Origin: Candidatus Rifleibacterium amylolyticum
Lineage (GTDB): Bacteria > Muiribacteriota > Ozemobacteria > Ozemobacterales > Ozemobacteraceae
NCBI GenBank assembly: GCA_009917695.1
Contig: JAACJG010000001.1
Location: forward strand, 269,219 to 333,218
Direction of reading: 5' to 3'
Length of the DNA: 64,000 nt
In this document: positions 1 to 64,000 of the stretch, one piece after another
Position numbering within the stretch: position 1 is the first letter of the stretch
How the letters are laid out: each line of letters opens with the position of its first letter
The notes under the pieces: generated by a model
Told to the model about the DNA's origin: nothing
Databases searched by the model: none
The model's input: the letters and a program-made list of their open reading frames with translations, nothing else
Made by a program: the position numbers and the translations under genes

Positions 1-2
1 GT

Positions 3-1202
3 GTCGCCAACACCGACGAAGTCGGTCAGCTGGCAAACAACTTCAATTTTATGGCCGACAGTCTTGCCGGTAAGATGGAAGAGCTTAAGATCGCTTACGA
101 AGAGTTACAGGACAGAGCGCAGACCATCGAGAAGAGCAACATCGAGCTCGACCGCAAGGTTTTCGAAATCGGTCTGCTCTACCAGATCGGCAGCACCATG
201 GGCGAAATCGGGCTCGATCTTGAGCGCCTGCTCGATGTCATTATCGATAAGGCAATCGAGGCGGCTGATGCCCAACGCGGCTCGTTGATGCTGATCGACG
301 ACAATCAGGAAATGCTCGAACTCAAGCGCGTGCGCATCTGGGATGCAGCAAGCGGGCAGCCGGTGCCGGTCACCGATTTTAAACGCAACATCAACATCAG
401 GCCGGGCGAAGGCATTGCCGGCAAAGTTCTCCAGAGCGGTCAGATGCTGACGATAAACGATCCTGATAACGATCCTGATTTCAAGCAATATGAGGGCGAA
501 AGAAACCGGGTCGCCCAGATTTGCTGTGTTCCTCTCAAAGTTAAGAACGTTACTTTCGGTGTCATCAACATTGTTAATCGTAAAGATGGCCAGGACTTCG
601 AGAAACGCGATACCGACCTGCTGCAGACTATGGCAAACCAGGCTGCGCTGGTTCTCGACAACACCAAACTTTTTAAACTCGCAATTACAGATGGACTGAC
701 CGATCTCTTTCTTGTGCGGCATTTCAAGAACAAGTTGCACGAAGAAATCAAGCGTGCCCGGCGCTACCATAAGATTTTCTCGATCATTTTCTTCGACATC
801 GACCACTTCAAAAAATTCAACGACACCTATGGTCACCAGATTGGTGACGAAGTGCTCAAACAGGTTGCGGTGCTTTTTAAGCAATCATTGCGCGAAGACA
901 TCGACATGCCAGCCCGGTACGGCGGCGAAGAAATGATCGCGCTTCTGCCCGAAACCGATGCGCAGGGCGCCCTGGTCGTCGCCGAGCGCCTGCGCCAGTC
1001 TATCGAAAATCACGGGTTTACCGGTTCAGAAGAACCGCTGCATGTTACCGTAAGCCTTGGCATTGCCGAGTTTCCGCAGCATGGCATGGAAGCGCTCGAA
1101 CTGATTCGCAAGGCTGACACCGCGCTATATGAATGCAAAAAGAAGGGCCGCAATCAGTCTTCGATCTACTCTGAAGAAATGGGAGTAGTTTCCGAAAAAT
1201 GA
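3..1202 (+). CDS. HAMP-GAF-GGDEF diguanylate cyclase, 5' end outside window
   Basis: The frame is already open at the left edge, so the N-terminus, probably membrane segments and a sensor, is missing. Visible in order are the end of a HAMP linker (TDEVGQLANNF, about 12-44), a coiled coil, a GAF domain (about 170-660) and a GGDEF domain (about 690-1170). The signature reads GGEEM at 921-935 and is preceded by FDIDHFK, so the catalytic and metal-binding acidic residues are present. The protein should condense two GTP into cyclic di-GMP at the membrane. The usual RxxD product-inhibition site is not in register: EDID stands where RxxD is expected, with the Arg one residue too early, so feedback inhibition may be weak. 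The stop codon overlaps the next start as ATGA, which implies translational coupling to the TAXI protein. Confidence 0.93.
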   Translation, partial: VANTDEVGQLANNFNFMADSLAGKMEELKIAYEELQDRAQTIEKSNIELDRKVFEIGLLYQIGSTMGEIGLDLERLLDVIIDKAIEAADAQRGSLMLIDDNQEMLELKRVRIWDAASGQPVPVTDFKRNINIRPGEGIAGKVLQSGQMLTINDPDNDPDFKQYEGERNRVAQICCVPLKVKNVTFGVINIVNRKDGQDFEKRDTDLLQTMANQAALVLDNTKLFKLAITDGLTDLFLVRHFKNKLHEEIKRARRYHKIFSIIFFDIDHFKKFNDTYGHQIGDEVLKQVAVLFKQSLREDIDMPARYGGEEMIALLPETDAQGALVVAERLRQSIENHGFTGSEEPLHVTVSLGIAEFPQHGMEALELIRKADTALYECKKKGRNQSSIYSEEMGVVSEK

Positions 1203-2182
1203 TCAGATTCATAAACTTGTTCATTCTTGTGTTTGTTGCTCTGACCCTCTGTACCTCTCTTGTCGCACAGACAGGCAGTGCGGCCTATAAGATTGACCGC
1301 CTCGTCACCTTTCTGGCAATGGGTACCGGAGCAACCACCGGTACTTATTTCCCGCTCGGAAACGCTTTTGCCAACGTCTGGTCGACGCGTGTCGAGAAGG
1401 TCAGCGTCATGGCGCACTCGACCAGCGGCTCGATCGAGAACATTCAGCTGATGCGCCGGCGTGAGCTCGACCTCGCGATTGCCCAGAGCGATGTCGTGAC
1501 CGCAGCGATCAACGGCACCGGCAGCTTTCTTGGCCATCCCTGTCCGAATCTACGTGTTCTCATGTCGCTCTATCCTGAAGTCGTTCAGATAGTCGTTCTT
1601 GCCGATTCCGGCATCGAAACGGTCTCGCAGCTGCGTGGCCAGCGCGTTATCGTTGGCGCTCCCGGCAGCGGCAATGCGATTACTTCTCTTGAGCTGATGG
1701 CAGCTTTTGGCATTGACAAAGCCGATTTTGAGCCGGTTTACATCTCATACGACGAAGCATTACAGGCGATGGAACGCCGCGATTACACAGCCGCCATTGT
1801 CATTGCCGGCACGCCAACCCGCATGATCAGCGAACTGAAGCTGCGGGTGCCGGTAAGAATTCTTACACTGACGCCATCGGAAACCGCCAGCCTGACCGCC
1901 GCCCTGCCGTATCTCGCCGCCGTGAACCTGCCGGCCGCAACCTACCAGGGTCAGGCTGAACCGGTTACGACCGTTGCTCTCATGGCAATGCTGATTGCCA
2001 GCAGTCGCCTCTCGGATGACATAGCTTACAGCCTTTGCCGCGGCATCTTCGACCATCTTGATTATCTTAAAACCATTCACGAACGTGCCCGGGATGTTTC
2101 GCTCGAAACCATCATGAACGGCGTGCCGCAGGGCTATGCGCACCCTGGCGCCCTGCGCTTTTATCAGGAACACAAAAAGTGA
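1199..2182 (+). CDS. TAXI-family periplasmic solute-binding protein
   Basis: The product has 327 residues, begins with a signal peptide (cleavage near AQTG) and continues with the TAXI signature TTGTYFPLGNAFANVW. It has the paired alpha/beta lobes of TRAP-associated extracytoplasmic immunogenic receptors. TAXI proteins normally deliver organic acids or amino acids such as glutamate to a fused TRAP permease. No TRAP membrane subunit lies in this window. Instead the start codon overlaps the stop of the upstream diguanylate cyclase by four bases. This suggests, by inference only, that the protein serves as a ligand-binding partner of that receptor, not of a transporter. The assignment to the family is firm; the ligand is unknown. 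Confidence 0.88.
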   Translation: MIRFINLFILVFVALTLCTSLVAQTGSAAYKIDRLVTFLAMGTGATTGTYFPLGNAFANVWSTRVEKVSVMAHSTSGSIENIQLMRRRELDLAIAQSDVVTAAINGTGSFLGHPCPNLRVLMSLYPEVVQIVVLADSGIETVSQLRGQRVIVGAPGSGNAITSLELMAAFGIDKADFEPVYISYDEALQAMERRDYTAAIVIAGTPTRMISELKLRVPVRILTLTPSETASLTAALPYLAAVNLPAATYQGQAEPVTTVALMAMLIASSRLSDDIAYSLCRGIFDHLDYLKTIHERARDVSLETIMNGVPQGYAHPGALRFYQEHKK

Positions 2183-2224
2183 CTATGTCAGCTATAAGGC
2201 ACATTTCTCCGCTGAGGTGAAACC

Positions 2225-3031
2225 ATGAATATTTCGCGCGTCGTCAAAGTTCTCTTTCTGCTGTTTATCATATCTGTTGCCACCACAGCCATGGCCGTTG
2301 AAAAGCAGAGCGCCGCCATTCCGGTTGTTGCCGATCTGCTGCTCGGCGGCTGGATGAACGGAAGCTGGGTTGACGCCGATACCATTGCCAGCCATGTTCC
2401 CGCCGGCCTTAAATACAGCACTTACAGCTTTGACGGTAGAGGGTCTGACTGCACAGGATCATCGCCGCGTTATGAAGAAGAGGGGTGCGAATATTACGCT
2501 GTCGATTTTGCCGATGGCGTCGCTGCCAACGACAGTCTGCTGGCGGTTGGTTCGCGCCATGACGGCATGCTGCGCCGGCCGAAGCTTCAGACCGGTGGAC
2601 TCAAGCCATACGAAGAGCTTGTCGCCAGATATCTCAAAAATAACGGAATCTCGGCTGAGCCGGAAATTCAGCAGCTGGTGCGCGTTGATCTCGACGGCGA
2701 CGGCAGCGAAGAGGTTCTCATTGTCGCTGGTAACGCTGACTCTAGTCGGCCGGTCTTCTTTGAGAACACTTATTCGCTTGTGCTGTTTCGCCGACTGGTT
2801 GCTGGCAAAGTAATAACCGAAGTTCTGCATCAACACTATTATCATGAAGACAGTGAAGGCATGGCCGACAGTCCCAGTGGCTACAAAACCGTATTTGCTG
2901 TCGATATCAATGGTGATGGGTCACTCGAGCTGATACTGCGCGGCAGTTATTACGAGGGTTTCTGGTATGAAATCTATGAATTCACCGGCAAAGGCCTGAA
3001 AAAAGTGCTCAGCGACGGTCTGGGCGCTTGA
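2225..3031 (+). CDS. secreted protein with DxDGDG calcium-type repeats, unknown function
   Basis: The product has 268 residues. A good ribosome binding site (GAGGTGA) precedes the ATG by a few bases. The N-terminus is a signal peptide ending near AMA. Two FG-GAP/VCBS-like segments contain acidic loops, DLDGDGSEEV around residue 157 and DINGDGSLEL around residue 230; such loops usually bind calcium inside beta-propeller blades. No catalytic motif is recognisable. A bidirectional terminator follows 16 bases after the stop. The next gene on the opposite strand also carries a propeller-like DLNADAKPEI segment, so the two may be distantly related secreted proteins. It probably acts in the periplasm or outside the cell. 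Confidence 0.75.
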   Translation: MNISRVVKVLFLLFIISVATTAMAVEKQSAAIPVVADLLLGGWMNGSWVDADTIASHVPAGLKYSTYSFDGRGSDCTGSSPRYEEEGCEYYAVDFADGVAANDSLLAVGSRHDGMLRRPKLQTGGLKPYEELVARYLKNNGISAEPEIQQLVRVDLDGDGSEEVLIVAGNADSSRPVFFENTYSLVLFRRLVAGKVITEVLHQHYYHEDSEGMADSPSGYKTVFAVDINGDGSLELILRGSYYEGFWYEIYEFTGKGLKKVLSDGLGA

Positions 3032-3046
3032 AATCATGCAAAAACA

Positions 3047-3079
3047 AAACCTGCCCGGGGGCTTCTCCGGGCAGGTTTT
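3047..3079. terminator. bidirectional intrinsic terminator
   Basis: A perfect 12-base stem (AAACCTGCCCGG at 3047-3058 with CCGGGCAGGTTT at 3067-3078) has an 8-base loop. T-rich sequence follows on the plus strand and an A-rich run precedes it, giving a U-tract on the minus strand. It lies between convergent genes and can serve both. Confidence 0.85.
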
Positions 3080-3115
3080 CGTAGAACTTTAACCGAGGTT
3101 CTGCGTTAATTCAAG

Positions 3116-3733
3116 TTAATTATCGACTGGCACCGCTTCGCAACCTTCGTAGGCGAATGCGCTGTCGGTAAGTCTGTAGTAAAAGAAGCTGGCGACAGGC
3201 TCGCCATACTCGTTTTCGGGATACAGCATGCCAAGAACCCTGACCTGGTTATCGATGAATGCAATATCCTGGCCGTCTTCCTGAAATATGTCGGCAACCA
3301 GAAAGCTTTTTTCATCATTTGTCTGCGGATTGTTGAAAGTCATCGGCATAAAACCGTTCTGCTCAGCATTGAGGGTAAAAATGTAGAGTCCACCATTATG
3401 CGGTGGAAACGCAACTGCGGTAATTATCTCTGGCTTTGCATCGGCATTGAGGTCGGCAACCAGCAGGTTGCTGCTTTCGCCATTGAAAATGAACTTTTTT
3501 TCCTGGTCGCCGAGAATTTCACTGGTCCAGAAGTCTTTGCCTTCGGGAGTTCTCACCCTGATGCGCACTCCTGCGCCGTCGGCAAGCTTTTCGACGGTGT
3601 AGCCGCTGTTGTTAATTTCAATCTTTGAGCTGGCAAGCAGGGGATTGCCTTCGCCCGGAACCGCAAGGCCGGCGAACAGAGCCGAAGAGGCCAGAAGTGT
3701 AACAAACAACAGAATTGTTATGGTGTTTTTCAT
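3116..3733 (-). CDS. secreted FG-GAP-like protein, unknown function
   Basis: The product is about 205 residues with a signal peptide ending near LFAG. Two in-frame ATGs are close together (3739 and 3733). An AGGAG motif sits only 2 bases before the first but 8 bases before the second, so the second is chosen. The mature part contains DLNADAKPEI and AFPPHNGGLYIF, resembling one or two FG-GAP/VCBS blades, and it has no catalytic motif. The gene starts about 20 bases downstream of the SH3-glucosaminidase gene on the same strand, so the two are probably co-transcribed. A role in the cell envelope is plausible from context, but nothing in the sequence proves it. Confidence 0.72.
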   Translation of the reverse strand: MKNTITILLFVTLLASSALFAGLAVPGEGNPLLASSKIEINNSGYTVEKLADGAGVRIRVRTPEGKDFWTSEILGDQEKKFIFNGESSNLLVADLNADAKPEIITAVAFPPHNGGLYIFTLNAEQNGFMPMTFNNPQTNDEKSFLVADIFQEDGQDIAFIDNQVRVLGMLYPENEYGEPVASFFYYRLTDSAFAYEGCEAVPVDN

Positions 3734-3754
3734 TGTCATGTCTCCTGTTCCGGG

Positions 3755-4738
3755 TTATTTGTCCCACTGATAGAAGTTATTGGACTTCATGATACTGATG
3801 AGCTTGCTGGCGTAATTCGGGTCGGTAGCGTAGCCGGCCTTGTGAATTTCGCGGGCGAACTGGTCGGGGTTATTCTTGTATTTCATGGCCGGAGAATAGC
3901 GGGCGTTCTGCAGCAGTTTGCCATGATCTTCGATCGACTGTGCCCAGCTGTGATATTTGCGAAAATTGTCCTGGATCGTTACCATGCGCCCATTGATGAA
4001 TTCTTTGGTCGAAACCCTGATCGTGCCGGCCGGGCCGGTGCCCTTGATCCCGAACAGGTTTTTGGCGTCGCCGATACTCGATGCGCCCCAGCCGGTTTCG
4101 AGAGCGGCCTGGGCCAGGGTGACCGATGCCGGAACCCCGGTTCTCTTCATCGATTCGCGGGCAACCGGGCCAAACAGCTGTGAGAACTGTGAAGGCGAAA
4201 GCTTGCCACCTTTGTAGCTGGCCAGCGCAGCTTCGGCCTGGCTGGGAGTGGTCGATGAACCGGGAGTCGATCCGCTGTTGCCAGTGGTTGCCGGGTCATC
4301 CTTGGGCAGGTAACCGCCGTTGCGGGTGTCGCCGGGATAATAGGGCTCTTCACCCGATGCCGGGGCGCCAGCCACAGAAACATAATTCTTATGCATGTAG
4401 CCGGTCTGGCCGTTGACCTGAACCTTGTAAAATTCGCCTTCTTCGCCGATGACGGTAACGCTGGTGCCGCCGCCGAACAGACCCATGACCGGGCCCCAGG
4501 GATATTCGCGCAGGCGCAGAGAAGAAGATACCTCAATTGTGCCTTCGAGCGGAAATTTGCTGTCTTCTTTCTTTTTGCCGGCCTCGTCTTCTTTGGCGGC
4601 AGTAGAACTGTCCTGGCCGCTCTGCCCCGACTTCTCGATCTTCACATCCTTTTCGGTGAACGGAGTTTCGGCAGTTATGGGAACGACAAGAGCACACATA
4701 AAGATAAACAGAACGAATAATTTAACGTATCTGGCCAT
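3755..4738 (-). CDS. SH3-domain glucosaminidase (GH73-type peptidoglycan hydrolase)
   Basis: The 327-residue product has a signal peptide, a charged linker, a bacterial SH3 domain (about residues 62-122, ending in GYMHKNYV) that should bind cell-wall peptide, a Gly/Pro/Ser-rich linker, and a C-terminal glucosaminidase domain of the FlgJ/GH73 type (about 175-327). The probable catalytic glutamate is E214 in ALETGWG; the family marker NLFGIKG follows. The expected reaction is hydrolysis of the N-acetylglucosaminyl bond of peptidoglycan in the periplasm. AAGGAG lies 9 bases before the ATG. No flagellar genes are nearby, so a general role in wall turnover or cell separation is more likely than flagellar assembly. 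Confidence 0.88.
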   Translation of the reverse strand: MARYVKLFVLFIFMCALVVPITAETPFTEKDVKIEKSGQSGQDSSTAAKEDEAGKKKEDSKFPLEGTIEVSSSLRLREYPWGPVMGLFGGGTSVTVIGEEGEFYKVQVNGQTGYMHKNYVSVAGAPASGEEPYYPGDTRNGGYLPKDDPATTGNSGSTPGSSTTPSQAEAALASYKGGKLSPSQFSQLFGPVARESMKRTGVPASVTLAQAALETGWGASSIGDAKNLFGIKGTGPAGTIRVSTKEFINGRMVTIQDNFRKYHSWAQSIEDHGKLLQNARYSPAMKYKNNPDQFAREIHKAGYATDPNYASKLISIMKSNNFYQWDK

Positions 4739-4830
4739 TGGAGTTTTCTCCTTAATTTTACGTTTGTCTAATATACTGCAAACTCCATAAATAGTTTAAA
4801 TTTTGCGCAAAAATTCTGGAGCCTTTTGAT

Positions 4831-6117
4831 TCAGGAATGATGATGGCCGAGTTTGTGGTTGAGGCGTTCGATGCGCTGCGCCAGCAGGCGGGCGAGAAAC
4901 AGCGAATAATGCGGCTTTTCTTTGATGCCGGCGACGAATTCTTTTTTTGAAATACGTATCAGAGCGCCATTGGTGACGGCTTTTACCGAGGCACTGCGAC
5001 GGTTGTTGAGCAGAAAAGACATTTCGCCGAGAAAGATGTCATCATGATTGAGCACGGTCATGGCCTCGCCGCCAACACTGACTTCGTAACGCCCTGAAGA
5101 GATGAAATAAAGAAAATCGCTGGGTTCACCTTCATTGAATACTGTCTCACCAGCAGCGAATTTAACGGTAGTAAGGTCTTTGAACAGCGCCGGAGTTATG
5201 TTGTTGACGCCTTCCTGGTGGTAGAAGCAAAATCGGACGGAGTTTCCTTTGTCGTTGTAAGTCAGATCACTGGTCATGTCGCGGGACAGCGCGACACCGC
5301 GCCCATGCAGGCTCAGCGCCACCGCGCCCTTGCTTGGGTCTTTGAGACTACGCCAGTCGAAGCCTTCGCCATCGTCGGTGATACTGAACTTGGTGTGATT
5401 GGGATATATGCTGTATTCGAGATAGACCTTGCGGTTGGCGATAACCGGGTCTTTGCAGCGCTGATCGATCAGTTCGGTCATGTCGCCGCCATTCTGCAGC
5501 CAGGTGGTCTTTTCACCATAAGAGATGCTGCAGTTGCCATGCTCGATCGCATTGATCAGCAGCTCGGTGAGCACGAAACTCAGCTTTTCCTTATTGATTA
5601 TGTCGATGCGGTTGAGGTTGTAGAGGTAGTTGCAGATCAGATTGGTAAAACAGTTTACCTCGATAAGGTCATTTTTGAGTTCAAAAGAAGTATTGATGAC
5701 GTTGCCGAGGTCACCGCCGATCACGCGCTGGAAAAGCATGTGGCGGTTGTGGCAGATTATGCTGAATACCTGTGGCAGCTGGCGTTCAAGGCGTGCCAGT
5801 TCAACCAGAGCGATGACGTTGGTGCTGCGCAGTTTCTCTGATTCGCGCAGCTCTCTGACAGACTCGCACAGTCCGATAATGCCGGAGCTGAGAAGCCAGG
5901 TGTCGCCTTTGATGACGTTCATCAACAGGTCGGTGTCGAGCTTGTCGTCGGCAAAGTTGATGACAACCAGTTCTGGCATTTCGACGCCGAGATAGTCCAT
6001 CGCCTGACTGGCCTTGTCGAGATAGACCGCTTCACAGCCTTCGAAGCACCCATTCAGCATTTTGCTGATACTGGCATAAAGTTCCTGATCTGATGTCACT
6101 ACCGGCACTCTGCTCAT
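4831..6117 (-). CDS. pseudo-receiver / RsbW-like ATPase / cNMP-binding fusion protein
   Basis: The 428-residue soluble protein has three parts. Residues 1-120 resemble a response-regulator receiver, but the phospho-acceptor aspartate is replaced (ELVVINFADD has Asn where Asp is expected). Residues about 140-300 form a GHKL ATPase of the RsbW/SpoIIAB anti-sigma type, with N-box LTELLINAIEHGN (N189), DDGEGF (248-253) and GRGVAL. Residues about 315-415 are a cyclic-nucleotide-binding domain whose phosphate cassette GEMSFLLNNRRSAS keeps the key Glu365 and Arg374. The gene is divergent from the first cyclase pair, 188 bases away, so it is a good candidate effector for their product. GAGAGG precedes the ATG. 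No sigma factor or STAS antagonist gene is in the window, so its partner is unknown. Confidence 0.85.
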   Translation of the reverse strand: MSRVPVVTSDQELYASISKMLNGCFEGCEAVYLDKASQAMDYLGVEMPELVVINFADDKLDTDLLMNVIKGDTWLLSSGIIGLCESVRELRESEKLRSTNVIALVELARLERQLPQVFSIICHNRHMLFQRVIGGDLGNVINTSFELKNDLIEVNCFTNLICNYLYNLNRIDIINKEKLSFVLTELLINAIEHGNCSISYGEKTTWLQNGGDMTELIDQRCKDPVIANRKVYLEYSIYPNHTKFSITDDGEGFDWRSLKDPSKGAVALSLHGRGVALSRDMTSDLTYNDKGNSVRFCFYHQEGVNNITPALFKDLTTVKFAAGETVFNEGEPSDFLYFISSGRYEVSVGGEAMTVLNHDDIFLGEMSFLLNNRRSASVKAVTNGALIRISKKEFVAGIKEKPHYSLFLARLLAQRIERLNHKLGHHHS

Positions 6118-6305
6118 ATTTGTTTCCTCTCAAGCCAAATTAACGCGCCTGCAGCTCATATTAAGGCTTTTGCCCTGCTTCGGTCAAGTCTATCGCTGAG
6201 TGCTGTTCTGGCGATTCTCGACAACCTGTGCACGGCGCAGTGGATTTGTTGAAGATATCAGGGTAGAATGCTTAATATTAGAAATTAAAGTCAGTAACCT
6301 GCTTA

Positions 6306-9197
6306 ATGCTTGAGAAGTCTCATAAAAGAACGGATCAGAATCACAGAATTATTGCGCCCGCAATGGTTGCATTGTTTTTTTTCATATTGCTGGTGCCGCT
6401 CCGGCTTCTGACCACAAGGATCGAAGAGCTTGCCAGACAGGATCAGGTATGGCGAAACGCCGAAATCAGTGCGCGTCTCAGCAATGAAATGGTGCGTTTC
6501 AAAAAAGATCTCCAGCCAGAAGATTTTGCTGCCAGCTATCTGCGGCGCCGCCTGGCTGATACCGGCCTGGAAAAAGGCATGGGAGAAGTCTGTTTTACTG
6601 AAAATAGAACTGAGCGTGAGCGTCTTTTTGATGGCGTGTTCGAGTGCATAGACTCTGCTTTGAGTTCTGGTGATAATGCGGTGCCCACTTTTTTTGTCGT
6701 TGTTGCCAGCAAAAATTTTGATAGTTTTCGTTATCGAATCAGGCCATCTCTGGTTGAACTGGCTGGCGGGGCTGAAGAAGCGGCCTTGTTTATCAGCTAC
6801 TTCACTCTTAACAACCACGAAGCAATGGTCGACAAAAATACTGCGCGCAGATACAAACAGATTACTACCGGCTGGGCCGGCACTGATTCTGTCTCTGAGG
6901 GCTTGAGAATAAAATTCGGTCAGATGCTGGGCAGTTATGTCGGTCGTGAGCCAAAAGAGCGTCAGATCAGCGTGTATTATAGCGATCTGCATGGCTTCGA
7001 CCGGCTCCTTTTCTGGTCGCAGCCAATATATGATACAGAGCATTTTTACGGCGCTCTGATGATTGGCCTGCTTGAGAGCGAACTGAAATCAACCACAATT
7101 TTGCAGCAGGCCGTCAACAATCCTGTAGACAACAATCTGCAAAGAATGGCCTGGACAGAAAGGCCTGAATTTTCTGGCGATGCCGATGGCAGCCTTTATG
7201 ACCAGACTGCGTTTGCCGGCAAACCTCTGTTTCTGGGTGTTAAGCTGGTTGGAAAAGGCGAAAGCTCTTTTTCGCAAATTCTGGCCTGGTTGCGTATTCT
7301 GGCTGGGGCGATTCTACTGCTGGGCTTTCTTTCATTCATGCATGCGCTGCTTTTTGGCATGCAGATAAGGTTTGAGCTGCGTGTAAAAATGGCTCTGGCC
7401 ATCGCAGTTGTCGTCTTCATTCCGGCTCTCCTGGTCGGCGTGCTGACCAGAGCGTCATTGCATGACTTCATGTCGTCACGCAGCGATATGGCGCAGGGAT
7501 ATCTGATGTCACGTCTCGACGAACTGGAACTTGCACAGGACGAACTCGATTCGCGACAGGTTCTGCAAGGGCTAAGATTCAAGTCACACATTGAAAAATA
7601 CTGGGGCGACGGTCTGCACAAGACACCTGAGGCAAAGATAATTTCTGATTACCTGAGTTTTTTTTCCGGACGTAACTTCTTTTACGATAGAAGCGGTAAT
7701 TCTCTGCATTTCCGCAGTGATAAAATCGCAGGGCACACCGACCGTCTTACTCTCAATAATGCGGTAAGACTTCTCAGCAGCCTGAGTGGACTGCAGCCAG
7801 GCGAGCGAACCAGAAAGCAGCTCGAGAATCTATCTTTCACTGATGCCTTTCTCGGTGATTTAAATGCCCTGACCAACATGAGTCTGGCGGCATCGCGAGA
7901 ATCTGAAATCGTTGGCAATCTGTCATCGCTGAATCCGCTGTCACGTGATATCGTGGCTTTATATGCCGATTCCGGTCAGCGCCCGATTCGTCCTCACACT
8001 ATCGGCTTTGTCAAGGCCAATCCTGAAGGGGCTATGGCGAGACTGATAAAAACCTCACCCGGTTTTCCGACTGGATTTTTTATGGAAACCAGCGGTGACT
8101 ATAACACCAGAATCGCTTTTGCCAATCGTGACAACGAGTTCGTTACTCAGGAATTCTTGTATGATCCTTCATTCAGGCGCGATATGGATCTCAAGTTGCT
8201 GTTTGACAGAGCTATGGAACTTAAGTCTTCGGGCAGTTCGGTTGCTGAAGATTCGCCGGAAAAAGTTGCCGGATGGCGCTACCGCAACGATTATCCTCAT
8301 ATTTTCGCCGGCACTACAACTTTCAGTCCCGACAGCTTCACCGCACTTTTTCTCGACCTTGTGCCTCTGGCAGTATTTGTTTACAGTCTTATCATCATGC
8401 TGGTTGTCAGCCGCTTTGTTGCCGGCCTGTTCATGACTCCGATCGAAACGGTCAGCCTGGGTGTGCGCGCGGTGGCGGCCGGTGAAGACCTGACGATGCG
8501 TGTTCAAATCTGCAATAATGACGAATTTGACCGCATGGGCAACGCGTTCAATGAGATGACGGCCGGTCTGCTTCAGAAAAGGCATATTTCGCGTTTCGTT
8601 TCTGATCGGCTGCTGGCTGAGATAGCATCGCCACAAAGCAAGGCGCAGGCCCGCGAAGAGGTGGCTACCGTGCTGGCTTCTGATCTGCGAAATTTCACGG
8701 GAATATCAGAGAAATTTCCGCCTGAAATGGTTGTTGATGTCCTTAATGACTATTTTACACTGATGGAACAGGCGATAAAGGCTGAAAATGGCAGTATAGA
8801 CAAGTTTATCGGCGATGCGATCATCGCGGTCTTTTATGCTCAGGAAGATGGCAATACGGCTTTGCGTGCAGCTCGCGCCGCCTGTGCCATGCGGCGCAGC
8901 CTGTCAGATTTTAATGAAACTCAACTTGCTTCTGGCCGATTCGCCATCGACAACGGAATCGGTCTGGCAACTGGCCGACTGATGTCTGCTGTGGCCGGGA
9001 GTCGAGGCCGACGTGAGTTTATTGTCACCGGCGCCCCGGTAGAGCGAGCGGAAGCATTGGAGCCGCTGAGCAAACAGGGCAGAAGCAGCAGAATAATTGT
9101 CGATGGCGAGACCTGCGCGGAATTGCAGGGGGCTTTTTCCTGCCGGCCGCTTGCCGGTCATCAGGATGTCTACGAGATCACCGGGCCAACAGCATGA
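6306..9197 (+). CDS. receptor-type class III cyclase, metal-site (C1-like) half, pair 1
   Basis: The 963-residue membrane protein has TM1 (about 18-36), a first extracytoplasmic domain, a TM hairpin (about 325-384), a second extracytoplasmic domain, TM4 (about 680-705), a HAMP domain with the linker motif RFVSDRLL, and a class III cyclase domain (about 785-950). The two metal-binding aspartates are present (D793 in SDLRNFT, D837 in DKFIGD), as is the substrate lysine K833. The adenine-selecting Asp is A910, the transition-state Asn is E913 and the Arg is A917 (GAPVERAEAL where GDxVNLAARL is expected). A homodimer should therefore be inactive. The start has no clear ribosome binding site; ATG 6363 is an alternative. 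The stop overlaps the next gene as ATGA. Confidence 0.92.
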   Translation: MLEKSHKRTDQNHRIIAPAMVALFFFILLVPLRLLTTRIEELARQDQVWRNAEISARLSNEMVRFKKDLQPEDFAASYLRRRLADTGLEKGMGEVCFTENRTERERLFDGVFECIDSALSSGDNAVPTFFVVVASKNFDSFRYRIRPSLVELAGGAEEAALFISYFTLNNHEAMVDKNTARRYKQITTGWAGTDSVSEGLRIKFGQMLGSYVGREPKERQISVYYSDLHGFDRLLFWSQPIYDTEHFYGALMIGLLESELKSTTILQQAVNNPVDNNLQRMAWTERPEFSGDADGSLYDQTAFAGKPLFLGVKLVGKGESSFSQILAWLRILAGAILLLGFLSFMHALLFGMQIRFELRVKMALAIAVVVFIPALLVGVLTRASLHDFMSSRSDMAQGYLMSRLDELELAQDELDSRQVLQGLRFKSHIEKYWGDGLHKTPEAKIISDYLSFFSGRNFFYDRSGNSLHFRSDKIAGHTDRLTLNNAVRLLSSLSGLQPGERTRKQLENLSFTDAFLGDLNALTNMSLAASRESEIVGNLSSLNPLSRDIVALYADSGQRPIRPHTIGFVKANPEGAMARLIKTSPGFPTGFFMETSGDYNTRIAFANRDNEFVTQEFLYDPSFRRDMDLKLLFDRAMELKSSGSSVAEDSPEKVAGWRYRNDYPHIFAGTTTFSPDSFTALFLDLVPLAVFVYSLIIMLVVSRFVAGLFMTPIETVSLGVRAVAAGEDLTMRVQICNNDEFDRMGNAFNEMTAGLLQKRHISRFVSDRLLAEIASPQSKAQAREEVATVLASDLRNFTGISEKFPPEMVVDVLNDYFTLMEQAIKAENGSIDKFIGDAIIAVFYAQEDGNTALRAARAACAMRRSLSDFNETQLASGRFAIDNGIGLATGRLMSAVAGSRGRREFIVTGAPVERAEALEPLSKQGRSSRIIVDGETCAELQGAFSCRPLAGHQDVYEITGPTA

Positions 9198-12151
9198 AAG
9201 TTATCAAGGCAAGATCACAGGTGAGCTTCTGGCTTTTGCTATCTGTATGGTTGCTGGTAGTCATTTTGCCAGCATTGCTTTTTCGCAGCGCACTTGACAG
9301 ATTTCTGAACTTCAGCCATGAACAGCAGAAACAGCGAGTTAAGCCCCTGCTTTTTGCTGAAATGCAGCAGTTTAAAGAAGATCTCGCCTTTGACGGAATG
9401 CTGCAGGAAGATTTTCAGACATTCGATCGTAAGCAGGGATTTTATGACGTAAACTCTGATGCAGTTACAGCTTCGGCAGCCTGTGATGCCGCCCGTATCC
9501 GCAACGATCTCGAGCGTCATCTGGGTTTTCCTGTGTTTATGGTGATGGCACATGGGGCAGATACTGTTAAAACTGATTACTCTGTGGCAGCAGCTTCTTT
9601 TGCCGAGGTCAAAATGCCGTCGACCACCATGTTGCGGCGTTTCTTCGCTCTGGTTAACGATCAGATGGATCATTCGCAGGTGTTCCCAGAAGAATACCGC
9701 CCGGCCTTTCCTCCTGGCACCGCTTATGAAGACGAAAAGGTGCGCAAGGTATATCTCGAGGGTTTCCTTCAGAACCTGCTTGGAACCAGCATGCCATTCA
9801 ATGTTCAGCCCCGGCGTCTTTATGGCGCAGTTGCCAGTAAAATCGGCGACACCGGGCGTATTTATATTTATTATGGCGCCGGCAGCGTGGCCCGCGGGCA
9901 GGGACGTTGTATTAGCTCAGGCTATCTGGCGGTGATCAGAGCAGCTGACATTGCCGAGAGTCACATAGTCAGAAAAGCCTCGAGCCGGTCGTTTTACCCG
10001 GATCTGTTAAGGCGGATGACTTTTTTGCAGCCGGCAATCGCCGACCCTGACAATTTTTCCTGGCGCGGTTACAGTCAGGTTCGTGAGCAGAACGGCAACT
10101 ATTCTCTGACAACAGTTGTACAGCCCCGTCAGCTGGTTAGAATCGTGCAGAAGGGCGGAATAGTTGCCCGCGATTTTTCAGCTTTTGCCGGGAAGACCAT
10201 GGGTATTGAGGTTTTTTGCCGGCTCAGCCAGCTACAGCACCCGCTATGGCATTATCAGCAGCCGATTTATCTGCTTCTTCGTCTGCTCGTTCTTGCCGGT
10301 GTATTGATTTTCATGCGCCTGTATCTTTTCGGCTTCGATATGCAGATGTCGTTGTCGATCAAGATTTCTCTGGCTGTAGTGGCGGCCGGTTTTTTGCCAT
10401 TACTGAGCCTTCTGCTCAGTATGGCCGCTTATGACGATTCTGCCAGGGCGGCCAGACATGATCGTATTCAGCGCTTTATCAAGATAAGAAACCGGGAAAT
10501 TCAGGATTATCTGTCAGCCTGCCTTAGAATAAAAGAAGAACAGGCGCAGGAGCTCGCAGAAAAAATGGGTGCCATCAATGAACGTCAGCCTCTTGAACTG
10601 CATGATTATCTGCAGGCATGGATGAAAAGACGCCCGATTGATGCTATTCTCTATAAGCCTTTGTTCGGTGAAACCATGACTGTTATCTCACCAGAAGCGG
10701 CGTTGCCAGCCAAAATTGCCAAAAATGCCGATGCGGCAAAGGTGTTTTGCGGATCTATAGCTGAAATGCTGCTTAGTTCACCTTTGCTGAATCCAGACCG
10801 GCAAAGCATGTCGACGCTGCTGACAGAAGGCAGCGGCAACATCGGCAGCACTCATTCAATGATGATAAGTAATGGCCGGATCATCAATCTTGCCAAATTG
10901 CAGGGGCGTTCCCGCATAGCTGTGGTGTTGGCGTGTCGTCCCGGGGAGATCCGTACGCCGGTTGCAGTCATCATGATTATCTACTCTCTTGACCGGCTGA
11001 TCGAAGAAATGCTGCAGGGTATTGTCGACAGGTTTCCAGCAGAAGAAGACCTTGCCGGCTGGCATATTGACCGGGCGTTTGGCGTAGAAGCGGATGGTCA
11101 GATTCATAAATCAATGTTTGCATCTTCATCTCAACTGGATGACGACTTTATCATGAATCAGATGCGGGCCTGTTTCAGTTCGAAGCGCGATATTCAATGG
11201 TTTGGCCGTAAGGGTGGCGAAGAAATGTTCTCTTTTGTCTGTTTTGACCAGAGTTTGCCATTGCTGAATCTTACGGTGATCAGAGTGCCTGCTGCTGCCG
11301 GCGTTATGGCAGGCTTCGAGTTCTGGCGCTGGTTATACCCATTTCTGCTGGTATTGTTCATATTGCTGTTTTCTCGTTATTTTTTCATCGGCCCGGCCCT
11401 GCAGTTGGCGAGAGGGTTGTCGGTCATTGCCGGTGGCGATCTGCAACATCGTCTGCAACTGCATAGCGGCGATGAATTCGAAACTCTGGCCCAGGAGTTC
11501 AACCAGATGGCACAAGGCCTGATGGAAAAGGAACAACTTGAGGCCTATGTCTCAAGCGATGTTCTGGCAGAAGCGCGCGTCTCTGAGGTCGCTCATCTGC
11601 ATCCTGGCGGTGAGCGGATTGTCGCCAGTGTCGCTTTTGTTTCTCTTCTGCCACTGGCTAAAGAAGCTGCTGGTGGTGGCGTGCAGTTGCCGCATATCGA
11701 CAGCTTTCTTGATCTGGCTCAGATTTTATGCGGTGAAACCCATGGTGTCATCGACAAGGTAATCGGTCATAGCCTGATGCTGGTGTTTCGTGCCTCAGGG
11801 AATAATGCCGATCATCAGTTGAATGCCTGTCACATGGTGATGCAGCTTGTTGCAGCAGTTCAGGCCTCGCAACTGGGCAGCAGCTGTCGGGTGGCGGCCG
11901 GGCTGGCGTGTGGCCAGCTGGTTTCCGGCAAAATCGGCTCGCGTAATGGCCGTCTCGATTTTACCGTTATTGGTGACACGGTCAATCTGGCGGCTCGACT
12001 TAAGTCGTATGCCGAGAACCTGGCGGACTCGCCAATACTGATTTCAGAAGAACTACGGGCCGCCGTGGCAGACAGAATTTCAGCCAGACTCGAGAGCGAA
12101 GTGCAGCTCAAGGGTAAGTCTTTACAGACCAGGGTATATCGAATTGCATGA
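9194..12151 (+). CDS. receptor-type class III cyclase, substrate-site (C2-like) half, pair 1
   Basis: The 985-residue paralogue has the same layout as its upstream partner: TM1 (about 12-33), TM hairpin (about 357-412), TM4 (about 709-735), HAMP, then a cyclase domain (about 805-980). Both metal-binding aspartates are gone: S817 in FVSLLPL where FSDIRGF is usual, and H859 in DKVIGH where DKFIGD is usual. The substrate residues are intact: K855, D928, N931 and R935 in VIGDTVNLAARL. This is the exact complement of the upstream protein, so one full active site could form at a heterodimer interface. Lys plus Asp predicts ATP as the substrate. The ATGA overlap suggests coupled translation at equal amounts. 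The alternative is that both proteins are non-catalytic receptors. Confidence 0.92.
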   Translation: MKVIKARSQVSFWLLLSVWLLVVILPALLFRSALDRFLNFSHEQQKQRVKPLLFAEMQQFKEDLAFDGMLQEDFQTFDRKQGFYDVNSDAVTASAACDAARIRNDLERHLGFPVFMVMAHGADTVKTDYSVAAASFAEVKMPSTTMLRRFFALVNDQMDHSQVFPEEYRPAFPPGTAYEDEKVRKVYLEGFLQNLLGTSMPFNVQPRRLYGAVASKIGDTGRIYIYYGAGSVARGQGRCISSGYLAVIRAADIAESHIVRKASSRSFYPDLLRRMTFLQPAIADPDNFSWRGYSQVREQNGNYSLTTVVQPRQLVRIVQKGGIVARDFSAFAGKTMGIEVFCRLSQLQHPLWHYQQPIYLLLRLLVLAGVLIFMRLYLFGFDMQMSLSIKISLAVVAAGFLPLLSLLLSMAAYDDSARAARHDRIQRFIKIRNREIQDYLSACLRIKEEQAQELAEKMGAINERQPLELHDYLQAWMKRRPIDAILYKPLFGETMTVISPEAALPAKIAKNADAAKVFCGSIAEMLLSSPLLNPDRQSMSTLLTEGSGNIGSTHSMMISNGRIINLAKLQGRSRIAVVLACRPGEIRTPVAVIMIIYSLDRLIEEMLQGIVDRFPAEEDLAGWHIDRAFGVEADGQIHKSMFASSSQLDDDFIMNQMRACFSSKRDIQWFGRKGGEEMFSFVCFDQSLPLLNLTVIRVPAAAGVMAGFEFWRWLYPFLLVLFILLFSRYFFIGPALQLARGLSVIAGGDLQHRLQLHSGDEFETLAQEFNQMAQGLMEKEQLEAYVSSDVLAEARVSEVAHLHPGGERIVASVAFVSLLPLAKEAAGGGVQLPHIDSFLDLAQILCGETHGVIDKVIGHSLMLVFRASGNNADHQLNACHMVMQLVAAVQASQLGSSCRVAAGLACGQLVSGKIGSRNGRLDFTVIGDTVNLAARLKSYAENLADSPILISEELRAAVADRISARLESEVQLKGKSLQTRVYRIA

Positions 12152-12215
12152 CAGCATTCTTGTTTTTGCAGCAGAGATTGGTTAAAATCACATATCCGAC
12201 AGAAGGCAGGTAAAA

Positions 12216-12602
12216 ATGAAAAAACGTATTGAGAGCGCGATCAGACTTATTCTGGAAAATGCCGGCGAGGGCTGGTTCATAATACTTGAAGAGCCGACCG
12301 ATGAGAAGTTTGTTCAATTCGCCTATGACGAAGACACGGGGCTGATCTTCGATCTGCCGTTTCAGGCACTCGACGAAGACGAGCTGGCGCGGGCCCGCCA
12401 GGTGCTCGGCGAGGCAGGGGTCGGTGATGAAGTTGCCGGAATTTTTGATTCGCCAGATGGCGAGCAGATTGGGGAACAGCGCTCTTTCAATACGATGATC
12501 GGCCGTGATGTTGCCCGGGCAGTAGAACTTGTGCACAAAGTGTTTACTTATGTCTACGGTTTCGACGATAGAACCAGGTTTGATGTCACGATAAGCCGAT
12601 AA
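12216..12602 (+). CDS. hypothetical protein, 128 residues
   Basis: The protein is small, acidic and soluble, with no signal peptide or membrane segment. AGGCAGG lies 7 bases before the ATG. The start (an amphipathic helix, then GEGWFIILEEP and KFVQFAYDEDTGLIFDLP) alternates strands and helices like TY-Chap or secretion-chaperone folds, but this is an impression and not an assignment. It follows the first cyclase pair after 64 bases on the same strand, with no terminator between them, so it may be the last gene of that transcript. It could also be expressed with the zinc-ribbon membrane protein that begins 50 bases later. Function is unknown. Confidence 0.7.
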   Translation: MKKRIESAIRLILENAGEGWFIILEEPTDEKFVQFAYDEDTGLIFDLPFQALDEDELARARQVLGEAGVGDEVAGIFDSPDGEQIGEQRSFNTMIGRDVARAVELVHKVFTYVYGFDDRTRFDVTISR

Positions 12603-12651
12603 GCAATAAAGGCATCGAGTTATTACAGGGGCAACAGAAGGTGGCAGAGCG

Positions 12652-13815
12652 GTGAAGAAAGAAAAAGCGGCGATCACGACAGTGTCAGACAAATGCCGTT
12701 ATTGCAGGAGTGAGATTCCGGCTGGCGCAGTTAAGTGCTGTCATTGCCAGGAATGGCTCGATGGTCGGGCCGAATCAGCAATTGAAGCTGATGAAATCAT
12801 GGTTGCGCCAAGAGACCCCGCGGTCAGACCGGCACAACTGCCGCCGGCATGTTTTCAAAGCCGGCTGGCGGCAACGATTCCACAGGTAAGCTACTGGACT
12901 TTCTATTTTGCCCTGAGTATGCTGTTTTATATCGTGATCGCTCTGCACTGGACCTTTGGCCCTGAAGACAGAATCTTCCTGATCTCGTTCATGTTTAACG
13001 CCATGCAGATGTTCTTTTCGGCGGCCGGCATGGTCTGGTTCGAAAAACTGCTCGACCGCTTCCGAGCCGAAATACCGGTAATAACTGGCTGGAGCGCGGA
13101 ACGCAGCGAAGAATACTATCTCAAGAACCGCGAGAGGGTTTTTGCAAACGGAGTGCCCCTGGCTGTTGGCCTGATAATATGTACAATAGCAGTGATTGGC
13201 GACAGTCAGGTGATTGGCATGCCTTTTGCCACTGAAGCGGGGCGGGTCGCTTATCTCATGTACGAGTTCAGCTTTCTTTTCTGGAGCGCATCTGCCATAG
13301 TTTATTTTATCAAGTTCGCCATGTTTATCAGAGAATTTGGCGACCTTGAACTGCGCATACTTATCATCCAGGAAGAAGAATCCGGCATCCGCATGCTCGG
13401 CAAGTTCATTTTGCAGACAACGCTGTTTGCGGTAATTCCCTATATCTGCAGCATAACCGCCCGCCATATCGGTGGCTGGAACTTTTCGTCGCTGCTGTCG
13501 GTATGGTTCGCGCTTTTCGGCATTTCGATACTTTTTTATCTGTTCTGGCCGATCTACAACATTCATCGCGCCATGATCAGAGAGAAAGACCGCAAGCTCA
13601 ATCTCGTTTCATACGAGCTTAACAGCCTGCTTTCGCGGCCACGTCTCGAAAGAGAGAATATCCACAAGGTACGAAACCTGCTCGAGATTCGTAACTATCT
13701 GCACGAAATCAACACCTGGCCATTCGATATGAACAAGGTGGTCGGGCTTCTTTCAGCGGTAATCATACCCATGGCCTCGATTCTGGTTGACCGCGCGCTC
13801 AAGGGCGGGCAGTAA
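12652..13815 (+). CDS. zinc-ribbon multispanning membrane protein, unknown function
   Basis: The 387-residue product starts with GTG, preceded at suitable distance by AAGGTGG. Residues 15-36 form a small zinc ribbon (CRYCRSEIPAGAVKCCHC, two CxxC pairs), followed by a linker and about seven hydrophobic segments between residues 75 and 385. Several Tyr/Trp-rich helices and a Lys/Arg-rich loop before the last helix suggest an inner-membrane protein with a cytoplasmic zinc ribbon. I do not recognise the family. A 59-residue single-TM protein follows 27 bases later with its own strong ribosome binding site and is probably co-transcribed. Confidence 0.75.
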   Translation: MKKEKAAITTVSDKCRYCRSEIPAGAVKCCHCQEWLDGRAESAIEADEIMVAPRDPAVRPAQLPPACFQSRLAATIPQVSYWTFYFALSMLFYIVIALHWTFGPEDRIFLISFMFNAMQMFFSAAGMVWFEKLLDRFRAEIPVITGWSAERSEEYYLKNRERVFANGVPLAVGLIICTIAVIGDSQVIGMPFATEAGRVAYLMYEFSFLFWSASAIVYFIKFAMFIREFGDLELRILIIQEEESGIRMLGKFILQTTLFAVIPYICSITARHIGGWNFSSLLSVWFALFGISILFYLFWPIYNIHRAMIREKDRKLNLVSYELNSLLSRPRLERENIHKVRNLLEIRNYLHEINTWPFDMNKVVGLLSAVIIPMASILVDRALKGGQ

Positions 13816-13842
13816 CGAACAAACGCATTAAAGGAGATTGTT

Positions 13843-14022
13843 GTGGTCGGCACAATCGAAGTATATGTGATTGCTTATCTGATTCTGCTGGTGGTGCTGA
13901 TAGTGATTGCCTTTGCCTGTCTTAAAGCAGTTTTTACGCTGACTAAAGGCCTTAACGAGGTCATCAGGGGACTTGCTGCTATCGAGCAGCGTCTGGCCAG
14001 ACTCGAGCAAAATCAGGACTGA
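13843..14022 (+). CDS. small single-TM protein with C-terminal coiled coil, 59 residues
   Basis: This short gene starts with GTG six bases after a perfect AAGGAG. The product begins MVGTIEVYVIAY, has one strongly hydrophobic segment (residues about 8-31), and ends with a heptad-like amphipathic helix (LAAIEQRLARLEQNQD). It looks like a small membrane-anchored oligomerisation or regulatory subunit, with the coiled coil most likely cytoplasmic. It sits 27 bases after the zinc-ribbon membrane protein, a natural partner. The codon use and strong ribosome binding site argue that it is real despite its size. Function is unknown. Confidence 0.72.
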   Translation: MVGTIEVYVIAYLILLVVLIVIAFACLKAVFTLTKGLNEVIRGLAAIEQRLARLEQNQD

Positions 14023-14041
14023 GAGCCGGCTCTTAATTTGT

Positions 14042-14866
14042 TCAGGCGAACATGACCAGACTCAGAGCCATCAACATCATGCCACTGACCACACCGTAAA
14101 TGCACAGATGATGTTCGCCATACTTTTCAGCGGCCGGCAGCAGCTGGTCAAGCGAAATGAAGACCATGATTCCGGCGACTCCGGCAAATAGAAGGCCGAA
14201 CAGAGTGTCGTTAAAAAATGGCATCAGCAGAAAATAGCCGACCATGGCACCGATTGGTTCTGACATGCCCGACAAGAACGAGTATAAAAATGCCTTGCGG
14301 CGACTGCCGGTCGAGTGATAAATCGGCACTGAAACCGCAATTCCTTCTGGAATATTGTGTATGGCAATCGCGACAGCGATACTCACGCCAAGTGTCGGTT
14401 CTTTTAGTGCTGCAGTAAAAGTCGCGAGTCCTTCGGGGAAGTTGTGTATGCCGATCGCCAGAGCCGAGAAAATGCCCATGCGATGTAGCGCGGCCGTGCT
14501 CGGTTCTTTCGCGGTTTTTTCCGGGCATTCTTTGAGTTCGGCAACTTCGCGGGCTTCGTGCGGATTTTCGAAGTCAGGCACGAACTTGTCAATTAGAGTG
14601 GTGAGAAACATTCCACAGAAGAATGCTACGGTAGTTGCCAGATAGCCCTTGGTTTCTCCCATACAGCCAACCAGCGATTCCTTGGCCTTGAAGAAGATTT
14701 CTATCATCGAAACGTAGATCATGACGCCAGCCGAAAAGCCAAGCGCGACTGCCAGAAATTTTTTGTCGGTCTTTTTTGAGAAGAATGCAAGCAGACTGCC
14801 GATGCCGGTTGCCAGGCCGGCCAGCAGGGTAAGTACAAAGGCAAAAAGCACGTTTTCCTGATACAT
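14042..14866 (-). CDS. zupT: ZupT-type ZIP metal transporter
   Basis: The 274-residue inner-membrane protein has about eight helices and both metal-site motifs of the ZIP/GufA branch, HNFPEGLATF and HNIPEGIAVS, which line the transport path and bind zinc or iron. A charged loop (EKTAKEPST region) separates helices 3 and 4 as in ZupT. The frame is open up to 14950, but the chosen ATG at 14866 has GGAG 7 bases upstream and matches the usual ZupT start; the longer N-terminus would be read from the neighbouring repeat. It should import zinc and other divalent cations by a passive mechanism. No metal-responsive operator could be recognised upstream. Confidence 0.92.
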   Translation of the reverse strand: MYQENVLFAFVLTLLAGLATGIGSLLAFFSKKTDKKFLAVALGFSAGVMIYVSMIEIFFKAKESLVGCMGETKGYLATTVAFFCGMFLTTLIDKFVPDFENPHEAREVAELKECPEKTAKEPSTAALHRMGIFSALAIGIHNFPEGLATFTAALKEPTLGVSIAVAIAIHNIPEGIAVSVPIYHSTGSRRKAFLYSFLSGMSEPIGAMVGYFLLMPFFNDTLFGLLFAGVAGIMVFISLDQLLPAAEKYGEHHLCIYGVVSGMMLMALSLVMFA

Positions 14867-14945
14867 GGTGTGACTCCGTGAATACATTAAAAATTTCGCT
14901 ACAAATTTACCACAAAAGGGTATATTTAGATAGAAAGCACAATCA

Positions 14946-15058
14946 GCCAAAGCAATTCTCGGTAAAAAATGTCATTGCGAAGAGCGAAGCCCTGAAGCAA
15001 TCCTGCTGTTGATGAGATTGGCTCAGAGCCGGTTTGCTTCAGGCATAACGCATTGAGC
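14946..15058. repeat. degenerate palindromic intergenic repeat
   Basis: The left edge is GCCAAAGCAATTCTCG (14946-14961), which recurs at 63157-63172. Then comes GTCATTGCGAAGAGCGAAGC with a partly complementary arm ending in ATAACGCATTG near 15055. It is a worn copy of the palindromic family seen cleanly at 20.2 and 36.1 kb. It lies between the divergent zupT and phosphoesterase genes. Confidence 0.7.
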
Positions 15059-15133
15059 TTTTTATAGAGTGTGAGTGAATTTTGCTGGTGGGATCTGCTT
15101 CGAGTGATCACAAATGATCTGAGGGAGGCCTGT

Positions 15134-16312
15134 ATGAAAGGAAGAACCGTATTTGTCAGCGATCTGCATATCGGCACCGGCGCCGAAACCAACTGGTATC
15201 AGAAGGGTGTTCATGAGCCGCTTTTGAAAAACTTTCTGCGCTATCTGCAGTCTGATGAAAACCATGTCGATGAACTCGTAATTCTCGGCGACTGGTTTGA
15301 CCTGTGGAATTATCATCCGTTTTCTTCACCACCCGACGTGGCTCTGATCATGCGACAGAATCCGGCTCTTTTTCAGCGTCACGCTGATGGTGATTTTGTC
15401 AGTCTTCTCGACCGGGTCAAGGTCCGCTATATTAACGGCGATCACGATATGGAAGTGGAATTGCGCGAGGTCAACCGGCTGTTGTCTGCATTAACCGATC
15501 GCCGAATCCTGCCTGGTCATGGCAATGACTTTGAAAAGCCAGCCCTTGCCAATACCTATTATATGAACGGGCCGATCTGGGCCGAGCATGGTAACCAGCA
15601 CGATCTTTTCAACAAGCCGTCACTGACCGAGGCAAACCCACTGGCTCCTCTACCACTGGGTTATTTTGTCAACCGCATATATTGTCATTATCTTCAGAAG
15701 AGGATCGCCAGTGTACACCGGGCCGATGCCGCAGCGGTTTCCGGCTGCTGTGAGACCAGTCTCGAAAGCTATGGAATCACGCTTGAAGGCCTGTTACAGG
15801 AACTTATGCATCAGCTGAAAAAGGGCGACAAGCTCAATCCGGCCAGTATAATCCTCAAGATGATGATGCAGCATAACCGCAATAATCAGCTTGAATTCAA
15901 GCTTGGTGGCAAAAGCCTGAGCGAGGTAAATACCGACGGCATTGCCCGCTTCTATCCGGACCTGATCAGCGAAGAGAACTTCTACGATGCCATGTGCGAA
16001 GCCGAAGTCGCTTTCGATGGGCTGGCACACTTTGCCCGTCAACATGTCAACAAGAACCCGCACACCCGAGTTGTGGTAATGGGCCATACTCATTGTGCCC
16101 TTAATATGTACTGCGGCAGTCTCAAAAACCATGTATTCGCCAATACCGGCTATTTCTGCCCGCCACAGCCTGACATAGATTCTGGCCTGCACCTGCCCGG
16201 CTTCGTCGAAGTCGACAGCTTCAATGATGGCAGCCTGAAAGTCACCCAGAAAATCGTCAGCGGCACCCTCGACGAAGACATCAGAGAAATATCGGCCCTG
16301 CGGGTGTATTAA
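15134..16312 (+). CDS. calcineurin-like metallophosphoesterase
   Basis: The product is 392 residues from ATG 15134, which follows GAGGGAGG by 5 bases; the frame is open further upstream, but that stretch lacks a ribosome binding site. The metal-binding motifs of the family occur in order: SDLHIG, GDWFDLW, NGDHDME and GHTH (VMGHTHCA). The active site should hold two divalent metals and hydrolyse a phosphoester. The spacing of the motifs recalls UDP-diacylglucosamine pyrophosphatases, but the protein is much longer because of a central insert (about residues 150-290). The substrate therefore cannot be assigned. It has no signal peptide, so it is cytoplasmic. A strong terminator follows the stop. 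Confidence 0.88.
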   Translation: MKGRTVFVSDLHIGTGAETNWYQKGVHEPLLKNFLRYLQSDENHVDELVILGDWFDLWNYHPFSSPPDVALIMRQNPALFQRHADGDFVSLLDRVKVRYINGDHDMEVELREVNRLLSALTDRRILPGHGNDFEKPALANTYYMNGPIWAEHGNQHDLFNKPSLTEANPLAPLPLGYFVNRIYCHYLQKRIASVHRADAAAVSGCCETSLESYGITLEGLLQELMHQLKKGDKLNPASIILKMMMQHNRNNQLEFKLGGKSLSEVNTDGIARFYPDLISEENFYDAMCEAEVAFDGLAHFARQHVNKNPHTRVVVMGHTHCALNMYCGSLKNHVFANTGYFCPPQPDIDSGLHLPGFVEVDSFNDGSLKVTQKIVSGTLDEDIREISALRVY

Positions 16313-16338
16313 ACTTTCTGCAGTTTGCGTATTGTTAA

Positions 16339-16377
16339 AGCAGCCTGTTTGTGCTAAAACAGGCTGCTGAACTTTTT
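16339..16377 (+). terminator. intrinsic terminator after the phosphoesterase gene
   Basis: A perfect 12-base stem (AGCAGCCTGTTT at 16339-16350 with AAACAGGCTGCT at 16357-16368), a 6-base loop and a run of five T at 16373-16377 after GAAC. Confidence 0.85.
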
Positions 16378-16451
16378 GCAACTCATTTGTTGTGCATATA
16401 GTATCTTAGTATTGCAGCAGCTGTCACGGCAAACTGCGGAAGTTGGACCAG

Positions 16452-17567
16452 ATGAAATTTTCATTCAGCCTGTATTTTCAGATAACCATACTTTTTGTGT
16501 TACTCAGTATTTTTTCGGTGCTTGGTGCCGGGTCTCTCAACTATCTTGAGAGCCGCAAAATCATTATCGATCAGTTCAATAAGTCGATGCTCGACACTGC
16601 TACGATAATAGGTTCGAGTCTGAGCGGAAAAGCCGATGACGCTGCTGAAGCGATAATGCGCCTCAGTCGTCATCAGGTTCTGCATTCAGCAGACTCTGCC
16701 GAGATACAGCGCTTTCTCCAGGTCGCCGTAGACTCTTCTTCTCTTTTCAATAACATCTACTATTTTTCGCCTGAAGGCCCGCTGAAGGCAGCCGCTTATG
16801 CCGACGGTCGCGATGTCGCCCGCTATGCCGGCGAAAATTTTCTTGCCTACGCCGATCAGGAAAAAACTCATGACGTCTATCACGATCTCGTTCACGCGCT
16901 TGAAGCTCGAACTCCGGTGTTTTCGGCCTTTTTTAAATCAGCTACCGGAACATTGATGAATTCTTTTATCGTGCCGGTCGTCAGCGAAGATGGTAGTGTT
17001 GTCGGGCTGCTCAGCTGCGGCATCGCACTCGACAGCTCTTTTAAGCTGCTCGAAATGATGAAGACGCTCAAGCCGCACCCAGATGGCTATATCGCACTGG
17101 TCGATGTCGAAGGGAAGGTATTGCTCAGCGCCGGTGAGATGCCGGTCGAGCTGGTGCCCGGTCGCGACTGGGCCAGTCGCGAAGACAAGCTGGTCAGCGC
17201 CGCTGGCTACCTGCAAGCAGTCATCAGCATGGAAAAAGCCGGGCTCGGTGTTTGCTGTGGCGTGCCGGAGGCGGCAGTAGCAGGATTGTTAAAACGTCTG
17301 CATGATTCAAACGTGCTTTTTACTTTGCTGGTTGGTATTCTCGCTTCTTTGGCCGGCATCGTGGCTGCATATATTCTGGTGTCACCACTTACTGCTCTGG
17401 TGAATGGACTTCGCCGCCTGCAAAAAGACGAGGCTGCACCAAGACTGGTTTGCCGTGCTTCCGGTGAAATTGCCGAAGCAATCGCGATTTACCACGAAAT
17501 GCGCGAACAACGTCAGCGATCTTCTTCCCGCCATCCTGCGACTTCGTCTGACCCTGGCGCAAAATGA
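16452..17567 (+). CDS. membrane sensor with Cache-like domain, output domain apparently lost
   Basis: The product is 371 residues. ATG 16452 is preferred over the in-frame TTG at 16443 because GGAAG lies 9 bases before it. Features are TM1 (about 10-30), a double-Cache-like periplasmic sensor (about 35-285, with YYFSPEGP and GYIALVDVEGKVLLS), TM2 (about 290-315) and a short HAMP-like stretch. The protein then stops with no kinase, cyclase, phosphatase or methyl-accepting domain. The last residues (HPATSSDPGAK) are read from a copy of the intergenic palindromic repeat (CATCCTGCGAC ... AAATGAC). The simplest reading is that a repeat inserted and cut the gene from its output domain. It might also be a stand-alone sensor subunit. 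Confidence 0.75.
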   Translation: MKFSFSLYFQITILFVLLSIFSVLGAGSLNYLESRKIIIDQFNKSMLDTATIIGSSLSGKADDAAEAIMRLSRHQVLHSADSAEIQRFLQVAVDSSSLFNNIYYFSPEGPLKAAAYADGRDVARYAGENFLAYADQEKTHDVYHDLVHALEARTPVFSAFFKSATGTLMNSFIVPVVSEDGSVVGLLSCGIALDSSFKLLEMMKTLKPHPDGYIALVDVEGKVLLSAGEMPVELVPGRDWASREDKLVSAAGYLQAVISMEKAGLGVCCGVPEAAVAGLLKRLHDSNVLFTLLVGILASLAGIVAAYILVSPLTALVNGLRRLQKDEAAPRLVCRASGEIAEAIAIYHEMREQRQRSSSRHPATSSDPGAK

Positions 17568-17786
17568 CAAAGAACCTCGCACAAAGCCACTAAGACACGA
17601 AAATAGAGCCAGGAAAGAAAAGAAAGAAATCCGCCGATTTCACCGATTGAAGAAAAGACGCTCTTCTTCTCTTAATCGCTATCGGGTATCGGGTCTCGGG
17701 ATCGTAGTCGATCTTCTCTTTTTCTTCTCTCAATTCTGCTTTTTATTCTCCGTGCCTCTGCGGCTCTGCGTGAGCTCTTTTAGATA
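17530..17786. repeat. composite inverted-repeat region between sensor and secreted-protein genes
   Basis: It begins with CATCCTGCGACTTCG and AAATGAC, as in the repeats at 41.1 and 63.2 kb. Imperfect inverted arms follow, CTCGCACAAAGCCACTAAG near 17577 and CTCTGCGGCTCTGCGTGAG near 17757, enclosing homopurine and pyrimidine-rich stretches. No credible gene lies in 17568-18057; short open frames here only read through the repeat. Confidence 0.65.
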
Positions 17787-17848
17787 ATGTTTAGATAATG
17801 TTTTCTGTACGTCTTTTACCGGGAATTGCTGAATTTGTTTTTGACAGC

Positions 17849-17876
17849 TTGCGCAGATTGAATTTGTCAGTATAAT
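17849..17876 (+). promoter_or_regulatory. probable sigma-70-type promoter for the repetitive secreted protein
   Basis: A consensus TATAAT lies at 17871-17876, with TTGCGC 16 bases upstream at 17849-17854. A perfect TTGACA at 17841 is 24 bases away, too far to pair normally. The leader would be about 175 bases long and contains a small CCGGT/ACCGG hairpin at 17994-18007 but no riboswitch that I recognise. Confidence 0.5.
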
Positions 17877-18057
17877 CTAAAAATAATCGCAGCATTGTCA
17901 GACCAATTCGTGTCATTTCAATACTTTTTTGCAGCTAACTGCAGAGAGGGTATTGCTAAATACAGAACTATCATTAAAATTAAAAGAAGTTAACCGGTAC
18001 ACACCGGAAGACTATAGTTCAGATTTAAGTGTTCGAGTTTCCAGAAGGAGTGAACAT

Positions 18058-20082
18058 ATGAGAAAAAATACGCTTAGAGTTCTCAGTTCTGTCATGTGCC
18101 TCATACTTCTGGCCACCCTGGTATTCCAGGAACCTCTGATGGCTGCGACGCAGACAATACCAGTCAGAGTTGGGGGCGAAGTCCTTAACGTCACCCCGGG
18201 CCAGTGGGTATCGGTAAGATCAGGTACCCAGATTACCCATTACAATGTCAGATTTGTCAATGGTAGACCTGTTGCTCTCGAAATGAGCCAGTATACCAAG
18301 TTGATATTTGGTGAAGGCGTTGTCGGCAATGTTTCCGGCAATACTGGATCACAGGCTTCCACGCCTTCAACTGGTTCGCAGGCTTCCAAACCTTCGACCG
18401 GCTCACAGTCTTCACAGGGTGCCGGAACTCCAGTTGGTGGTTCAGTAGCTGACGATATCGCGCAGAGCTCATCTCAGACCTCTGCCGGTAAAACTTCTGG
18501 CCAGACCTCAGGTCAGACTTCTGGTCAGACCTCAAGCGGCAAATATGAACAGCTTGAGCTGCCCTTCGATAAGCCGACGACTCAGAGTCAGAGCCAGACA
18601 AGCGGCAGTCAGAATTCCGGCGGCTATGAACAGCTCGAACTGCCCTTCGACAAGCCTCAGACTTCTCAGAGCACCAGTGGTGCTGGCTCGGTTGCTGATG
18701 ACATGGTTCAGACCGGTGGCAGCAACGCAGCTGGTAATGTCGCTGATGATCTGGTGCAGACTGGTGGCAGTAACGCAGCCGGTTCGGTCGCTGACGACCT
18801 CGTACAGACCGGTGGCACTACTACTACCGAATCTACAACTACAACTTCGACTAAAACAACCTGGGATCCTTCGAGACACCCCAGAGATCCCCAGACCGGC
18901 CGCTTCATTTCACACGAAGAAGCCATTAAACGTGGTCTGATGGATCCTCCCGACGGTTATACCGGGGGTTCGGTTGCTGACGATGTTGCCCAGACTGGCC
19001 AGACCGGTTCAGTAGCTGACGATATGGCTCAGACCGGCCAGACCGGCTCAGTAGCTGATGATATGGCTCAGACCGGCCAGACCGGCTCAGTGGCTGACGA
19101 TATGGCTCAGGCTGGTACAGCTGGCAGCGTTGCCGATGATGCAGCTCAGGCTAATGGCAAACCCACTGTTGGTGACAAGTTCCGCGCTGGTTACGAAACT
19201 GGTAAGGGCATGACCAACCAGGGTTTCCAGAATGTAAAAGACAGCCTCAAGTCTGGTTTCAGCGCCAAGAACCTGTTGGTTACTGCTGGTATCACTGTAG
19301 GTGTTGACCTTGCTACTCAGATTATGCGCGGTGAAAAGCCCAGCGTTAAGAAAGCCCTCAAGACCGTCTGCAGCGCTGAATTCGCCGGTGGCGTTGTCGG
19401 TGCCGTTACTGGTGCCGCTGCTGGTTCGTTCTTCGTTCCGTTCCTCAGTGCAATCCCGGTCGTTGGTGGTGCCCTCAGCGCTCTGGCTCCGGCATTCGGT
19501 TCGATCGTCGGTTCTTCAATGGGTGCTTACCTCGCTGGTGACCTCAAGAACGGCAGATTCTCGATCAAAGAAGCTTTTAAACGCATTGACTGGGTCGGTG
19601 TAACCGGCCAGGCAATCGGTTCAACCGTAGGTGCCGCTCTTGGTTCTGCTCTCGGCCCGATAGGTACGATAGCGGGTGGTATGATCGGTGGTTATCTCGG
19701 TAACTGGGCTGCACAGAAAATTGCCGGCATGTTCGGTCGCGGTCAGGCAAATCTGCCTGAACTGGCAATGCCAACAGGCGGCGGCACCTCTGTGGGCGGT
19801 TTCAGTGGCCCGGTAACTATCGGTGCTGATGCAACCGTCGGTGGCGACCAGGCTGCCCCGGCCAGCGGCGAAGATGTCGTGGTCATTGGTGGTAATTCCG
19901 GCGCAGTTGTCGGTGGCTATGAATCAGAAGTCGCTCTCGCTTACAGCAAATACCAGGAGCTCTACAAGCTCTACAGCGAAATGCTCAGACAGAATCGTCA
20001 GGCTGACGCTCTCGCAGTAGCCGAAGCCATGAACAAGGCCAAGAAGGAATACGATGACCTTCGCACCCAGGCTGGCAAGTAA
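18058..20082 (+). CDS. repetitive secreted glycine-zipper protein, unknown function
   Basis: The product is 674 residues from ATG 18058, placed 7 bases after AGAAGGAG; the frame extends upstream but without a ribosome binding site. A signal peptide ends near LMAATQ. A short folded start (residues about 25-90) precedes a long Ser/Thr/Gln/Gly-rich region with two EQLELPFDKP boxes and about nine VADD-type repeats. A C-terminal part (about 375-590) is rich in GxxxG glycine zippers (GAVTGAAAGSF, GSTVGAALGSALG, GGMIGGYLG) that could insert in a membrane or aggregate. The last 60 residues form a charged helix. Its own promoter and a strong terminator suggest a single, well-expressed gene. It could be a surface, adhesion or toxin-like protein, but no catalytic domain is visible. 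Confidence 0.8.
   Translation: MRKNTLRVLSSVMCLILLATLVFQEPLMAATQTIPVRVGGEVLNVTPGQWVSVRSGTQITHYNVRFVNGRPVALEMSQYTKLIFGEGVVGNVSGNTGSQASTPSTGSQASKPSTGSQSSQGAGTPVGGSVADDIAQSSSQTSAGKTSGQTSGQTSGQTSSGKYEQLELPFDKPTTQSQSQTSGSQNSGGYEQLELPFDKPQTSQSTSGAGSVADDMVQTGGSNAAGNVADDLVQTGGSNAAGSVADDLVQTGGTTTTESTTTTSTKTTWDPSRHPRDPQTGRFISHEEAIKRGLMDPPDGYTGGSVADDVAQTGQTGSVADDMAQTGQTGSVADDMAQTGQTGSVADDMAQAGTAGSVADDAAQANGKPTVGDKFRAGYETGKGMTNQGFQNVKDSLKSGFSAKNLLVTAGITVGVDLATQIMRGEKPSVKKALKTVCSAEFAGGVVGAVTGAAAGSFFVPFLSAIPVVGGALSALAPAFGSIVGSSMGAYLAGDLKNGRFSIKEAFKRIDWVGVTGQAIGSTVGAALGSALGPIGTIAGGMIGGYLGNWAAQKIAGMFGRGQANLPELAMPTGGGTSVGGFSGPVTIGADATVGGDQAAPASGEDVVVIGGNSGAVVGGYESEVALAYSKYQELYKLYSEMLRQNRQADALAVAEAMNKAKKEYDDLRTQAGK
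18685..19161 (+). repeat. coding tandem repeats encoding GSVADD units
   Basis: About three units of 48 bases (GSVADDMVQTGGSNAA and variants) begin at 18685. After a spacer encoding HPRDPQTGRFISHEEAI, five units of 39 bases (GSVADDMAQTGQT and variants) run 18967-19161. Neighbouring 39-base units are nearly identical in DNA, indicating recent expansion. Confidence 0.88.
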
Positions 20083-20114
20083 TTCTCACTCTAAGCGTAA
20101 ACTGATATAAAAAC

Positions 20115-20140
20115 ACCGCCTCTTCGGAGGCGGTTTTTTT
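20115..20140 (+). terminator. strong intrinsic terminator with TTCG loop
   Basis: The stem ACCGCCTC/GAGGCGGT (20115-20122, 20127-20134) closes a TTCG tetraloop and is followed by seven T. It ends the repetitive secreted-protein gene. Confidence 0.93.
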
Positions 20141-20181
20141 ATGCTCAAAAAAGTGGGAAACCAGGTCTGTCAAGATTGTGT

Positions 20182-20263
20182 GTTTAAAAACAGTCATTGC
20201 GAGGAGCGTAGCGACGAAGCAATCCTTCTGTCAGTGAGATTGCTTCGCTCCGCTCGCAATGAC
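20182..20263. repeat. palindromic intergenic repeat, copy sharing 43 identical bases with 36.1 kb
   Basis: Arms are 20193-20224 (starting GTCATTGCGAGGAGCG) and 20238-20263 (ending CGCTCGCAATGAC), able to fold as a long hairpin. Bases 20182-20224 are identical to the reverse complement of 36114-36156. The copy lies between convergent genes. Confidence 0.88.
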
Positions 20264-20287
20264 GACAAAACATAATTCGATAGACCG

Positions 20288-23155
20288 CTAGAGTTTGCGG
20301 ATGAGAACCAGGGTTACGTCGTCGGGGTAAGCGCCGGGTGATCTGAAACTGTCGAGTTCGTGCATCATCTGCTTGAGGGCCTCGGCCGCAGGAACACGTT
20401 CGTTCATCAGGCGGTCGAACAGGCTGTTAAAACGGTCGTAGCCGAACATTTCGCCGGTTTTGTCGGAGCATTCGATAATGCCGTCTGTATACAGAATCAC
20501 TGCGTCATTGCTTTGCATCATTCTGGTTTCAATTTTAGGCCGCCGCTTTTTCATTGCGCCCAGCGGCATCGACGGAATTGCGATATCACTCGCGCATTTT
20601 TCCTGCGCACAGAAGAAGCGCGGGTAAGACTGACCGGCATTATCGACTTCGAGTTTACCGGTGGCCGGGTCGATAACTATGGTTACCAGCGTCATAAACT
20701 TGTGGCGCGGCTTGAGCTCCTTATTGAAAAGAGCGTTAAGCGAATCCATAAGCGGCTGCGGATATTTTGCGCCAGAATTGCCGTTGTGGTTAACCGTCGC
20801 CTTAGCCATGGCCATGGCCAGAGCTGCTGATATACCGTGTCCGGTTACGTCACCGAGAATGATTGCCAGACGACCATCATCGAGCTGTATTGTGTCATGA
20901 TAGTCTCCGGCCAGATCGGTGGCTGATGTGTTGAAAAAGGCGATATCATATCCTGCCGGTATAATCGGTGCGCTCGGCAGCAGGCTTTCCTGGACGACTT
21001 TGCCGTATTCGAGTTCTTTCAGTTCGCCGATTACCTTGTTAAAAGCAAGAGCAAGCGCGCCGAATTCGTCATCACGCCTGACCGGAGTCCGGTAATCATG
21101 ATTGCGCTCGCGAATGGCACGAATGCCAGCGCCGAGATCTTGTACCGGCTGCACGACCAGGCGGCTGACCAGCATCGCACCGAGCAACGAAACGATCAGA
21201 GCCATGAGACCACCGGCTGCCAGCCTCCATTTAAGCGGGTTCAGCGTGCTCAATCTTTCCTGCTGCGAGATCAGGTGCAAAAATACGTGTGTTCCCACCT
21301 GTTTTTCGGCTTTGGCAACCAGCCAGAATGGGCGGCCGGCTATGCTGGTCATGCGGTTGACGACACGGCCAGAGCGCTGACTGGCAAGTGCTGCCGCCAT
21401 CAGCTCCAGGTTGTCGATGTCGCTGCGTTCTGGCACAAGCTTGAAATCGGCATACTGATTGTTGATTTCGATGGCCATGTTGATTGAATCACTGCGGTGT
21501 GCCTGTTTTTCAAGTTCTTCAAGAACCTGTTGCTGATACAAAATCTGCACCTGCGTGGTAACGCACAGAAATGCCGGGCCACTGGCAATCTCAGGGTAGG
21601 CGTCCCAGTACCAGGAGGTCGGAAACGTTCCTACCCGGAAGATCCACTGGCGGCCGCGCTGTCTGATTATTGAGGCCAGGCCAACTTCGTCGGTCGAAAG
21701 AACCGCTTCACTGACTATTTCCGCCGGGGATACCCGGTTGATTGACTGCCCCATACGGGCCGGCGAATGAAGCTTGATGGCAATGCGGCTGAAGATATCC
21801 ATGGCTTCGACAACGCCGTGAACTTCGCGGTCGTCGGTTGAAAACAGGGTCTTGCAGTCGCTGTCACGTACTTCAAATCGTGACAGCAATCTTGGTAAGG
21901 AATTTTTTTTCAGATAATGGTTGAAAAGCTCCTCTGAACCAGGTTTTGTCAGCAGAGCTTTTCTCAGATCATGCCCAAGCTGCTCTGACTGGGCTATTTT
22001 TACGTTTACCATTTTTTCGAGCGGCTCGATAGCAGCGATACTTTCGCTGATGATGGCATTTTCTATGACTTCGCCACGGTCGGCAAGGGAAGTTGCACCG
22101 ATAAGAACGGTGAAGATAACGGGAAAAATCGATGCCATGGCAAACAGGCCAAGCACGCGGTATTTGATCGACAAAGAGTCGAGCCAGTTGCAGACCGAGG
22201 TTCCCGGTTTGTATCCGGTCAGCGAACCAAGGTAGATAAGCAGGGTTGTCAGACACAGAGCTGTTGCCGCCATGAGTATGAACAGGGCCCAGCGCGGCCT
22301 CTGATTTTCGCTTTCAGCAAAGTTCAAGACTCGGCACCACACAGCACCTGTTTCATCAGTGACAAAATACCAGATATGGTCAGAGGCGATCGTGTGGTTT
22401 TGTCCACTCAGTCCGGCTTTGATGAAAGCGGCAGCGGTCTGGTCAGCTGTCAGGTCGCGCGGTGGAATCCACTCTTTTGTGGCCGGGTTGCCGGCGCCAT
22501 ATATCTCAGATTTCTCATAAATGCTGGCGAACCTCTCGAGAAAAGCTGGTGGCTGGGTGGCGATGAAAAATACTCCAAGCCCGTCGTCCATGTCGCGCCA
22601 GTAATAGAACTGATCATTATCTTTAACCCGGTATCTTTTCATGAGGTTTCTGGTAATTTTCATCAGTTCCAGGCGGTGCCCGGGGCCGAAATGGTCGAGC
22701 AGCATCTGATGAAACTGGCGCTGTGCCTGAATGAAGTCTTCGCCCTCGCTGGCCATTGCCTGCAGGAGCGGGCCAAACAGCTTCAGGTCTGATTTATCGG
22801 CAAAGAAAGATCTTACCAGCTGCCGGTTATGGTAGAAGAACAGTTTGACCGGCAGCTTGTAGCGTTCACAACATTCGATAACCATTTCCTGCAGTGTCAG
22901 GCTGTTGACTCCATGTTTGCGGGCGGCAGCGATGAGCTCATTGAAGCGGGCATAAGCGAAGGCTTCGTCTGAAGTCTGCATGATTACCTGATCCAGACTC
23001 GCTTCCATCTGGTTGATAACCTTGCGGTCGAACTCACGGTTGAGCTTGTCCCAGGTCTGCATGGCAGTCAGAGAGAGAAACAGCAGCATGATGCCGGCAA
23101 AAATTGTGGTCAGGCGTCCGAAAGAAACTGATTTGAAGCTGCTTTCAGTTGTCAT
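20288..23155 (-). CDS. receptor-type SpoIIE/RsbU (PP2C) phosphatase, second of a pair
   Basis: The 955-residue product has TM1 (about 15-32), an extracytoplasmic domain, a TM hairpin (about 290-355), a second extracytoplasmic domain, TM4 (about 655-675), HAMP (about 676-728) and a SpoIIE-type PP2C domain. Metal-binding motifs are intact: AGDYHD (about 750), GDVTGHG (about 766), YTDG (about 889) and PDDVT (about 948). The usual AGH motif reads AGQ. Such enzymes dephosphorylate STAS-domain anti-sigma antagonists in partner-switching systems. The start codon lies inside the end of the upstream phosphatase gene (11-base overlap), so the two are translationally coupled. The receptor half has the same layout as the cyclases in this window. 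Confidence 0.92.
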   Translation of the reverse strand: MTTESSFKSVSFGRLTTIFAGIMLLFLSLTAMQTWDKLNREFDRKVINQMEASLDQVIMQTSDEAFAYARFNELIAAARKHGVNSLTLQEMVIECCERYKLPVKLFFYHNRQLVRSFFADKSDLKLFGPLLQAMASEGEDFIQAQRQFHQMLLDHFGPGHRLELMKITRNLMKRYRVKDNDQFYYWRDMDDGLGVFFIATQPPAFLERFASIYEKSEIYGAGNPATKEWIPPRDLTADQTAAAFIKAGLSGQNHTIASDHIWYFVTDETGAVWCRVLNFAESENQRPRWALFILMAATALCLTTLLIYLGSLTGYKPGTSVCNWLDSLSIKYRVLGLFAMASIFPVIFTVLIGATSLADRGEVIENAIISESIAAIEPLEKMVNVKIAQSEQLGHDLRKALLTKPGSEELFNHYLKKNSLPRLLSRFEVRDSDCKTLFSTDDREVHGVVEAMDIFSRIAIKLHSPARMGQSINRVSPAEIVSEAVLSTDEVGLASIIRQRGRQWIFRVGTFPTSWYWDAYPEIASGPAFLCVTTQVQILYQQQVLEELEKQAHRSDSINMAIEINNQYADFKLVPERSDIDNLELMAAALASQRSGRVVNRMTSIAGRPFWLVAKAEKQVGTHVFLHLISQQERLSTLNPLKWRLAAGGLMALIVSLLGAMLVSRLVVQPVQDLGAGIRAIRERNHDYRTPVRRDDEFGALALAFNKVIGELKELEYGKVVQESLLPSAPIIPAGYDIAFFNTSATDLAGDYHDTIQLDDGRLAIILGDVTGHGISAALAMAMAKATVNHNGNSGAKYPQPLMDSLNALFNKELKPRHKFMTLVTIVIDPATGKLEVDNAGQSYPRFFCAQEKCASDIAIPSMPLGAMKKRRPKIETRMMQSNDAVILYTDGIIECSDKTGEMFGYDRFNSLFDRLMNERVPAAEALKQMMHELDSFRSPGAYPDDVTLVLIRKL

Positions 23156-25952
23156 TGCCGCTGCCAGCCTTTCTGGTCATGATAAAAATCGAGATGTCAT
23201 CGGATTGCCGGTTGTCGCACCACTGTCGGAATCGCTTTTCAAGGCGCTCGACCCAGATTCTGGCATCATCGCAGCGGGTTTCGAGAGCCCATTCCTCGAT
23301 GCCATCAAAACCTATCGGCTGCTTTATGCGATTGTGTGCTTCGAGAAAGCCGTCAGTCATGCAGATTAGAGAGTCGCCTTCAGCCATTTCAATGCTGATT
23401 GCCCGCGATGCCACCGGCTTGCCGATGCCGAGCGGATAGGCCGGCAGGCCTACCCAGCTTAAATTGCCATCGGCGCTGAGTTTTAGCGGGTATATGTGCC
23501 CCTTGACTACCAGTTCGACACGATTGTTAACGACGTCAAGTACCCCGCAGATAACTCCCATGAACATTCTTCGCGTACGGTTTTCGCGCAGCATGTTATC
23601 GATCTGATCGGTAAGACTTGCCGGGGAGAGGTTCGTGGTCTGGCTCCAGTGAAAGGTTATGGCGCGCGAAAACGCCATGATCAGCGCAGAGCCTACGCCG
23701 TGGCCGGTAATGTCGCCAACCAGAAAGAGCACGTTGCCGTCGGGCAAAGAAAAGCAGTCGAGACAGTCGCCGCCAAGATCTGAAGCTGGCTGCAACAAGC
23801 CAAACATTGAGTAACTGCAGGTCTGCGGAAATTCGCTGGGCACAAGTCCTTCCTGGACGCTGTGCGCAATCTGCATGTCGTAGCTTTCGGCCATCATTTC
23901 GTTGAAGGCGCCAAAAAGCGTCGAAAATTCGTCTTTCCCGGCTGGAACTGGCAGCCTGACCTCGAAATTGCGCTTCGACAGGGCTGTAATCCCTTCTTCA
24001 AGGCGGGCCAGTGGCGCGATAAGCTGGCGGGAAAGCCAGAAAGCGATTGAGGCAATCAAGATCAGAGCAAGCGCCGCCGCCAGCAGAATGTTCTGTTTCA
24101 TTCTGGTAATTGCTTCATCAAGAGGTTTGGCAGAACAGAAGGCGACGAGACAGTTGTTTGCCAGCTCTGAAACCGGCAGACAGAGCGCAAAACCGTTGTT
24201 TTCACCATGAAACCTGGCGAATTGCGGCTTGTCGGTGGCATAGGCGGTTTCGGCCAGGCCAAACATCATTTTCTCATGCTTCACCCGCGGTGGCAGAGAC
24301 CAGCGGTAGCCGGCAGGGTAAAATGCTGCCAGTTCCAGAGCACTGCCCTCTACCGCCATCGGCTTCGCCTGGAGTGTTTTCAGGTAGCTTTTTATTGTGC
24401 TGAAGGTCGATAGTTCGACCATTACTATTGCACAATCACCGACTGAGGGCGGCAGCAGGCGGAAAAACAGCAGAAAATCAGTGTTGCCAGCACTTACAAT
24501 CTGTAGCCGGTCGGGAAAATTGAGCAGAGTACTGAACCCCATGTCGTCTTTGCGCACCAGCGCATCAGAAAAGGGGTTGCCGCTGTATTTAAATTCGTCA
24601 AGGCGTTCAGGGGCATAGCGTTCAACGATGCGGCGGGCAATCGATTTAAAAAAGGTTTCGCGACCGGCGCCACGTTCGCTGCCGTTAAAATACATCGTAT
24701 CTCCCGCAGCGTTTCGCAATATCACGCGGGCGCCGGGAAACAGTCTTTCGACGTTCCTGACCATGGCGACTGTTTTAGCATCGGTGCCGCCACTGCCCGG
24801 GTCTTTGGTGAGGTCAAGCAGACTGGCTGAACAAGAGGCCAGGTAACGATTGAAATTTTGGACAACGTTGCCGAGTGTCTCTTCTTTGGCAGAACGTACC
24901 TTGTTGGTGTGAATGCGGGTGTGAACCTCGAGGTTGTCGATGGCGGTCAGGGCGATGCTGCTTAGTGGCAGCAGGGACGAAGCAAAAAACATGCTTATGA
25001 CCAGTTTCTTGAGGCTGATCGTGCTCTCATGCCCGGCAATAGCTATCAGCAGCGTAATAGCGGTTGCCAGCGCCAGAAAAAGAAGCCTTGCCATCTGCTG
25101 TGCCCGCGTGTACGGGTTGGGGCGTTCTGAAAACGCCGCATAGACCGTTTTTGCCGATCTGAGACCGACGAATGTCCAGAACATACCGGCGTAACTGCCG
25201 CTGTCAGCGGAAGTCGCGCTGATATGTCTGCGCGCTCGTGCTCCCAGTGAGCGATCGCCTGAAAAGTCCTGGCTCAGCAGGCCGACCCGTTGCAGGCCTT
25301 CCCGGCGCTCAAAATCGCGCAGCTGGATTTTAAAAATATCCATATCAGAAGGGATCTGCTGGCAGATTACGATAAGCCCGCCGCCTGGCCTGCTGGTCCA
25401 GGCGATAAGACCATCCTGGGTGTTGAAGGCTGTTTTGACAAGAGTTTCAGGGTTTTCGAGAATAGAGTTAAGGTCTTTACCGTAACCGAAGGCGAACTCA
25501 AGTTTTTTGTCAAGGCTGCGCCGGTGCTGTGACACTTTTTTTAAATCTTTTTCGCGCAGAGCGAGAAAGAGATTTTTCATCAACCATTGGTTTGGCGCTT
25601 GTTTAGGTGCAGTCTGTGTCAGGGCGCCGTCTTTGTCGAACTGATACAGTGCCAGATCCAGCCCTTTGCTCTGCTGATAATGCTTTTGCACGGCAATCAG
25701 GTCGGTGCCGTGATTCTCACTGTAAAGCCTGAGAAGTGGAAGAATCGAACGGTTCAGATAGAGGTCCGGCTCGACCCGCGCCGCCAGAGCGGCCGCGATG
25801 TCCTGACGCTGTCGCAGATTTTCGACTTCAAAAGCAGTGCGCCGACTTTCGAGAAGAGATTCGGTGCCCGAAGCCATGGCCAGAAATATGGCCACCAGCA
25901 TGATCAGAACGGTAAGCTTTTCTCGCAGATTGCGCCCGTGCCCGGCTGTCAT
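23145..25952 (-). CDS. receptor-type SpoIIE/RsbU (PP2C) phosphatase, first of a pair
   Basis: The product is about 935 residues. The frame opens at a GTG (25982), but ATG 25952 has AGGG 8 bases upstream and gives a normal membrane-anchor N-terminus, so it is preferred. The layout is TM1, extracytoplasmic domain, a pair of TM segments (about 280-340), second extracytoplasmic domain, TM4 with HAMP (about 630-700), then PP2C with GGDCLD, GDITGHG, MTDG and SDDIS motifs. All metal-binding aspartates are present. The conserved Tyr pair of GGDYYD is replaced by Cys-Leu. The gene overlaps the next phosphatase by 11 bases. Unlike the cyclase pairs, both phosphatases look catalytically complete. Confidence 0.91.
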   Translation of the reverse strand: MTAGHGRNLREKLTVLIMLVAIFLAMASGTESLLESRRTAFEVENLRQRQDIAAALAARVEPDLYLNRSILPLLRLYSENHGTDLIAVQKHYQQSKGLDLALYQFDKDGALTQTAPKQAPNQWLMKNLFLALREKDLKKVSQHRRSLDKKLEFAFGYGKDLNSILENPETLVKTAFNTQDGLIAWTSRPGGGLIVICQQIPSDMDIFKIQLRDFERREGLQRVGLLSQDFSGDRSLGARARRHISATSADSGSYAGMFWTFVGLRSAKTVYAAFSERPNPYTRAQQMARLLFLALATAITLLIAIAGHESTISLKKLVISMFFASSLLPLSSIALTAIDNLEVHTRIHTNKVRSAKEETLGNVVQNFNRYLASCSASLLDLTKDPGSGGTDAKTVAMVRNVERLFPGARVILRNAAGDTMYFNGSERGAGRETFFKSIARRIVERYAPERLDEFKYSGNPFSDALVRKDDMGFSTLLNFPDRLQIVSAGNTDFLLFFRLLPPSVGDCAIVMVELSTFSTIKSYLKTLQAKPMAVEGSALELAAFYPAGYRWSLPPRVKHEKMMFGLAETAYATDKPQFARFHGENNGFALCLPVSELANNCLVAFCSAKPLDEAITRMKQNILLAAALALILIASIAFWLSRQLIAPLARLEEGITALSKRNFEVRLPVPAGKDEFSTLFGAFNEMMAESYDMQIAHSVQEGLVPSEFPQTCSYSMFGLLQPASDLGGDCLDCFSLPDGNVLFLVGDITGHGVGSALIMAFSRAITFHWSQTTNLSPASLTDQIDNMLRENRTRRMFMGVICGVLDVVNNRVELVVKGHIYPLKLSADGNLSWVGLPAYPLGIGKPVASRAISIEMAEGDSLICMTDGFLEAHNRIKQPIGFDGIEEWALETRCDDARIWVERLEKRFRQWCDNRQSDDISIFIMTRKAGSGNDN

Positions 25953-26043
25953 AACCACGACCCTGTGATATTTGCGCGCCACCCGGCGCGCTAATCATAT
26001 TATCGCACGGTCAGCGACATATTGCCAGTCTCTTTTATGCCCC

Positions 26044-29000
26044 TTATCTGACGATTCCGGCTATCAGCGATCTGCCAAATTCAATCGTGTTTTCTGCCAT
26101 GATGAAGATGGTTGGCACAAACGTCAGGGTAATCAGTGTCGAGATCAGCAGGCCGCCAGATACCGATATTGCCAGCGGCTGATAAAAGTCAGCGCCGGCG
26201 CCGATTCCCAGTGCCAGTGGCAACATACCGAGCAGGGTCGTGCACATGGTCATCAGAATGGGCCTGAATCTAAGAGTTCCAGCTTTTATTACGGCATCGA
26301 TGTCGCTTAAGTTGTTTTCGCGCCTGAGCTGCAGCGTGTATTCGATGAGAATGATACCGTTGTTGACCGCGATGCCCGCCAGCATGATTATTCCGATCAT
26401 AGCTGTGACGCTGAAGTCAAAACCCATCACGCGAAGACCGCTAACTACGCCGATATACGAGAGTGGTATGGTAAACATGATGAGAAATGGGTAAAGCAGA
26501 GATTCGAATTGTGACGCCATGATCATGTATACCAGCAGAACTGAAGCGATCAGAGCAATGGCGAGATAGGTGAATGCTTTGATCATTTCTTCATTTTCAC
26601 CGCCGAAGTTGATGATGTATCCCGGTGGCAGTTTGATGTCTTTGATGCGTTCGTTGATGTCGTTGGTAATTGCGCCAATAGCCCGCTTATCCGGGTCAGC
26701 CTGAACGATGAGGCGGCGTGCATTGTTTTTGCGTTCGATCGTGCTGTAGCCGCTGGCCGGCTTAAAATCGGCAATCTGCGAGAGCTTTACGAATTTGCCC
26801 TTTTCGAGAGATATCTCGAGGTCTTTGATGCGGGCTATCTTGTCTTTCGAGAGATCGGCCGCTTCGACTCTGATATCGAATTCGTCATTGTTTTCGCGGT
26901 ATTTGCCGGCGAGGGTGCCGTAAACATGGCTGCGCGCCATTTCGGCGATTTTAACCAGGCTCAGACCCATGTCACGAATTTTTTCGCGGTCGAAAACCAG
27001 CCTGAATTCAGGGCGACCAGCCTTGATGCCGTTTTCCAGATCCTTGATGCCTTCGAGATCTTTGATGCGATCGTAAATCTGCAGGCAGATGTCTTCGATC
27101 ACCGCAAAATCGTCACCCATGACCTCGATCTGTATCGATTTGCCGCGCGAAGGCTTGCCCATGGCGGGTTCTTTGTAGTTGATCGTGCGTATGCCGGGAA
27201 TGACCTCAACCTTTTTGCGTGCTTCAGTGATCACATCTTTGGTGGTCTTGCTGCGTTCGATTTTTGGCGTCAATCTGACTGCAAGTGTGCCTTTGCCTAC
27301 GGCTGAGTTGGTGATGACCTTGCTGACTTCGGGTATCTGCAGAAGAATGGCCTCGATCTGACGGGTAACTTCGTCTGTAGCCTCGACGCTTGTTCCTTCA
27401 GGAGTTTCGAACTCGATGGTGACTTCGCCTCTGTCCATCGACGGGAAAAAAGTCATCGCCGGTTGCAGTCTGGTGCTGCCAATAAACAGTGCCACGATGA
27501 GCAGAAAGTAACCGAGTCTGAGATACCAGTGCCCGAGCAGCGCTTTCAGCACCCTGAGGTAAAGGCCGCGCAGCAGCTTCATGATGATAACATCGACAAT
27601 CGGAAACAATAATTTTGTCGTAACCAGGTTGAAGATTTTAAAGAGCGCTGCCACCAGCATTGGTACCAGCAGCAGAGCGAGAATTATTGCGGTGGTGGCG
27701 AGCAGACTGTCTGTGCCAGGATTGAAGTTGTGCCCGGCCAGTGGCGTTTTTTCGAGCACTTTCAGCAAAGCCGGGTTTTTAAGGCCATAGTAGAAGCCGA
27801 TTGTCGGCAGCAGAAACAGGCTGGTGCCAGCCACAATCGATTTGAGCGGATGAGTTTTGAACCACTTGATCAGGGCTTTGTACATGCGCATGATGATGGT
27901 TTCGATAAACATGCCGTCGAGTACGAGAAAGCGCGAACACAGCATGGGCAGAAAGGTGACGGCGACCAGCAGCGAGGCCAGCAGTGAAAACACTATTGCC
28001 AGCGACATGTTGAAAAAGATTTCGCCTACAATTGCCGGAACAAAGCCTATCGGCAGAAACACCGCTACGGTTGTGGCCGTAGACGCAATAACCGGCATCA
28101 GTACCTCTTCTGAAGCCTTTGCTGCCAGTTCTGCCTTGTCGCCATCCGGGTGGTCGACATAGAATCTGTAGATGTTTTCCATGACGACGATGGCGTTGTC
28201 GACCATCATGCCTATGCCGAGCGCCAGGCCGCCCAGAGTCATCAGGTTCAGCGAAATGTCTTCTTTCAGGCTCAGAAAACCGAAGGTCGAAATGATCGCC
28301 AGCGGAATGCTGGTGCCGATGATGATGGTCGAGCGGTAATTCTGGAGAAAAATGAACAACACGATTATGGCAAAGAGGCCGCCGATTAGAGCGTTGTCTT
28401 TGACCATCTGAATGGTATCTCTGATGAAGAGAGTCTGGTCGTTGCCTATGGTGATGGTCAGGCGCCCCTTGTATTTTTCGACCAGGCGGGGTATCAGGGC
28501 CTGGGCTGCATCTGAGATGAGAACCGGGTTGGCGTCTGCAGCCTTCTTAATTTCCAGGGTTACTGAAGGCTGTCCGTTGATGCGCGAGGTCGATTCGATG
28601 TCTTTGAAAAGGTCTTCGATGGTTGCGATTTCAGACAGATAGATCGGCCGGCGGTTGATTTCCTTGATAATGATGTTGCCGAGCTGCTGCGGGTTCTTAA
28701 CCTGTCCTTCCGAACGCAGCAGGTATTTGAAAGAACCTTCGTTGATATTGCCGAGAGGGGTATTCTGGTTGTCTTTGCTGACAGCGGTTATCACATCGTC
28801 AATCGTCAGTTCATAGGCAAGCAGGCGCTCAGGAATTACCTTTATTCTGATTTCGCGCTGGAGACCGCCCTTGATCTCGACATTGGAAACACCACCGATC
28901 TGCTGAAAGGCTGGTTTGATCTCGCGGTCAGCGATGCGCCTGAGTTCGACCAGATCAAAATTACCGCCAAGTGCGATATTGAGCACCGGAAAAGAGTTGA

Positions 29001-29397
29001 TATCGACCTTCGAAACCGTCACCTGCTCCATGTCGCGCGGCAGGTTGCGTTTGGCCTGATCGACCTTGGCGCGCAGATCTACCGCTGCCAGATCGAGATC
29101 TGTGCCGAAATCGAAGTTGATGACAGTTTGCGAGATGCCTTCGGATGAATATGATTCAATTTTATCGACATCTTCGACTGAGTTTATCTCATCTTCGATC
29201 TTTTTGGTGACTATGGTTTCGATCTCAGCCGGGTCAACACCGGCATATGGCGCGAGAATGAAAGCTACCGGTATATCTATGTTTGGAAAAAGAGCGACAT
29301 TGAGGGTGAAAAATGCTCCGATACCGATCAATGCCATGCCGAGCATCAGCATGGTGACCGTAATCGGTCTGGTGATTGATGTTCTTGGTAGACTCAT
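26044..29397 (-). CDS. RND efflux pump, HAE1 type, with an enlarged central linker
   Basis: The 1117-residue product has the AcrB-like plan of twelve TM helices and two large periplasmic loops. The TM4 motif GMMVDNAIVVMENI keeps the proton-relay aspartate. It should export hydrophobic compounds through the adaptor and TolC-like channel encoded just upstream, driven by proton entry. Family members are usually about 1030-1050 residues; the extra length sits between the two halves (about residues 510-620), where additional hydrophobic stretches appear (ATTAIILALLLVPMLVAAL). The start follows the adaptor stop by two bases with AGGAA upstream. It is the last gene of a four-gene operon headed by tetR. 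Confidence 0.93.
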   Translation of the reverse strand: MSLPRTSITRPITVTMLMLGMALIGIGAFFTLNVALFPNIDIPVAFILAPYAGVDPAEIETIVTKKIEDEINSVEDVDKIESYSSEGISQTVINFDFGTDLDLAAVDLRAKVDQAKRNLPRDMEQVTVSKVDINSFPVLNIALGGNFDLVELRRIADREIKPAFQQIGGVSNVEIKGGLQREIRIKVIPERLLAYELTIDDVITAVSKDNQNTPLGNINEGSFKYLLRSEGQVKNPQQLGNIIIKEINRRPIYLSEIATIEDLFKDIESTSRINGQPSVTLEIKKAADANPVLISDAAQALIPRLVEKYKGRLTITIGNDQTLFIRDTIQMVKDNALIGGLFAIIVLFIFLQNYRSTIIIGTSIPLAIISTFGFLSLKEDISLNLMTLGGLALGIGMMVDNAIVVMENIYRFYVDHPDGDKAELAAKASEEVLMPVIASTATTVAVFLPIGFVPAIVGEIFFNMSLAIVFSLLASLLVAVTFLPMLCSRFLVLDGMFIETIIMRMYKALIKWFKTHPLKSIVAGTSLFLLPTIGFYYGLKNPALLKVLEKTPLAGHNFNPGTDSLLATTAIILALLLVPMLVAALFKIFNLVTTKLLFPIVDVIIMKLLRGLYLRVLKALLGHWYLRLGYFLLIVALFIGSTRLQPAMTFFPSMDRGEVTIEFETPEGTSVEATDEVTRQIEAILLQIPEVSKVITNSAVGKGTLAVRLTPKIERSKTTKDVITEARKKVEVIPGIRTINYKEPAMGKPSRGKSIQIEVMGDDFAVIEDICLQIYDRIKDLEGIKDLENGIKAGRPEFRLVFDREKIRDMGLSLVKIAEMARSHVYGTLAGKYRENNDEFDIRVEAADLSKDKIARIKDLEISLEKGKFVKLSQIADFKPASGYSTIERKNNARRLIVQADPDKRAIGAITNDINERIKDIKLPPGYIINFGGENEEMIKAFTYLAIALIASVLLVYMIMASQFESLLYPFLIMFTIPLSYIGVVSGLRVMGFDFSVTAMIGIIMLAGIAVNNGIILIEYTLQLRRENNLSDIDAVIKAGTLRFRPILMTMCTTLLGMLPLALGIGAGADFYQPLAISVSGGLLISTLITLTFVPTIFIMAENTIEFGRSLIAGIVR

Positions 29398-29399
29398 AC

Positions 29400-30467
29400 T
29401 CAGTTGTTTCCTGTTGCTTTGTCTTTTATGCTTTTGCCGTTTCCGTTACCGTTATTTCTCACAATGACTTCGCCGCCGTCTTCCAGGTTGTCCTGGCCGA
29501 CGGTCACGATCTCGTCATCAGCCGATATCTGCTGGCAGTAGCTCATGTCGCCTTCCTGCGCAATCAGTTCGATCTTGTTTTGGCGTGCTTTCCCATTTTG
29601 CACAGTATAGACAAACAGGTCGCCTCTGAAGTTTCTGATGGCCTGAGATGGGAACAGCGGCGCATTGTCGTATTGTTCGAGTGTGATGTTGCCTTTGACG
29701 AACATGTTGCCTCGGAAAAACAGGTCGGGGTTTTTAACCCTGATTCTGACCTTGAAAGAGCGCGAATTGTCGGCATAGAGACCGATGTGCTCGACGCGGC
29801 CCTCATATTTTTCTTCGATCAGACAAATCTGGTCGGGCTTGATGTTTCTAATCTCCGACTCAGGAATTCGGGCATCGACGTAGATGTCGTCGAGATCGAT
29901 AACTTTGCCCATATTCTGGCCACGTGCCATGGCCTGGCCGATTTCGATGGATCGGTCGACGAAGTAGCCGCTGATTGGGGCGCGAATGATGCAGCGGTCG
30001 AGGTCGAGTTTGGCCTTGTCGTAGTCAGCCTGTGCCTGTTTGACCGTGGTCTTGCCCTTGATGAAGTTGGTCAGAGCGGCATCGAGACTTTTCTGCGTGA
30101 TTGCTTTACTTTCGAACAGGGTTTTGTTGCGCTGATAATCCTTTTCGTCTTCGGCGAACTGCTGTTTGCTGCGCTCAAGCGCTGCTTCCATCTGGCGCAA
30201 GGTTATGGCGAAGCGAATGTCATCAATTTTGCCGAGAGGATCGCCAAGTTTTACCTTCTGGCCGTCTTCGACCATGATCTGTGCGACCGGCCCGTTGACA
30301 TCGGCTGCGGCATAGGCTTCGACCACCGGTCTGGTTTCGCCGGTGAACTGCAGAAGTTTACGAATCGTGCCGGTTACCGGTTTGACGGTGACGACGTTAA
30401 CCTGCCCGGCAGCGGCAGTTGCGATACATAACAGCGACAGAACAAATGCTTTGACTGGTTTTTTCAT
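29400..30467 (-). CDS. periplasmic adaptor (membrane fusion protein) of RND efflux system
   Basis: The 355-residue product has a signal peptide ending near AAAG, a first half-lipoyl segment (GPVAQIMVEDGQKVKLGDPL), a long alpha-helical hairpin (about 95-170), a second lipoyl half (CIIRAPISGYFVDRSIEIG), then beta-barrel and membrane-proximal domains. It bridges the inner-membrane RND pump and the TolC-like channel in the periplasm. There is no lipobox cysteine at the expected place, so it is probably soluble or held by its partners. The ATG overlaps the stop of the tolC-like gene as ATGA, and the RND gene begins two bases after its stop. Confidence 0.93.
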   Translation of the reverse strand: MKKPVKAFVLSLLCIATAAAGQVNVVTVKPVTGTIRKLLQFTGETRPVVEAYAAADVNGPVAQIMVEDGQKVKLGDPLGKIDDIRFAITLRQMEAALERSKQQFAEDEKDYQRNKTLFESKAITQKSLDAALTNFIKGKTTVKQAQADYDKAKLDLDRCIIRAPISGYFVDRSIEIGQAMARGQNMGKVIDLDDIYVDARIPESEIRNIKPDQICLIEEKYEGRVEHIGLYADNSRSFKVRIRVKNPDLFFRGNMFVKGNITLEQYDNAPLFPSQAIRNFRGDLFVYTVQNGKARQNKIELIAQEGDMSYCQQISADDEIVTVGQDNLEDGGEVIVRNNGNGNGKSIKDKATGNN

Positions 30468-31840
30468 TCTTTTACTTCTCCAAGATTCATTACCTGCATG
30501 AGAAAATCGGTATTGATGACCGAAGGGTTCTGGTCAATAAGGCTGAGTTCATCAAATTTATGCAGCAGCAGCAGAATTTCTGCGAGCCGCTCGCGTTCAT
30601 CGTAATAGGCTTTTATGGCAGTCTGCGAGGAATTGGTGAGCAGGCGTTGTGCGTCGATAAGCTCGACGATCGAAGATGCTCCAGCCTGGTAGCGCGTAAA
30701 GACGATGCGCATGTTTTCATAGCTCTGTTCGGCCATCTTTTCTGCGAAGCTGATGCGCGAAAGGGCTTCATTATAGTCGGCAACCGCTTTTTCAAGGATA
30801 GCCTTTTTGCTGTTCGAAAGGTCGCGCACTCTCAGCTTGACAATTTCTTCGGCTTTCTGGGCGATGCGCACGGCGTTTTCAATGTCGTTGCCGTTGTAAA
30901 CAGGTGTCGTCAGAATAAAGCTGGCGGTAAAATCTTTGGTGTTTTCGATTGGACCAATTTCGCGGCCATAGTTGTAGGAGGCGTCAAGACTCAGTGTGGG
31001 CAGGTGCGCGCTGCGTGCCGAACGCACGGTCTTTTGCAGAATCATCTGATCGGTTCTGGCAATGTTGATGTCGTTATCGATCTTGAACAGTTCCGGCAGA
31101 AGCGCATCGCTGGTGTAGCTGGCGACCGCAAATCTCAGGCTTTTGGCGAGTTCAAGTTTGATCGACTCGGGATCCTGAATGTCGAGTATGGCTGCCAGAT
31201 CGTATTTGAGGTCTTCAAAGCTGTTTCTGGCCTTAACCAGCTCGGTACTGGAGTTGAGCTGTTCGACTTCGATGCGTAGAATATCATTATGCAGCACGAG
31301 GCCGAGCTCTTCGTTGAGTTTGGCAACCTTCATCAGGGCTGCGATAAGAACAAGGTCGGTCTCGTGTATCTTAACCAGTTCCTGATCGCGAACCATCTTG
31401 AAATAGATGCGGGTAAGGCTGCGCAGAACGTTAATTTTCTGGTTGTCCTTATAGGTTTTTTTGATATCGGTTTTCAGGCGGGTAATCTCACGCTGAATGG
31501 CAGGAATGCGGCCGAGCCCCGGATAACTCTGGGTGAGCTTGAGCGAATAGGTCAGCATTTTATCGATACTGGCCGGGCTGCTTTTCTGGTATGAATCTTT
31601 GAAGTCTTTGCTGGTGCGATTGATAACCAGATTGACGTCTGGGATCAGCGCATTGTCAGACTTTTTTTCGTCGATGAAGCTCTGTTCAATTTCGAGATCA
31701 GAAATATGCAGGCTGAGGTTGCGGTCGAGAGCTTTGCTGATCAGGCCGGCCAGCGTGCCAGCCTGTGCAGCAGAGGCAACTGCAACCGTAGCTATGACTG
31801 TCATTAAAATTCGAGCTGTGAGTGATAAATTTTTCTTCAT
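30464..31840 (-). CDS. TolC-family outer-membrane efflux channel
   Basis: The 458-residue product has a signal peptide ending near AAQAG and two repeats of long coiled-coil helices typical of outer-membrane efflux proteins. ASSIVELIDAQRLLTNSSQT near the C-terminus is the usual conserved helix of the second repeat. It should trimerise into the exit duct of the tripartite pump made with the following two genes. GGAG lies 10 bases before the ATG. The start overlaps the tetR stop by four bases, and its own stop overlaps the adaptor start by four bases, so the whole operon is translationally coupled. Confidence 0.91.
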   Translation of the reverse strand: MKKNLSLTARILMTVIATVAVASAAQAGTLAGLISKALDRNLSLHISDLEIEQSFIDEKKSDNALIPDVNLVINRTSKDFKDSYQKSSPASIDKMLTYSLKLTQSYPGLGRIPAIQREITRLKTDIKKTYKDNQKINVLRSLTRIYFKMVRDQELVKIHETDLVLIAALMKVAKLNEELGLVLHNDILRIEVEQLNSSTELVKARNSFEDLKYDLAAILDIQDPESIKLELAKSLRFAVASYTSDALLPELFKIDNDINIARTDQMILQKTVRSARSAHLPTLSLDASYNYGREIGPIENTKDFTASFILTTPVYNGNDIENAVRIAQKAEEIVKLRVRDLSNSKKAILEKAVADYNEALSRISFAEKMAEQSYENMRIVFTRYQAGASSIVELIDAQRLLTNSSQTAIKAYYDERERLAEILLLLHKFDELSLIDQNPSVINTDFLMQVMNLGEVKE

Positions 31841-32415
31841 GGTCTGGCCACTCCATTCAAAATGATGTCTACCGTATCTTCGATATCCTTTGGAGAATAA
31901 GGAAGGTTGAGCTTGAAGTCCCGCAACAAAAAGAAGTGCGTCGCGCCAATTATCAGCCCGACGACATTTTCCGGATTGATGTTTCTTACCGCGCCGCTGG
32001 TTATGGCGGTCGCAAAATAATCGCGCATTTCCATGAGGTATGGCATGATCGGATTGATCGAAGCCTTTCGCGCATCCGGTTCGAGGCTTTGTTCGCGAAT
32101 GAAACGCAGCATGCCGAGCCGCTGGTATTGTCTGAACACGCGCAGAAAGGTGGTCAGCGCAGCTGTAGTATACTGTCTTAAACCCATGCCGCTATGGCAG
32201 TTTTTGTTTACTTCCTGCCTGAACAGTGTGTTGAACTCATTTTCCAGCTCGCTGTAGAGCGAATCTTTGTTGTCGAAATACCTGTAAAAAGTGCCTTTGC
32301 CGCAGTCAGCGCGGGCGATGATGTCGTCAATGGTCGTCTTTTCAAAGCCTTTCTCGCAGAACAGATCGAGACCGGCTTCGAGCAGCAACTCTCTTTTGGT
32401 TTTTCGTTTAGACAT
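31837..32415 (-). CDS. TetR-family transcriptional repressor of the efflux operon
   Basis: The product is 192 residues from ATG 32415, which has AGGA 7 bases upstream; an in-frame TTG 15 bases earlier is less likely. The N-terminal helix-turn-helix reads TTIDDIIARADCGKGTFYRYF, close to the TetR consensus, and the C-terminal helical domain (about 70-190) should bind a small hydrophobic inducer. A 16-base perfect palindrome lies 23 bases upstream of the start. This makes autorepression of the tetR-tolC-adaptor-pump operon the most likely control, with release when a pump substrate accumulates. The gene overlaps the tolC-like gene by four bases. Confidence 0.92.
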   Translation of the reverse strand: MSKRKTKRELLLEAGLDLFCEKGFEKTTIDDIIARADCGKGTFYRYFDNKDSLYSELENEFNTLFRQEVNKNCHSGMGLRQYTTAALTTFLRVFRQYQRLGMLRFIREQSLEPDARKASINPIMPYLMEMRDYFATAITSGAVRNINPENVVGLIIGATHFFLLRDFKLNLPYSPKDIEDTVDIILNGVARP

Positions 32416-32438
32416 TACTTTTTCCTGCAAACAGATAG

Positions 32439-32454
32439 GACTGACTAGTCAGTC
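32439..32454. promoter_or_regulatory. TetR operator (perfect 16-base palindrome)
   Basis: GACTGACTAGTCAGTC reads the same on both strands. It lies just upstream of tetR, where it would overlap the promoter, and its size fits a TetR dimer pair. A weaker match is at 32513-32528. Confidence 0.8.
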
Positions 32455-32512
32455 AGTTTTAGCATTCTCGCGACAAATTGTCAACAACGCCTTTGCCAAA
32501 TAGCAACGGGCG

Positions 32513-32528
32513 GACTGACTAATCGATT
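32513..32528. promoter_or_regulatory. second, degenerate TetR-like operator
   Basis: GACTGACTAATCGATT matches 12 of 16 bases of the palindrome at 32439 and keeps one half-site intact. It lies 16 bases before the divergent 90-residue gene, which may therefore share the regulator. Confidence 0.5.
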
Positions 32529-32543
32529 TGAAGGTATTTTCTG

Positions 32544-32816
32544 GTGAACCCTGATATCGATGCCTCTGAACTGCTGCCTTTCGCTCCAAGCAAAGAAGAG
32601 GCGCATGCCATGTGGAAGCCTCTATGGAAAGGGCCATATATGGTCGGCAACCCGCAGGACTTCATGAAAGCCGATGAGGGCAGCAAGATCATGCTTGAAA
32701 TGCGCGAACAGACGTTATTTTTGCGGCGATCGGCGACAGCAGAAGGCGAGATTCTCGTGCGTTTCGACGACGAAGTCTCAGTTGACGATCAGATTGCCGA
32801 GATCGTACCATACTAA
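32544..32816 (+). CDS. hypothetical protein, 90 residues
   Basis: The product is small and soluble, starting with GTG, with AAGG 9 bases upstream. It contains a Trp/Pro-rich start (MWKPLWKGPYMVGNP) and two short beta-like segments near the end (EILVRFDDEVSVDDQIAEIVPY). No signal peptide, TM helix or known motif is visible. It is divergent from tetR and has a partial copy of the tetR operator next to its start, so it may be co-regulated with the efflux operon. Its stop is 14 bases from the end of the convergent radical SAM gene. Function is unknown. Confidence 0.62.
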   Translation: MNPDIDASELLPFAPSKEEAHAMWKPLWKGPYMVGNPQDFMKADEGSKIMLEMREQTLFLRRSATAEGEILVRFDDEVSVDDQIAEIVPY

Positions 32817-32830
32817 GAAAACTTTGCCGG

Positions 32831-34324
32831 TCAGGCGCTGCGGGTAGCTATGTCCTGGGCGGCCTGTTTGGGCGAATGGGCTCCACACGAGTCGGTGCTG
32901 GTTGCTTCAGCTTCGAGTGGGTAGAAGCCGAATTTGCGCATTATTGCCAGTTTGGGCAGAATGTTGTTTTGCAGATCCATGTGAAAAAAGCCCGGGAAGA
33001 TATCTGGGTTTTCTTTGATGAAGCTGTATTTGTCATAATGCTCGTCGGCGATTTGGAACTTGCCGCTGGTGCTGATTTCGTGCCCGGTGATCATATACTC
33101 CGGAAAAAGCTCGGGGCTGAAATCAAGCGGATACTGGTGCTGATATTCCATGAACAGCTCGGTCTGCGGCAGCAGGCAGAGCAGCGAAGGCAGAATACGC
33201 ACGCCCATCATTCTGAACATGACCATCTGAAAAACGGTCTGATAAAAGTCTTCGATCGTTTCGAACGGGAAACCCCAGACATAGAATGCGTCTACGCGCG
33301 GGAATATCTTTTGCGCGGCACTGACGACTTCGACAGCGTTGCTTGCCGAAAAGCCCTTCTTTACCATCTGCAGAATGCGGTCGCTGCCGCTTTCGATACC
33401 GAATCTCAGCTCAACACAGCCACATTCTGCCATGGCCCGCATCATTTCGATGTCGGTCAGATCGACGCGCCCAAAGGCTTTCCAGTAAATTTCGAGCCCT
33501 GAGGCCTTCAGCTGCTCACAGAAGTCCATTACGCGATGTTTCGTACTGACGAAAAATTCGTCCTGAAACAGAAACATCTTTACACCGGCGGTTTCGTGCA
33601 GCATTTTCATCTCTTCGATGATTGAAGCGTTCGAGCGAAAGGTGGATTTGTGGTCCCAGACCGGGGCAACTGAGCAGAAAGTGCAGGGGTAGGGGCACCC
33701 ACGCGAAGAAAGTATGCCATAACCCTGATAGCGACTCAAATCAACCTTGTGAAAGGCAGGGAACGGCTGTGAATCGAGATCAGCCATGCGTTCCCGGTCA
33801 GGAGTCTTGACGATTTCGCCGCTGGCAGAACGCAGATAGAGGCCGTTGCCCCGGAACAGATTGTCGCCGTTCTTTATCGCTCTGACCAGCTCAGGGCCAG
33901 TTTGTTCACCTTCACCGACTGCGATGCAGTCGATCCAGTCGAAGCGCTGCATGATTTTTTCTTCGACCGACTTGGGGCCAACGCCGCCAAGAATGAGAAA
34001 TTTGTCGGGATTTCGCCGTTTAAATTCGCGCATTGCCAGCAGCGTAAAGGGCAGCAGGTTGGCCATGCATGAAAAGCCGACGATGTCGGCGGTTTCCCCT
34101 AAAAACTCGATTATACGCTCGACTTCGAAGGGTTCTGAATACTCATTGAGCTGGTAGTCGCGAAAGTCTACGTTAAACCCGGCGTCTTCAAGCGCCCGTG
34201 TCAGATATAGACAACCGAGCGGCACGTGCAGTTCGCGGTCGACCGTGTCGAGATAACGTACGTAAAGCAGATTCAGGTTTAACAGCGTGATATCGGCCTG
34301 GCCGGCAGATGAATTACCAGTCAT
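32831..34324 (-). CDS. B12-binding-domain radical SAM protein
   Basis: The 497-residue product has an N-terminal cobalamin-binding Rossmann fold (about 10-165, with LILGGVGPKSVEEKIMQRF) and a radical SAM barrel with the cluster cysteines C210, C214 and C217 in CPYPCTFC. SRYQGYGILSSRGC leads into the motif, as in other B12-dependent radical SAM enzymes. They use S-adenosylmethionine, an iron-sulphur cluster and often methylcobalamin for methylation or ring chemistry. The substrate is not evident. Its ATG overlaps the stop of the upstream leader-and-repeat protein by four bases. This arrangement is common for peptide-modifying radical SAM enzymes and makes that protein a candidate substrate, by inference. 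Confidence 0.9.
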   Translation of the reverse strand: MTGNSSAGQADITLLNLNLLYVRYLDTVDRELHVPLGCLYLTRALEDAGFNVDFRDYQLNEYSEPFEVERIIEFLGETADIVGFSCMANLLPFTLLAMREFKRRNPDKFLILGGVGPKSVEEKIMQRFDWIDCIAVGEGEQTGPELVRAIKNGDNLFRGNGLYLRSASGEIVKTPDRERMADLDSQPFPAFHKVDLSRYQGYGILSSRGCPYPCTFCSVAPVWDHKSTFRSNASIIEEMKMLHETAGVKMFLFQDEFFVSTKHRVMDFCEQLKASGLEIYWKAFGRVDLTDIEMMRAMAECGCVELRFGIESGSDRILQMVKKGFSASNAVEVVSAAQKIFPRVDAFYVWGFPFETIEDFYQTVFQMVMFRMMGVRILPSLLCLLPQTELFMEYQHQYPLDFSPELFPEYMITGHEISTSGKFQIADEHYDKYSFIKENPDIFPGFFHMDLQNNILPKLAIMRKFGFYPLEAEATSTDSCGAHSPKQAAQDIATRSA

Positions 34325-35436
34325 TTGCCATCGCCTTCTTTTTTGAGCTTTTCTTTGATCTGTTCCTGAGCATTGTCGTCGATCTTTCTGAGTTCAGGAA
34401 AATCTGAGCGGATGCCGCGGATGATCGCCGAATCATCAGTTGGCGGCGCCGGTTTGACGACGGGCAGCGGTTCACCGTCTTCGCCTGGCGTCGTCAGGGT
34501 TTCCTGAAAGTCGATTGTCACTGAAGGCGGGTCATTCTGCCAGTTGATGTCAAATTCACAGGCTTCGCTCGAAGTTTCAAGGCAGATGGTCTCGATTGCC
34601 ATCTTAACTGGAAGCCCGCTGATATCGCTTTCGACAACATAGTCTGACAGTATCTGTTCAATTCCACTGACGGTGACCGGCAGTCCGGTTTCTGCTTCGA
34701 TTGCTTTGAACGCTTCGAGCAGCTTTTTGCCGGATACAGAAATATTCACTACCCTGGCGAATTCCGGCGCTGTCGGTTCGGTGCTTTCGATTCCATCTGG
34801 GTCTTCATCTGGAAACATCAGGTCGTCGTCATTCGTCAGCACCGGTTCCGGAAAATCCGGCCTGGCACCACGGTCGGCCAGATGATCATCGTATGGTTGC
34901 AGAACCGGCTGGGGAATGTCTGGCCGGGCGCCTCGGTCGGCCAGATGATCTTCGTTTTCGATGTCTGGTCTGATGCCTTTAACCACTGCAAGCTCATCAT
35001 TTTCTGAGCGGCTGGTTGCTGTTTTGATATTGATTTTCGGGGGGGCTTCGGCTCGGCCCGGCACTGGCGCAAAGGTCAGTTGGGCAAGCAGAGCCAGCAT
35101 GGCTGCTGTTGTGCCTTTGGCCAGCAGTTTGTGCTGTGCTGGCGGCACTTCGGTGGCCTGAATCATTTTTTCGAGATGTTCAGCGGGAATACAGGCAAGC
35201 ATGGCTTTTTCGCTGGGGTCAAGAGGGATATCGAGTTCTTCGGCGATTTTGTCACGTTTTGTCAGCAAGGCAGATTTGAATGCAATATCAATGGCCGCAC
35301 GCTTTACCAGTATTTCGAGGCCACGTGGAATATCGCCGCGCATGCTGCGTGGCGCCTGAGGTCGGCCGCCGACTATGGTGTGCCCCTGTTCGTCATTGTT
35401 GTCTGAGGTTGCCATGCGAATCTTTCGGTCTGCCAT
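34321..35436 (-). CDS. leader-like protein with GxRPD repeats and STN-like domain
   Basis: The 371-residue product follows GGGAGG at the right spacing. Residues 38-93 (beginning RGLEILVKRAAIDIAFKS) form an amphipathic helical segment that resembles Nif11-type leader regions of modified peptides, followed by a hydrophobic stretch (about 108-124). Then come short repeats: GIRPD (154), GARPD (169) and GARPD (190), with DHLADRG before the last two, and GIRSD (341). Residues about 226-312 look like a secretin/TonB N-terminal (STN) fold (SVSGKKLLEAFKAIEAETGL). I do not recognise the whole protein. The four-base overlap with a B12-binding radical SAM gene suggests it is modified by that enzyme or works with it. 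The hydrophobic stretch may anchor it in the membrane. Confidence 0.78.
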   Translation of the reverse strand: MADRKIRMATSDNNDEQGHTIVGGRPQAPRSMRGDIPRGLEILVKRAAIDIAFKSALLTKRDKIAEELDIPLDPSEKAMLACIPAEHLEKMIQATEVPPAQHKLLAKGTTAAMLALLAQLTFAPVPGRAEAPPKINIKTATSRSENDELAVVKGIRPDIENEDHLADRGARPDIPQPVLQPYDDHLADRGARPDFPEPVLTNDDDLMFPDEDPDGIESTEPTAPEFARVVNISVSGKKLLEAFKAIEAETGLPVTVSGIEQILSDYVVESDISGLPVKMAIETICLETSSEACEFDINWQNDPPSVTIDFQETLTTPGEDGEPLPVVKPAPPTDDSAIIRGIRSDFPELRKIDDNAQEQIKEKLKKEGDGK

Positions 35437-35574
35437 AATGATCCCTCCCGTTCAGATGAACTTATTCTAACATCTTTGCTTTCTTTGTGCAAAAGCTGTT
35501 TGCGCCGTTTCTGCCTGAGTTGGCGAAGCTGTTTTATATAAGTTATAATCTGAGCATCAGAAGGTGGAGACACT

Positions 35575-36021
35575 ATGGATATTGAAATCAGAACATTCAA
35601 TGGCAAATCTCCTGATTTTGCGTTGGCTATGGAAATCAGGCAGAAGGTTTTTGTCGTCGAGCAGCATGTTCCTGAAAATCTCGAACATGATGAATTTGAC
35701 GAACAGGCAATGCATGTGCTGTTGCTTGCAGATGGTCTGCCGGTCGGTACCGGGCGAATTTTTGCCGATCCGCAACGGGACGACACTGCCAGACTGGGCA
35801 GAGTGGCCGTTTTGCGTGAATATCGTGGCTTGCGACTGGGGCAGGTGCTTATTGCCACACTGCTGGATGAGATTAAAAAGAGCGGCAGATTCTGCCGGGT
35901 GCTTATTCATGCTCAAACCGCGGTTGTCGAGCTTTACGCCCGCTTCGGTTTTGAAAAAATCGGCGAAGAATTTTATGAGGCCGGCATCGCCCACTACGAG
36001 ATGACTTATCTGATCAAATAA
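35575..36021 (+). CDS. GNAT acetyltransferase, YjcF/ElaA-like
   Basis: The 148-residue cytoplasmic product covers a single GNAT fold. The acetyl-CoA pyrophosphate-binding segment is GRVAVLREYRGLRLGQ (about residues 81-96). The end of the protein (FEEAGIAHYEM-like, here FYEAGIAHYEM) matches the YjcF/ElaA branch, where GIxHxxM is conserved. AAGGTGGAG precedes the ATG. The acceptor is unknown for most members. The gene stands alone, divergent from the GxRPD protein gene and separated from the next operon by a palindromic repeat. Confidence 0.87.
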   Translation: MDIEIRTFNGKSPDFALAMEIRQKVFVVEQHVPENLEHDEFDEQAMHVLLLADGLPVGTGRIFADPQRDDTARLGRVAVLREYRGLRLGQVLIATLLDEIKKSGRFCRVLIHAQTAVVELYARFGFEKIGEEFYEAGIAHYEMTYLIK

Positions 36022-36063
36022 GCGAAGTCCAGTCCTTTGTCAACATTGAATCTGGGTGTTATC

Positions 36064-36156
36064 GTCATTGCGAGGAGGGCGTCAGCCCGACGAAGCAATC
36101 TCATGGTCAAAGAGATTGCTTCGTCGCTACGCTCCTCGCAATGACTGTTTTTAAAC
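36064..36156. repeat. palindromic intergenic repeat, best-preserved copy
   Basis: Arms are 36064-36100 (starting GTCATTGCGAGGAGG) and 36114-36145 (ending CTCCTCGCAATGAC), which fold into a long hairpin. Bases 36114-36156 match 20182-20224 exactly on the opposite strand, flank included. The copy lies between the GNAT and the ABC importer genes. Confidence 0.9.
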
Positions 36157-36244
36157 CTATATTCTTATGTGACAGTGGACTGGCTTCTGATTGATAATGC
36201 ATTTTGTGCTTGCTTTGTCGGTTGCTATCTGATAAAAAGATCGC

Positions 36245-37639
36245 ATGCGCAAAACCTTCATTAAATCGTTGCTGCTGATACTCGTGCTTCTGCCAGGAAC
36301 CCTTCTGGGAGCCGATATCGAGCTCACCTTCTGGAACTTCTGGGATCCCAAGTTCATTCTGCCGGTAATCAAGCAGTTCGAACAGGATAATCCGGGAGTG
36401 AAGATTCACAACGAGCAGGTCAGCTGGGGCAATGGCCTCGACAAGATAGTAGTGGCAATGGCGAATAACCGTGCTCCCGATATCTGTGAGCTTGGCTCGA
36501 CCTGGATGGGCAAATTCATGGGCGAGGGCGCGCTGCTCGACGTTACCGACAAATTCTGCGACCTCAAACCCGATTACCTGATGTGGGAACCGGCGACGAT
36601 GAACGGTCGCCTTTACGGCATGCCATGGCTCGCCGGCACCCGCGTCATGTTTTACAACCGCAAGCTCTTCAAAGAAGCCGGTCTCGACCCCGAGCGCGGT
36701 CCCGAAACCTGGGAAGAGTTGCTTGCAGCGGCGAAACTTATACACAATCCTGAAAAGGGTCTTTATGGTTTCGGCATGAATGCCGGCGAAGGACATATTC
36801 TCTACAAGAAATTCATGCCTTTCGTCTGGGGCAATCACGGCCATATCATCGACGAGCAGGGCAATTTCGTATTTGACAGCCCACAGACCCGCGAAGCGCT
36901 CGATTTTTATCTTAAGCTCAAAGAATACAGCTATTGCGAAAAGCAGGATCTGCTCGACGAAGCTTTTAAGCGCGGTCGCCTCGGACTGGCGATTTCAGGT
37001 TCCTGGAACTTCGCGCGTTATCCTATCGATGCGCCTGAGCTGGACTTTGGCGTAGCGCTTATGCCAAAGCCGGCAAAAGACAAGGGTTTTTCTACTTCTT
37101 TTCTGGGCGGCGAGATTCTGGTTCTTTTTAAAACCTGCAAAGACCCTGATATGGCAGCAAAGTTTATCAGATACCTGACCACTGTCGAAAACACGCTGCC
37201 GATAACACGTGAGGCACTGGTCAGTTTCCCTGCCCATAAAGATGCCTACAATGACGAAATGTTCTCGCGCGACCCGCGCCTTGGCGTGTTCGTCGAGCAG
37301 ATGAAAACCAGCGTTCACCCGCCAATACACCGTCTCTGGATCGAACTTGAAAAGATCATCAATGACACGGTTGAAAGAGCCATGTACGGCGAAGCACCTG
37401 ACAAGGTATTTGCCGATGCCGCCCGAGAATACGCCAGAGTTTCGCAACGCAAGGCCAATGAGCAGTCAGCAGTAGCTGCCTCGACAGGCTCTGTTCAGGT
37501 TGCTGCCGCGACACCGGCTCAGAACGGCGGCTCGACCCAGATTCTGCTGCTGACACTTATCGGTGTCGGCACTCTGATCAACGCCATAATGCTGATGTTT
37601 CTCGTTTATGAGGTAAAAAAAACGCAGGTTGATCGGTAA
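36245..37639 (+). CDS. ABC sugar-type substrate-binding protein with C-terminal membrane anchor
   Basis: The 464-residue product has a signal peptide (cleavage near LLGAD) and a family 1 extracellular solute-binding fold (about 22-400, beginning ELTFWNFWDPKFILPVIKQF), as in glycerol-3-phosphate or oligosaccharide binding proteins. Unusually, the C-terminus has an Ala/Thr/Ser-rich linker (about 400-428) and a TM helix (QILLLTLIGVGTLINAIML) with a short basic tail, so the protein should be tethered to the inner membrane. There is no lipobox that would serve the same purpose. No clear ribosome binding site precedes the ATG. Two permease genes follow with overlaps. Confidence 0.9.
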   Translation: MRKTFIKSLLLILVLLPGTLLGADIELTFWNFWDPKFILPVIKQFEQDNPGVKIHNEQVSWGNGLDKIVVAMANNRAPDICELGSTWMGKFMGEGALLDVTDKFCDLKPDYLMWEPATMNGRLYGMPWLAGTRVMFYNRKLFKEAGLDPERGPETWEELLAAAKLIHNPEKGLYGFGMNAGEGHILYKKFMPFVWGNHGHIIDEQGNFVFDSPQTREALDFYLKLKEYSYCEKQDLLDEAFKRGRLGLAISGSWNFARYPIDAPELDFGVALMPKPAKDKGFSTSFLGGEILVLFKTCKDPDMAAKFIRYLTTVENTLPITREALVSFPAHKDAYNDEMFSRDPRLGVFVEQMKTSVHPPIHRLWIELEKIINDTVERAMYGEAPDKVFADAAREYARVSQRKANEQSAVAASTGSVQVAAATPAQNGGSTQILLLTLIGVGTLINAIMLMFLVYEVKKTQVDR

Positions 37640-38537
37640 ACCGCGGCGAAGCGGGCCGATCGAAAAGTCACAGCGGGTTCTTCTTTTTCTGTCGCCCTGG
37701 TTGATAACCTTTGCTGTCTTCTGGCTTTATCCGCTGGTATTCTCGCTGATATTGAGCTTTTGCGATTACGATGTCTTTCACCCGGCACTTTTCAGCTTTG
37801 CCGGCTTGAAAAATTACCTGCGGCTGTTCAGCGATGGTGACTTCGTTCAGTCTTTTTTCAATACCCTGGTTTTCGTGGTCGGCACGACTCCGGTTACCAC
37901 GTTGCTGGCTCTGGCACTGGCTCTTATGGTTAACAATGTCAGCCGCGGCAGCCAGGTTTTCCGTTCGATTTTCTTTCTGCCATCGATTATATCGATCGTT
38001 GTCACTGCGACTATTTTCAAGTCGATGTATTCGCCTATCGGCGCTCTTAACCGCCTGCTGGAAGTATTCGGGTTGCCGGGTCAGGCCTGGCTGATCGAAA
38101 AGAATCTCGCACTGCCGGCGATCATGGTGATGAACGTCTGGGCCTACACCGGCTATTACATGGTTCTTTATCTTGCTGCGCTCAAGGCTGTTCCACGGCA
38201 GCTTTACGAGGCCGCCGAAGTAGATGGCGCTACCGAATGGCAGCAGTTTCGTTATATTACCCTGCCACAGATTCATTACATGACGATTTTCATTCTGACC
38301 GTCAATACGATTCGCAGCTGGCAGGTATTTCCCGAGGTCTTCACGCTGACCAGCGGTGGGCCGGTCGGCCGCACCAACACTCTGGTGCACCACCTTTACG
38401 AAACAGCATTCAGGTATCATGAGATGGGCTATTCTGCGGCGATTTCATACGTGCTGCTGGCGATAATCATGATTTTCTCGCTGGTGCAGATGTATGTTCT
38501 CCAGGGCCGCGGCCGCAAAAAAGGTAAAAAAGCATGA
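37629..38537 (+). CDS. ABC sugar-type importer permease, MalF/UgpA-like
   Basis: The 302-residue product has six TM helices and the EAA loop for contact with the ATPase (YEAAEVDGATEWQQFRYITLP, about residues 196-216). The start is a TTG at 37629 that overlaps the binding-protein gene by 11 bases, with GCAGG just before it; no better start is visible before the first TM helix, so the exact start is uncertain. It pairs with the following permease to import the ligand of the upstream binding protein, probably a sugar or polyol derivative. No gene for the ATP-binding subunit is in this cluster, so a shared ATPase encoded elsewhere is expected. Confidence 0.9.
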   Translation: MIGKPRRSGPIEKSQRVLLFLSPWLITFAVFWLYPLVFSLILSFCDYDVFHPALFSFAGLKNYLRLFSDGDFVQSFFNTLVFVVGTTPVTTLLALALALMVNNVSRGSQVFRSIFFLPSIISIVVTATIFKSMYSPIGALNRLLEVFGLPGQAWLIEKNLALPAIMVMNVWAYTGYYMVLYLAALKAVPRQLYEAAEVDGATEWQQFRYITLPQIHYMTIFILTVNTIRSWQVFPEVFTLTSGGPVGRTNTLVHHLYETAFRYHEMGYSAAISYVLLAIIMIFSLVQMYVLQGRGRKKGKKA

Positions 38538-39349
38538 CACAAAACAGTTTCAGACAAAAAGGGCTGTTTGCCATTCTCACCGCTCTGGCGCTGAGCTATC
38601 TCTACCCCTGGCTTTATATGCTGCTGCGTTCATTTTTGCGCCACGAGCCAGGGCTTTCTGACGGCAATGGCCTGTTCACTCTCGAATATTACCGGCTCGT
38701 GCTTGGCAATGCCGGGTTTCCGACCTATCTGTTCAACAGCTTTTTTGTGCTTACCATAGTGCTGATCGCCAACGTAGTATTCTCAGTCATGGTCGGCTAC
38801 GCTTTCGCGCGTTACCGCTTTCCCTTCAAGAACGTCATGTTCTGGATGGTGCTGGTAACCCTGATGGTACCGAAGCAGACGCTGATGATACCTCTGCTTG
38901 ACCTGATGGTGCGTATGGGCTTGCACAACACCCTGTGGGCGCTGATATTGCCATTCTGCGTCGATGGCTTCAATCTTTTTCTGATGAAACAGTATATTCA
39001 GGGCCTGCCGCCAGATCTTGAAGACGCGGCCCGGGCTGATGGTGCCGGCGAAATCGGCATTCTCTGGCATGTTATCGCGCCGCTCAGCCGACCGGCTATA
39101 GCTGTGTTGATCATCAACACCGCGATCATCAACTGGAACTCATTTCTGTTTCCGTTGATTCTCACCGACACTGCTTCAGTGCGCACTTTGCCGGTCGCGC
39201 TTGCAATGTTTTCGCAGGGGCCGCATGCGACCGACTGGGGAGCTCTGATGGCCGGCGCTTCGGTCAGTTCACTGCCGATAATCGCTATCTTCTGGATGTT
39301 TCAGAAAGAAATCATCGAAGGTATCACCAGCGGCGCCCTCAAGGACTGA
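38534..39349 (+). CDS. ABC sugar-type importer permease, MalG/UgpE-like
   Basis: The 271-residue product has six TM helices and the EAA loop EDAARADGAGEIGILWHVI (about residues 162-180). It starts at an ATG overlapping the previous permease stop by four bases, so translation is coupled. It forms the second half of the import channel with its upstream neighbour. Its last 11 bases overlap the end of the convergent gamma-glutamyltransferase gene, leaving no space for a terminator between them. Confidence 0.92.
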   Translation: MTQNSFRQKGLFAILTALALSYLYPWLYMLLRSFLRHEPGLSDGNGLFTLEYYRLVLGNAGFPTYLFNSFFVLTIVLIANVVFSVMVGYAFARYRFPFKNVMFWMVLVTLMVPKQTLMIPLLDLMVRMGLHNTLWALILPFCVDGFNLFLMKQYIQGLPPDLEDAARADGAGEIGILWHVIAPLSRPAIAVLIINTAIINWNSFLFPLILTDTASVRTLPVALAMFSQGPHATDWGALMAGASVSSLPIIAIFWMFQKEIIEGITSGALKD

Positions 39350-40937
39350 TCAGGTCACAGGCGGCGCAGGAACCGTCGCGGCGCGGGTCGGCGAGTGCCT
39401 TGAACTGTGAGCCTTCGACGATAATTGCCGAGAGCAGTCCGAAATAATCGTCGCAACCTGGTTTGATTGTCGTCTCTGGAAACCATTGTTCAAGCGTTTT
39501 TACAAGCGAAGTATCGGGTTGCCATTCGACAATCAGTTTCTGGCGATGATCGAGAAAATAGCGCGGGCTGCTGATCAGATGGTCGGTCTGTTGTGGTCGG
39601 TGCAAATATCTTGCCAGCGCCAGGCCGACATTAAAAACTATGCGTTCAGAGCCGGCGCCGCCAATTGTCAGCACCGGCTCGCCGTTTCTGGTAACAATAA
39701 TCGGAGATTTGGTCGAAATTGGCCCGGCATCGGTCGGATAATTGTCGGGATAGCCTGCAACCGCGTCGGTAAAATTGCGCAGGCCGTTGTTGTAAAAAAA
39801 GCCGCCCGGCGAAAACTCGCCGGTGCCAAAGTGGCTGCCGAGCGTCAGGGTCATCGACACCAGCATGCCGTTTTTATCGGCTACGCAGAGGTGGGTGGTA
39901 TTGCCGGCTTCGACGACGTCGCCGCTGCTGTTGACCGCGACTTTGTCGGCGAATTCTATAAAACGATAAGGATCGTCTAAACATTCTGCAATATTTTCAT
40001 ACCTGGCCTGCAGTATTCTGCGCCCGGCGCGCGCCGTAGCCAGAATATCTTCGGGGCGTTGCTCATGCAGATCGATTCGGCTGTTCAGCAGGTCTTCTGC
40101 CAGTTTGATGCTGGCGATAGAGCAGGCTGGCGGCGGATTGCCAAAGAGCGAATAGTTCTGCCAGTCGCGGCGAACCGGCTTGACCTGACGGGTTTTGAAC
40201 AGAGCCAGATCGCTGATGCGGTATTGTGACCCATGCTTCTGCATATCAGCTATCAAAGCTATTGCGGTACTTCCGCGATAGAATGAGCGACCCTCATCTC
40301 TGGCCATTTCGGCAAGAGTTCTGGCAAGAAAAGGCTGTTTGAGAATCTGCCCGGCACGCAGCGGGTAGCCGTGCGGAGCCAGAAAGCTTATCGCTGCCGG
40401 ATCATCGATATTCGGCAGGGTTTTTTCGATGGTTTTTTCGAGATATGCGCTGATTTTGAAACCATTGGCGGCTGCGCTGACAGCTGGTTGCATAAGTGTC
40501 GCCAGCGTGCGGCTGCCATATTGACGGCGAAGTCGCAGCAGCAGCTCAGGAACTGTTGGCAGGCCGATGTGGTTGACGATTGTGCGATTGCCATTCAGGC
40601 GCGGGCGTTTGACCGAAGCATCCCAGGCCTCGACAAGGCCATCCGGTCGGTATATCAATGCGAAGCCGTCGCCGCCAATGCCGGAATTGCTGAAATCAAC
40701 GACACCAAGCATGAACCCGGCAGCGATCGCGGCATCGACGGCATTGCCGCCTTCGTGTAAGATCTGCAAAGCTGCCGCCGCTGCCAGCGGATGCCCGCAA
40801 CTGACCGCTCCCACATTGCCGGTTGCAACAAAGCAGCGCTCATCGCCGACAGAATCAGCCTGTGGCAGCCGCGCAGCAGCCTGATGGACAACTACCACCA
40901 GCATAAGCATCAATAAAATAAAGAGCTTGCGTTGCAT
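39339..40937 (-). CDS. ggt: gamma-glutamyltransferase
   Basis: The product is 532 residues from ATG 40937, which has AAGGG 9 bases upstream; an in-frame ATG 18 bases earlier lacks a ribosome binding site. A signal peptide ends near AAAR, so the enzyme is periplasmic. The precursor should self-cleave before T347 in GNTTHLCV, the nucleophile of the N-terminal hydrolase family. DPRRDGS near the C-terminus and GIGGDGFALIY near residue 75 are family markers. It transfers or hydrolyses the gamma-glutamyl group of glutathione and related peptides. The gene is monocistronic; its upstream region borders a large inverted repeat. Confidence 0.92.
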   Translation of the reverse strand: MQRKLFILLMLMLVVVVHQAAARLPQADSVGDERCFVATGNVGAVSCGHPLAAAAALQILHEGGNAVDAAIAAGFMLGVVDFSNSGIGGDGFALIYRPDGLVEAWDASVKRPRLNGNRTIVNHIGLPTVPELLLRLRRQYGSRTLATLMQPAVSAAANGFKISAYLEKTIEKTLPNIDDPAAISFLAPHGYPLRAGQILKQPFLARTLAEMARDEGRSFYRGSTAIALIADMQKHGSQYRISDLALFKTRQVKPVRRDWQNYSLFGNPPPACSIASIKLAEDLLNSRIDLHEQRPEDILATARAGRRILQARYENIAECLDDPYRFIEFADKVAVNSSGDVVEAGNTTHLCVADKNGMLVSMTLTLGSHFGTGEFSPGGFFYNNGLRNFTDAVAGYPDNYPTDAGPISTKSPIIVTRNGEPVLTIGGAGSERIVFNVGLALARYLHRPQQTDHLISSPRYFLDHRQKLIVEWQPDTSLVKTLEQWFPETTIKPGCDDYFGLLSAIIVEGSQFKALADPRRDGSCAACDLISP

Positions 40938-41028
40938 TGTTATGTGCCCTTTCATTTGACAGTTTCATAAAATTATAGCCGAGTTCTTACAACATTTTCA
41001 CTCAAAAATAAGGAAAGAAGAGTTTTTT

Positions 41029-41204
41029 CCGCAGATTACGCTGATTTCCGCAGATTTGGTTTGAGAGATTTACTCAGACCTCGAAAGGTGGATTCTGCGA
41101 CTACGACCGCCTTCGCTGAAAGCTTCGGCGCGACTTCGTGCAGAATGACAAAAAAGGGTGCTATTTTGTTCTGAAACTATCTGTGAAATCTGGGTAATCT
41201 GTGG
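41029..41204. repeat. nested inverted repeat between the cyclase operon and ggt
   Basis: Outer arms: 41029-41058 (CCGCAGATTACGCTGATTTC ...) and 41175-41204 (... AATCTGGGTAATCTGTGG). Inside lies a second palindrome, GATTCTGCGAC at 41091 and GTGCAGAATGAC at 41138, of the family seen at 17.55 and 63.2 kb. It begins 27 bases beyond the last cyclase stop and may terminate that transcript. Confidence 0.75.
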
Positions 41205-41230
41205 ATGCTTTTATGAAAATGAGCACCAGA

Positions 41231-44098
41231 TCAACTTTGTATCGCTTTCAGCAGCCAGGCTTCGACGGTCTGAGTTTTGCCTTTAACCGAGCTGATTGGA
41301 AGTTTATCGCAGGTAATGCCGGCAGGTATTGCGTCTATCAGTATCCCACTGATTATGACGCCGCCATCAGGCCTTTTGCCGGCAAGAGAGGCGAGGCGGG
41401 CCGAGAGGTTGACCGGATCACCGACGACTGTGCGTGACAGGCGGGCTTCGGCCGCTCCCATAATGCCGGCAACGACGACTCCGGTGTTGACGCCGGCGGC
41501 GACGTGATGGCCGGTTCTGGCAAACACCAGATCACTTATTTTCAGCGCCGTTCTGATGGCATTCGTCTGATAATCGGGATTTTCGTTATTCTGCTCAAAC
41601 ACAATCATGATTTTGTCTTCGATCATTTTGTCGATTTCGCCGCCATAAATGCGGGTTGCTTCATCCGATGCCTGCAATAAGCTTTGTAGCAGTTCAAATA
41701 TCTGGTGTTCGTCGTGGTTGCTCTGAAAACTCGCAAAATCACAGATTCCGGCAAATATGATGGCAGCATTGCGCAGTTCAGACTTTTTGGCAAGTTCGTC
41801 GATTTCCTGCCCGGCAACAATTTCGCGGCGCACAGATTCGCTGACAAATCCCTTCAGCAGATTTCCTTCACGCAGACCGGCAGCAATGCGGTTAAAAGCT
41901 GCTCCGATTTCAGCAAATTCATCAGGATGATTCTGACTGATCTCAATCTGGTAGTTGCCAGCGGTTATCTGATAGGTTGCATCGGTCAGCTCGCGCAACG
42001 GTCTGGTAAAATAACGGGCTCCAGCCAATGCCAGCGCAAAGCTTATAAGCGCCAGACCGGCGAGAAAAAACAGAGCTTTCTTTTCGAGATCTTTGCGGTA
42101 GGCGGCGAAGCTGGCAATAGTTTCGCTGCCGGCCACCGTATAAAATGAATAATTGCAGGGAAATGCATGTCTGATGGTGATAGTCTCGTCTAACTTTTCT
42201 ACGCCAGCAGTCTGGGCCCGATTGAAGTGTGAATTTTTTGCCAGACTCAACAGGTGCGGGCGCCTGGCCTCGGTTTCCTCAAGAGCATACTTAAGCGTAT
42301 CCGTAGATCGCTCATTTCCCCATATTGCCAGGCGGGGTGAGCGGGAATTCAGATCGAGAAACCGCAGCGGAAAGTCGTGTACCGCATTTTTTTCGTCCAT
42401 GTGCCAGGTTATGTAGGCGTGGAAGCGGTTACCCCAGCGTATCGGCATACCGAAAAGCTTGTTTTTCTTATACGTCGTTCTGATGTCGAGATACATGGGA
42501 GAATAGCGGCGAAAATTGAAAAAGATGTCTGGCCCGAACAATTGCAAAAAGAAATCACGCGAATATTCGCCCTTGAGATCGTCCTGAATATGATGACCGC
42601 CATGGCGAGTGATTACTTTGCCATGGTTGTTGTGATAATCGAGAATCTCTACGAAGCGGTCGTTGAAAAAGCCGGTGAAATCGCTTTCTTTGCTTTCGGC
42701 CCGATACTGGTCGTCGTCGCGCATCGAGACTGCAACGAATTCGCCGTCGTCGCGGCACATCCATAGAGATGTGAAGTAACGGCTCAAAAGCTGCCTGTCG
42801 AGAGTCTGCAGCAGCGTGATGCAGTAGTTGAAATCATCAGAGCCAGTGTAAGGTTCATGCGTGTAACTGCTGATTCGTTCAATAGAATCAAAGGTGCGCA
42901 CCAGATTCAGGCGATTGAGAAAGTTGTCGTTCGTCTGCTGGTCAAGGTCGTTAAGTTCACCAGAAAGCTTTTCAGAAGTAGCGCTTTGGATGTTGTTGTA
43001 ACTTGTCTGTAAATATTCGTTGGCCAGATAGATCATTGAAAACAGTGGTTGTATGAACAACATGAGAAAAATCAGCGGTATCAGGAATCTGATTTTGAGG
43101 TCAAACCCTCGGTTCAGCATTATTTTCTGGCCGATCATTATAAAAAGAAGTGTCGATATGGCAGCAAGAATGATAACAAGAAACTTTCCGGTTCTGCGGT
43201 TTGCACTGTCAGCGACAACAGGTCCTGCGACTGCAAACAGGCGGGTCTCACTGCGCTGGTCAATTGCTGCCAGATAGATTCGGCAGCCGTCTATATCGAC
43301 TGTTTCAGACGTGGGGCCGGCTTTGGCGATAAACTTTGTCAGTCTGGCACGCAGTGAATCTTTTTTGTCGAACCACGGCGAGAATACGGGCTGTCCTGTG
43401 CCTGCCGGCAAACAGCCGGTTCCGTAATCTTCTTTTGCGTTGCGAATCTTATTTTTCAGTGATTTCAGCCAGGAAATCGGGTGCAGGTCTGCGAGTGCCA
43501 GTAAGTAAATCTCCGGGTTCAGACTTTTGCCGAAGATGACGCGCATGCCATTTTTGCTGCGAAAGGGAATGATTGTGCTGCTGATGAGAGAACCGGCTTC
43601 TTCTTCGAGAGTCGCTGCAAAGTAGCCTGTCCAGAGAGGATTTTTATCGACTATCATATTCTTGCTGAAATTTTGCAGTATCGCTTCGATTCCGAGTCGG
43701 GTTCCGTATCTGAAAGTTCTGAAGTGCCTGCGGTCTTCGCTCAAACGAAACATGAATGCAATTTCGCATGGATAATCGACTTTATCGAGCAACTCGCTGG
43801 CAATTTCCTGGAAAAAAATACTGGCGTCGGCAGATCTTGCCCGCAAAGAGTAATATTCTTCTGCCTGCTTTCCATCGAGGATCACCTTTCGGGCAAGGCG
43901 TGACACGTTCATCTGAAACTGGCTGTCTGAAGACATTGGCATTGCCAGTTCTTCCAGGCGCGAGGCGATGACGCGAGCCCGTTCTTCTTCGAAGGCGTCT
44001 GTCTGCATTCTGGCCGCTTCTTGCATGGCAAAATAGACGCTGACAGGCGGAAAAAACAGAATGACAGAGATCAGAAGCAGCATTAAAAGTTTTTTCAT
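41231..44098 (-). CDS. receptor-type class III cyclase, substrate-site (C2-like) half, pair 3
   Basis: The 955-residue product has TM1 (about 3-25), a TM hairpin (about 303-356), TM4 (about 676-700), HAMP, the linker GFVSESVRRE, and a cyclase domain (about 775-945). The first metal aspartate is replaced by G784 (FAGICDF), while the second is kept as D828 (DKMIEDK, with the usual Gly before it changed to Glu). Substrate residues are all present: K824, D894, N897 and R901 in VVGDPVNLSARL. It is the natural partner of the upstream gene, whose stop overlaps its start as ATGA. The closest relative here is the C2-like gene at 46979-49891, which shares the LPISxVKGKTxTVEA ending. Confidence 0.92.
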   Translation of the reverse strand: MKKLLMLLLISVILFFPPVSVYFAMQEAARMQTDAFEEERARVIASRLEELAMPMSSDSQFQMNVSRLARKVILDGKQAEEYYSLRARSADASIFFQEIASELLDKVDYPCEIAFMFRLSEDRRHFRTFRYGTRLGIEAILQNFSKNMIVDKNPLWTGYFAATLEEEAGSLISSTIIPFRSKNGMRVIFGKSLNPEIYLLALADLHPISWLKSLKNKIRNAKEDYGTGCLPAGTGQPVFSPWFDKKDSLRARLTKFIAKAGPTSETVDIDGCRIYLAAIDQRSETRLFAVAGPVVADSANRRTGKFLVIILAAISTLLFIMIGQKIMLNRGFDLKIRFLIPLIFLMLFIQPLFSMIYLANEYLQTSYNNIQSATSEKLSGELNDLDQQTNDNFLNRLNLVRTFDSIERISSYTHEPYTGSDDFNYCITLLQTLDRQLLSRYFTSLWMCRDDGEFVAVSMRDDDQYRAESKESDFTGFFNDRFVEILDYHNNHGKVITRHGGHHIQDDLKGEYSRDFFLQLFGPDIFFNFRRYSPMYLDIRTTYKKNKLFGMPIRWGNRFHAYITWHMDEKNAVHDFPLRFLDLNSRSPRLAIWGNERSTDTLKYALEETEARRPHLLSLAKNSHFNRAQTAGVEKLDETITIRHAFPCNYSFYTVAGSETIASFAAYRKDLEKKALFFLAGLALISFALALAGARYFTRPLRELTDATYQITAGNYQIEISQNHPDEFAEIGAAFNRIAAGLREGNLLKGFVSESVRREIVAGQEIDELAKKSELRNAAIIFAGICDFASFQSNHDEHQIFELLQSLLQASDEATRIYGGEIDKMIEDKIMIVFEQNNENPDYQTNAIRTALKISDLVFARTGHHVAAGVNTGVVVAGIMGAAEARLSRTVVGDPVNLSARLASLAGKRPDGGVIISGILIDAIPAGITCDKLPISSVKGKTQTVEAWLLKAIQS

Positions 44099-46977
44099 AT
44101 CGATGCCTCAAGGTCGAGGAGCTCATAGCTGCCTTCGTTATGCACACAGAAATGTTGTTTCGCTGCAGGAATCATTTGTATCATTGCCTCAGAAACGATC
44201 ACGGCGGTGTGTCTGCTGCTTTTGCTCTGCGCTTCGAGCTGTTCGGCAATATTTCTTGCCTTGCCGATGATCGTGAATTCAGAGCGGTTGCCAGATGAGA
44301 GAGCTCCGGTGATAACTGTTCCATGGGCAAGCCCTATGCCAATATCATAGCTGAACAGATTTCGCAGTCGTCTTTCGGCAATAATCTGGTGATGGCGGCG
44401 CATCATCGCCGCGGCAGCTCTGATGGCGTTCAGACATGCATCTGCACCTTCTCCTGGAAAAAGTGCGACAACGGCATCACCGATAAATTGATCGACGCGA
44501 CCGCCGTTGCTGTTGATCGCTTCGACCATGCCCCGCAGGTGCTGGTTGAGCATCTGACTGATCAGCACCGGGGGGTTGGCTTCTGAATGGGTTGTGAAGC
44601 TGCGAACGTCGGAGAATAGAATCACCCCGGCAATTTTTTGTGCACCGGTTTGAGCGGCAACTGAAGCGACCTGATTGTCGAAGGTTGTCGAAACGAACTT
44701 GCCCAGCAGCTGCCGCTCTTTTAGGCCAATGACCATGTTGTTGGTTGCTGTTGCCAGTTCTCCCAGCTCATTGTCATATTCATATTCGAAGCGCTGACGA
44801 TAATCTCCGGTTGCGATGGCGGCAAAGATGCCTGAGAGCAGGCCGGTCGGTTCTATGAATAGACGCGCTGCCCCGGCCGCAAGCACGTAGATAAGCAGCG
44901 ACATCAGACAGACGCCGCATAAAAGCAGAAGCTGACGCCAGTCAGTTTCTCTGGCCAGATCAGAAACATCGATAAAGGCTCCACCATACCAGGCGCCGAG
45001 TTTGAGCAGTGGTTCGTAAACAAATATCTGGCCTGACTGTCGCAGAATCAGATCTATCTCTGAGCTGGCGGCTGATTCTGCAAAACTTAGCAGCTTCTGG
45101 CCGTTTTCTGACCCGATGAATTGCCGTGCAGTGGCTGGCAATATTCTTTGGGTTGCCGATAGATTGCGATTGAAGCAGGCAAAGGTGACTTCGCCGTTTC
45201 GGTTGGCGTTCATCAGGTCGTGGTCAAGCATGTATTCGAAAGTTCTCATGGTGCTTACGCTGATGACGAGGTATACAGGAAGTCCTCGCTCATCGATAAT
45301 CATGCTGTTGTAGAAGAAATTTATGGAGTTGTTGCCGGTCTTCATGTAAGTCAGGCGTTCGACTGAATCAAGAAACAATTCTCTGGCAACTGATTTGCCC
45401 ATTTTATCGAAGAGACCGAGCAGGGTTTTTTGCATGGCAGACATTCTGATTGCAGGCATTTGCGGGTAGTATTTCGAGAACAGGCGTGAAATCGATTCGC
45501 AGGCGACAGCGAAATAGTCGAGGTGAAAGCGTGCCATCGCCGTGTGGGCCGGCGATGCTGAAATCTGGCGGGGTTCGTGACCCGGCTTGAAAATCAGCAT
45601 GTATTGAAGATTGTAGTTGCGTTTTTTGAGCTCAGCTTCAAGAGAAGCGAAACCCACCATCTGACTGGAAGGCATGGCGAACTGCTGTTGCAGATCGGGG
45701 TTTTTCAAAAGATTGTTCAGTATCATCGCACACCAGTTACTGGTGCTCTCTGACTTCTGGTCGAAGTTGCGCAGGGTTGTGCGGGCGTAGTTGATGCGGC
45801 TTCTTACTCTGGCCTCGGCCGACTCATCGATAAGATGTAGAACCATGATGACCAGGAAGGCGACCGGCAACATACCGGTCATGAAAAAAAGAAGCCTGAA
45901 TGTCGTAGAAAGCGAAAGAATGCCGCGCCGGCGGTTTTGCAGAAAATAGAGTATCCAGGCGAACAGCCCGATTGTCGCGAAAAGTTGCAGATATGATGTT
46001 TGTGCCGAAGATGCCTTGCCGGCATCGCTGACGATGGCAAATGAATAAGATGTTTCGGTGTCGATGAAATCATGAAAGAGCCAGCGGCCATCGACGTGGT
46101 TGATCTCTCTTGGTTTGAGGTCGCTGCCGCCCCAGTGTTTTCTGAGAACCTGCAACGCTTTGTGAGACTCGGCAATTTTGTGCAGATGCTCTGGCATTAT
46201 AGGTTGAACTGCCGGTTCGAGCTGTGGTGAATTTACAAAAACTGCGAGGCCGATACCGGGCTCAGTTTTACTTATCCGATCAGCCAGTTTTTGCAGCGCG
46301 CCCCTGGTGTCTTCGATGAAGGCGCCGGGTAACAAACTGATGAAGCCGATAAACTGATTGTTGGCGATTTCAAGTACTCGCCAGCACAGGTAGTAGTGAT
46401 TGCCCTCGTAAAGCACCGGTGTCAGTCGACCCTGGCGTTCGGTTGCCAGGTGCTGTGGTGAAGAGTTTTCGCCAAACATGCCGCTGATGAAGCGTTCGTG
46501 CAGGCGATTGCTCGAAGTCTCGCCGGTGTCGCCGGAAAGATGGCAGAGTGCTTCGAAAACTCTTATAAAGGCTCGCTTCTTCTGGTTCATCAGTCCGTTG
46601 CCTACGATGAGCTCGAAGCGGTCACGGGATTTTATGAATGTCCAGGTCTGGCATTGCTTTGCTATTTCTGGATCGAGATTTTCGGCAAAAGACTTTATTA
46701 AAAGTGAGGCCAGTTCTCGATCAGAATTGTTCGCGGCTTTTTCGAGATAATCGGCAATTGCCTTGAAAGCCTGTTCTGCCTGACGTTCACGTGTGAATTC
46801 AGATCTGACTCTGGCTGCCAGAATATTTGCGCGATTCAGCCACTCATTTTCTGCGCGCTCTTGTCGGGACTGGTTAAATCGTTGCAGCGAACCGGAAAAA
46901 GTCAAATACAAAAGCAGACCGAGAATGATCGGGAAGCAGAACACGAAGGCTGAGCGCAGATCAAATTTTTGTCGCAT
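44095..46977 (-). CDS. receptor-type class III cyclase, metal-site (C1-like) half, pair 3
   Basis: The 960-residue product has TM1 (about 10-28), a TM hairpin (about 329-382), TM4 (about 682-706), HAMP, the linker KFVSTTFDNQ, and a cyclase domain (about 780-950). The metal aspartates D790 (FSDVRSFT) and D834 (DQFIGD) are intact. The substrate Lys is Q830, the adenine-selecting Asp is K906, and the Arg is Q913 (GKARNIAEQL); only N909 of the substrate set remains. The gene starts one base after the stop of the previous gene and overlaps the next by ATGA. It fits as the metal-binding partner of the gene at 41231-44098. Confidence 0.92.
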   Translation of the reverse strand: MRQKFDLRSAFVFCFPIILGLLLYLTFSGSLQRFNQSRQERAENEWLNRANILAARVRSEFTRERQAEQAFKAIADYLEKAANNSDRELASLLIKSFAENLDPEIAKQCQTWTFIKSRDRFELIVGNGLMNQKKRAFIRVFEALCHLSGDTGETSSNRLHERFISGMFGENSSPQHLATERQGRLTPVLYEGNHYYLCWRVLEIANNQFIGFISLLPGAFIEDTRGALQKLADRISKTEPGIGLAVFVNSPQLEPAVQPIMPEHLHKIAESHKALQVLRKHWGGSDLKPREINHVDGRWLFHDFIDTETSYSFAIVSDAGKASSAQTSYLQLFATIGLFAWILYFLQNRRRGILSLSTTFRLLFFMTGMLPVAFLVIMVLHLIDESAEARVRSRINYARTTLRNFDQKSESTSNWCAMILNNLLKNPDLQQQFAMPSSQMVGFASLEAELKKRNYNLQYMLIFKPGHEPRQISASPAHTAMARFHLDYFAVACESISRLFSKYYPQMPAIRMSAMQKTLLGLFDKMGKSVARELFLDSVERLTYMKTGNNSINFFYNSMIIDERGLPVYLVISVSTMRTFEYMLDHDLMNANRNGEVTFACFNRNLSATQRILPATARQFIGSENGQKLLSFAESAASSEIDLILRQSGQIFVYEPLLKLGAWYGGAFIDVSDLARETDWRQLLLLCGVCLMSLLIYVLAAGAARLFIEPTGLLSGIFAAIATGDYRQRFEYEYDNELGELATATNNMVIGLKERQLLGKFVSTTFDNQVASVAAQTGAQKIAGVILFSDVRSFTTHSEANPPVLISQMLNQHLRGMVEAINSNGGRVDQFIGDAVVALFPGEGADACLNAIRAAAAMMRRHHQIIAERRLRNLFSYDIGIGLAHGTVITGALSSGNRSEFTIIGKARNIAEQLEAQSKSSRHTAVIVSEAMIQMIPAAKQHFCVHNEGSYELLDLEASI

Positions 46978-46978
46978 G

Positions 46979-49891
46979 TCAGACTGTTTTCCTGGATACG
47001 CTGAAAGCTTCTACTGTGTGGGTTTTACCTTTAACCCGGCTGATTGGAAGTTTTTCACACAGGTAATCATCTGACATTTTTTCGACCGTACTGCCTGATG
47101 CGACTATGCCGCCATCTGGAAGATTGGCAGCAACAGCGGCCAGGCGCGCTGCCAGATTCACCGTGTCACCGACAACAGTTTTTGAAAGCCTGACATTGCC
47201 GGCTCCCATGACCCCGGAAACAACTTCGCCTGAAGTAATACCCGATGCAGTTTGCAAAGAGTAGTCTTTCTGTATGGCATTCTTTATCGCGATTGCCGTG
47301 GCAATAGCGGCATCAACCTGTTTATGTTCGTTCTGCTGCCGGTTCTCGAAAACGATCATGACTTTGTCTTCGATCATCTTGTCAATTTCGCCGCCATATT
47401 GTTCTACTGCTGCTACTGCGGCAGAAAGGTGAGCCTGAAGTATTTCGAAGATTTTCTGCGGGTTGTGCCGCTGCTGAATTGAGTGAAAGTCCCTGATCGA
47501 TGAGAACAATACCGTTGCTCTGGTATTGCGGGCAATATCCGTGCTGGTAAGCTCTTCGCGCTCAGTAAGTTCTTTGACGCTGTCAGAGACGAAGCTGCTT
47601 AGCAGTTCGCCCTGCTGCAGGCCAGTGGCCATTTTGTTGAATGCGTCTGCCGCTATGGCAAATTCATCAGGGTGGCTTGGTGTCAGGCGTATTGCATAGT
47701 TGGCCTCTGCAATCTGTCTGGTCGCCAGGGTCAGCTGGCGAATGGGAATAGTGAAATACAAAGAAGTGAGCAGTGCCAGGACGATTCCGCCAACTGCGAT
47801 CCAGCCGAGATAACGCACGGCCTCTGCTATCAACTCTCCGGTTATACTTTCGATGTCGCGCGTGATTCTACTTCCACATATTATGAAGTCTGAATAGCGG
47901 GCCGGCCGTACTTCGAATACAGGCGTTCCTGAAGCCTGATAATTCTGCATGAAAAGACGGCTGCCGGTAACCAGTGCCTGGTTACCGAGTTCGACAAGTT
48001 CCGGAAAATCTCGACTGAGTAAGTTCAGCGCTTTGGGCCGCGCGCCAATATACTGATCATTGCCAAACAGTGTAAACAGAGGGCTATGCTGGTCGGTTCT
48101 CAGGTCCTTTTCTGGAAACTGATCGCGTATGCCTGCAGAATCGAAAACCCAGGTTATTATGTATTTTGCTTTATCATTTCTGGTCATAGGAATGGTGAGC
48201 AGGGCATTGGTGTCCATGAATGATTCCTGCCAGACCAGTGAACCGAAGTCTTCTCTTATCTTGTAGTAACTTTTGGCTCCAAACATATTCAAAAAAAAGC
48301 TGTCGAGCAGTTCAGCCTTCAACTCATCAAATTCTATGTTCTGGCCTGGTTTGCCTTGATTCTGGCGTCTTTTTTCAGGATCATCTTTTTCAAGATATGA
48401 TTTATAGCGCTTAATGAAATATTCTTCAGCGACAGCGTTGCCACCTGTTGTAAATCTGTATCTTTTCTGGTCACGATCGTAAATTATTGAAAAAAATGGT
48501 TGAGACTCGTCATAGACCCAGATGTTGGTGAAGGCAGGTCGGCCATAAATTTCATGCATTTTTCTGGCGGCATTTAGAATAAGCTCGTTGATCGAGGTTG
48601 ATTCAGGCAGCCCGACAAAGGCGGCAAGTTTTTCAGTAGAATTGAGGCTCTTTGCATAATTGACCGCGAATCTGAAATTGGCGAGGGTTTTGACGTCGAG
48701 TTCTACAAGATCTTCGGCCAGTTCTTCGATAGCGCGGTTCTTTTCCTTCTTGAAGTTTGCGGCGACATACTCATTCGCAAGGTATGCAGAACTGAGAAAT
48801 GGCAGCATGGTCACTATAACGAAAATGGCCAAAATGAACATCATGACGGAAATATCTCGACCACGACCGAAAATTATGTTTTCAACGATAATTTTGAAAA
48901 AGCAGCAGCCAGTTAAGGCAAAAACTATTATCAGCAGAAGCATTCTTGGCTGTCTGGCATTTAAGGGGGCCTTCGCTGCGATTATGACCCGATATGGCTT
49001 TTTCGGATCGTAATCACTGGCCAGCAGAAGATAGTTTTGCTGATGATGAATGAAGCCACGGTTCCCATTTACTTTCATCAGATTACTGACCGATGTGAGC
49101 AACTGTTGTCTGTCTTTGAAAAATGCTGATGCCTTTATTATTCTGTGGTTGGGGTTCACGAAAGCAAGTCCCATGTCTTCATGCTGCCATGCCTCTATCT
49201 TTTGCCTGGCCCGGGCATTGGTATCGATAAGGCTGAGGTCGGCAAGAAAATTCATGAGAAAGGCTGCCCGCAACCGGAGCATAAGCAAAAGGCGATAAGA
49301 ACCGTGCTCTCTAATTATTGTACGCTCGATTTTATCACCATCACCGTCTTCAGCAAGGACTTCGATATCGAAATACATTTTGAGGCGATGCCTTGCGAGA
49401 TCGTTTATGGCATTTTCAGCTGTCGCTCTTTTTTCAGGCGTATTTCTGTTCATCTGATAATAGCGCAATTGGACGATGAAATCTTCGAGTATGCTTTCTG
49501 AAACAGTTTTGCCGTTTCTCATGGTCAAGCATAAATCTCTGCCATTCTGGCGATAGATAAATGAACTCTCGCCACCGAACCACATGCTCGTTACTTCCTG
49601 CATCAGATCCTTTACGAATGCGAGAAGTTCATTGTTTACCTCATTTTCATCACGGGCCAGAAAGGCGTCAGATCTTGTTCGACGAAGTGCCATGAAAAGC
49701 TTACGGTAAATTTCAGTGACCGGGTTTATCAGAATATCCTGGCGCTGCAGTTCATTTTGCATGCGGTGAATTAACTGTTTCTCGGACTCATGCAACATGG
49801 TTAACGCTGAATTCTTCATCGAAGAATAAATAACCAGTGCAGGGGCTGACATGAAGAAGATTGCAAGTATAATCAGAACAATCTTTTTCAT
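46979..49891 (-). CDS. receptor-type class III cyclase, substrate-site (C2-like) half, pair 2
   Basis: The 970-residue product has TM1 (about 3-22), a TM hairpin (about 314-370), TM4 (about 687-710), HAMP, the linker SFVSDSVKEL, and a cyclase domain (about 788-960). The first metal aspartate is S798 (FSSIRDF); animal C2 domains also carry Ser here. D842 is kept in DKMIEDK. K838, D909, N912 and R916 (VVGDTVNLAARL) are intact, predicting ATP binding. Its start shares one base with the upstream stop (TAATG), so it is coupled to the C1-like gene. A single base separates its stop from the next pair. Confidence 0.92.
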   Translation of the reverse strand: MKKIVLIILAIFFMSAPALVIYSSMKNSALTMLHESEKQLIHRMQNELQRQDILINPVTEIYRKLFMALRRTRSDAFLARDENEVNNELLAFVKDLMQEVTSMWFGGESSFIYRQNGRDLCLTMRNGKTVSESILEDFIVQLRYYQMNRNTPEKRATAENAINDLARHRLKMYFDIEVLAEDGDGDKIERTIIREHGSYRLLLMLRLRAAFLMNFLADLSLIDTNARARQKIEAWQHEDMGLAFVNPNHRIIKASAFFKDRQQLLTSVSNLMKVNGNRGFIHHQQNYLLLASDYDPKKPYRVIIAAKAPLNARQPRMLLLIIVFALTGCCFFKIIVENIIFGRGRDISVMMFILAIFVIVTMLPFLSSAYLANEYVAANFKKEKNRAIEELAEDLVELDVKTLANFRFAVNYAKSLNSTEKLAAFVGLPESTSINELILNAARKMHEIYGRPAFTNIWVYDESQPFFSIIYDRDQKRYRFTTGGNAVAEEYFIKRYKSYLEKDDPEKRRQNQGKPGQNIEFDELKAELLDSFFLNMFGAKSYYKIREDFGSLVWQESFMDTNALLTIPMTRNDKAKYIITWVFDSAGIRDQFPEKDLRTDQHSPLFTLFGNDQYIGARPKALNLLSRDFPELVELGNQALVTGSRLFMQNYQASGTPVFEVRPARYSDFIICGSRITRDIESITGELIAEAVRYLGWIAVGGIVLALLTSLYFTIPIRQLTLATRQIAEANYAIRLTPSHPDEFAIAADAFNKMATGLQQGELLSSFVSDSVKELTEREELTSTDIARNTRATVLFSSIRDFHSIQQRHNPQKIFEILQAHLSAAVAAVEQYGGEIDKMIEDKVMIVFENRQQNEHKQVDAAIATAIAIKNAIQKDYSLQTASGITSGEVVSGVMGAGNVRLSKTVVGDTVNLAARLAAVAANLPDGGIVASGSTVEKMSDDYLCEKLPISRVKGKTHTVEAFSVSRKTV

Positions 49892-52836
49892 TAAGCCTGA
49901 TCTCCGGTCGTTAACTCGAAAAGACCTGTCGCAGCTAGAGGCACGCAGTTAAAGTCACATGAGTCGACGACTGCGGCAAAGTCGTGAGAAAATATGATTC
50001 TGGTGTGGCAGCCCTGCTTGCTCAACTGCTCGTATCGCTCAGCTTCGGCTTTTGCTTTGCCAATGATACAGAATTCTGAACGCGAAGGTGTAATCAGAGG
50101 CCCTGCAACTATCTGACCGTATTCAAGCCCTATGCCAAAATTATAGACAAACTGTCCGCTGCTTTTTCTGTGGTTCATCGTATTCTGGTGTTCTGTATAC
50201 ATGGCTGTTGCCGCCAGAATAGTCCTTCTCCTGCTGTCTTCAGGTTTCTGGTCGGGAAAAAAGGCGACGATGGCATCTCCGATAAACTGCTCTACCTGTC
50301 CGCCGAATTGCTGAATAGTTGCTGACATTGTTTCGAGATGTCGATTGAGCATGTCTGCAATAATTTCGGGCGGGTTACTTTCAGAAATGGTCGTGAAATC
50401 TCTGATATCAGAAAAAAGCACAGTTCCATTCATTGTTCGTGCTGTCTTTCTCACTTGCGAGTCGCTGGTGCCATCGAGACTCTGCTCCAATGTCGTAGAG
50501 ACGTATTTTCCCAGTCTGATGCGGCGTTTGAAACCTTCAAGCATCATGTTGATACTTTCGCCGAGCTGACCGATTTCGTCAGTTCTGCCAAAATTGAGGT
50601 TGCTCTTAAGATTCCCAGCGCTTATCTTCAGCAGGGTCTGGTTTATTGCCGCGAGAGGCTTGAGCATGTGCGCTGCGGCGAATGAAGCCATGACATACAT
50701 CAGACAGATCAGTAGAATTGCGACACAGGTCAGAATGAGGCGTTTGACACTGCGTTCCCGGTTAATTTCAGCCAGAGAAACGACGCAGCCACAGACGTAA
50801 CTGCTCTGCTGAGACAAAGGCGAAAAAATATACATGTGGCTGTTATCGGTTATAGATTTTTCGAACAGTGAACTGCGGCATCGGGTGATAAAGTTCATGG
50901 CATTTCTACCGATCCGGCTGTTGAGAACATTCATTTTTTTGAAGGGGAATATCGAAAATTCCGAATTCGTGAGCTCTTCAGCGGCAAGGAAAATGGTGGA
51001 ATCAGAAACATTGAGAGAATCTAGTTCGCGCGCCAGAAAATTTCTGAACAGACGTTCTGAATTGGCGGCAAATCCGACATAACTCTTTATCATTCCCTGA
51101 TCTGAGAAAACCACCGTGTAAAAATAGTCAGCGCTGTTTTCGCCGAATTTCATGGCTATTTCCTTTTCATAGGAATGCATGAAGATGTCTTCGAGAAAAT
51201 GTTGGCTGAAACCGGAAAGAATGCTGTGAAAGGTTTTTTGGGAGGCATCGAGGTTGATTTCCGGCAGGTTCCAGAATTTTGAATATCGTCGGTTAATTTG
51301 ATAAGTGGCGGGCGCAAATAGATCCATAACCGTTTTGGCACTCTTGTAATGTCTCTGGTCATGCATTATCAACTCTGAGATGCCGCCAGGCACGAACATG
51401 TAGCAGTAGTCAACTGTCAGTTCCATTTTTTCGAGATGATTTCTGAGAATCTTGAAGGCCTGTTCCGCATCTTGCCGATGATTGGTTGTGAACAGTGGCT
51501 GAAGCTCAAATTCTTTGATTGCCTGCGAAATGTTATAGCCGAAAAGCTGCTTGAGGTTATCGCTTTTTTCGCTTATTCTTGCCAGTTTTTCGGTATTTTC
51601 ACGCCGCAGCTCGGTCAGCGAAGTCGAGTAGGCTTCTTCGATAAGACCATGTGCCAGGGCAATCATCAGCAAAATAGGGAGCATGCCGGAAAAAACGAAA
51701 AGAACCCGAAAAGAAACCGCCAGCGGCAACCCGGCCCGTCCGGTTTTGTGATAGAAGTAAAAGAATATCAGCAGCCATAAACCCAGGGTGGCGGCGAAAA
51801 TTGGCAGAGTGCCAACATCAGAGCGCTGCAGCAATCTGGGAACCGGAGCGAATACCACTGCGTCATAGGGCACGTCCAGAGAAGTCATGCTTTGCATGAA
51901 CAGATGATCGTCTGCTTCTTTAAACTTGCCGGCATCTTTCTGCGCAACATCCTGTTTAACATCACTATTGAGCTCGGCTAGAAGTTTTTTGAGGTGCTCT
52001 GCCTGAGCAGGCTGAGCTGCAAACTGCCCGGGTAAAACTATCGGCAGATCCCTGGCAAACACCCCGACCGGAACAAAGGCTACAGCAAGACGTTTGTTTG
52101 AGTCTGCAAACATTCTCGTCGCAATATGGCGCAGGGCAAAGTCAAGATCGATAACTCTCTCATTCGGAACGAAACCGACGACTGCTGCAAAGGTGCGATC
52201 TGACGACCTGAACTGCCGCCAGTAGATGTAACAGGCTTTTCCCTCGAAAACAACCGGGGTCAGTCTGCCTTCGCGATAGCGCCCGAGCTGCAATGGAGCC
52301 GAATGAGGGCCCAGTATGGTTCTGATCAGCCTTTCTTTCTGATTGATCTGAGACAGGCTCAGGTCTGGATTGTTGGCGAATTCAAGAAGAGTATTGGTAA
52401 GTCTTTCCATTATGCGCAGACGCGAAGACTCAAATCTGCCACCGGTTATAGCCCGGGAATTATTATTATCGATCGAAAAAGCCCAGATTTTGCTGGCGTT
52501 GTCGATGAATCCCTCAGGGAAGTGCCGTTCCAGACTGGCACTGAGTAATTCTACAGAAAATGAAGCGGGCCCATGGCGTTCCATTTCATCGCTCAGGCGG
52601 TTGCCGTATGAGGTGAACTGGTCTGCGAAAGTCAGATTCGACATTACCGTGGCCAGTGTCATCTCAGACATCTCGACGAGGAACTGCATTTTTCTGTCGC
52701 GATCATGTTTCTGCTGGTAATTATAAAAAACCAGCGCGGCATAAACCATTGCCAGGCTCAGCAAAACCGGGCTCAGCAGCCCAAATGCATACCGATAGAA
52801 TATTTGAAATTTTTCTGAACCTTTGTTCACGACCAT
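49891..52836 (-). CDS. receptor-type class III cyclase, metal-site (C1-like) half, pair 2
   Basis: The product is 981 residues from ATG 52836. The frame extends to a GTG at 52872, but a TATAAT box (52858-52863) lies inside that extension and no ribosome binding site precedes it, so the shorter start is preferred. The layout is TM1 (about 12-32), TM hairpin (about 340-392), TM4 (about 699-722), HAMP, the linker KYVSTTLEQ, and a cyclase domain (about 800-975). Metal aspartates D810 (FSDIRDFT) and D854 (EQFIGD) are intact. The Lys is Q850, the adenine-selecting Asp is K927 and the transition-state Asn is A930; R934 remains (GKAKAEAERY). It is the first gene of the four-gene cyclase operon, divergent from dnaE. 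Confidence 0.91.
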   Translation of the reverse strand: MVVNKGSEKFQIFYRYAFGLLSPVLLSLAMVYAALVFYNYQQKHDRDRKMQFLVEMSEMTLATVMSNLTFADQFTSYGNRLSDEMERHGPASFSVELLSASLERHFPEGFIDNASKIWAFSIDNNNSRAITGGRFESSRLRIMERLTNTLLEFANNPDLSLSQINQKERLIRTILGPHSAPLQLGRYREGRLTPVVFEGKACYIYWRQFRSSDRTFAAVVGFVPNERVIDLDFALRHIATRMFADSNKRLAVAFVPVGVFARDLPIVLPGQFAAQPAQAEHLKKLLAELNSDVKQDVAQKDAGKFKEADDHLFMQSMTSLDVPYDAVVFAPVPRLLQRSDVGTLPIFAATLGLWLLIFFYFYHKTGRAGLPLAVSFRVLFVFSGMLPILLMIALAHGLIEEAYSTSLTELRRENTEKLARISEKSDNLKQLFGYNISQAIKEFELQPLFTTNHRQDAEQAFKILRNHLEKMELTVDYCYMFVPGGISELIMHDQRHYKSAKTVMDLFAPATYQINRRYSKFWNLPEINLDASQKTFHSILSGFSQHFLEDIFMHSYEKEIAMKFGENSADYFYTVVFSDQGMIKSYVGFAANSERLFRNFLARELDSLNVSDSTIFLAAEELTNSEFSIFPFKKMNVLNSRIGRNAMNFITRCRSSLFEKSITDNSHMYIFSPLSQQSSYVCGCVVSLAEINRERSVKRLILTCVAILLICLMYVMASFAAAHMLKPLAAINQTLLKISAGNLKSNLNFGRTDEIGQLGESINMMLEGFKRRIRLGKYVSTTLEQSLDGTSDSQVRKTARTMNGTVLFSDIRDFTTISESNPPEIIADMLNRHLETMSATIQQFGGQVEQFIGDAIVAFFPDQKPEDSRRRTILAATAMYTEHQNTMNHRKSSGQFVYNFGIGLEYGQIVAGPLITPSRSEFCIIGKAKAEAERYEQLSKQGCHTRIIFSHDFAAVVDSCDFNCVPLAATGLFELTTGDQA

Positions 52837-52857
52837 GCACTCTTTTTTCTGAGGCAT

Positions 52858-52882
52858 ATTATAACAGAACACCTGTTACAGG
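52858..52882 (-). promoter_or_regulatory. promoter of the cyclase operon with a palindrome over the spacer
   Basis: On the minus strand a consensus TATAAT occupies 52863-52858, about 20 bases before ATG 52836, and no good -35 box is present. CCTGTTACAGG (52872-52882), an 11-base palindrome, covers the -35 side of the spacer. A weak -35 with a palindrome there is typical of a site for an activator or repressor. Confidence 0.5.
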
Positions 52883-52941
52883 CCATAAAAAATACTTGCC
52901 TGGATGTGGCCACAATATATTGGCAAAATAATGCTTTTTCT

Positions 52942-52969
52942 TTGCCAAAATGCGGCAAATTGATATAAT
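52942..52969 (+). promoter_or_regulatory. promoter of dnaE, giving a near-leaderless transcript
   Basis: TTGCCA (52942-52947) and TATAAT (52964-52969) are 16 bases apart. Transcription would start about 3 bases before ATG 52979, and no ribosome binding site is seen. Half-sites GGCAAA (52922), TTTGCC (52941) and GGCAAA (52954) form inverted repeats around the -35. Confidence 0.55.
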
Positions 52970-52978
52970 CATGTTGCT

Positions 52979-55900
52979 ATGTACCATACCAATTTTGTTC
53001 ATCTTCATGTACACAGTCATTACAGTCTGCTCGACGGCGCGGCACCGGTAAAGGGCATAATCGATGCTGCCCGGCGCTTTCGCATGCCGGCCATTGCCAT
53101 CACAGACCACGGCAACATGTTTGGCGCCATCGAGTTGTATCAGTATGCACTGAAGCGAGGTGTCAAGCCGATAATCGGCTATGAAGCCTATCTGACCGAT
53201 GGTTCGCACAAGGATCGCACGCGTGAACGCTCGCCCTATCATATAGTTTTGCTGGCGAGAAACATTGAAGGATACAAGAACCTGGTAAAACTCTCGACTA
53301 TTGGTTTTACCGACGGTTTTTACTACAAGCCACGCATAGATTTTGAACTGTTGGAAAAGTACAGCGAGGGCGTTATCGCCTTAAGCGCCTGTCTTGCTGG
53401 CGAAGTTGCCCAGTGCCTGCTCAAGGAAAACCGTGAAGCAGCAGTGTCTGCCATCAGACGCTATCAGAAAATATTCGGCCCCGAAAACTTTTATGTCGAG
53501 ATTCAGGATCACGGCATTGCTGAGCAGCAGAAGATTCTTGATGCGCTTGTCGAGGTTGCACGGTCATGTGGTGCCCCAATAGTAGCAAGCAATGACAGCC
53601 ATTATGTTAAACCAGAAGACTGGGAAGCCCAGGATGCTTTGCTCTGCCTCAACACCAACGCTAAAATCGACGATCCCAAGCGCTATCGCTTCGAAACGCA
53701 CGAATTCTATCTGAAGTCGCCGCAGGAAATGAGCGACATTTTCGCGAAATATCCTGAGGCCATCTCAAACACCTTACGTATCGCCGAACGCTGCAACGTG
53801 CAGCTCACTCTTGGCAAGTCGATTCTGCCTAACTTCCCGATTCCAGAGGGCAAAACCTCTGAGAGCTATATGACTGAGCTTTGCTTTGAAGGGCTTAAAG
53901 AGCGGTATGGCAGCGAAACGCCCGACGAAGTTATCTCTAAAAGGCTTGAATATGAGCTTTCAGTAATCAAGCGCATGGGTTTCTGCGACTACTTTCTCAT
54001 CGTCTGGGATTTCATCAAAGCCGCCCGCGAGATGGGTGTCCCGGTCGGCCCCGGCCGCGGCTCTGCTGCTGGCAGCATAGTTGCCTATCTGCTGCGCATT
54101 ACCGATATCGACCCGATCAAGTATGGACTGCTGTTCGAGCGCTTTCTCAACCCCGAGCGCATCAGCATGCCAGATATCGATGTTGACTTCAGCGACGACG
54201 GGCGCCAGAAAGTAATCGATTATGTCGTCGAAAAATATGGCCGCAACCGGGTTTCGTCGATCATCACCTTCAACTTCATTCTGGCCAAGATGGCGATACG
54301 CGATATCGGCCGTGTCATGGGCATGGAACTCTCAGAGGTCGATCGTATCGCCAAGATGGTTCCCGAAAAACCTGGCACGCACTTGAAAAAGGCAATTTAC
54401 GAGACGCCAGAGCTGAAAGAGCTTATAGAAAACGGCAGTCAGCAGCAGAAAAAGCTGCTGCGCATCGCCGAAACCGTTGACGGACTGGTCAGGCATACTG
54501 GTGTGCACGCCTGCGGTATCGTTATTTCGCACCAGGATCTGATGGACATCGTTCCTCTCTATTACGACAAAAATGAAGAACTGATGACCCAGTATGAGAA
54601 GAACGCCATCGAGAGCATCGGCCTGCTCAAGATGGATTTTCTTGGTCTCAAGACGCTGACCATCCTGCAGCGTGCCCTCGAAAACATTAAAAAGTCGCAG
54701 GGCGTCGATGTCGATATCGAGCATCTGACATTCGATGATACCAAGACCTACGAGCTGCTGCAGCAGGCTTTGACGCTCGGTGTGTTTCAGCTTGAATCGG
54801 CGGGCATGCGCAATTTGATTGCGCGCCTCAAGCCATCGGTATTCGAAGACATCATAGCGCTGCTCGCGATGTACCGACCCGGCCCGTTGAGTTCAGGCAT
54901 GGTCGACGATTTTGTCGAACGCAAACACGGGCGCAAGTCGCTCGACTACCCGCATCCTGATCTCGAGCCGGTTTTGCGCGACACTTATGGCGTTTTCCTG
55001 TATCAGGAACAGGTCATGCAGACCGCCAACGTGCTGGCCAACTTTACCATGGCTCAAGCCGATGCTTTGCGCAAGGCGATGGGCAAAAAAATCGCCGAAG
55101 TCATGGAAAAGATGGGCAAGTTGTTCGTCAAAGGCGCGGTTGAACGCGGCGTGCCCGAAGAAAAGGCGCAGGAAATCTTCGATTTGATGGCTGGTTTTGC
55201 CGAATACGGCTTCAACAAGTCGCACTCGGCTGCTTATGCGGTTGTTACCTACCGCACCGCCTATCTCAAGGCGCATTACCCGGTTGAATTCATGGCGGCC
55301 GTGCTCTCGTCAGAAATCAATGACACCGACAAGATCGCCGAATACGTCGATGAATGCCGAACCATGGGCATCGAGATTCTGCCGCCGGATATCAACGTTT
55401 CAGAAGGCCTGTTCACAGTTGATAACGGCAGAATTCGCTTTGGCATGAATGGTATCAAGGGTGTCGGCGCTGGCGCTGTTGAGTCGATCGTTCAGCAGCG
55501 TGAAAAAGATGGGCCCTATAAGTCGCTTGGCGACCTGACTCGTCGCGTCAACACCGGCCAGGTCAACAGCCGGGTCATCGATGCGCTGATCAAGGCCGGT
55601 GCCATGGAATCTTTTGGTCTCAAAAAGAGTCAGCTTATCGCCATGGCAGGTGAGGCGCTCAAATCCGGGCAGTCGGCACAGAAGAGTCGCAATGCCGGCC
55701 AGATCACATTTTTCGATGTCTTTGGCGATGAAGCCGAAGGAATGGGCGATATCGAGCTGACGCCGCCTGACATACCAGAACTCACAGAAAAAGAGCTGCT
55801 GACAGCTGAAAAAGAGGTTTTCGGTTTCTATCTTACCGGTGATCCGTTCAATGCGGTGGCGCCGCTGGGGCGGGTGTTCTCAACGCACTCGCTCAGCAGT

Positions 55901-56488
55901 ATAGCTGAAGCCGGTGAAGGCAAAATCTGCCGAATAGCCGGAATTCTAACGGCTTACAAGCGACATATCACCAAAAAAGGCGATTATATGGCCTTTCTGA
56001 CCATCGAAGCCGATAATGTGGCACTCGATGTAACGCTTTTTCCGAGGTCATATCAGGAATACCATCATCTGCTGAAAATCGATGAGCCATTGTTCATGGT
56101 TGTGCAGACACAACTCGTCGATGGCACGGTGAAGGTAAATGCTGAAAAAATACTGACAATCGATGACTTCAACGAAGAAGGCTTTTCGAAAATAACTTTT
56201 GTGGTGCCGCAATCGGTTGCCAGTCGTGAGCATTATCAGAAACTGCTGGGAGTTTTGCAGAAATGCCCAGGCAGCACGCCTTTCATGATCAGGATTATTT
56301 CGCAGGAAGGCCCGAAGGTTCTGCTCAAGCCACCGGCAAGGTTTCGCATCAGTTTGAACGCGAATGTAATCAAGGCCTGGGAAAAGATTTGCGGGCGCAA
56401 TTCGATCAAAATTGAATTTCCGTTGATAGAAGTGGCCAGTCGAAACAATTATCGTCACAAGAAAAGTTTTAGAGCTGCAGAAGGTTAA
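52979..56488 (+). CDS. dnaE: DNA polymerase III alpha subunit
   Basis: The 1169-residue product is close to the length of Escherichia coli DnaE. An N-terminal PHP domain begins HLHVHSHYSLLDG. The polymerase active-site aspartates are D401 and D403 in PDIDVDF, the same numbers as in E. coli, and are preceded by PVGPGRGSAAGS. The tau/beta-binding and finger regions follow, with an OB-fold near residues 985-1065 (CRIAGILTAYKRH). This is the replicative polymerase. The start has no ribosome binding site, but an upstream extension is unlikely because the PHP motif begins at once. The next gene follows after 20 bases and may be co-transcribed. Confidence 0.97.
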   Translation: MYHTNFVHLHVHSHYSLLDGAAPVKGIIDAARRFRMPAIAITDHGNMFGAIELYQYALKRGVKPIIGYEAYLTDGSHKDRTRERSPYHIVLLARNIEGYKNLVKLSTIGFTDGFYYKPRIDFELLEKYSEGVIALSACLAGEVAQCLLKENREAAVSAIRRYQKIFGPENFYVEIQDHGIAEQQKILDALVEVARSCGAPIVASNDSHYVKPEDWEAQDALLCLNTNAKIDDPKRYRFETHEFYLKSPQEMSDIFAKYPEAISNTLRIAERCNVQLTLGKSILPNFPIPEGKTSESYMTELCFEGLKERYGSETPDEVISKRLEYELSVIKRMGFCDYFLIVWDFIKAAREMGVPVGPGRGSAAGSIVAYLLRITDIDPIKYGLLFERFLNPERISMPDIDVDFSDDGRQKVIDYVVEKYGRNRVSSIITFNFILAKMAIRDIGRVMGMELSEVDRIAKMVPEKPGTHLKKAIYETPELKELIENGSQQQKKLLRIAETVDGLVRHTGVHACGIVISHQDLMDIVPLYYDKNEELMTQYEKNAIESIGLLKMDFLGLKTLTILQRALENIKKSQGVDVDIEHLTFDDTKTYELLQQALTLGVFQLESAGMRNLIARLKPSVFEDIIALLAMYRPGPLSSGMVDDFVERKHGRKSLDYPHPDLEPVLRDTYGVFLYQEQVMQTANVLANFTMAQADALRKAMGKKIAEVMEKMGKLFVKGAVERGVPEEKAQEIFDLMAGFAEYGFNKSHSAAYAVVTYRTAYLKAHYPVEFMAAVLSSEINDTDKIAEYVDECRTMGIEILPPDINVSEGLFTVDNGRIRFGMNGIKGVGAGAVESIVQQREKDGPYKSLGDLTRRVNTGQVNSRVIDALIKAGAMESFGLKKSQLIAMAGEALKSGQSAQKSRNAGQITFFDVFGDEAEGMGDIELTPPDIPELTEKELLTAEKEVFGFYLTGDPFNAVAPLGRVFSTHSLSSIAEAGEGKICRIAGILTAYKRHITKKGDYMAFLTIEADNVALDVTLFPRSYQEYHHLLKIDEPLFMVVQTQLVDGTVKVNAEKILTIDDFNEEGFSKITFVVPQSVASREHYQKLLGVLQKCPGSTPFMIRIISQEGPKVLLKPPARFRISLNANVIKAWEKICGRNSIKIEFPLIEVASRNNYRHKKSFRAAEG

Positions 56489-56508
56489 TTCAAGAGGAAA
56501 AGCATATA

Positions 56509-59238
56509 ATGAAAACATATATCAGGATCTGGATGTTGTTGTTGATATTTGCGGCTGCGTTACCGTCACATGCGGTTGAGCTCAATGATGTGTATCGCCA
56601 GCTCGGCGACTATAAAATTGTAGCGACCAGCGGAATTCGTCTTTATTACCCAGTTTCTGCTGAAAAGGCGATTCCCAGAGTTGTTGACAGTTTTGCCAGA
56701 GTGCGCGCAAATCTGTTGAGCTCATTCCCGGGGCAGGCCAATTTTGAGGCCACGGTAATTCTCAACGACCACGACGACCGCATCAGCAGTTCTAGTGATG
56801 CTGAATTCGACTGGATCAACCTCGGGCTGTTTGAAGAAATCGGCGTGCTGTCGACCCGCGCCTATTCTCTCGAAAAACGTTTTGCCATGAGTCTCGCCAA
56901 TATCATGATATTGCGCACGCTGGCAGCATCCAGTAATTCCTGGCGGCGAAAACTTGCGATAATAGCAGTGCCGCAGTGGTTTATGGACGGGCTCGCACTC
57001 AAATATGCCTTTTCCCTTGACTCAATTCATTTCAGCCGCCTGCTCGACATGGCGCGACAGAATCGTCTGTATTCGCTCGACCAGCTGAGCACTATTCTCA
57101 GCCAGCCCACGATGATTCAGGAGGAAATGAGGTTTCAGGCGCACAGTATGTTCGAATTCTGGTCGAAAAAATATGGTGAAGATGCGCCGATAAGCCTGTT
57201 GAAGAGTATCATGCGCCGACCTGGCGAATTCGACCGCAAGTTTCGCGAGCATTACGGTGTGAGTCTGAATGAGGCCTATAACGCTTATCGCGAATATGTC
57301 TGTGAAAAATGCAATGAATTCAAGGAAAAGGCTGAGGCTCAGGTTTTTGAAATCGAAGATCGTGAGATTGGCGGCAATTTTTTCAGATCATTGCGCCACC
57401 TCTCGCCAGATGAGCGGGTCTGGGTGTCCTCGCGGCGCTACAGCACAGAGACTTATGATCTTTTCTATCAGAAGGGGTCTAAAAAGCCGGTTGTGCTGCT
57501 CAAAAACGTGCACCCATTGCTGCTTGTCGATGAATTCAACCGCGAAATTTATATTGGCAGATACACCGTTAACAGAAACCGTCAGCGCAGTCTCGGGCTG
57601 TATTCAGTTACTCCAGAAGGCAGAAATCGCTGCCTGGTCAGCGCCAAGGGCAGCTTCAAGCCCCTTGGCAAGCAATTCGGTCGCATTTTTTATACTTCGA
57701 TCAGCAGCGGTATAACCCGGATCATGTCAGTAGACCCGGAATTCAAGAACTCAACCAGAGTTGAGTATACTTTTCCGCTGTCCGTACATCCGCTGGATCT
57801 GGCTCTGAGCAAGTCCTGCCGCGAACTTTTCTATACCGTCGAAACTCCTGATTTCAAGAAGCGTCTGGTAGTGGTTTCAATAAAAGATGACGACAAAAAT
57901 GAGAAGCCGATAGAGCTTTACGCATCGGCCGGCGACATCGGCAGTCTGCTGTTTGCCGATGATAAAATCTGGTTTGCCGGCGAGCTCGATTTCTACACGA
58001 GGCAGCTGTTTTCTCTGGATCTGGAGGAATTCAGGTTGAAGAAGTGGACCCAGCTGCCGGGCGGCGTCTGGGATATCAATTTTCACAATGACCAGATCGA
58101 GCTGGTAACCCTAAACCGTGGCGAATTCTGGAAAACATCGATTTCGAAACAGGAAACCGCTTATGAAACCATGCAGGTTGCGCGCCCGGTCGAAAGCGAA
58201 GTGCGTGAACTCAACCCAGTGCGCGGCGAAAAGTATCGCAGCGAATTTCATACAAGCTACTGGAAGCCCCTTCTCTCAGAGGATGAAGAGGGCTATGTTT
58301 TCGGTATCTACAGTTATCGTACCGACCGTCTTGGTCGCAGCAACATTGTTATCGCGCCGCAATACGGTATCGAGAGTAAGAACTGGGGCTACATGGCTTC
58401 ACTCATGCAGAGATTCGACCAGTTCAAGGTCACTGCCTCGATCGTCGATACTGTTCGCGAAAAAAGTTATCTCGACCAGGATTATTTCGAGGGCAGTCGG
58501 GCAAAGGTTGTCGATATACAGTATCCTTTGACGCTGTCTACTACGGTTTCAGTCGGCATGGATCTGACAGAGCGAAGAATAGCCAAGTATCCTGATACGG
58601 TAACCGGGCCGCTGCCGACTATTGGCAAGGATCATTCGTTTTACGGTCGTATCAATCATCGGGCGATTCGCACAGAACCTTATTATCAGGTGTTTCCGCG
58701 CCGTGGTCGCACCGTGACAGCTCAATACAAACGCGGCAATGAGGTTTTTGACGGCGAAATGAACTACGACAGCATGTCGTTGCGCTGGAACGAGCATTTT
58801 CCGGTCAATCGAGCCTGGGTGCTGACTGCCCGCACTTTTGTCGCCGAGGATGATAAGGAAAACAACGTACGCCGGCCAGACGATCTCAGTCTTGGTGGCT
58901 CTGATTTCATGCGTGCCTTCGACAGCTCATACAAAGACGGCGACTCACTGCGGGCATTTGCCCTGCATCTGGGCCGGCCGATCAAACTGCGCTTGCCGCG
59001 TTTCATGAGCTGGGTATATAATGAATTCATGATCGCTGAAGCCTTCTGGGAATTTGGCGATGTCAAGAATCAGGGCAGATTCAAGTGGCGTTATGACCGT
59101 GGTATTGAGTTGCGCAGTCAGTTGCTTCTGTTCAAGCGTATTCCGATCATAGTTCGTGTCGGCTATGCCCGTCAGAATGGCTTTGATCAGGACAATACCT
59201 ACATTGCCGTCGATTCGGATGTAGCGGACTTTCTGTAA
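56509..59238 (+). CDS. secreted pseudo-peptidase MA / propeller / outer-membrane barrel protein
   Basis: The 909-residue product has a signal peptide (cleavage near SHAVE). Residues about 25-265 resemble the peptidase MA-like gluzincin fold, including the helix WFMDGLALKYAF, but the zinc motif HExxH is missing; the matching helix reads LANIMILRTL. The domain is therefore probably non-catalytic. Residues about 280-570 look like a TolB-type beta-propeller. The C-terminal third alternates aromatic and polar residues and contains LGGSDFMRAFDS, resembling the end of Omp85-type barrels, and should sit in the outer membrane. GAGGAAA lies upstream of the ATG. The next gene begins 36 bases later. Function is unknown; a role in export or assembly at the outer membrane is a guess. 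Confidence 0.78.
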   Translation: MKTYIRIWMLLLIFAAALPSHAVELNDVYRQLGDYKIVATSGIRLYYPVSAEKAIPRVVDSFARVRANLLSSFPGQANFEATVILNDHDDRISSSSDAEFDWINLGLFEEIGVLSTRAYSLEKRFAMSLANIMILRTLAASSNSWRRKLAIIAVPQWFMDGLALKYAFSLDSIHFSRLLDMARQNRLYSLDQLSTILSQPTMIQEEMRFQAHSMFEFWSKKYGEDAPISLLKSIMRRPGEFDRKFREHYGVSLNEAYNAYREYVCEKCNEFKEKAEAQVFEIEDREIGGNFFRSLRHLSPDERVWVSSRRYSTETYDLFYQKGSKKPVVLLKNVHPLLLVDEFNREIYIGRYTVNRNRQRSLGLYSVTPEGRNRCLVSAKGSFKPLGKQFGRIFYTSISSGITRIMSVDPEFKNSTRVEYTFPLSVHPLDLALSKSCRELFYTVETPDFKKRLVVVSIKDDDKNEKPIELYASAGDIGSLLFADDKIWFAGELDFYTRQLFSLDLEEFRLKKWTQLPGGVWDINFHNDQIELVTLNRGEFWKTSISKQETAYETMQVARPVESEVRELNPVRGEKYRSEFHTSYWKPLLSEDEEGYVFGIYSYRTDRLGRSNIVIAPQYGIESKNWGYMASLMQRFDQFKVTASIVDTVREKSYLDQDYFEGSRAKVVDIQYPLTLSTTVSVGMDLTERRIAKYPDTVTGPLPTIGKDHSFYGRINHRAIRTEPYYQVFPRRGRTVTAQYKRGNEVFDGEMNYDSMSLRWNEHFPVNRAWVLTARTFVAEDDKENNVRRPDDLSLGGSDFMRAFDSSYKDGDSLRAFALHLGRPIKLRLPRFMSWVYNEFMIAEAFWEFGDVKNQGRFKWRYDRGIELRSQLLLFKRIPIIVRVGYARQNGFDQDNTYIAVDSDVADFL

Positions 59239-59274
59239 GCCGGACTCTGCCCGATAAAGGATGATAAGTCACAC

Positions 59275-60198
59275 ATGCAGCAGCGCACATTCATCGTAGT
59301 TCTGTTTTTCTACCTGCTTTCAATTAGGGCTTTGCCGGCTTTTGATCTGGGCATTGAGGTCAAGGAAGGAGCACGCAAACTTCTTTCGCAGATGTCGCAG
59401 CAGGTGAGTGCGGCCGAGCTTGGCACTCTGCCTGTGGGTTTTGAGGTCGTCGAGGGAGCAACCTATCGAGGATTCAAGATTCATCAGGGCAAGCTCGAAA
59501 TTCGTGTGCATACCTGGAACGATGATACCGGTCTTCTCGAAAATTATCAGCGCAGCCAGGAAGAAGGCGCAAGAATAGTTGCAGCCGTGAATGGCACTTT
59601 CTTTTCGAGTCGCGGAGTACTCGGTTCGGTCGTCAGTGATGGCGGTATTCCGGCCGATATTTATCAGTCGCCTGGACAGCTTTCCCGCTGTTTTGTTGCT
59701 TCGTTCCGCGGTGACAAGGATCGTCAGACCTGGTATCTTGGCGAGACCAGTCTGGCTGGTGGCAATCTGCTTGGACTGGGTTTCAAGGAGCGTGGCTGGT
59801 TCAATATTCCCAGTGTTTTTGCGAGTCACTGCGACAATCTTCTCGGTGGCGGCGGCTGGATCTTGCGTGAGCGTAAGGATGTTCACATGGAAGCCTATGA
59901 ACGCCAGCGGTTTCGTTTTTCTAAAGCCGATCAGAAGAGCCGAAAGACAGTAATTGCTCAAGACTCTGAGCGCAATCTCTATTTTCTGGTATTCGAAACT
60001 GGCAACACTTTTCACATGGTGGCGCGCACACTGGTTAAAGATAAGGTTTTTGCCAGGGTGCGCGAAGCGATATTTCTCGATGGCGGTTCATCATCGGCTA
60101 TTGTGGTTAAAGGCAAATATCTGGTGCCGCCGCTTTACATGGTCGATCGCGCCCGCTTTACCTGCATTCAGATACTGGTTCCCGATCTCACCTGGTAA
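59275..60198 (+). CDS. secreted phosphodiester glycosidase (NAGPA-type) family protein
   Basis: The 307-residue product has a signal peptide (cleavage near LPAFD). The body matches the NAGPA/DUF2233 fold: AAVNGTFFSSRG (about residue 103) and IFLDGGSSSAIVV (about 267) correspond to the conserved VNGGFF and LDGGGS motifs. Related enzymes cleave sugar phosphodiesters, and bacterial members often lie in polysaccharide loci. Here the substrate is unknown. It lies 36 bases after the pseudo-peptidase barrel gene and 30 bases before ygiQ on the same strand, so these genes may form one transcript. Confidence 0.85.
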   Translation: MQQRTFIVVLFFYLLSIRALPAFDLGIEVKEGARKLLSQMSQQVSAAELGTLPVGFEVVEGATYRGFKIHQGKLEIRVHTWNDDTGLLENYQRSQEEGARIVAAVNGTFFSSRGVLGSVVSDGGIPADIYQSPGQLSRCFVASFRGDKDRQTWYLGETSLAGGNLLGLGFKERGWFNIPSVFASHCDNLLGGGGWILRERKDVHMEAYERQRFRFSKADQKSRKTVIAQDSERNLYFLVFETGNTFHMVARTLVKDKVFARVREAIFLDGGSSSAIVVKGKYLVPPLYMVDRARFTCIQILVPDLTW

Positions 60199-60228
60199 TT
60201 GTTTTGAAACAAATTTTGGAGGCGCAGA

Positions 60229-62094
60229 GTGCCCTGGTTTGAATATCCGGCTCTGTCTTTTCGCGGGCGCAGCTATCAGCCGCCTGGTGACCGGCGGCGC
60301 AGCGAGTATGATGTCGTAATCATTTCGGGCGACGCTTATGTCGATCACCCGGCTTTTGCTGCGGCGGTAGTGTGCCGGCGCCTGCAGCAGCTGGGTTTGG
60401 CTGTGGCGGTTATCGCGCAGCCAGACTGGAATTCAGACGCTGATTTTGCGGCGTGGGGTCGGCCGCGCCTGTTTTTTGCAGTGGTTCCGGGAGCCATGGA
60501 CAGCATGGTCGCCAACTATACCGCCAGTCGCATGCCGCGCGGTCGTGATCGCCTGTCACCCGGAGATCGACCAGGGTTGCGGCCGAAGCGGTCGGTGCAG
60601 ATCTATGTTCAGAAGGTGCGCCAGCTTTATCGTGATGCCGGTGTCGTGATCGGCGGAATAGAGGCGTCTCTGCGCCGCTTCGTGCATTACGATTTCTGGG
60701 AAGACCGGCTGCGCGACCCGATTCTGATCGATGCCCACGCTGACCTGCTTGTCTATGGCATGGCCGAGGCCGTTTTGCCAAAGGTGGTCGAATGGTTCAG
60801 GCAGCGGAGCGGGGGAACGCCGGCGCCGGCCCATATTGCGCAGACCTGCATCAGGGTGAAACACGAAAGCTGGCGTGAGTGGCTGAAAGAAGGCTTTGAA
60901 CTGCTGCCTTCGGTCGAAGCCTGCCGTCAGAGTCGCCCGACCTTTTTGGAGTTTTCAAAACAGATCGACAACTCGGTGCGGCCAGGCGGCAAGATACTGA
61001 TTCAGCAGCACCCGAAGGGTGACGTTATCTGTTACCCGCCCGAACGCGCCGACCTGGTCGCGGAAGCGCAGCTGATGGGCACGCTCAACTTCAACCGCCG
61101 CACCCACCCGCTATATCAGGAGCCGGTGGCCGGGCTCGAGCCGGTGCAGTTTTCGGTGCAGTCGCACCGGGGCTGTCTTGGCACCTGCACTTTTTGTGCG
61201 CTCTCGCTGCATCAGGGGCGTATGATCCGGTCGCGCACGCAGCACAGCATATTGGCTGAAATCGCGAAATTTGCTGAACATCCTGATTTTAAGGGTATTA
61301 TACCTGATATTGGCGGGCCCTCTGTTAATATGTACGGCTGGGACTGCAACGTTGGCGGTTGTGAGAGCCGCATGTGCATTTATCCGGCAAATTGCCCGAA
61401 TCTCAAGGGCAGCCTCAAGCCACTGCGCGAACTGCTGCAGGCGGCTGTGGCCGTGCCAGGCGTCAGAAAGGTGTTTCTCGGTTCGGGCATTCGCTACGAT
61501 CTGGTACGCCCGGACGAATGGGATCATTTTAAATATATTGTTTTTAACCATGTTTCGGGGCAGCTTAAAGTCGCGCCCGAGCACTTCGACAAGCAGGTGT
61601 TGACACTGATGCGCAAAGGCGAGAATGCCGATTTTGCCGGGTTTGCCGCGCGCTTTTATCAGAGCTGCCGTGAGGCTGATAAAAAACTGTTTCTGGTGCC
61701 TTATCTGATGACCGCGTTTCCGGGGTCTGACAATGCCGATAAGCTGCTGGCCGACAAAATCAGGCAGCTCAACCTGGTGCATGAACAGTTGCAGGAATTC
61801 ACGCCAACTCCTGGCAGTCTGGCTACTGCAATGTATTACACCGGCCTGGATCTCAAGGGACAACCGATCCGCGTGGCCAGAAACCACTCAGAGCGGATGA
61901 AAGCGCGCAATCAGATACAGAAAGACACGGAAAAGCCGGGTTTGCAGAAGGGCAATAATGCCGGGCATGTCAGGTCTGAAAAAAGACATGCCGGAAATTC
62001 TGCCGGTCGATCTGGTTCAGACAGAAGGCGTGTTGGCCCCTCTTCCGGCGGTTCCGGCTCACACAAAAATTCTGAGCGCAAGAAGCGCTCATGA
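60229..62094 (+). CDS. YgiQ family radical SAM protein
   Basis: The 621-residue product begins with GTG, placed 6 bases after TTGGAGG. An N-terminal YgiQ domain (about 20-290) precedes the radical SAM motif C316, C320, C323 in GCLGTCTFC. DIGGPSVNMYGWDC and VAPEHFDKQVL are conserved in this family. The biochemical role of YgiQ proteins is not settled. The C-terminus (about 560-621) is a low-complexity tail rich in Ser, Gly, Arg and Lys, common in this family and possibly RNA- or protein-binding. The stop overlaps the following GNAT start as ATGA. Confidence 0.92.
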   Translation: MPWFEYPALSFRGRSYQPPGDRRRSEYDVVIISGDAYVDHPAFAAAVVCRRLQQLGLAVAVIAQPDWNSDADFAAWGRPRLFFAVVPGAMDSMVANYTASRMPRGRDRLSPGDRPGLRPKRSVQIYVQKVRQLYRDAGVVIGGIEASLRRFVHYDFWEDRLRDPILIDAHADLLVYGMAEAVLPKVVEWFRQRSGGTPAPAHIAQTCIRVKHESWREWLKEGFELLPSVEACRQSRPTFLEFSKQIDNSVRPGGKILIQQHPKGDVICYPPERADLVAEAQLMGTLNFNRRTHPLYQEPVAGLEPVQFSVQSHRGCLGTCTFCALSLHQGRMIRSRTQHSILAEIAKFAEHPDFKGIIPDIGGPSVNMYGWDCNVGGCESRMCIYPANCPNLKGSLKPLRELLQAAVAVPGVRKVFLGSGIRYDLVRPDEWDHFKYIVFNHVSGQLKVAPEHFDKQVLTLMRKGENADFAGFAARFYQSCREADKKLFLVPYLMTAFPGSDNADKLLADKIRQLNLVHEQLQEFTPTPGSLATAMYYTGLDLKGQPIRVARNHSERMKARNQIQKDTEKPGLQKGNNAGHVRSEKRHAGNSAGRSGSDRRRVGPSSGGSGSHKNSERKKRS

Positions 62095-62795
62095 GTAAAT
62101 ACGCGGATCTGCGACTGTTGCTGCTCGAAAATGAGCGCTGCTATGTCGATGAAATTCACCGTCTCGACCAAGACCCGAAAGTCATGCTGCTGCCGGAAAA
62201 TGCGATAGAGCAGGGCGGTGGCTGGCTTTATCTGCCGGCCGAAGCGGGCAGTTGTGACTGGAGCCTGGCGCGCCTGCTGGGGCAGGGGAGCGTTGCAGTA
62301 AAAGCACTGCCATTGCTGCCGGATGCTGAAATAAATCTGCTGGTGCCAGAGAAGTTTGCCGATCTTTTTGCCGGTGACCATGCCGCGCAGAGTTCGCTGC
62401 TTTACTTTGAGGGGCGCACTGTGCCGGCGCCTGAGCGACAATCGGCTCAGGTCGATCTGTCATCGTTGCATCCCGAACTACAGCTGCAGAGCCGCCGTTC
62501 TGGCGCCGATTTCGCTTTTTACCTGCTGCTCGAAGGTCAGATCCAGGGTTATATCAAGGCTATTCACCTGACGCCGAGCCATGTTGAGGTATACATCGAG
62601 GTGCAGCCGGCCATGCGCCAGCGCGGCTTCGGCGAATACCTTCTGCGCGAGGCCTTGGCAGAGGCTGCCAATACGGGGCGTTCTCTGGTTTATACCGTCG
62701 ATGCCGAAAATGCTGCCTCGCTGTCTCTGGCGCGCAAAGCCGGGTTGCAGCAGTTCATGCAGCTTGCCCGCTTCCTGCGGCAAGGTTCTCGGTAA
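62091..62795 (+). CDS. GNAT acetyltransferase
   Basis: The 234-residue cytoplasmic product has a poorly conserved N-terminal half (residues 1-125) and a C-terminal GNAT fold (about 135-230). The acetyl-CoA-binding loop is RQRGFGEYLL, followed by VDAENAASLSLARKAGLQ, the usual NxxSxxLxxKxGF-like helix. The start overlaps the ygiQ-type gene by four bases, so the two are made together; a functional link with the radical SAM protein is likely but undefined. It might acetylate a small molecule or a protein terminus. Confidence 0.87.
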   Translation: MSKYADLRLLLLENERCYVDEIHRLDQDPKVMLLPENAIEQGGGWLYLPAEAGSCDWSLARLLGQGSVAVKALPLLPDAEINLLVPEKFADLFAGDHAAQSSLLYFEGRTVPAPERQSAQVDLSSLHPELQLQSRRSGADFAFYLLLEGQIQGYIKAIHLTPSHVEVYIEVQPAMRQRGFGEYLLREALAEAANTGRSLVYTVDAENAASLSLARKAGLQQFMQLARFLRQGSR

Positions 62796-62813
62796 CCGAG
62801 GCTGATGTTATGG

Positions 62814-63080
62814 TTAGCCGAAGCGGTAGTGTTTGCGCACTGGTTCGAAGACTTCCCAGACGCAGGCGAGACCCTTGGGAAAAACCACGAGGTCGCCGGG
62901 GCCGAAGCTGACTTTTTCGGTTTCTGTGGTTACCGTTACTTTGCCTTCAAGAATGTAGCAGGTTTCGCGGTCTGAATAGCTCCAGTCGAACTTGCTCGGG
63001 GCGCAGGTCCAGATATCCCATTCGGCTACGCCAAGTTTGTCGAGGCTGCTCTTGTCAGGTCGGCTGATTTCTATTTTCAT
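62814..63080 (-). CDS. cupin-domain protein, EutQ/DUF861-like
   Basis: The 88-residue product is one small cupin barrel. TCYILEGKVTVTTETEKV and FGPGDLVVFPKGLACVWEV match the two cupin motifs of the ethanolamine EutQ/DUF861 group, in which several metal-binding histidines are absent; only the glutamate is obvious here. GGAGGGG precedes the ATG at a good distance. It may bind a small metabolite rather than catalyse. It is read toward the GNAT gene, downstream of a repeat region and of trpB on the same strand. Confidence 0.83.
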   Translation of the reverse strand: MKIEISRPDKSSLDKLGVAEWDIWTCAPSKFDWSYSDRETCYILEGKVTVTTETEKVSFGPGDLVVFPKGLACVWEVFEPVRKHYRFG

Positions 63081-63156
63081 GTTTCCCCTCCGTTGTCATG
63101 AGTTTGCACGTTCAAGATACTATCTTTTGCCGATTTCATGCAAACAGGTGAGAGTT

Positions 63157-63242
63157 GCCAAAGCAATTCTCGTTCAAAATCGACCGTGTTTTTAGCGCTT
63201 TTCTGGATCCTGCGACTGCGCTTCGCTCCGCGCAGGATGACG
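63157..63242. repeat. palindromic intergenic repeat between cupin and trpB
   Basis: GCCAAAGCAATTCTCG (63157-63172) recurs at 14946-14961. A hairpin follows, ATCCTGCG (about 63207) and CGCAGGAT (about 63231) around GCGCTTCGCTCCGCGC, ending in GATGACG like the copies at 17.55 and 41.1 kb. Confidence 0.72.
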
Positions 63243-63311
63243 TTTTTGCGACCTTATGAATCTTGCAGCATTGTAGTCAGTGATTTAGTTCTTATGTCTG
63301 AGAATTGCCAG

Positions 63312-64000
63312 TCACAGGGGCTTATCTGTGGCAGTGTAGCGCTGTTTGAATTCTTCGAGAGAGAAGCCGTATTTCTGGGAGACGAAGTCGATGTCTTTGT
63401 CGCCGCGACCGCTGAGATTGACGAGTATTGACTGATACTTCTTTTCATTGGCGAGCTTGAGGGCATAAGCTACAGCGTGCGCGCTTTCGAGGGCTGGAAT
63501 GATGCCTTCGGTGCGGCTGAGTATGTAGAACGCTTCGAGACATTCGTAATCACTGGCAGTAACGTATTTGATCCGTCCGCTGTCTTTGAAATTACTGTGT
63601 TCTGGCCCGACGCCAGGATAGTCGAGGCCGCTTGCAATCGAATAGACCGGGGCGGGTTCGCCTTTGTCGTCCTGCAGCAGGTAGCATTTAAAACCGTGAA
63701 TTACGCCGGGTTTACCGAGAGTCATGGTGGCGGAATTCTCGCCGAGTTTGAGTGAGCGCCCGGAAGGCTCGACACCGTAAATCTCACAGGGATCATCGAG
63801 GAAGGCGGAAAACAGGCCGATGGCGTTGCTGCCGCCGCCAACGCAGGCGACGACGTTGTCTGGCAGTTCGCCGGTCATTTCAAAAAACTGCTCACGTGCT
63901 TCGATGCCGACTATGCGCTGAAACTCACGCACCAGCATCGGAAAAGGATGCGGCCCGACTACTGAACCTATACAATACATGCTGTTTATGGGGTCTTTCA
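63312..64000 (-). CDS. trpB: tryptophan synthase beta chain, N-terminal part outside window
   Basis: The visible part has about 229 residues and runs off the right edge without a start; the codons at the edge continue the family sequence ([20 protein letters not shown]). It is the C-terminal half of TrpB: GGGSNAIG binds the phosphate of pyridoxal phosphate, and [12 protein letters not shown] and [10 protein letters not shown] are conserved. The lysine that holds the cofactor lies in the missing part. The enzyme joins indole and serine to make tryptophan, with TrpA. No trpA follows within this window; the next gene downstream is the cupin, so the usual trpBA order is not present here. Confidence 0.95.

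Follow-up and report, generated by a model that had tools for sequence, protein, structure and literature searches.

Two overlapping genes in the stretch of Candidatus Rifleibacterium amylolyticum DNA that we analyzed (64,000 nucleotides, referred to here as the window) encode two receptor-like proteins, A and B, and we consider it highly probable that both are required as subunits of a single membrane receptor cyclase with one composite active site, the activity and the geometry of the dimer being inferred. Pfam found a HAMP and a Guanylate_cyc (PF00211) domain in each protein above the gathering score, and hydropathy analysis gave candidate transmembrane segments at amino acids 14-32, 331-349, 365-383, and 683-701 of A and at 12-30, 358-376, 394-412, and about 708-737 of B. 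Both chains thus have the same layout of four predicted membrane segments, two predicted extracytoplasmic regions, a HAMP domain, and a C-terminal cyclase domain, and a Pfam search found no family covering the extracytoplasmic regions. The six catalytic positions are incomplete on each chain, A being without the base Asp, Asn, and Arg and B without both metal aspartates, and the full catalytic set is present once across the A:B pair (Table 1). The residues named in an earlier note on this DNA (D793, D837, A910, E913, and A917 in A; S817, K855, H859, D928, N931, and R935 in B) were all correct when checked against the sequence, and the four-base gene overlap that it described is real, with ATGA common to both genes. 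That note missed K833 of A, the Lys of the other subunit's set, which is kept in most A-type halves.

TABLE 1 Positions of the receptor cyclase genes, their catalytic features, and further annotated genes in the window
Feature	Positions	Strand	Basis or remark
HATPase_c_2 and cyclic-nucleotide-binding domain gene	4831..6117	-	Pfam; divergent from A
ORF A, A-type receptor cyclase half (predicted metal donor)	6306..9197	+	963 aa; Pfam and residues
HAMP domain of A, aa 704-755	8415..8570	+	Pfam PF00672
Class III cyclase domain of A, aa 780-951	8643..9158	+	Pfam PF00211; limits from HMM reading
D793 codon of A, first metal Asp kept; followed by phosphate-loop FT, aa 797-798	8682..8684	+	
K833 to D837 of A, Lys and second metal Asp, both retained	8802..8816	+	
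A910, E913, A917 of A; base Asp, Asn, and Arg all gone	9033..9056	+	
ATGA stop/start overlap of ORFs A and B	9194..9197	+	
ORF B, B-type receptor cyclase half (predicted donor of base and transition-state residues)	9194..12151	+	985 aa; Pfam and residues
HAMP domain of B, aa 733-776	11390..11521	+	Pfam PF00672
Class III cyclase domain of B, aa 805-971	11606..12106	+	Pfam and HMM reading
S817 of B, first metal Asp gone	11642..11644	+	
K855 of B retained; H859 replaces second metal Asp	11756..11770	+	
D928, N931, R935 of B; base Asp and transition-state Asn/Arg retained	11975..11998	+	
C-terminal KGK of B, aa 973-975; motif in most B-type, absent from most A-type halves	12110..12118	+	
Third window pair, B-type half, GDKDNR, 4-base overlap	41231..44098	-	HMM residue reading
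Third window pair, A-type half, DDQKNQ	44095..46977	-	HMM residue reading
Second window pair, B-type half, SDKDNR, 1-base overlap	46979..49891	-	HMM residue reading
Second window pair, A-type half, DDQKAR	49891..52872	-	HMM residue reading

The active site of class III cyclases lies between two subunits, one giving the metal pair and the other giving Lys, Asp, Asn, and Arg. In the mechanism that we propose, an A:B dimer would form one such site, to which A would supply the two metal aspartates and the phosphate loop, while B would supply the base-reading Lys/Asp, the transition-state Asn/Arg, and probably a C-terminal Lys. The mirror-image second site, without both sets, would be dead, as in animal adenylyl cyclases, and A:A and B:B dimers would be expected to be inactive. 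Cyclic nucleotide would then be made only with both receptors present and aligned, so that the pair would act as a two-input sensor; the logic of the two inputs (AND, ratio, or a single sensor plus a helper) and the ligands are inferred. Such a pair would be a clear example of how bacteria could integrate two receptors, with one catalytic site existing only when two different sensors meet. In class III enzymes the combination of Lys and Asp points to ATP and hence to cAMP, and the most likely product, inferred from the Lys/Asp kept in B, is cAMP. This Asp is replaced by Asn or Ser in a few B halves (KNNR and KSNR); they occur in the host genome (C3:400549-403479 and C9:212467-215325), in orthologues, and in another receptor family of the phylum (f3), and since they are conserved across genomes, base recognition has possibly changed in them.

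The earlier note had treated the window pair as a single odd case; instead, it is one instance of an expanded family with 18 couples in the genome. We read the six positions (Me1, Me2, K, D, N, and R) with one HMM in 129 domains from three genomes of the same genus, defining as A type those domains that kept both metal aspartates and had lost Asn/Arg and as B type those that had lost the metal pair and kept Lys, Asp/Asn, Asn, and Arg. The host genome of the window (5.39 Mb in 35 contigs) contains 61 PF00211 cyclase domains, and the other two genomes contain 64 and 63, compared with up to 30 per strain given in a review (PMC9552081). In the host genome, 36 of the 61 domains were 18 A and 18 B halves, which form exactly 18 complementary couples: 13 split gene pairs and 5 fused single proteins of about 2,000 amino acids, always in the order A then B (one example lies at C23:12750-18764). 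All 13 split pairs overlap, by 1 to 38 bases, with the order A-B in 10 and B-A in 3, and several pairs are arranged in runs, such as ABAB or BABABA. Two further split pairs lie within the window itself, on the minus strand (41231-52872). Receptors of about 1,000 amino acids come from adjoining genes, one reading DD-x-xxx and the other x-x-K-D-N-R, and this division was identical in every couple of the three genomes, except for one fused A half of genome G002 that keeps N and R. For 18 random couplings of 18 A and 18 B halves, the probability that all are complementary is 2.9e-5; given shared ancestry, this value is illustrative only, and the conservation pattern described below is the stronger evidence. 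Of the remaining 25 domains in the host genome, 23 have the metal pair, Asn, and Arg, and 2 are degenerate; in the three genomes, lone cyclases mostly read DDKDNR. Lone cyclases with an altered base Asp (DDKENR and DDKTNR) were considered as A type and rejected, since they keep N and R and are therefore intact. The host genome has 19 matches to cyclic-nucleotide-binding domains versus its 61 cyclase domains, i.e., many inputs and few obvious effectors.

Because all 18 A and 18 B halves of the genome are divided alike, a complete site would result from any A:B cross-pair, and the runs of adjacent pairs also leave room for halves of different pairs to mix into a combinatorial receptor network with composite sites. 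This would be a variant of the A:B reading, and we regard it as possible but rather unlikely. Private couples are favored by the overlap of all split pairs, by the fusions, and by a strong mirror correlation between partners: the distance matrices of the A and B domains (18 + 18 domains from one genome) correlated with r = 0.752, while the best of 10,000 permutations reached 0.449. However, correlated A and B trees can arise from co-duplication without contact, and these statistics are affected by shared ancestry.

The conservation of the two halves bears on whether they are enzymes at all. Among the sampled relatives, the metal aspartates were invariant in 124/124 A halves, in which the D, N, and R positions were more variable than the median column; conversely, K, N, and R were invariant in 120/120 B halves and D was nearly so (rank 15), while Me1 and Me2 drift. 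Part of this conservation is demanded by the class definitions themselves (DD for A; K, N, and R for B). What is informative, as judged from the sequences, is that almost no receptor half falls outside both classes, that halves adjoin their complements, and that features unused in the classification divide in the same way. Thus, the phosphate-loop FT after Me1 was present in 124/124 A halves and 8/120 B halves, and a C-terminal KG motif, at what we take to be the site of the phosphate-binding Lys of animal C2, was present in 101/120 B halves and 9/124 A halves. It could be argued that both halves are dead pseudo-cyclases kept for dimerization or signaling, as each half alone is without essential residues and pseudoenzymes are common. 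We consider this very unlikely, since dead sites drift everywhere, whereas here more than 120 sequences show no change in the metal pair of A or in K/N/R of B, and the phosphate loop and KG motif follow the same division. The retention of complementary halves indicates that these are not decaying enzymes, and readings as dead scaffolds or random decay were rejected because only the unused positions drift.

The division extends beyond the three genomes. Direct orthologues of the window pair read DDKEEE+SHKDNR in genome G005 and DDREDG+SHKDNR in G002, and at 61 loci from related genomes, complete fused proteins were all A then B and adjoining halves alternated. The exceptions were genes cut at contig ends and a few A halves with N and R (DDKENR in G002 and DDRENR at locus L167). 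These A halves, together with some B halves in which one metal Asp remains (GD) or the pair is conservatively changed (DE), show that the A/B residue division is sometimes incomplete. Named records among the fused-protein relatives are nearly all Candidatus Riflebacteria or Ozemobacter, and the few named otherwise, e.g., Erysipelotrichia and Methylomirabilis, are probably misnamed assemblies. Family f3 of the same phylum also contains complementary pairs (DDRDEE+GNKNNR, DDRIAY+GKKSNR, and DDRGEE+GHKDNR), all split and none fused in the stretches that were read. The co-variation of both residue patterns in homologues, put forward in the earlier note as a check on its proposal, was clearly positive in orthologues, in paralogues, and in this other family. 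Together with the natural A-B fusions, which occur in many genomes and show, as far as sequence can, that the two halves belong together, the co-variation supports the split-site heterodimer that the note had inferred; cAMP synthesis, the inactivity of either half alone, direct contact of the residues, and the equal protein amounts that the note expected from the overlap remain inferences. At one locus in G005 (L119; G005:C117:29906-32755), a B-type half reading GDKDNR has a reading frame only over its last 264 amino acids, and the spacing suggests an interrupted B gene beside the intact A half DDQVSQ.

A further family (f5) contains a tandem pair reading DDKENR+DGKDNR at two loci, L216 (G035:C127) and L219 (G033:C154). 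The two members are sisters nested in an intact clade with full support, and the pair is apparently a separate, early-stage split. Its DDKENR partner could still homodimerize, which lends some support to the possibility that in the window pair, too, one half, most likely A, is a low-activity homodimer with B as a regulatory partner; A keeps both metal aspartates and K833, and N and R survive in a few A halves. Nevertheless, in almost every couple both sites of an A:A dimer would lack an intact Asn/Arg pair, and this explanation gives no account of why B keeps K/N/R without exception, so we think it most improbable. An origin by chance or artefact, through sequencing errors, misalignment, or random losses in a pair of neighboring paralogues, comes to mind because all of the genomes are assemblies of uncultured organisms, but it deserves next to no credence and was rejected, since the pattern is conserved and recurs in direct orthologues and across many genomes that were assembled separately, and the alignment of the motif blocks is clean at all six positions.

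A split pattern common in other phyla was also considered and was rejected: in a sample of 192 genomes from three other phyla, nearly all domains at the 70 best-matching loci read DDKDNR. The sample contained one split-type tandem open reading frame, ADCY10-like (L257; G087:C372, minus strand, positions 1-1317), which matches human ADCY10 with an E value of 9e-29 and with both domains in register. Its first domain reads DDKSAH and its second NHRENR, and from its sequence we take it to be a putative ADCY10-like split-site cyclase outside the Riflebacteria, which would mean that soluble-type split-site cyclases occur in bacteria too. This case limits the absolute novelty of the split-site cyclases of the Riflebacteria.

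In trees built without the six catalytic columns, the A, B, and intact labels needed 4 to 6 changes, compared with 42 to 54 when the labels were shuffled. The small number of changes indicates that the split is old and that couples multiplied as units, so the 18 couples are not independent events; many branches of the trees are weakly supported. Also present in the host genome are lone receptors of the four-helix layout that retain the full six residues (C3:124119-127025 and C4:476260-479316), and these plausibly picture the homodimeric ancestor. The fused proteins cluster on both tree halves near the unfused pair L152, a placement in the sequence trees that suggests that fusion came after the split. 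The different membrane part and the local tree suggest that the split in Riflebacteria is independent of the animal C1/C2 split, although no animal C1/C2 sequences were in the tree. We lean, by a small measure, toward the view that the Riflebacteria independently reached the animal solution (duplicate, split the site between two receptors, and fuse) and run about 18 private two-input channels per genome. The phylum contains homodimeric receptors that are intact, split pairs in tandem, A-B fusions, and a nascent split that is apparently separate (DGKDNR+DDKENR), so the stages of this route can be studied in living lineages.

In a search of solved proteins, the matches were cyclases, and A aligned to the first (C1) and B to the second (C2) cyclase domain of human soluble adenylyl cyclase. 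An AlphaFold model was made of an uninterrupted part of one natural fusion, comprising the first cyclase domain, the second receptor part, and the second cyclase domain, with 49 sequences as input, and it reached a pLDDT of 83 and a pTM of 0.60. Its best match in the PDB was human AC5, over 1,239 aligned columns with an rmsd of 34 Å and therefore without a rigid superposition; this places two cyclase folds in the right order and does not show the interface. The full-length model of A was poor (pLDDT of 58) and was excluded.

The animal membrane adenylyl cyclases ADCY1-9 are among the closest parallels in design, with one composite site in which C1 holds the metal Asp pair and C2 holds Lys, Asp, Asn, and Arg, a dead mirror site, and the same order as the fused Riflebacteria proteins (membrane part, C1, membrane part, C2). 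The Riflebacteria proteins differ in being bacterial, in being mostly encoded by two genes, and in occurring in about 18 copies per genome, and their halves each combine four predicted helices with large extracytoplasmic regions and a HAMP domain, whereas ADCY1-9 have six helices and a short helical linker. The window pair, being two genes, does not unite the two cyclase domains and two membrane parts in a single chain, as five other couples of the host genome do, and two six-helix membrane bundles are not found, given the four hydrophobic segments of each half and the HAMP domain before the cyclase domain. By analogy, the best-supported reading is that the Riflebacteria pair would work like the animal membrane cyclases, its activity being inferred; membership of that family has not been shown. 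ADCY10 is also alike in having two tandem cyclase domains and one composite site but is soluble and without a receptor part. Soluble guanylyl cyclase alpha/beta pairs separate chains in a heterodimer that has one active site and one pseudo site; it differs in being eukaryotic, soluble, and NO sensing and in making cGMP. The rhodopsin-guanylyl cyclases of chytrids, RGC1/2 with NeoR, are heterodimers of separate membrane receptors, as proposed here, and are active only as heterodimers (PMC7655827), but they are fungal and light driven, make cGMP, and are not encoded by overlapping tandem genes that also occur as natural fusions.

Homodimeric bacterial class III cyclases, such as mycobacterial Rv1625c, CyaB, and Cya2, belong to the same catalytic domain family (PF00211) but carry all residues on each chain and have two equal sites (PMC9552081). 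The lone cyclase of the host genome at C3:124119-127025 resembles them in carrying the full six residues and has the same four-helix layout as the halves of the pair. Schultz 2022 states in a review that bacterial class III cyclases homodimerize and that fused dimeric species are unknown in bacteria, and asks what the advantage of a fused dimer is (PMC9552081). A literature search that left out most subscription journals found no description of cyclases in Riflebacteria and, in agreement with the earlier note, no characterized bacterial split-site receptor pair. Bacteria thus appear to have built two-input cyclases of a kind that the literature ties to eukaryotes, and with dozens of cases, both split and fused, and natural intermediates, the phylum makes the question of the fused-dimer advantage testable.

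The HATPase_c_2/cyclic-nucleotide-binding gene starts 188 bases upstream of A, and G005 has retained it with 83% identity; its position and domain make it a candidate cAMP effector, a role that is inferred. Two genes on the same strand downstream of B (12216-12602 and 12652-13815) are of unknown family, with no Pfam match, and their order is conserved in G005 with identities of 86% and 82%. When window positions 3755-13815 were compared with the corresponding locus in G005 (L110), three flanking genes were 82 to 86% identical to their orthologues and a FlgJ-like flanking gene was 63% identical over the aligned part. Receptors A and B were only 43% and 48% identical to theirs, which indicates that the pair is evolving much faster than its neighbors.
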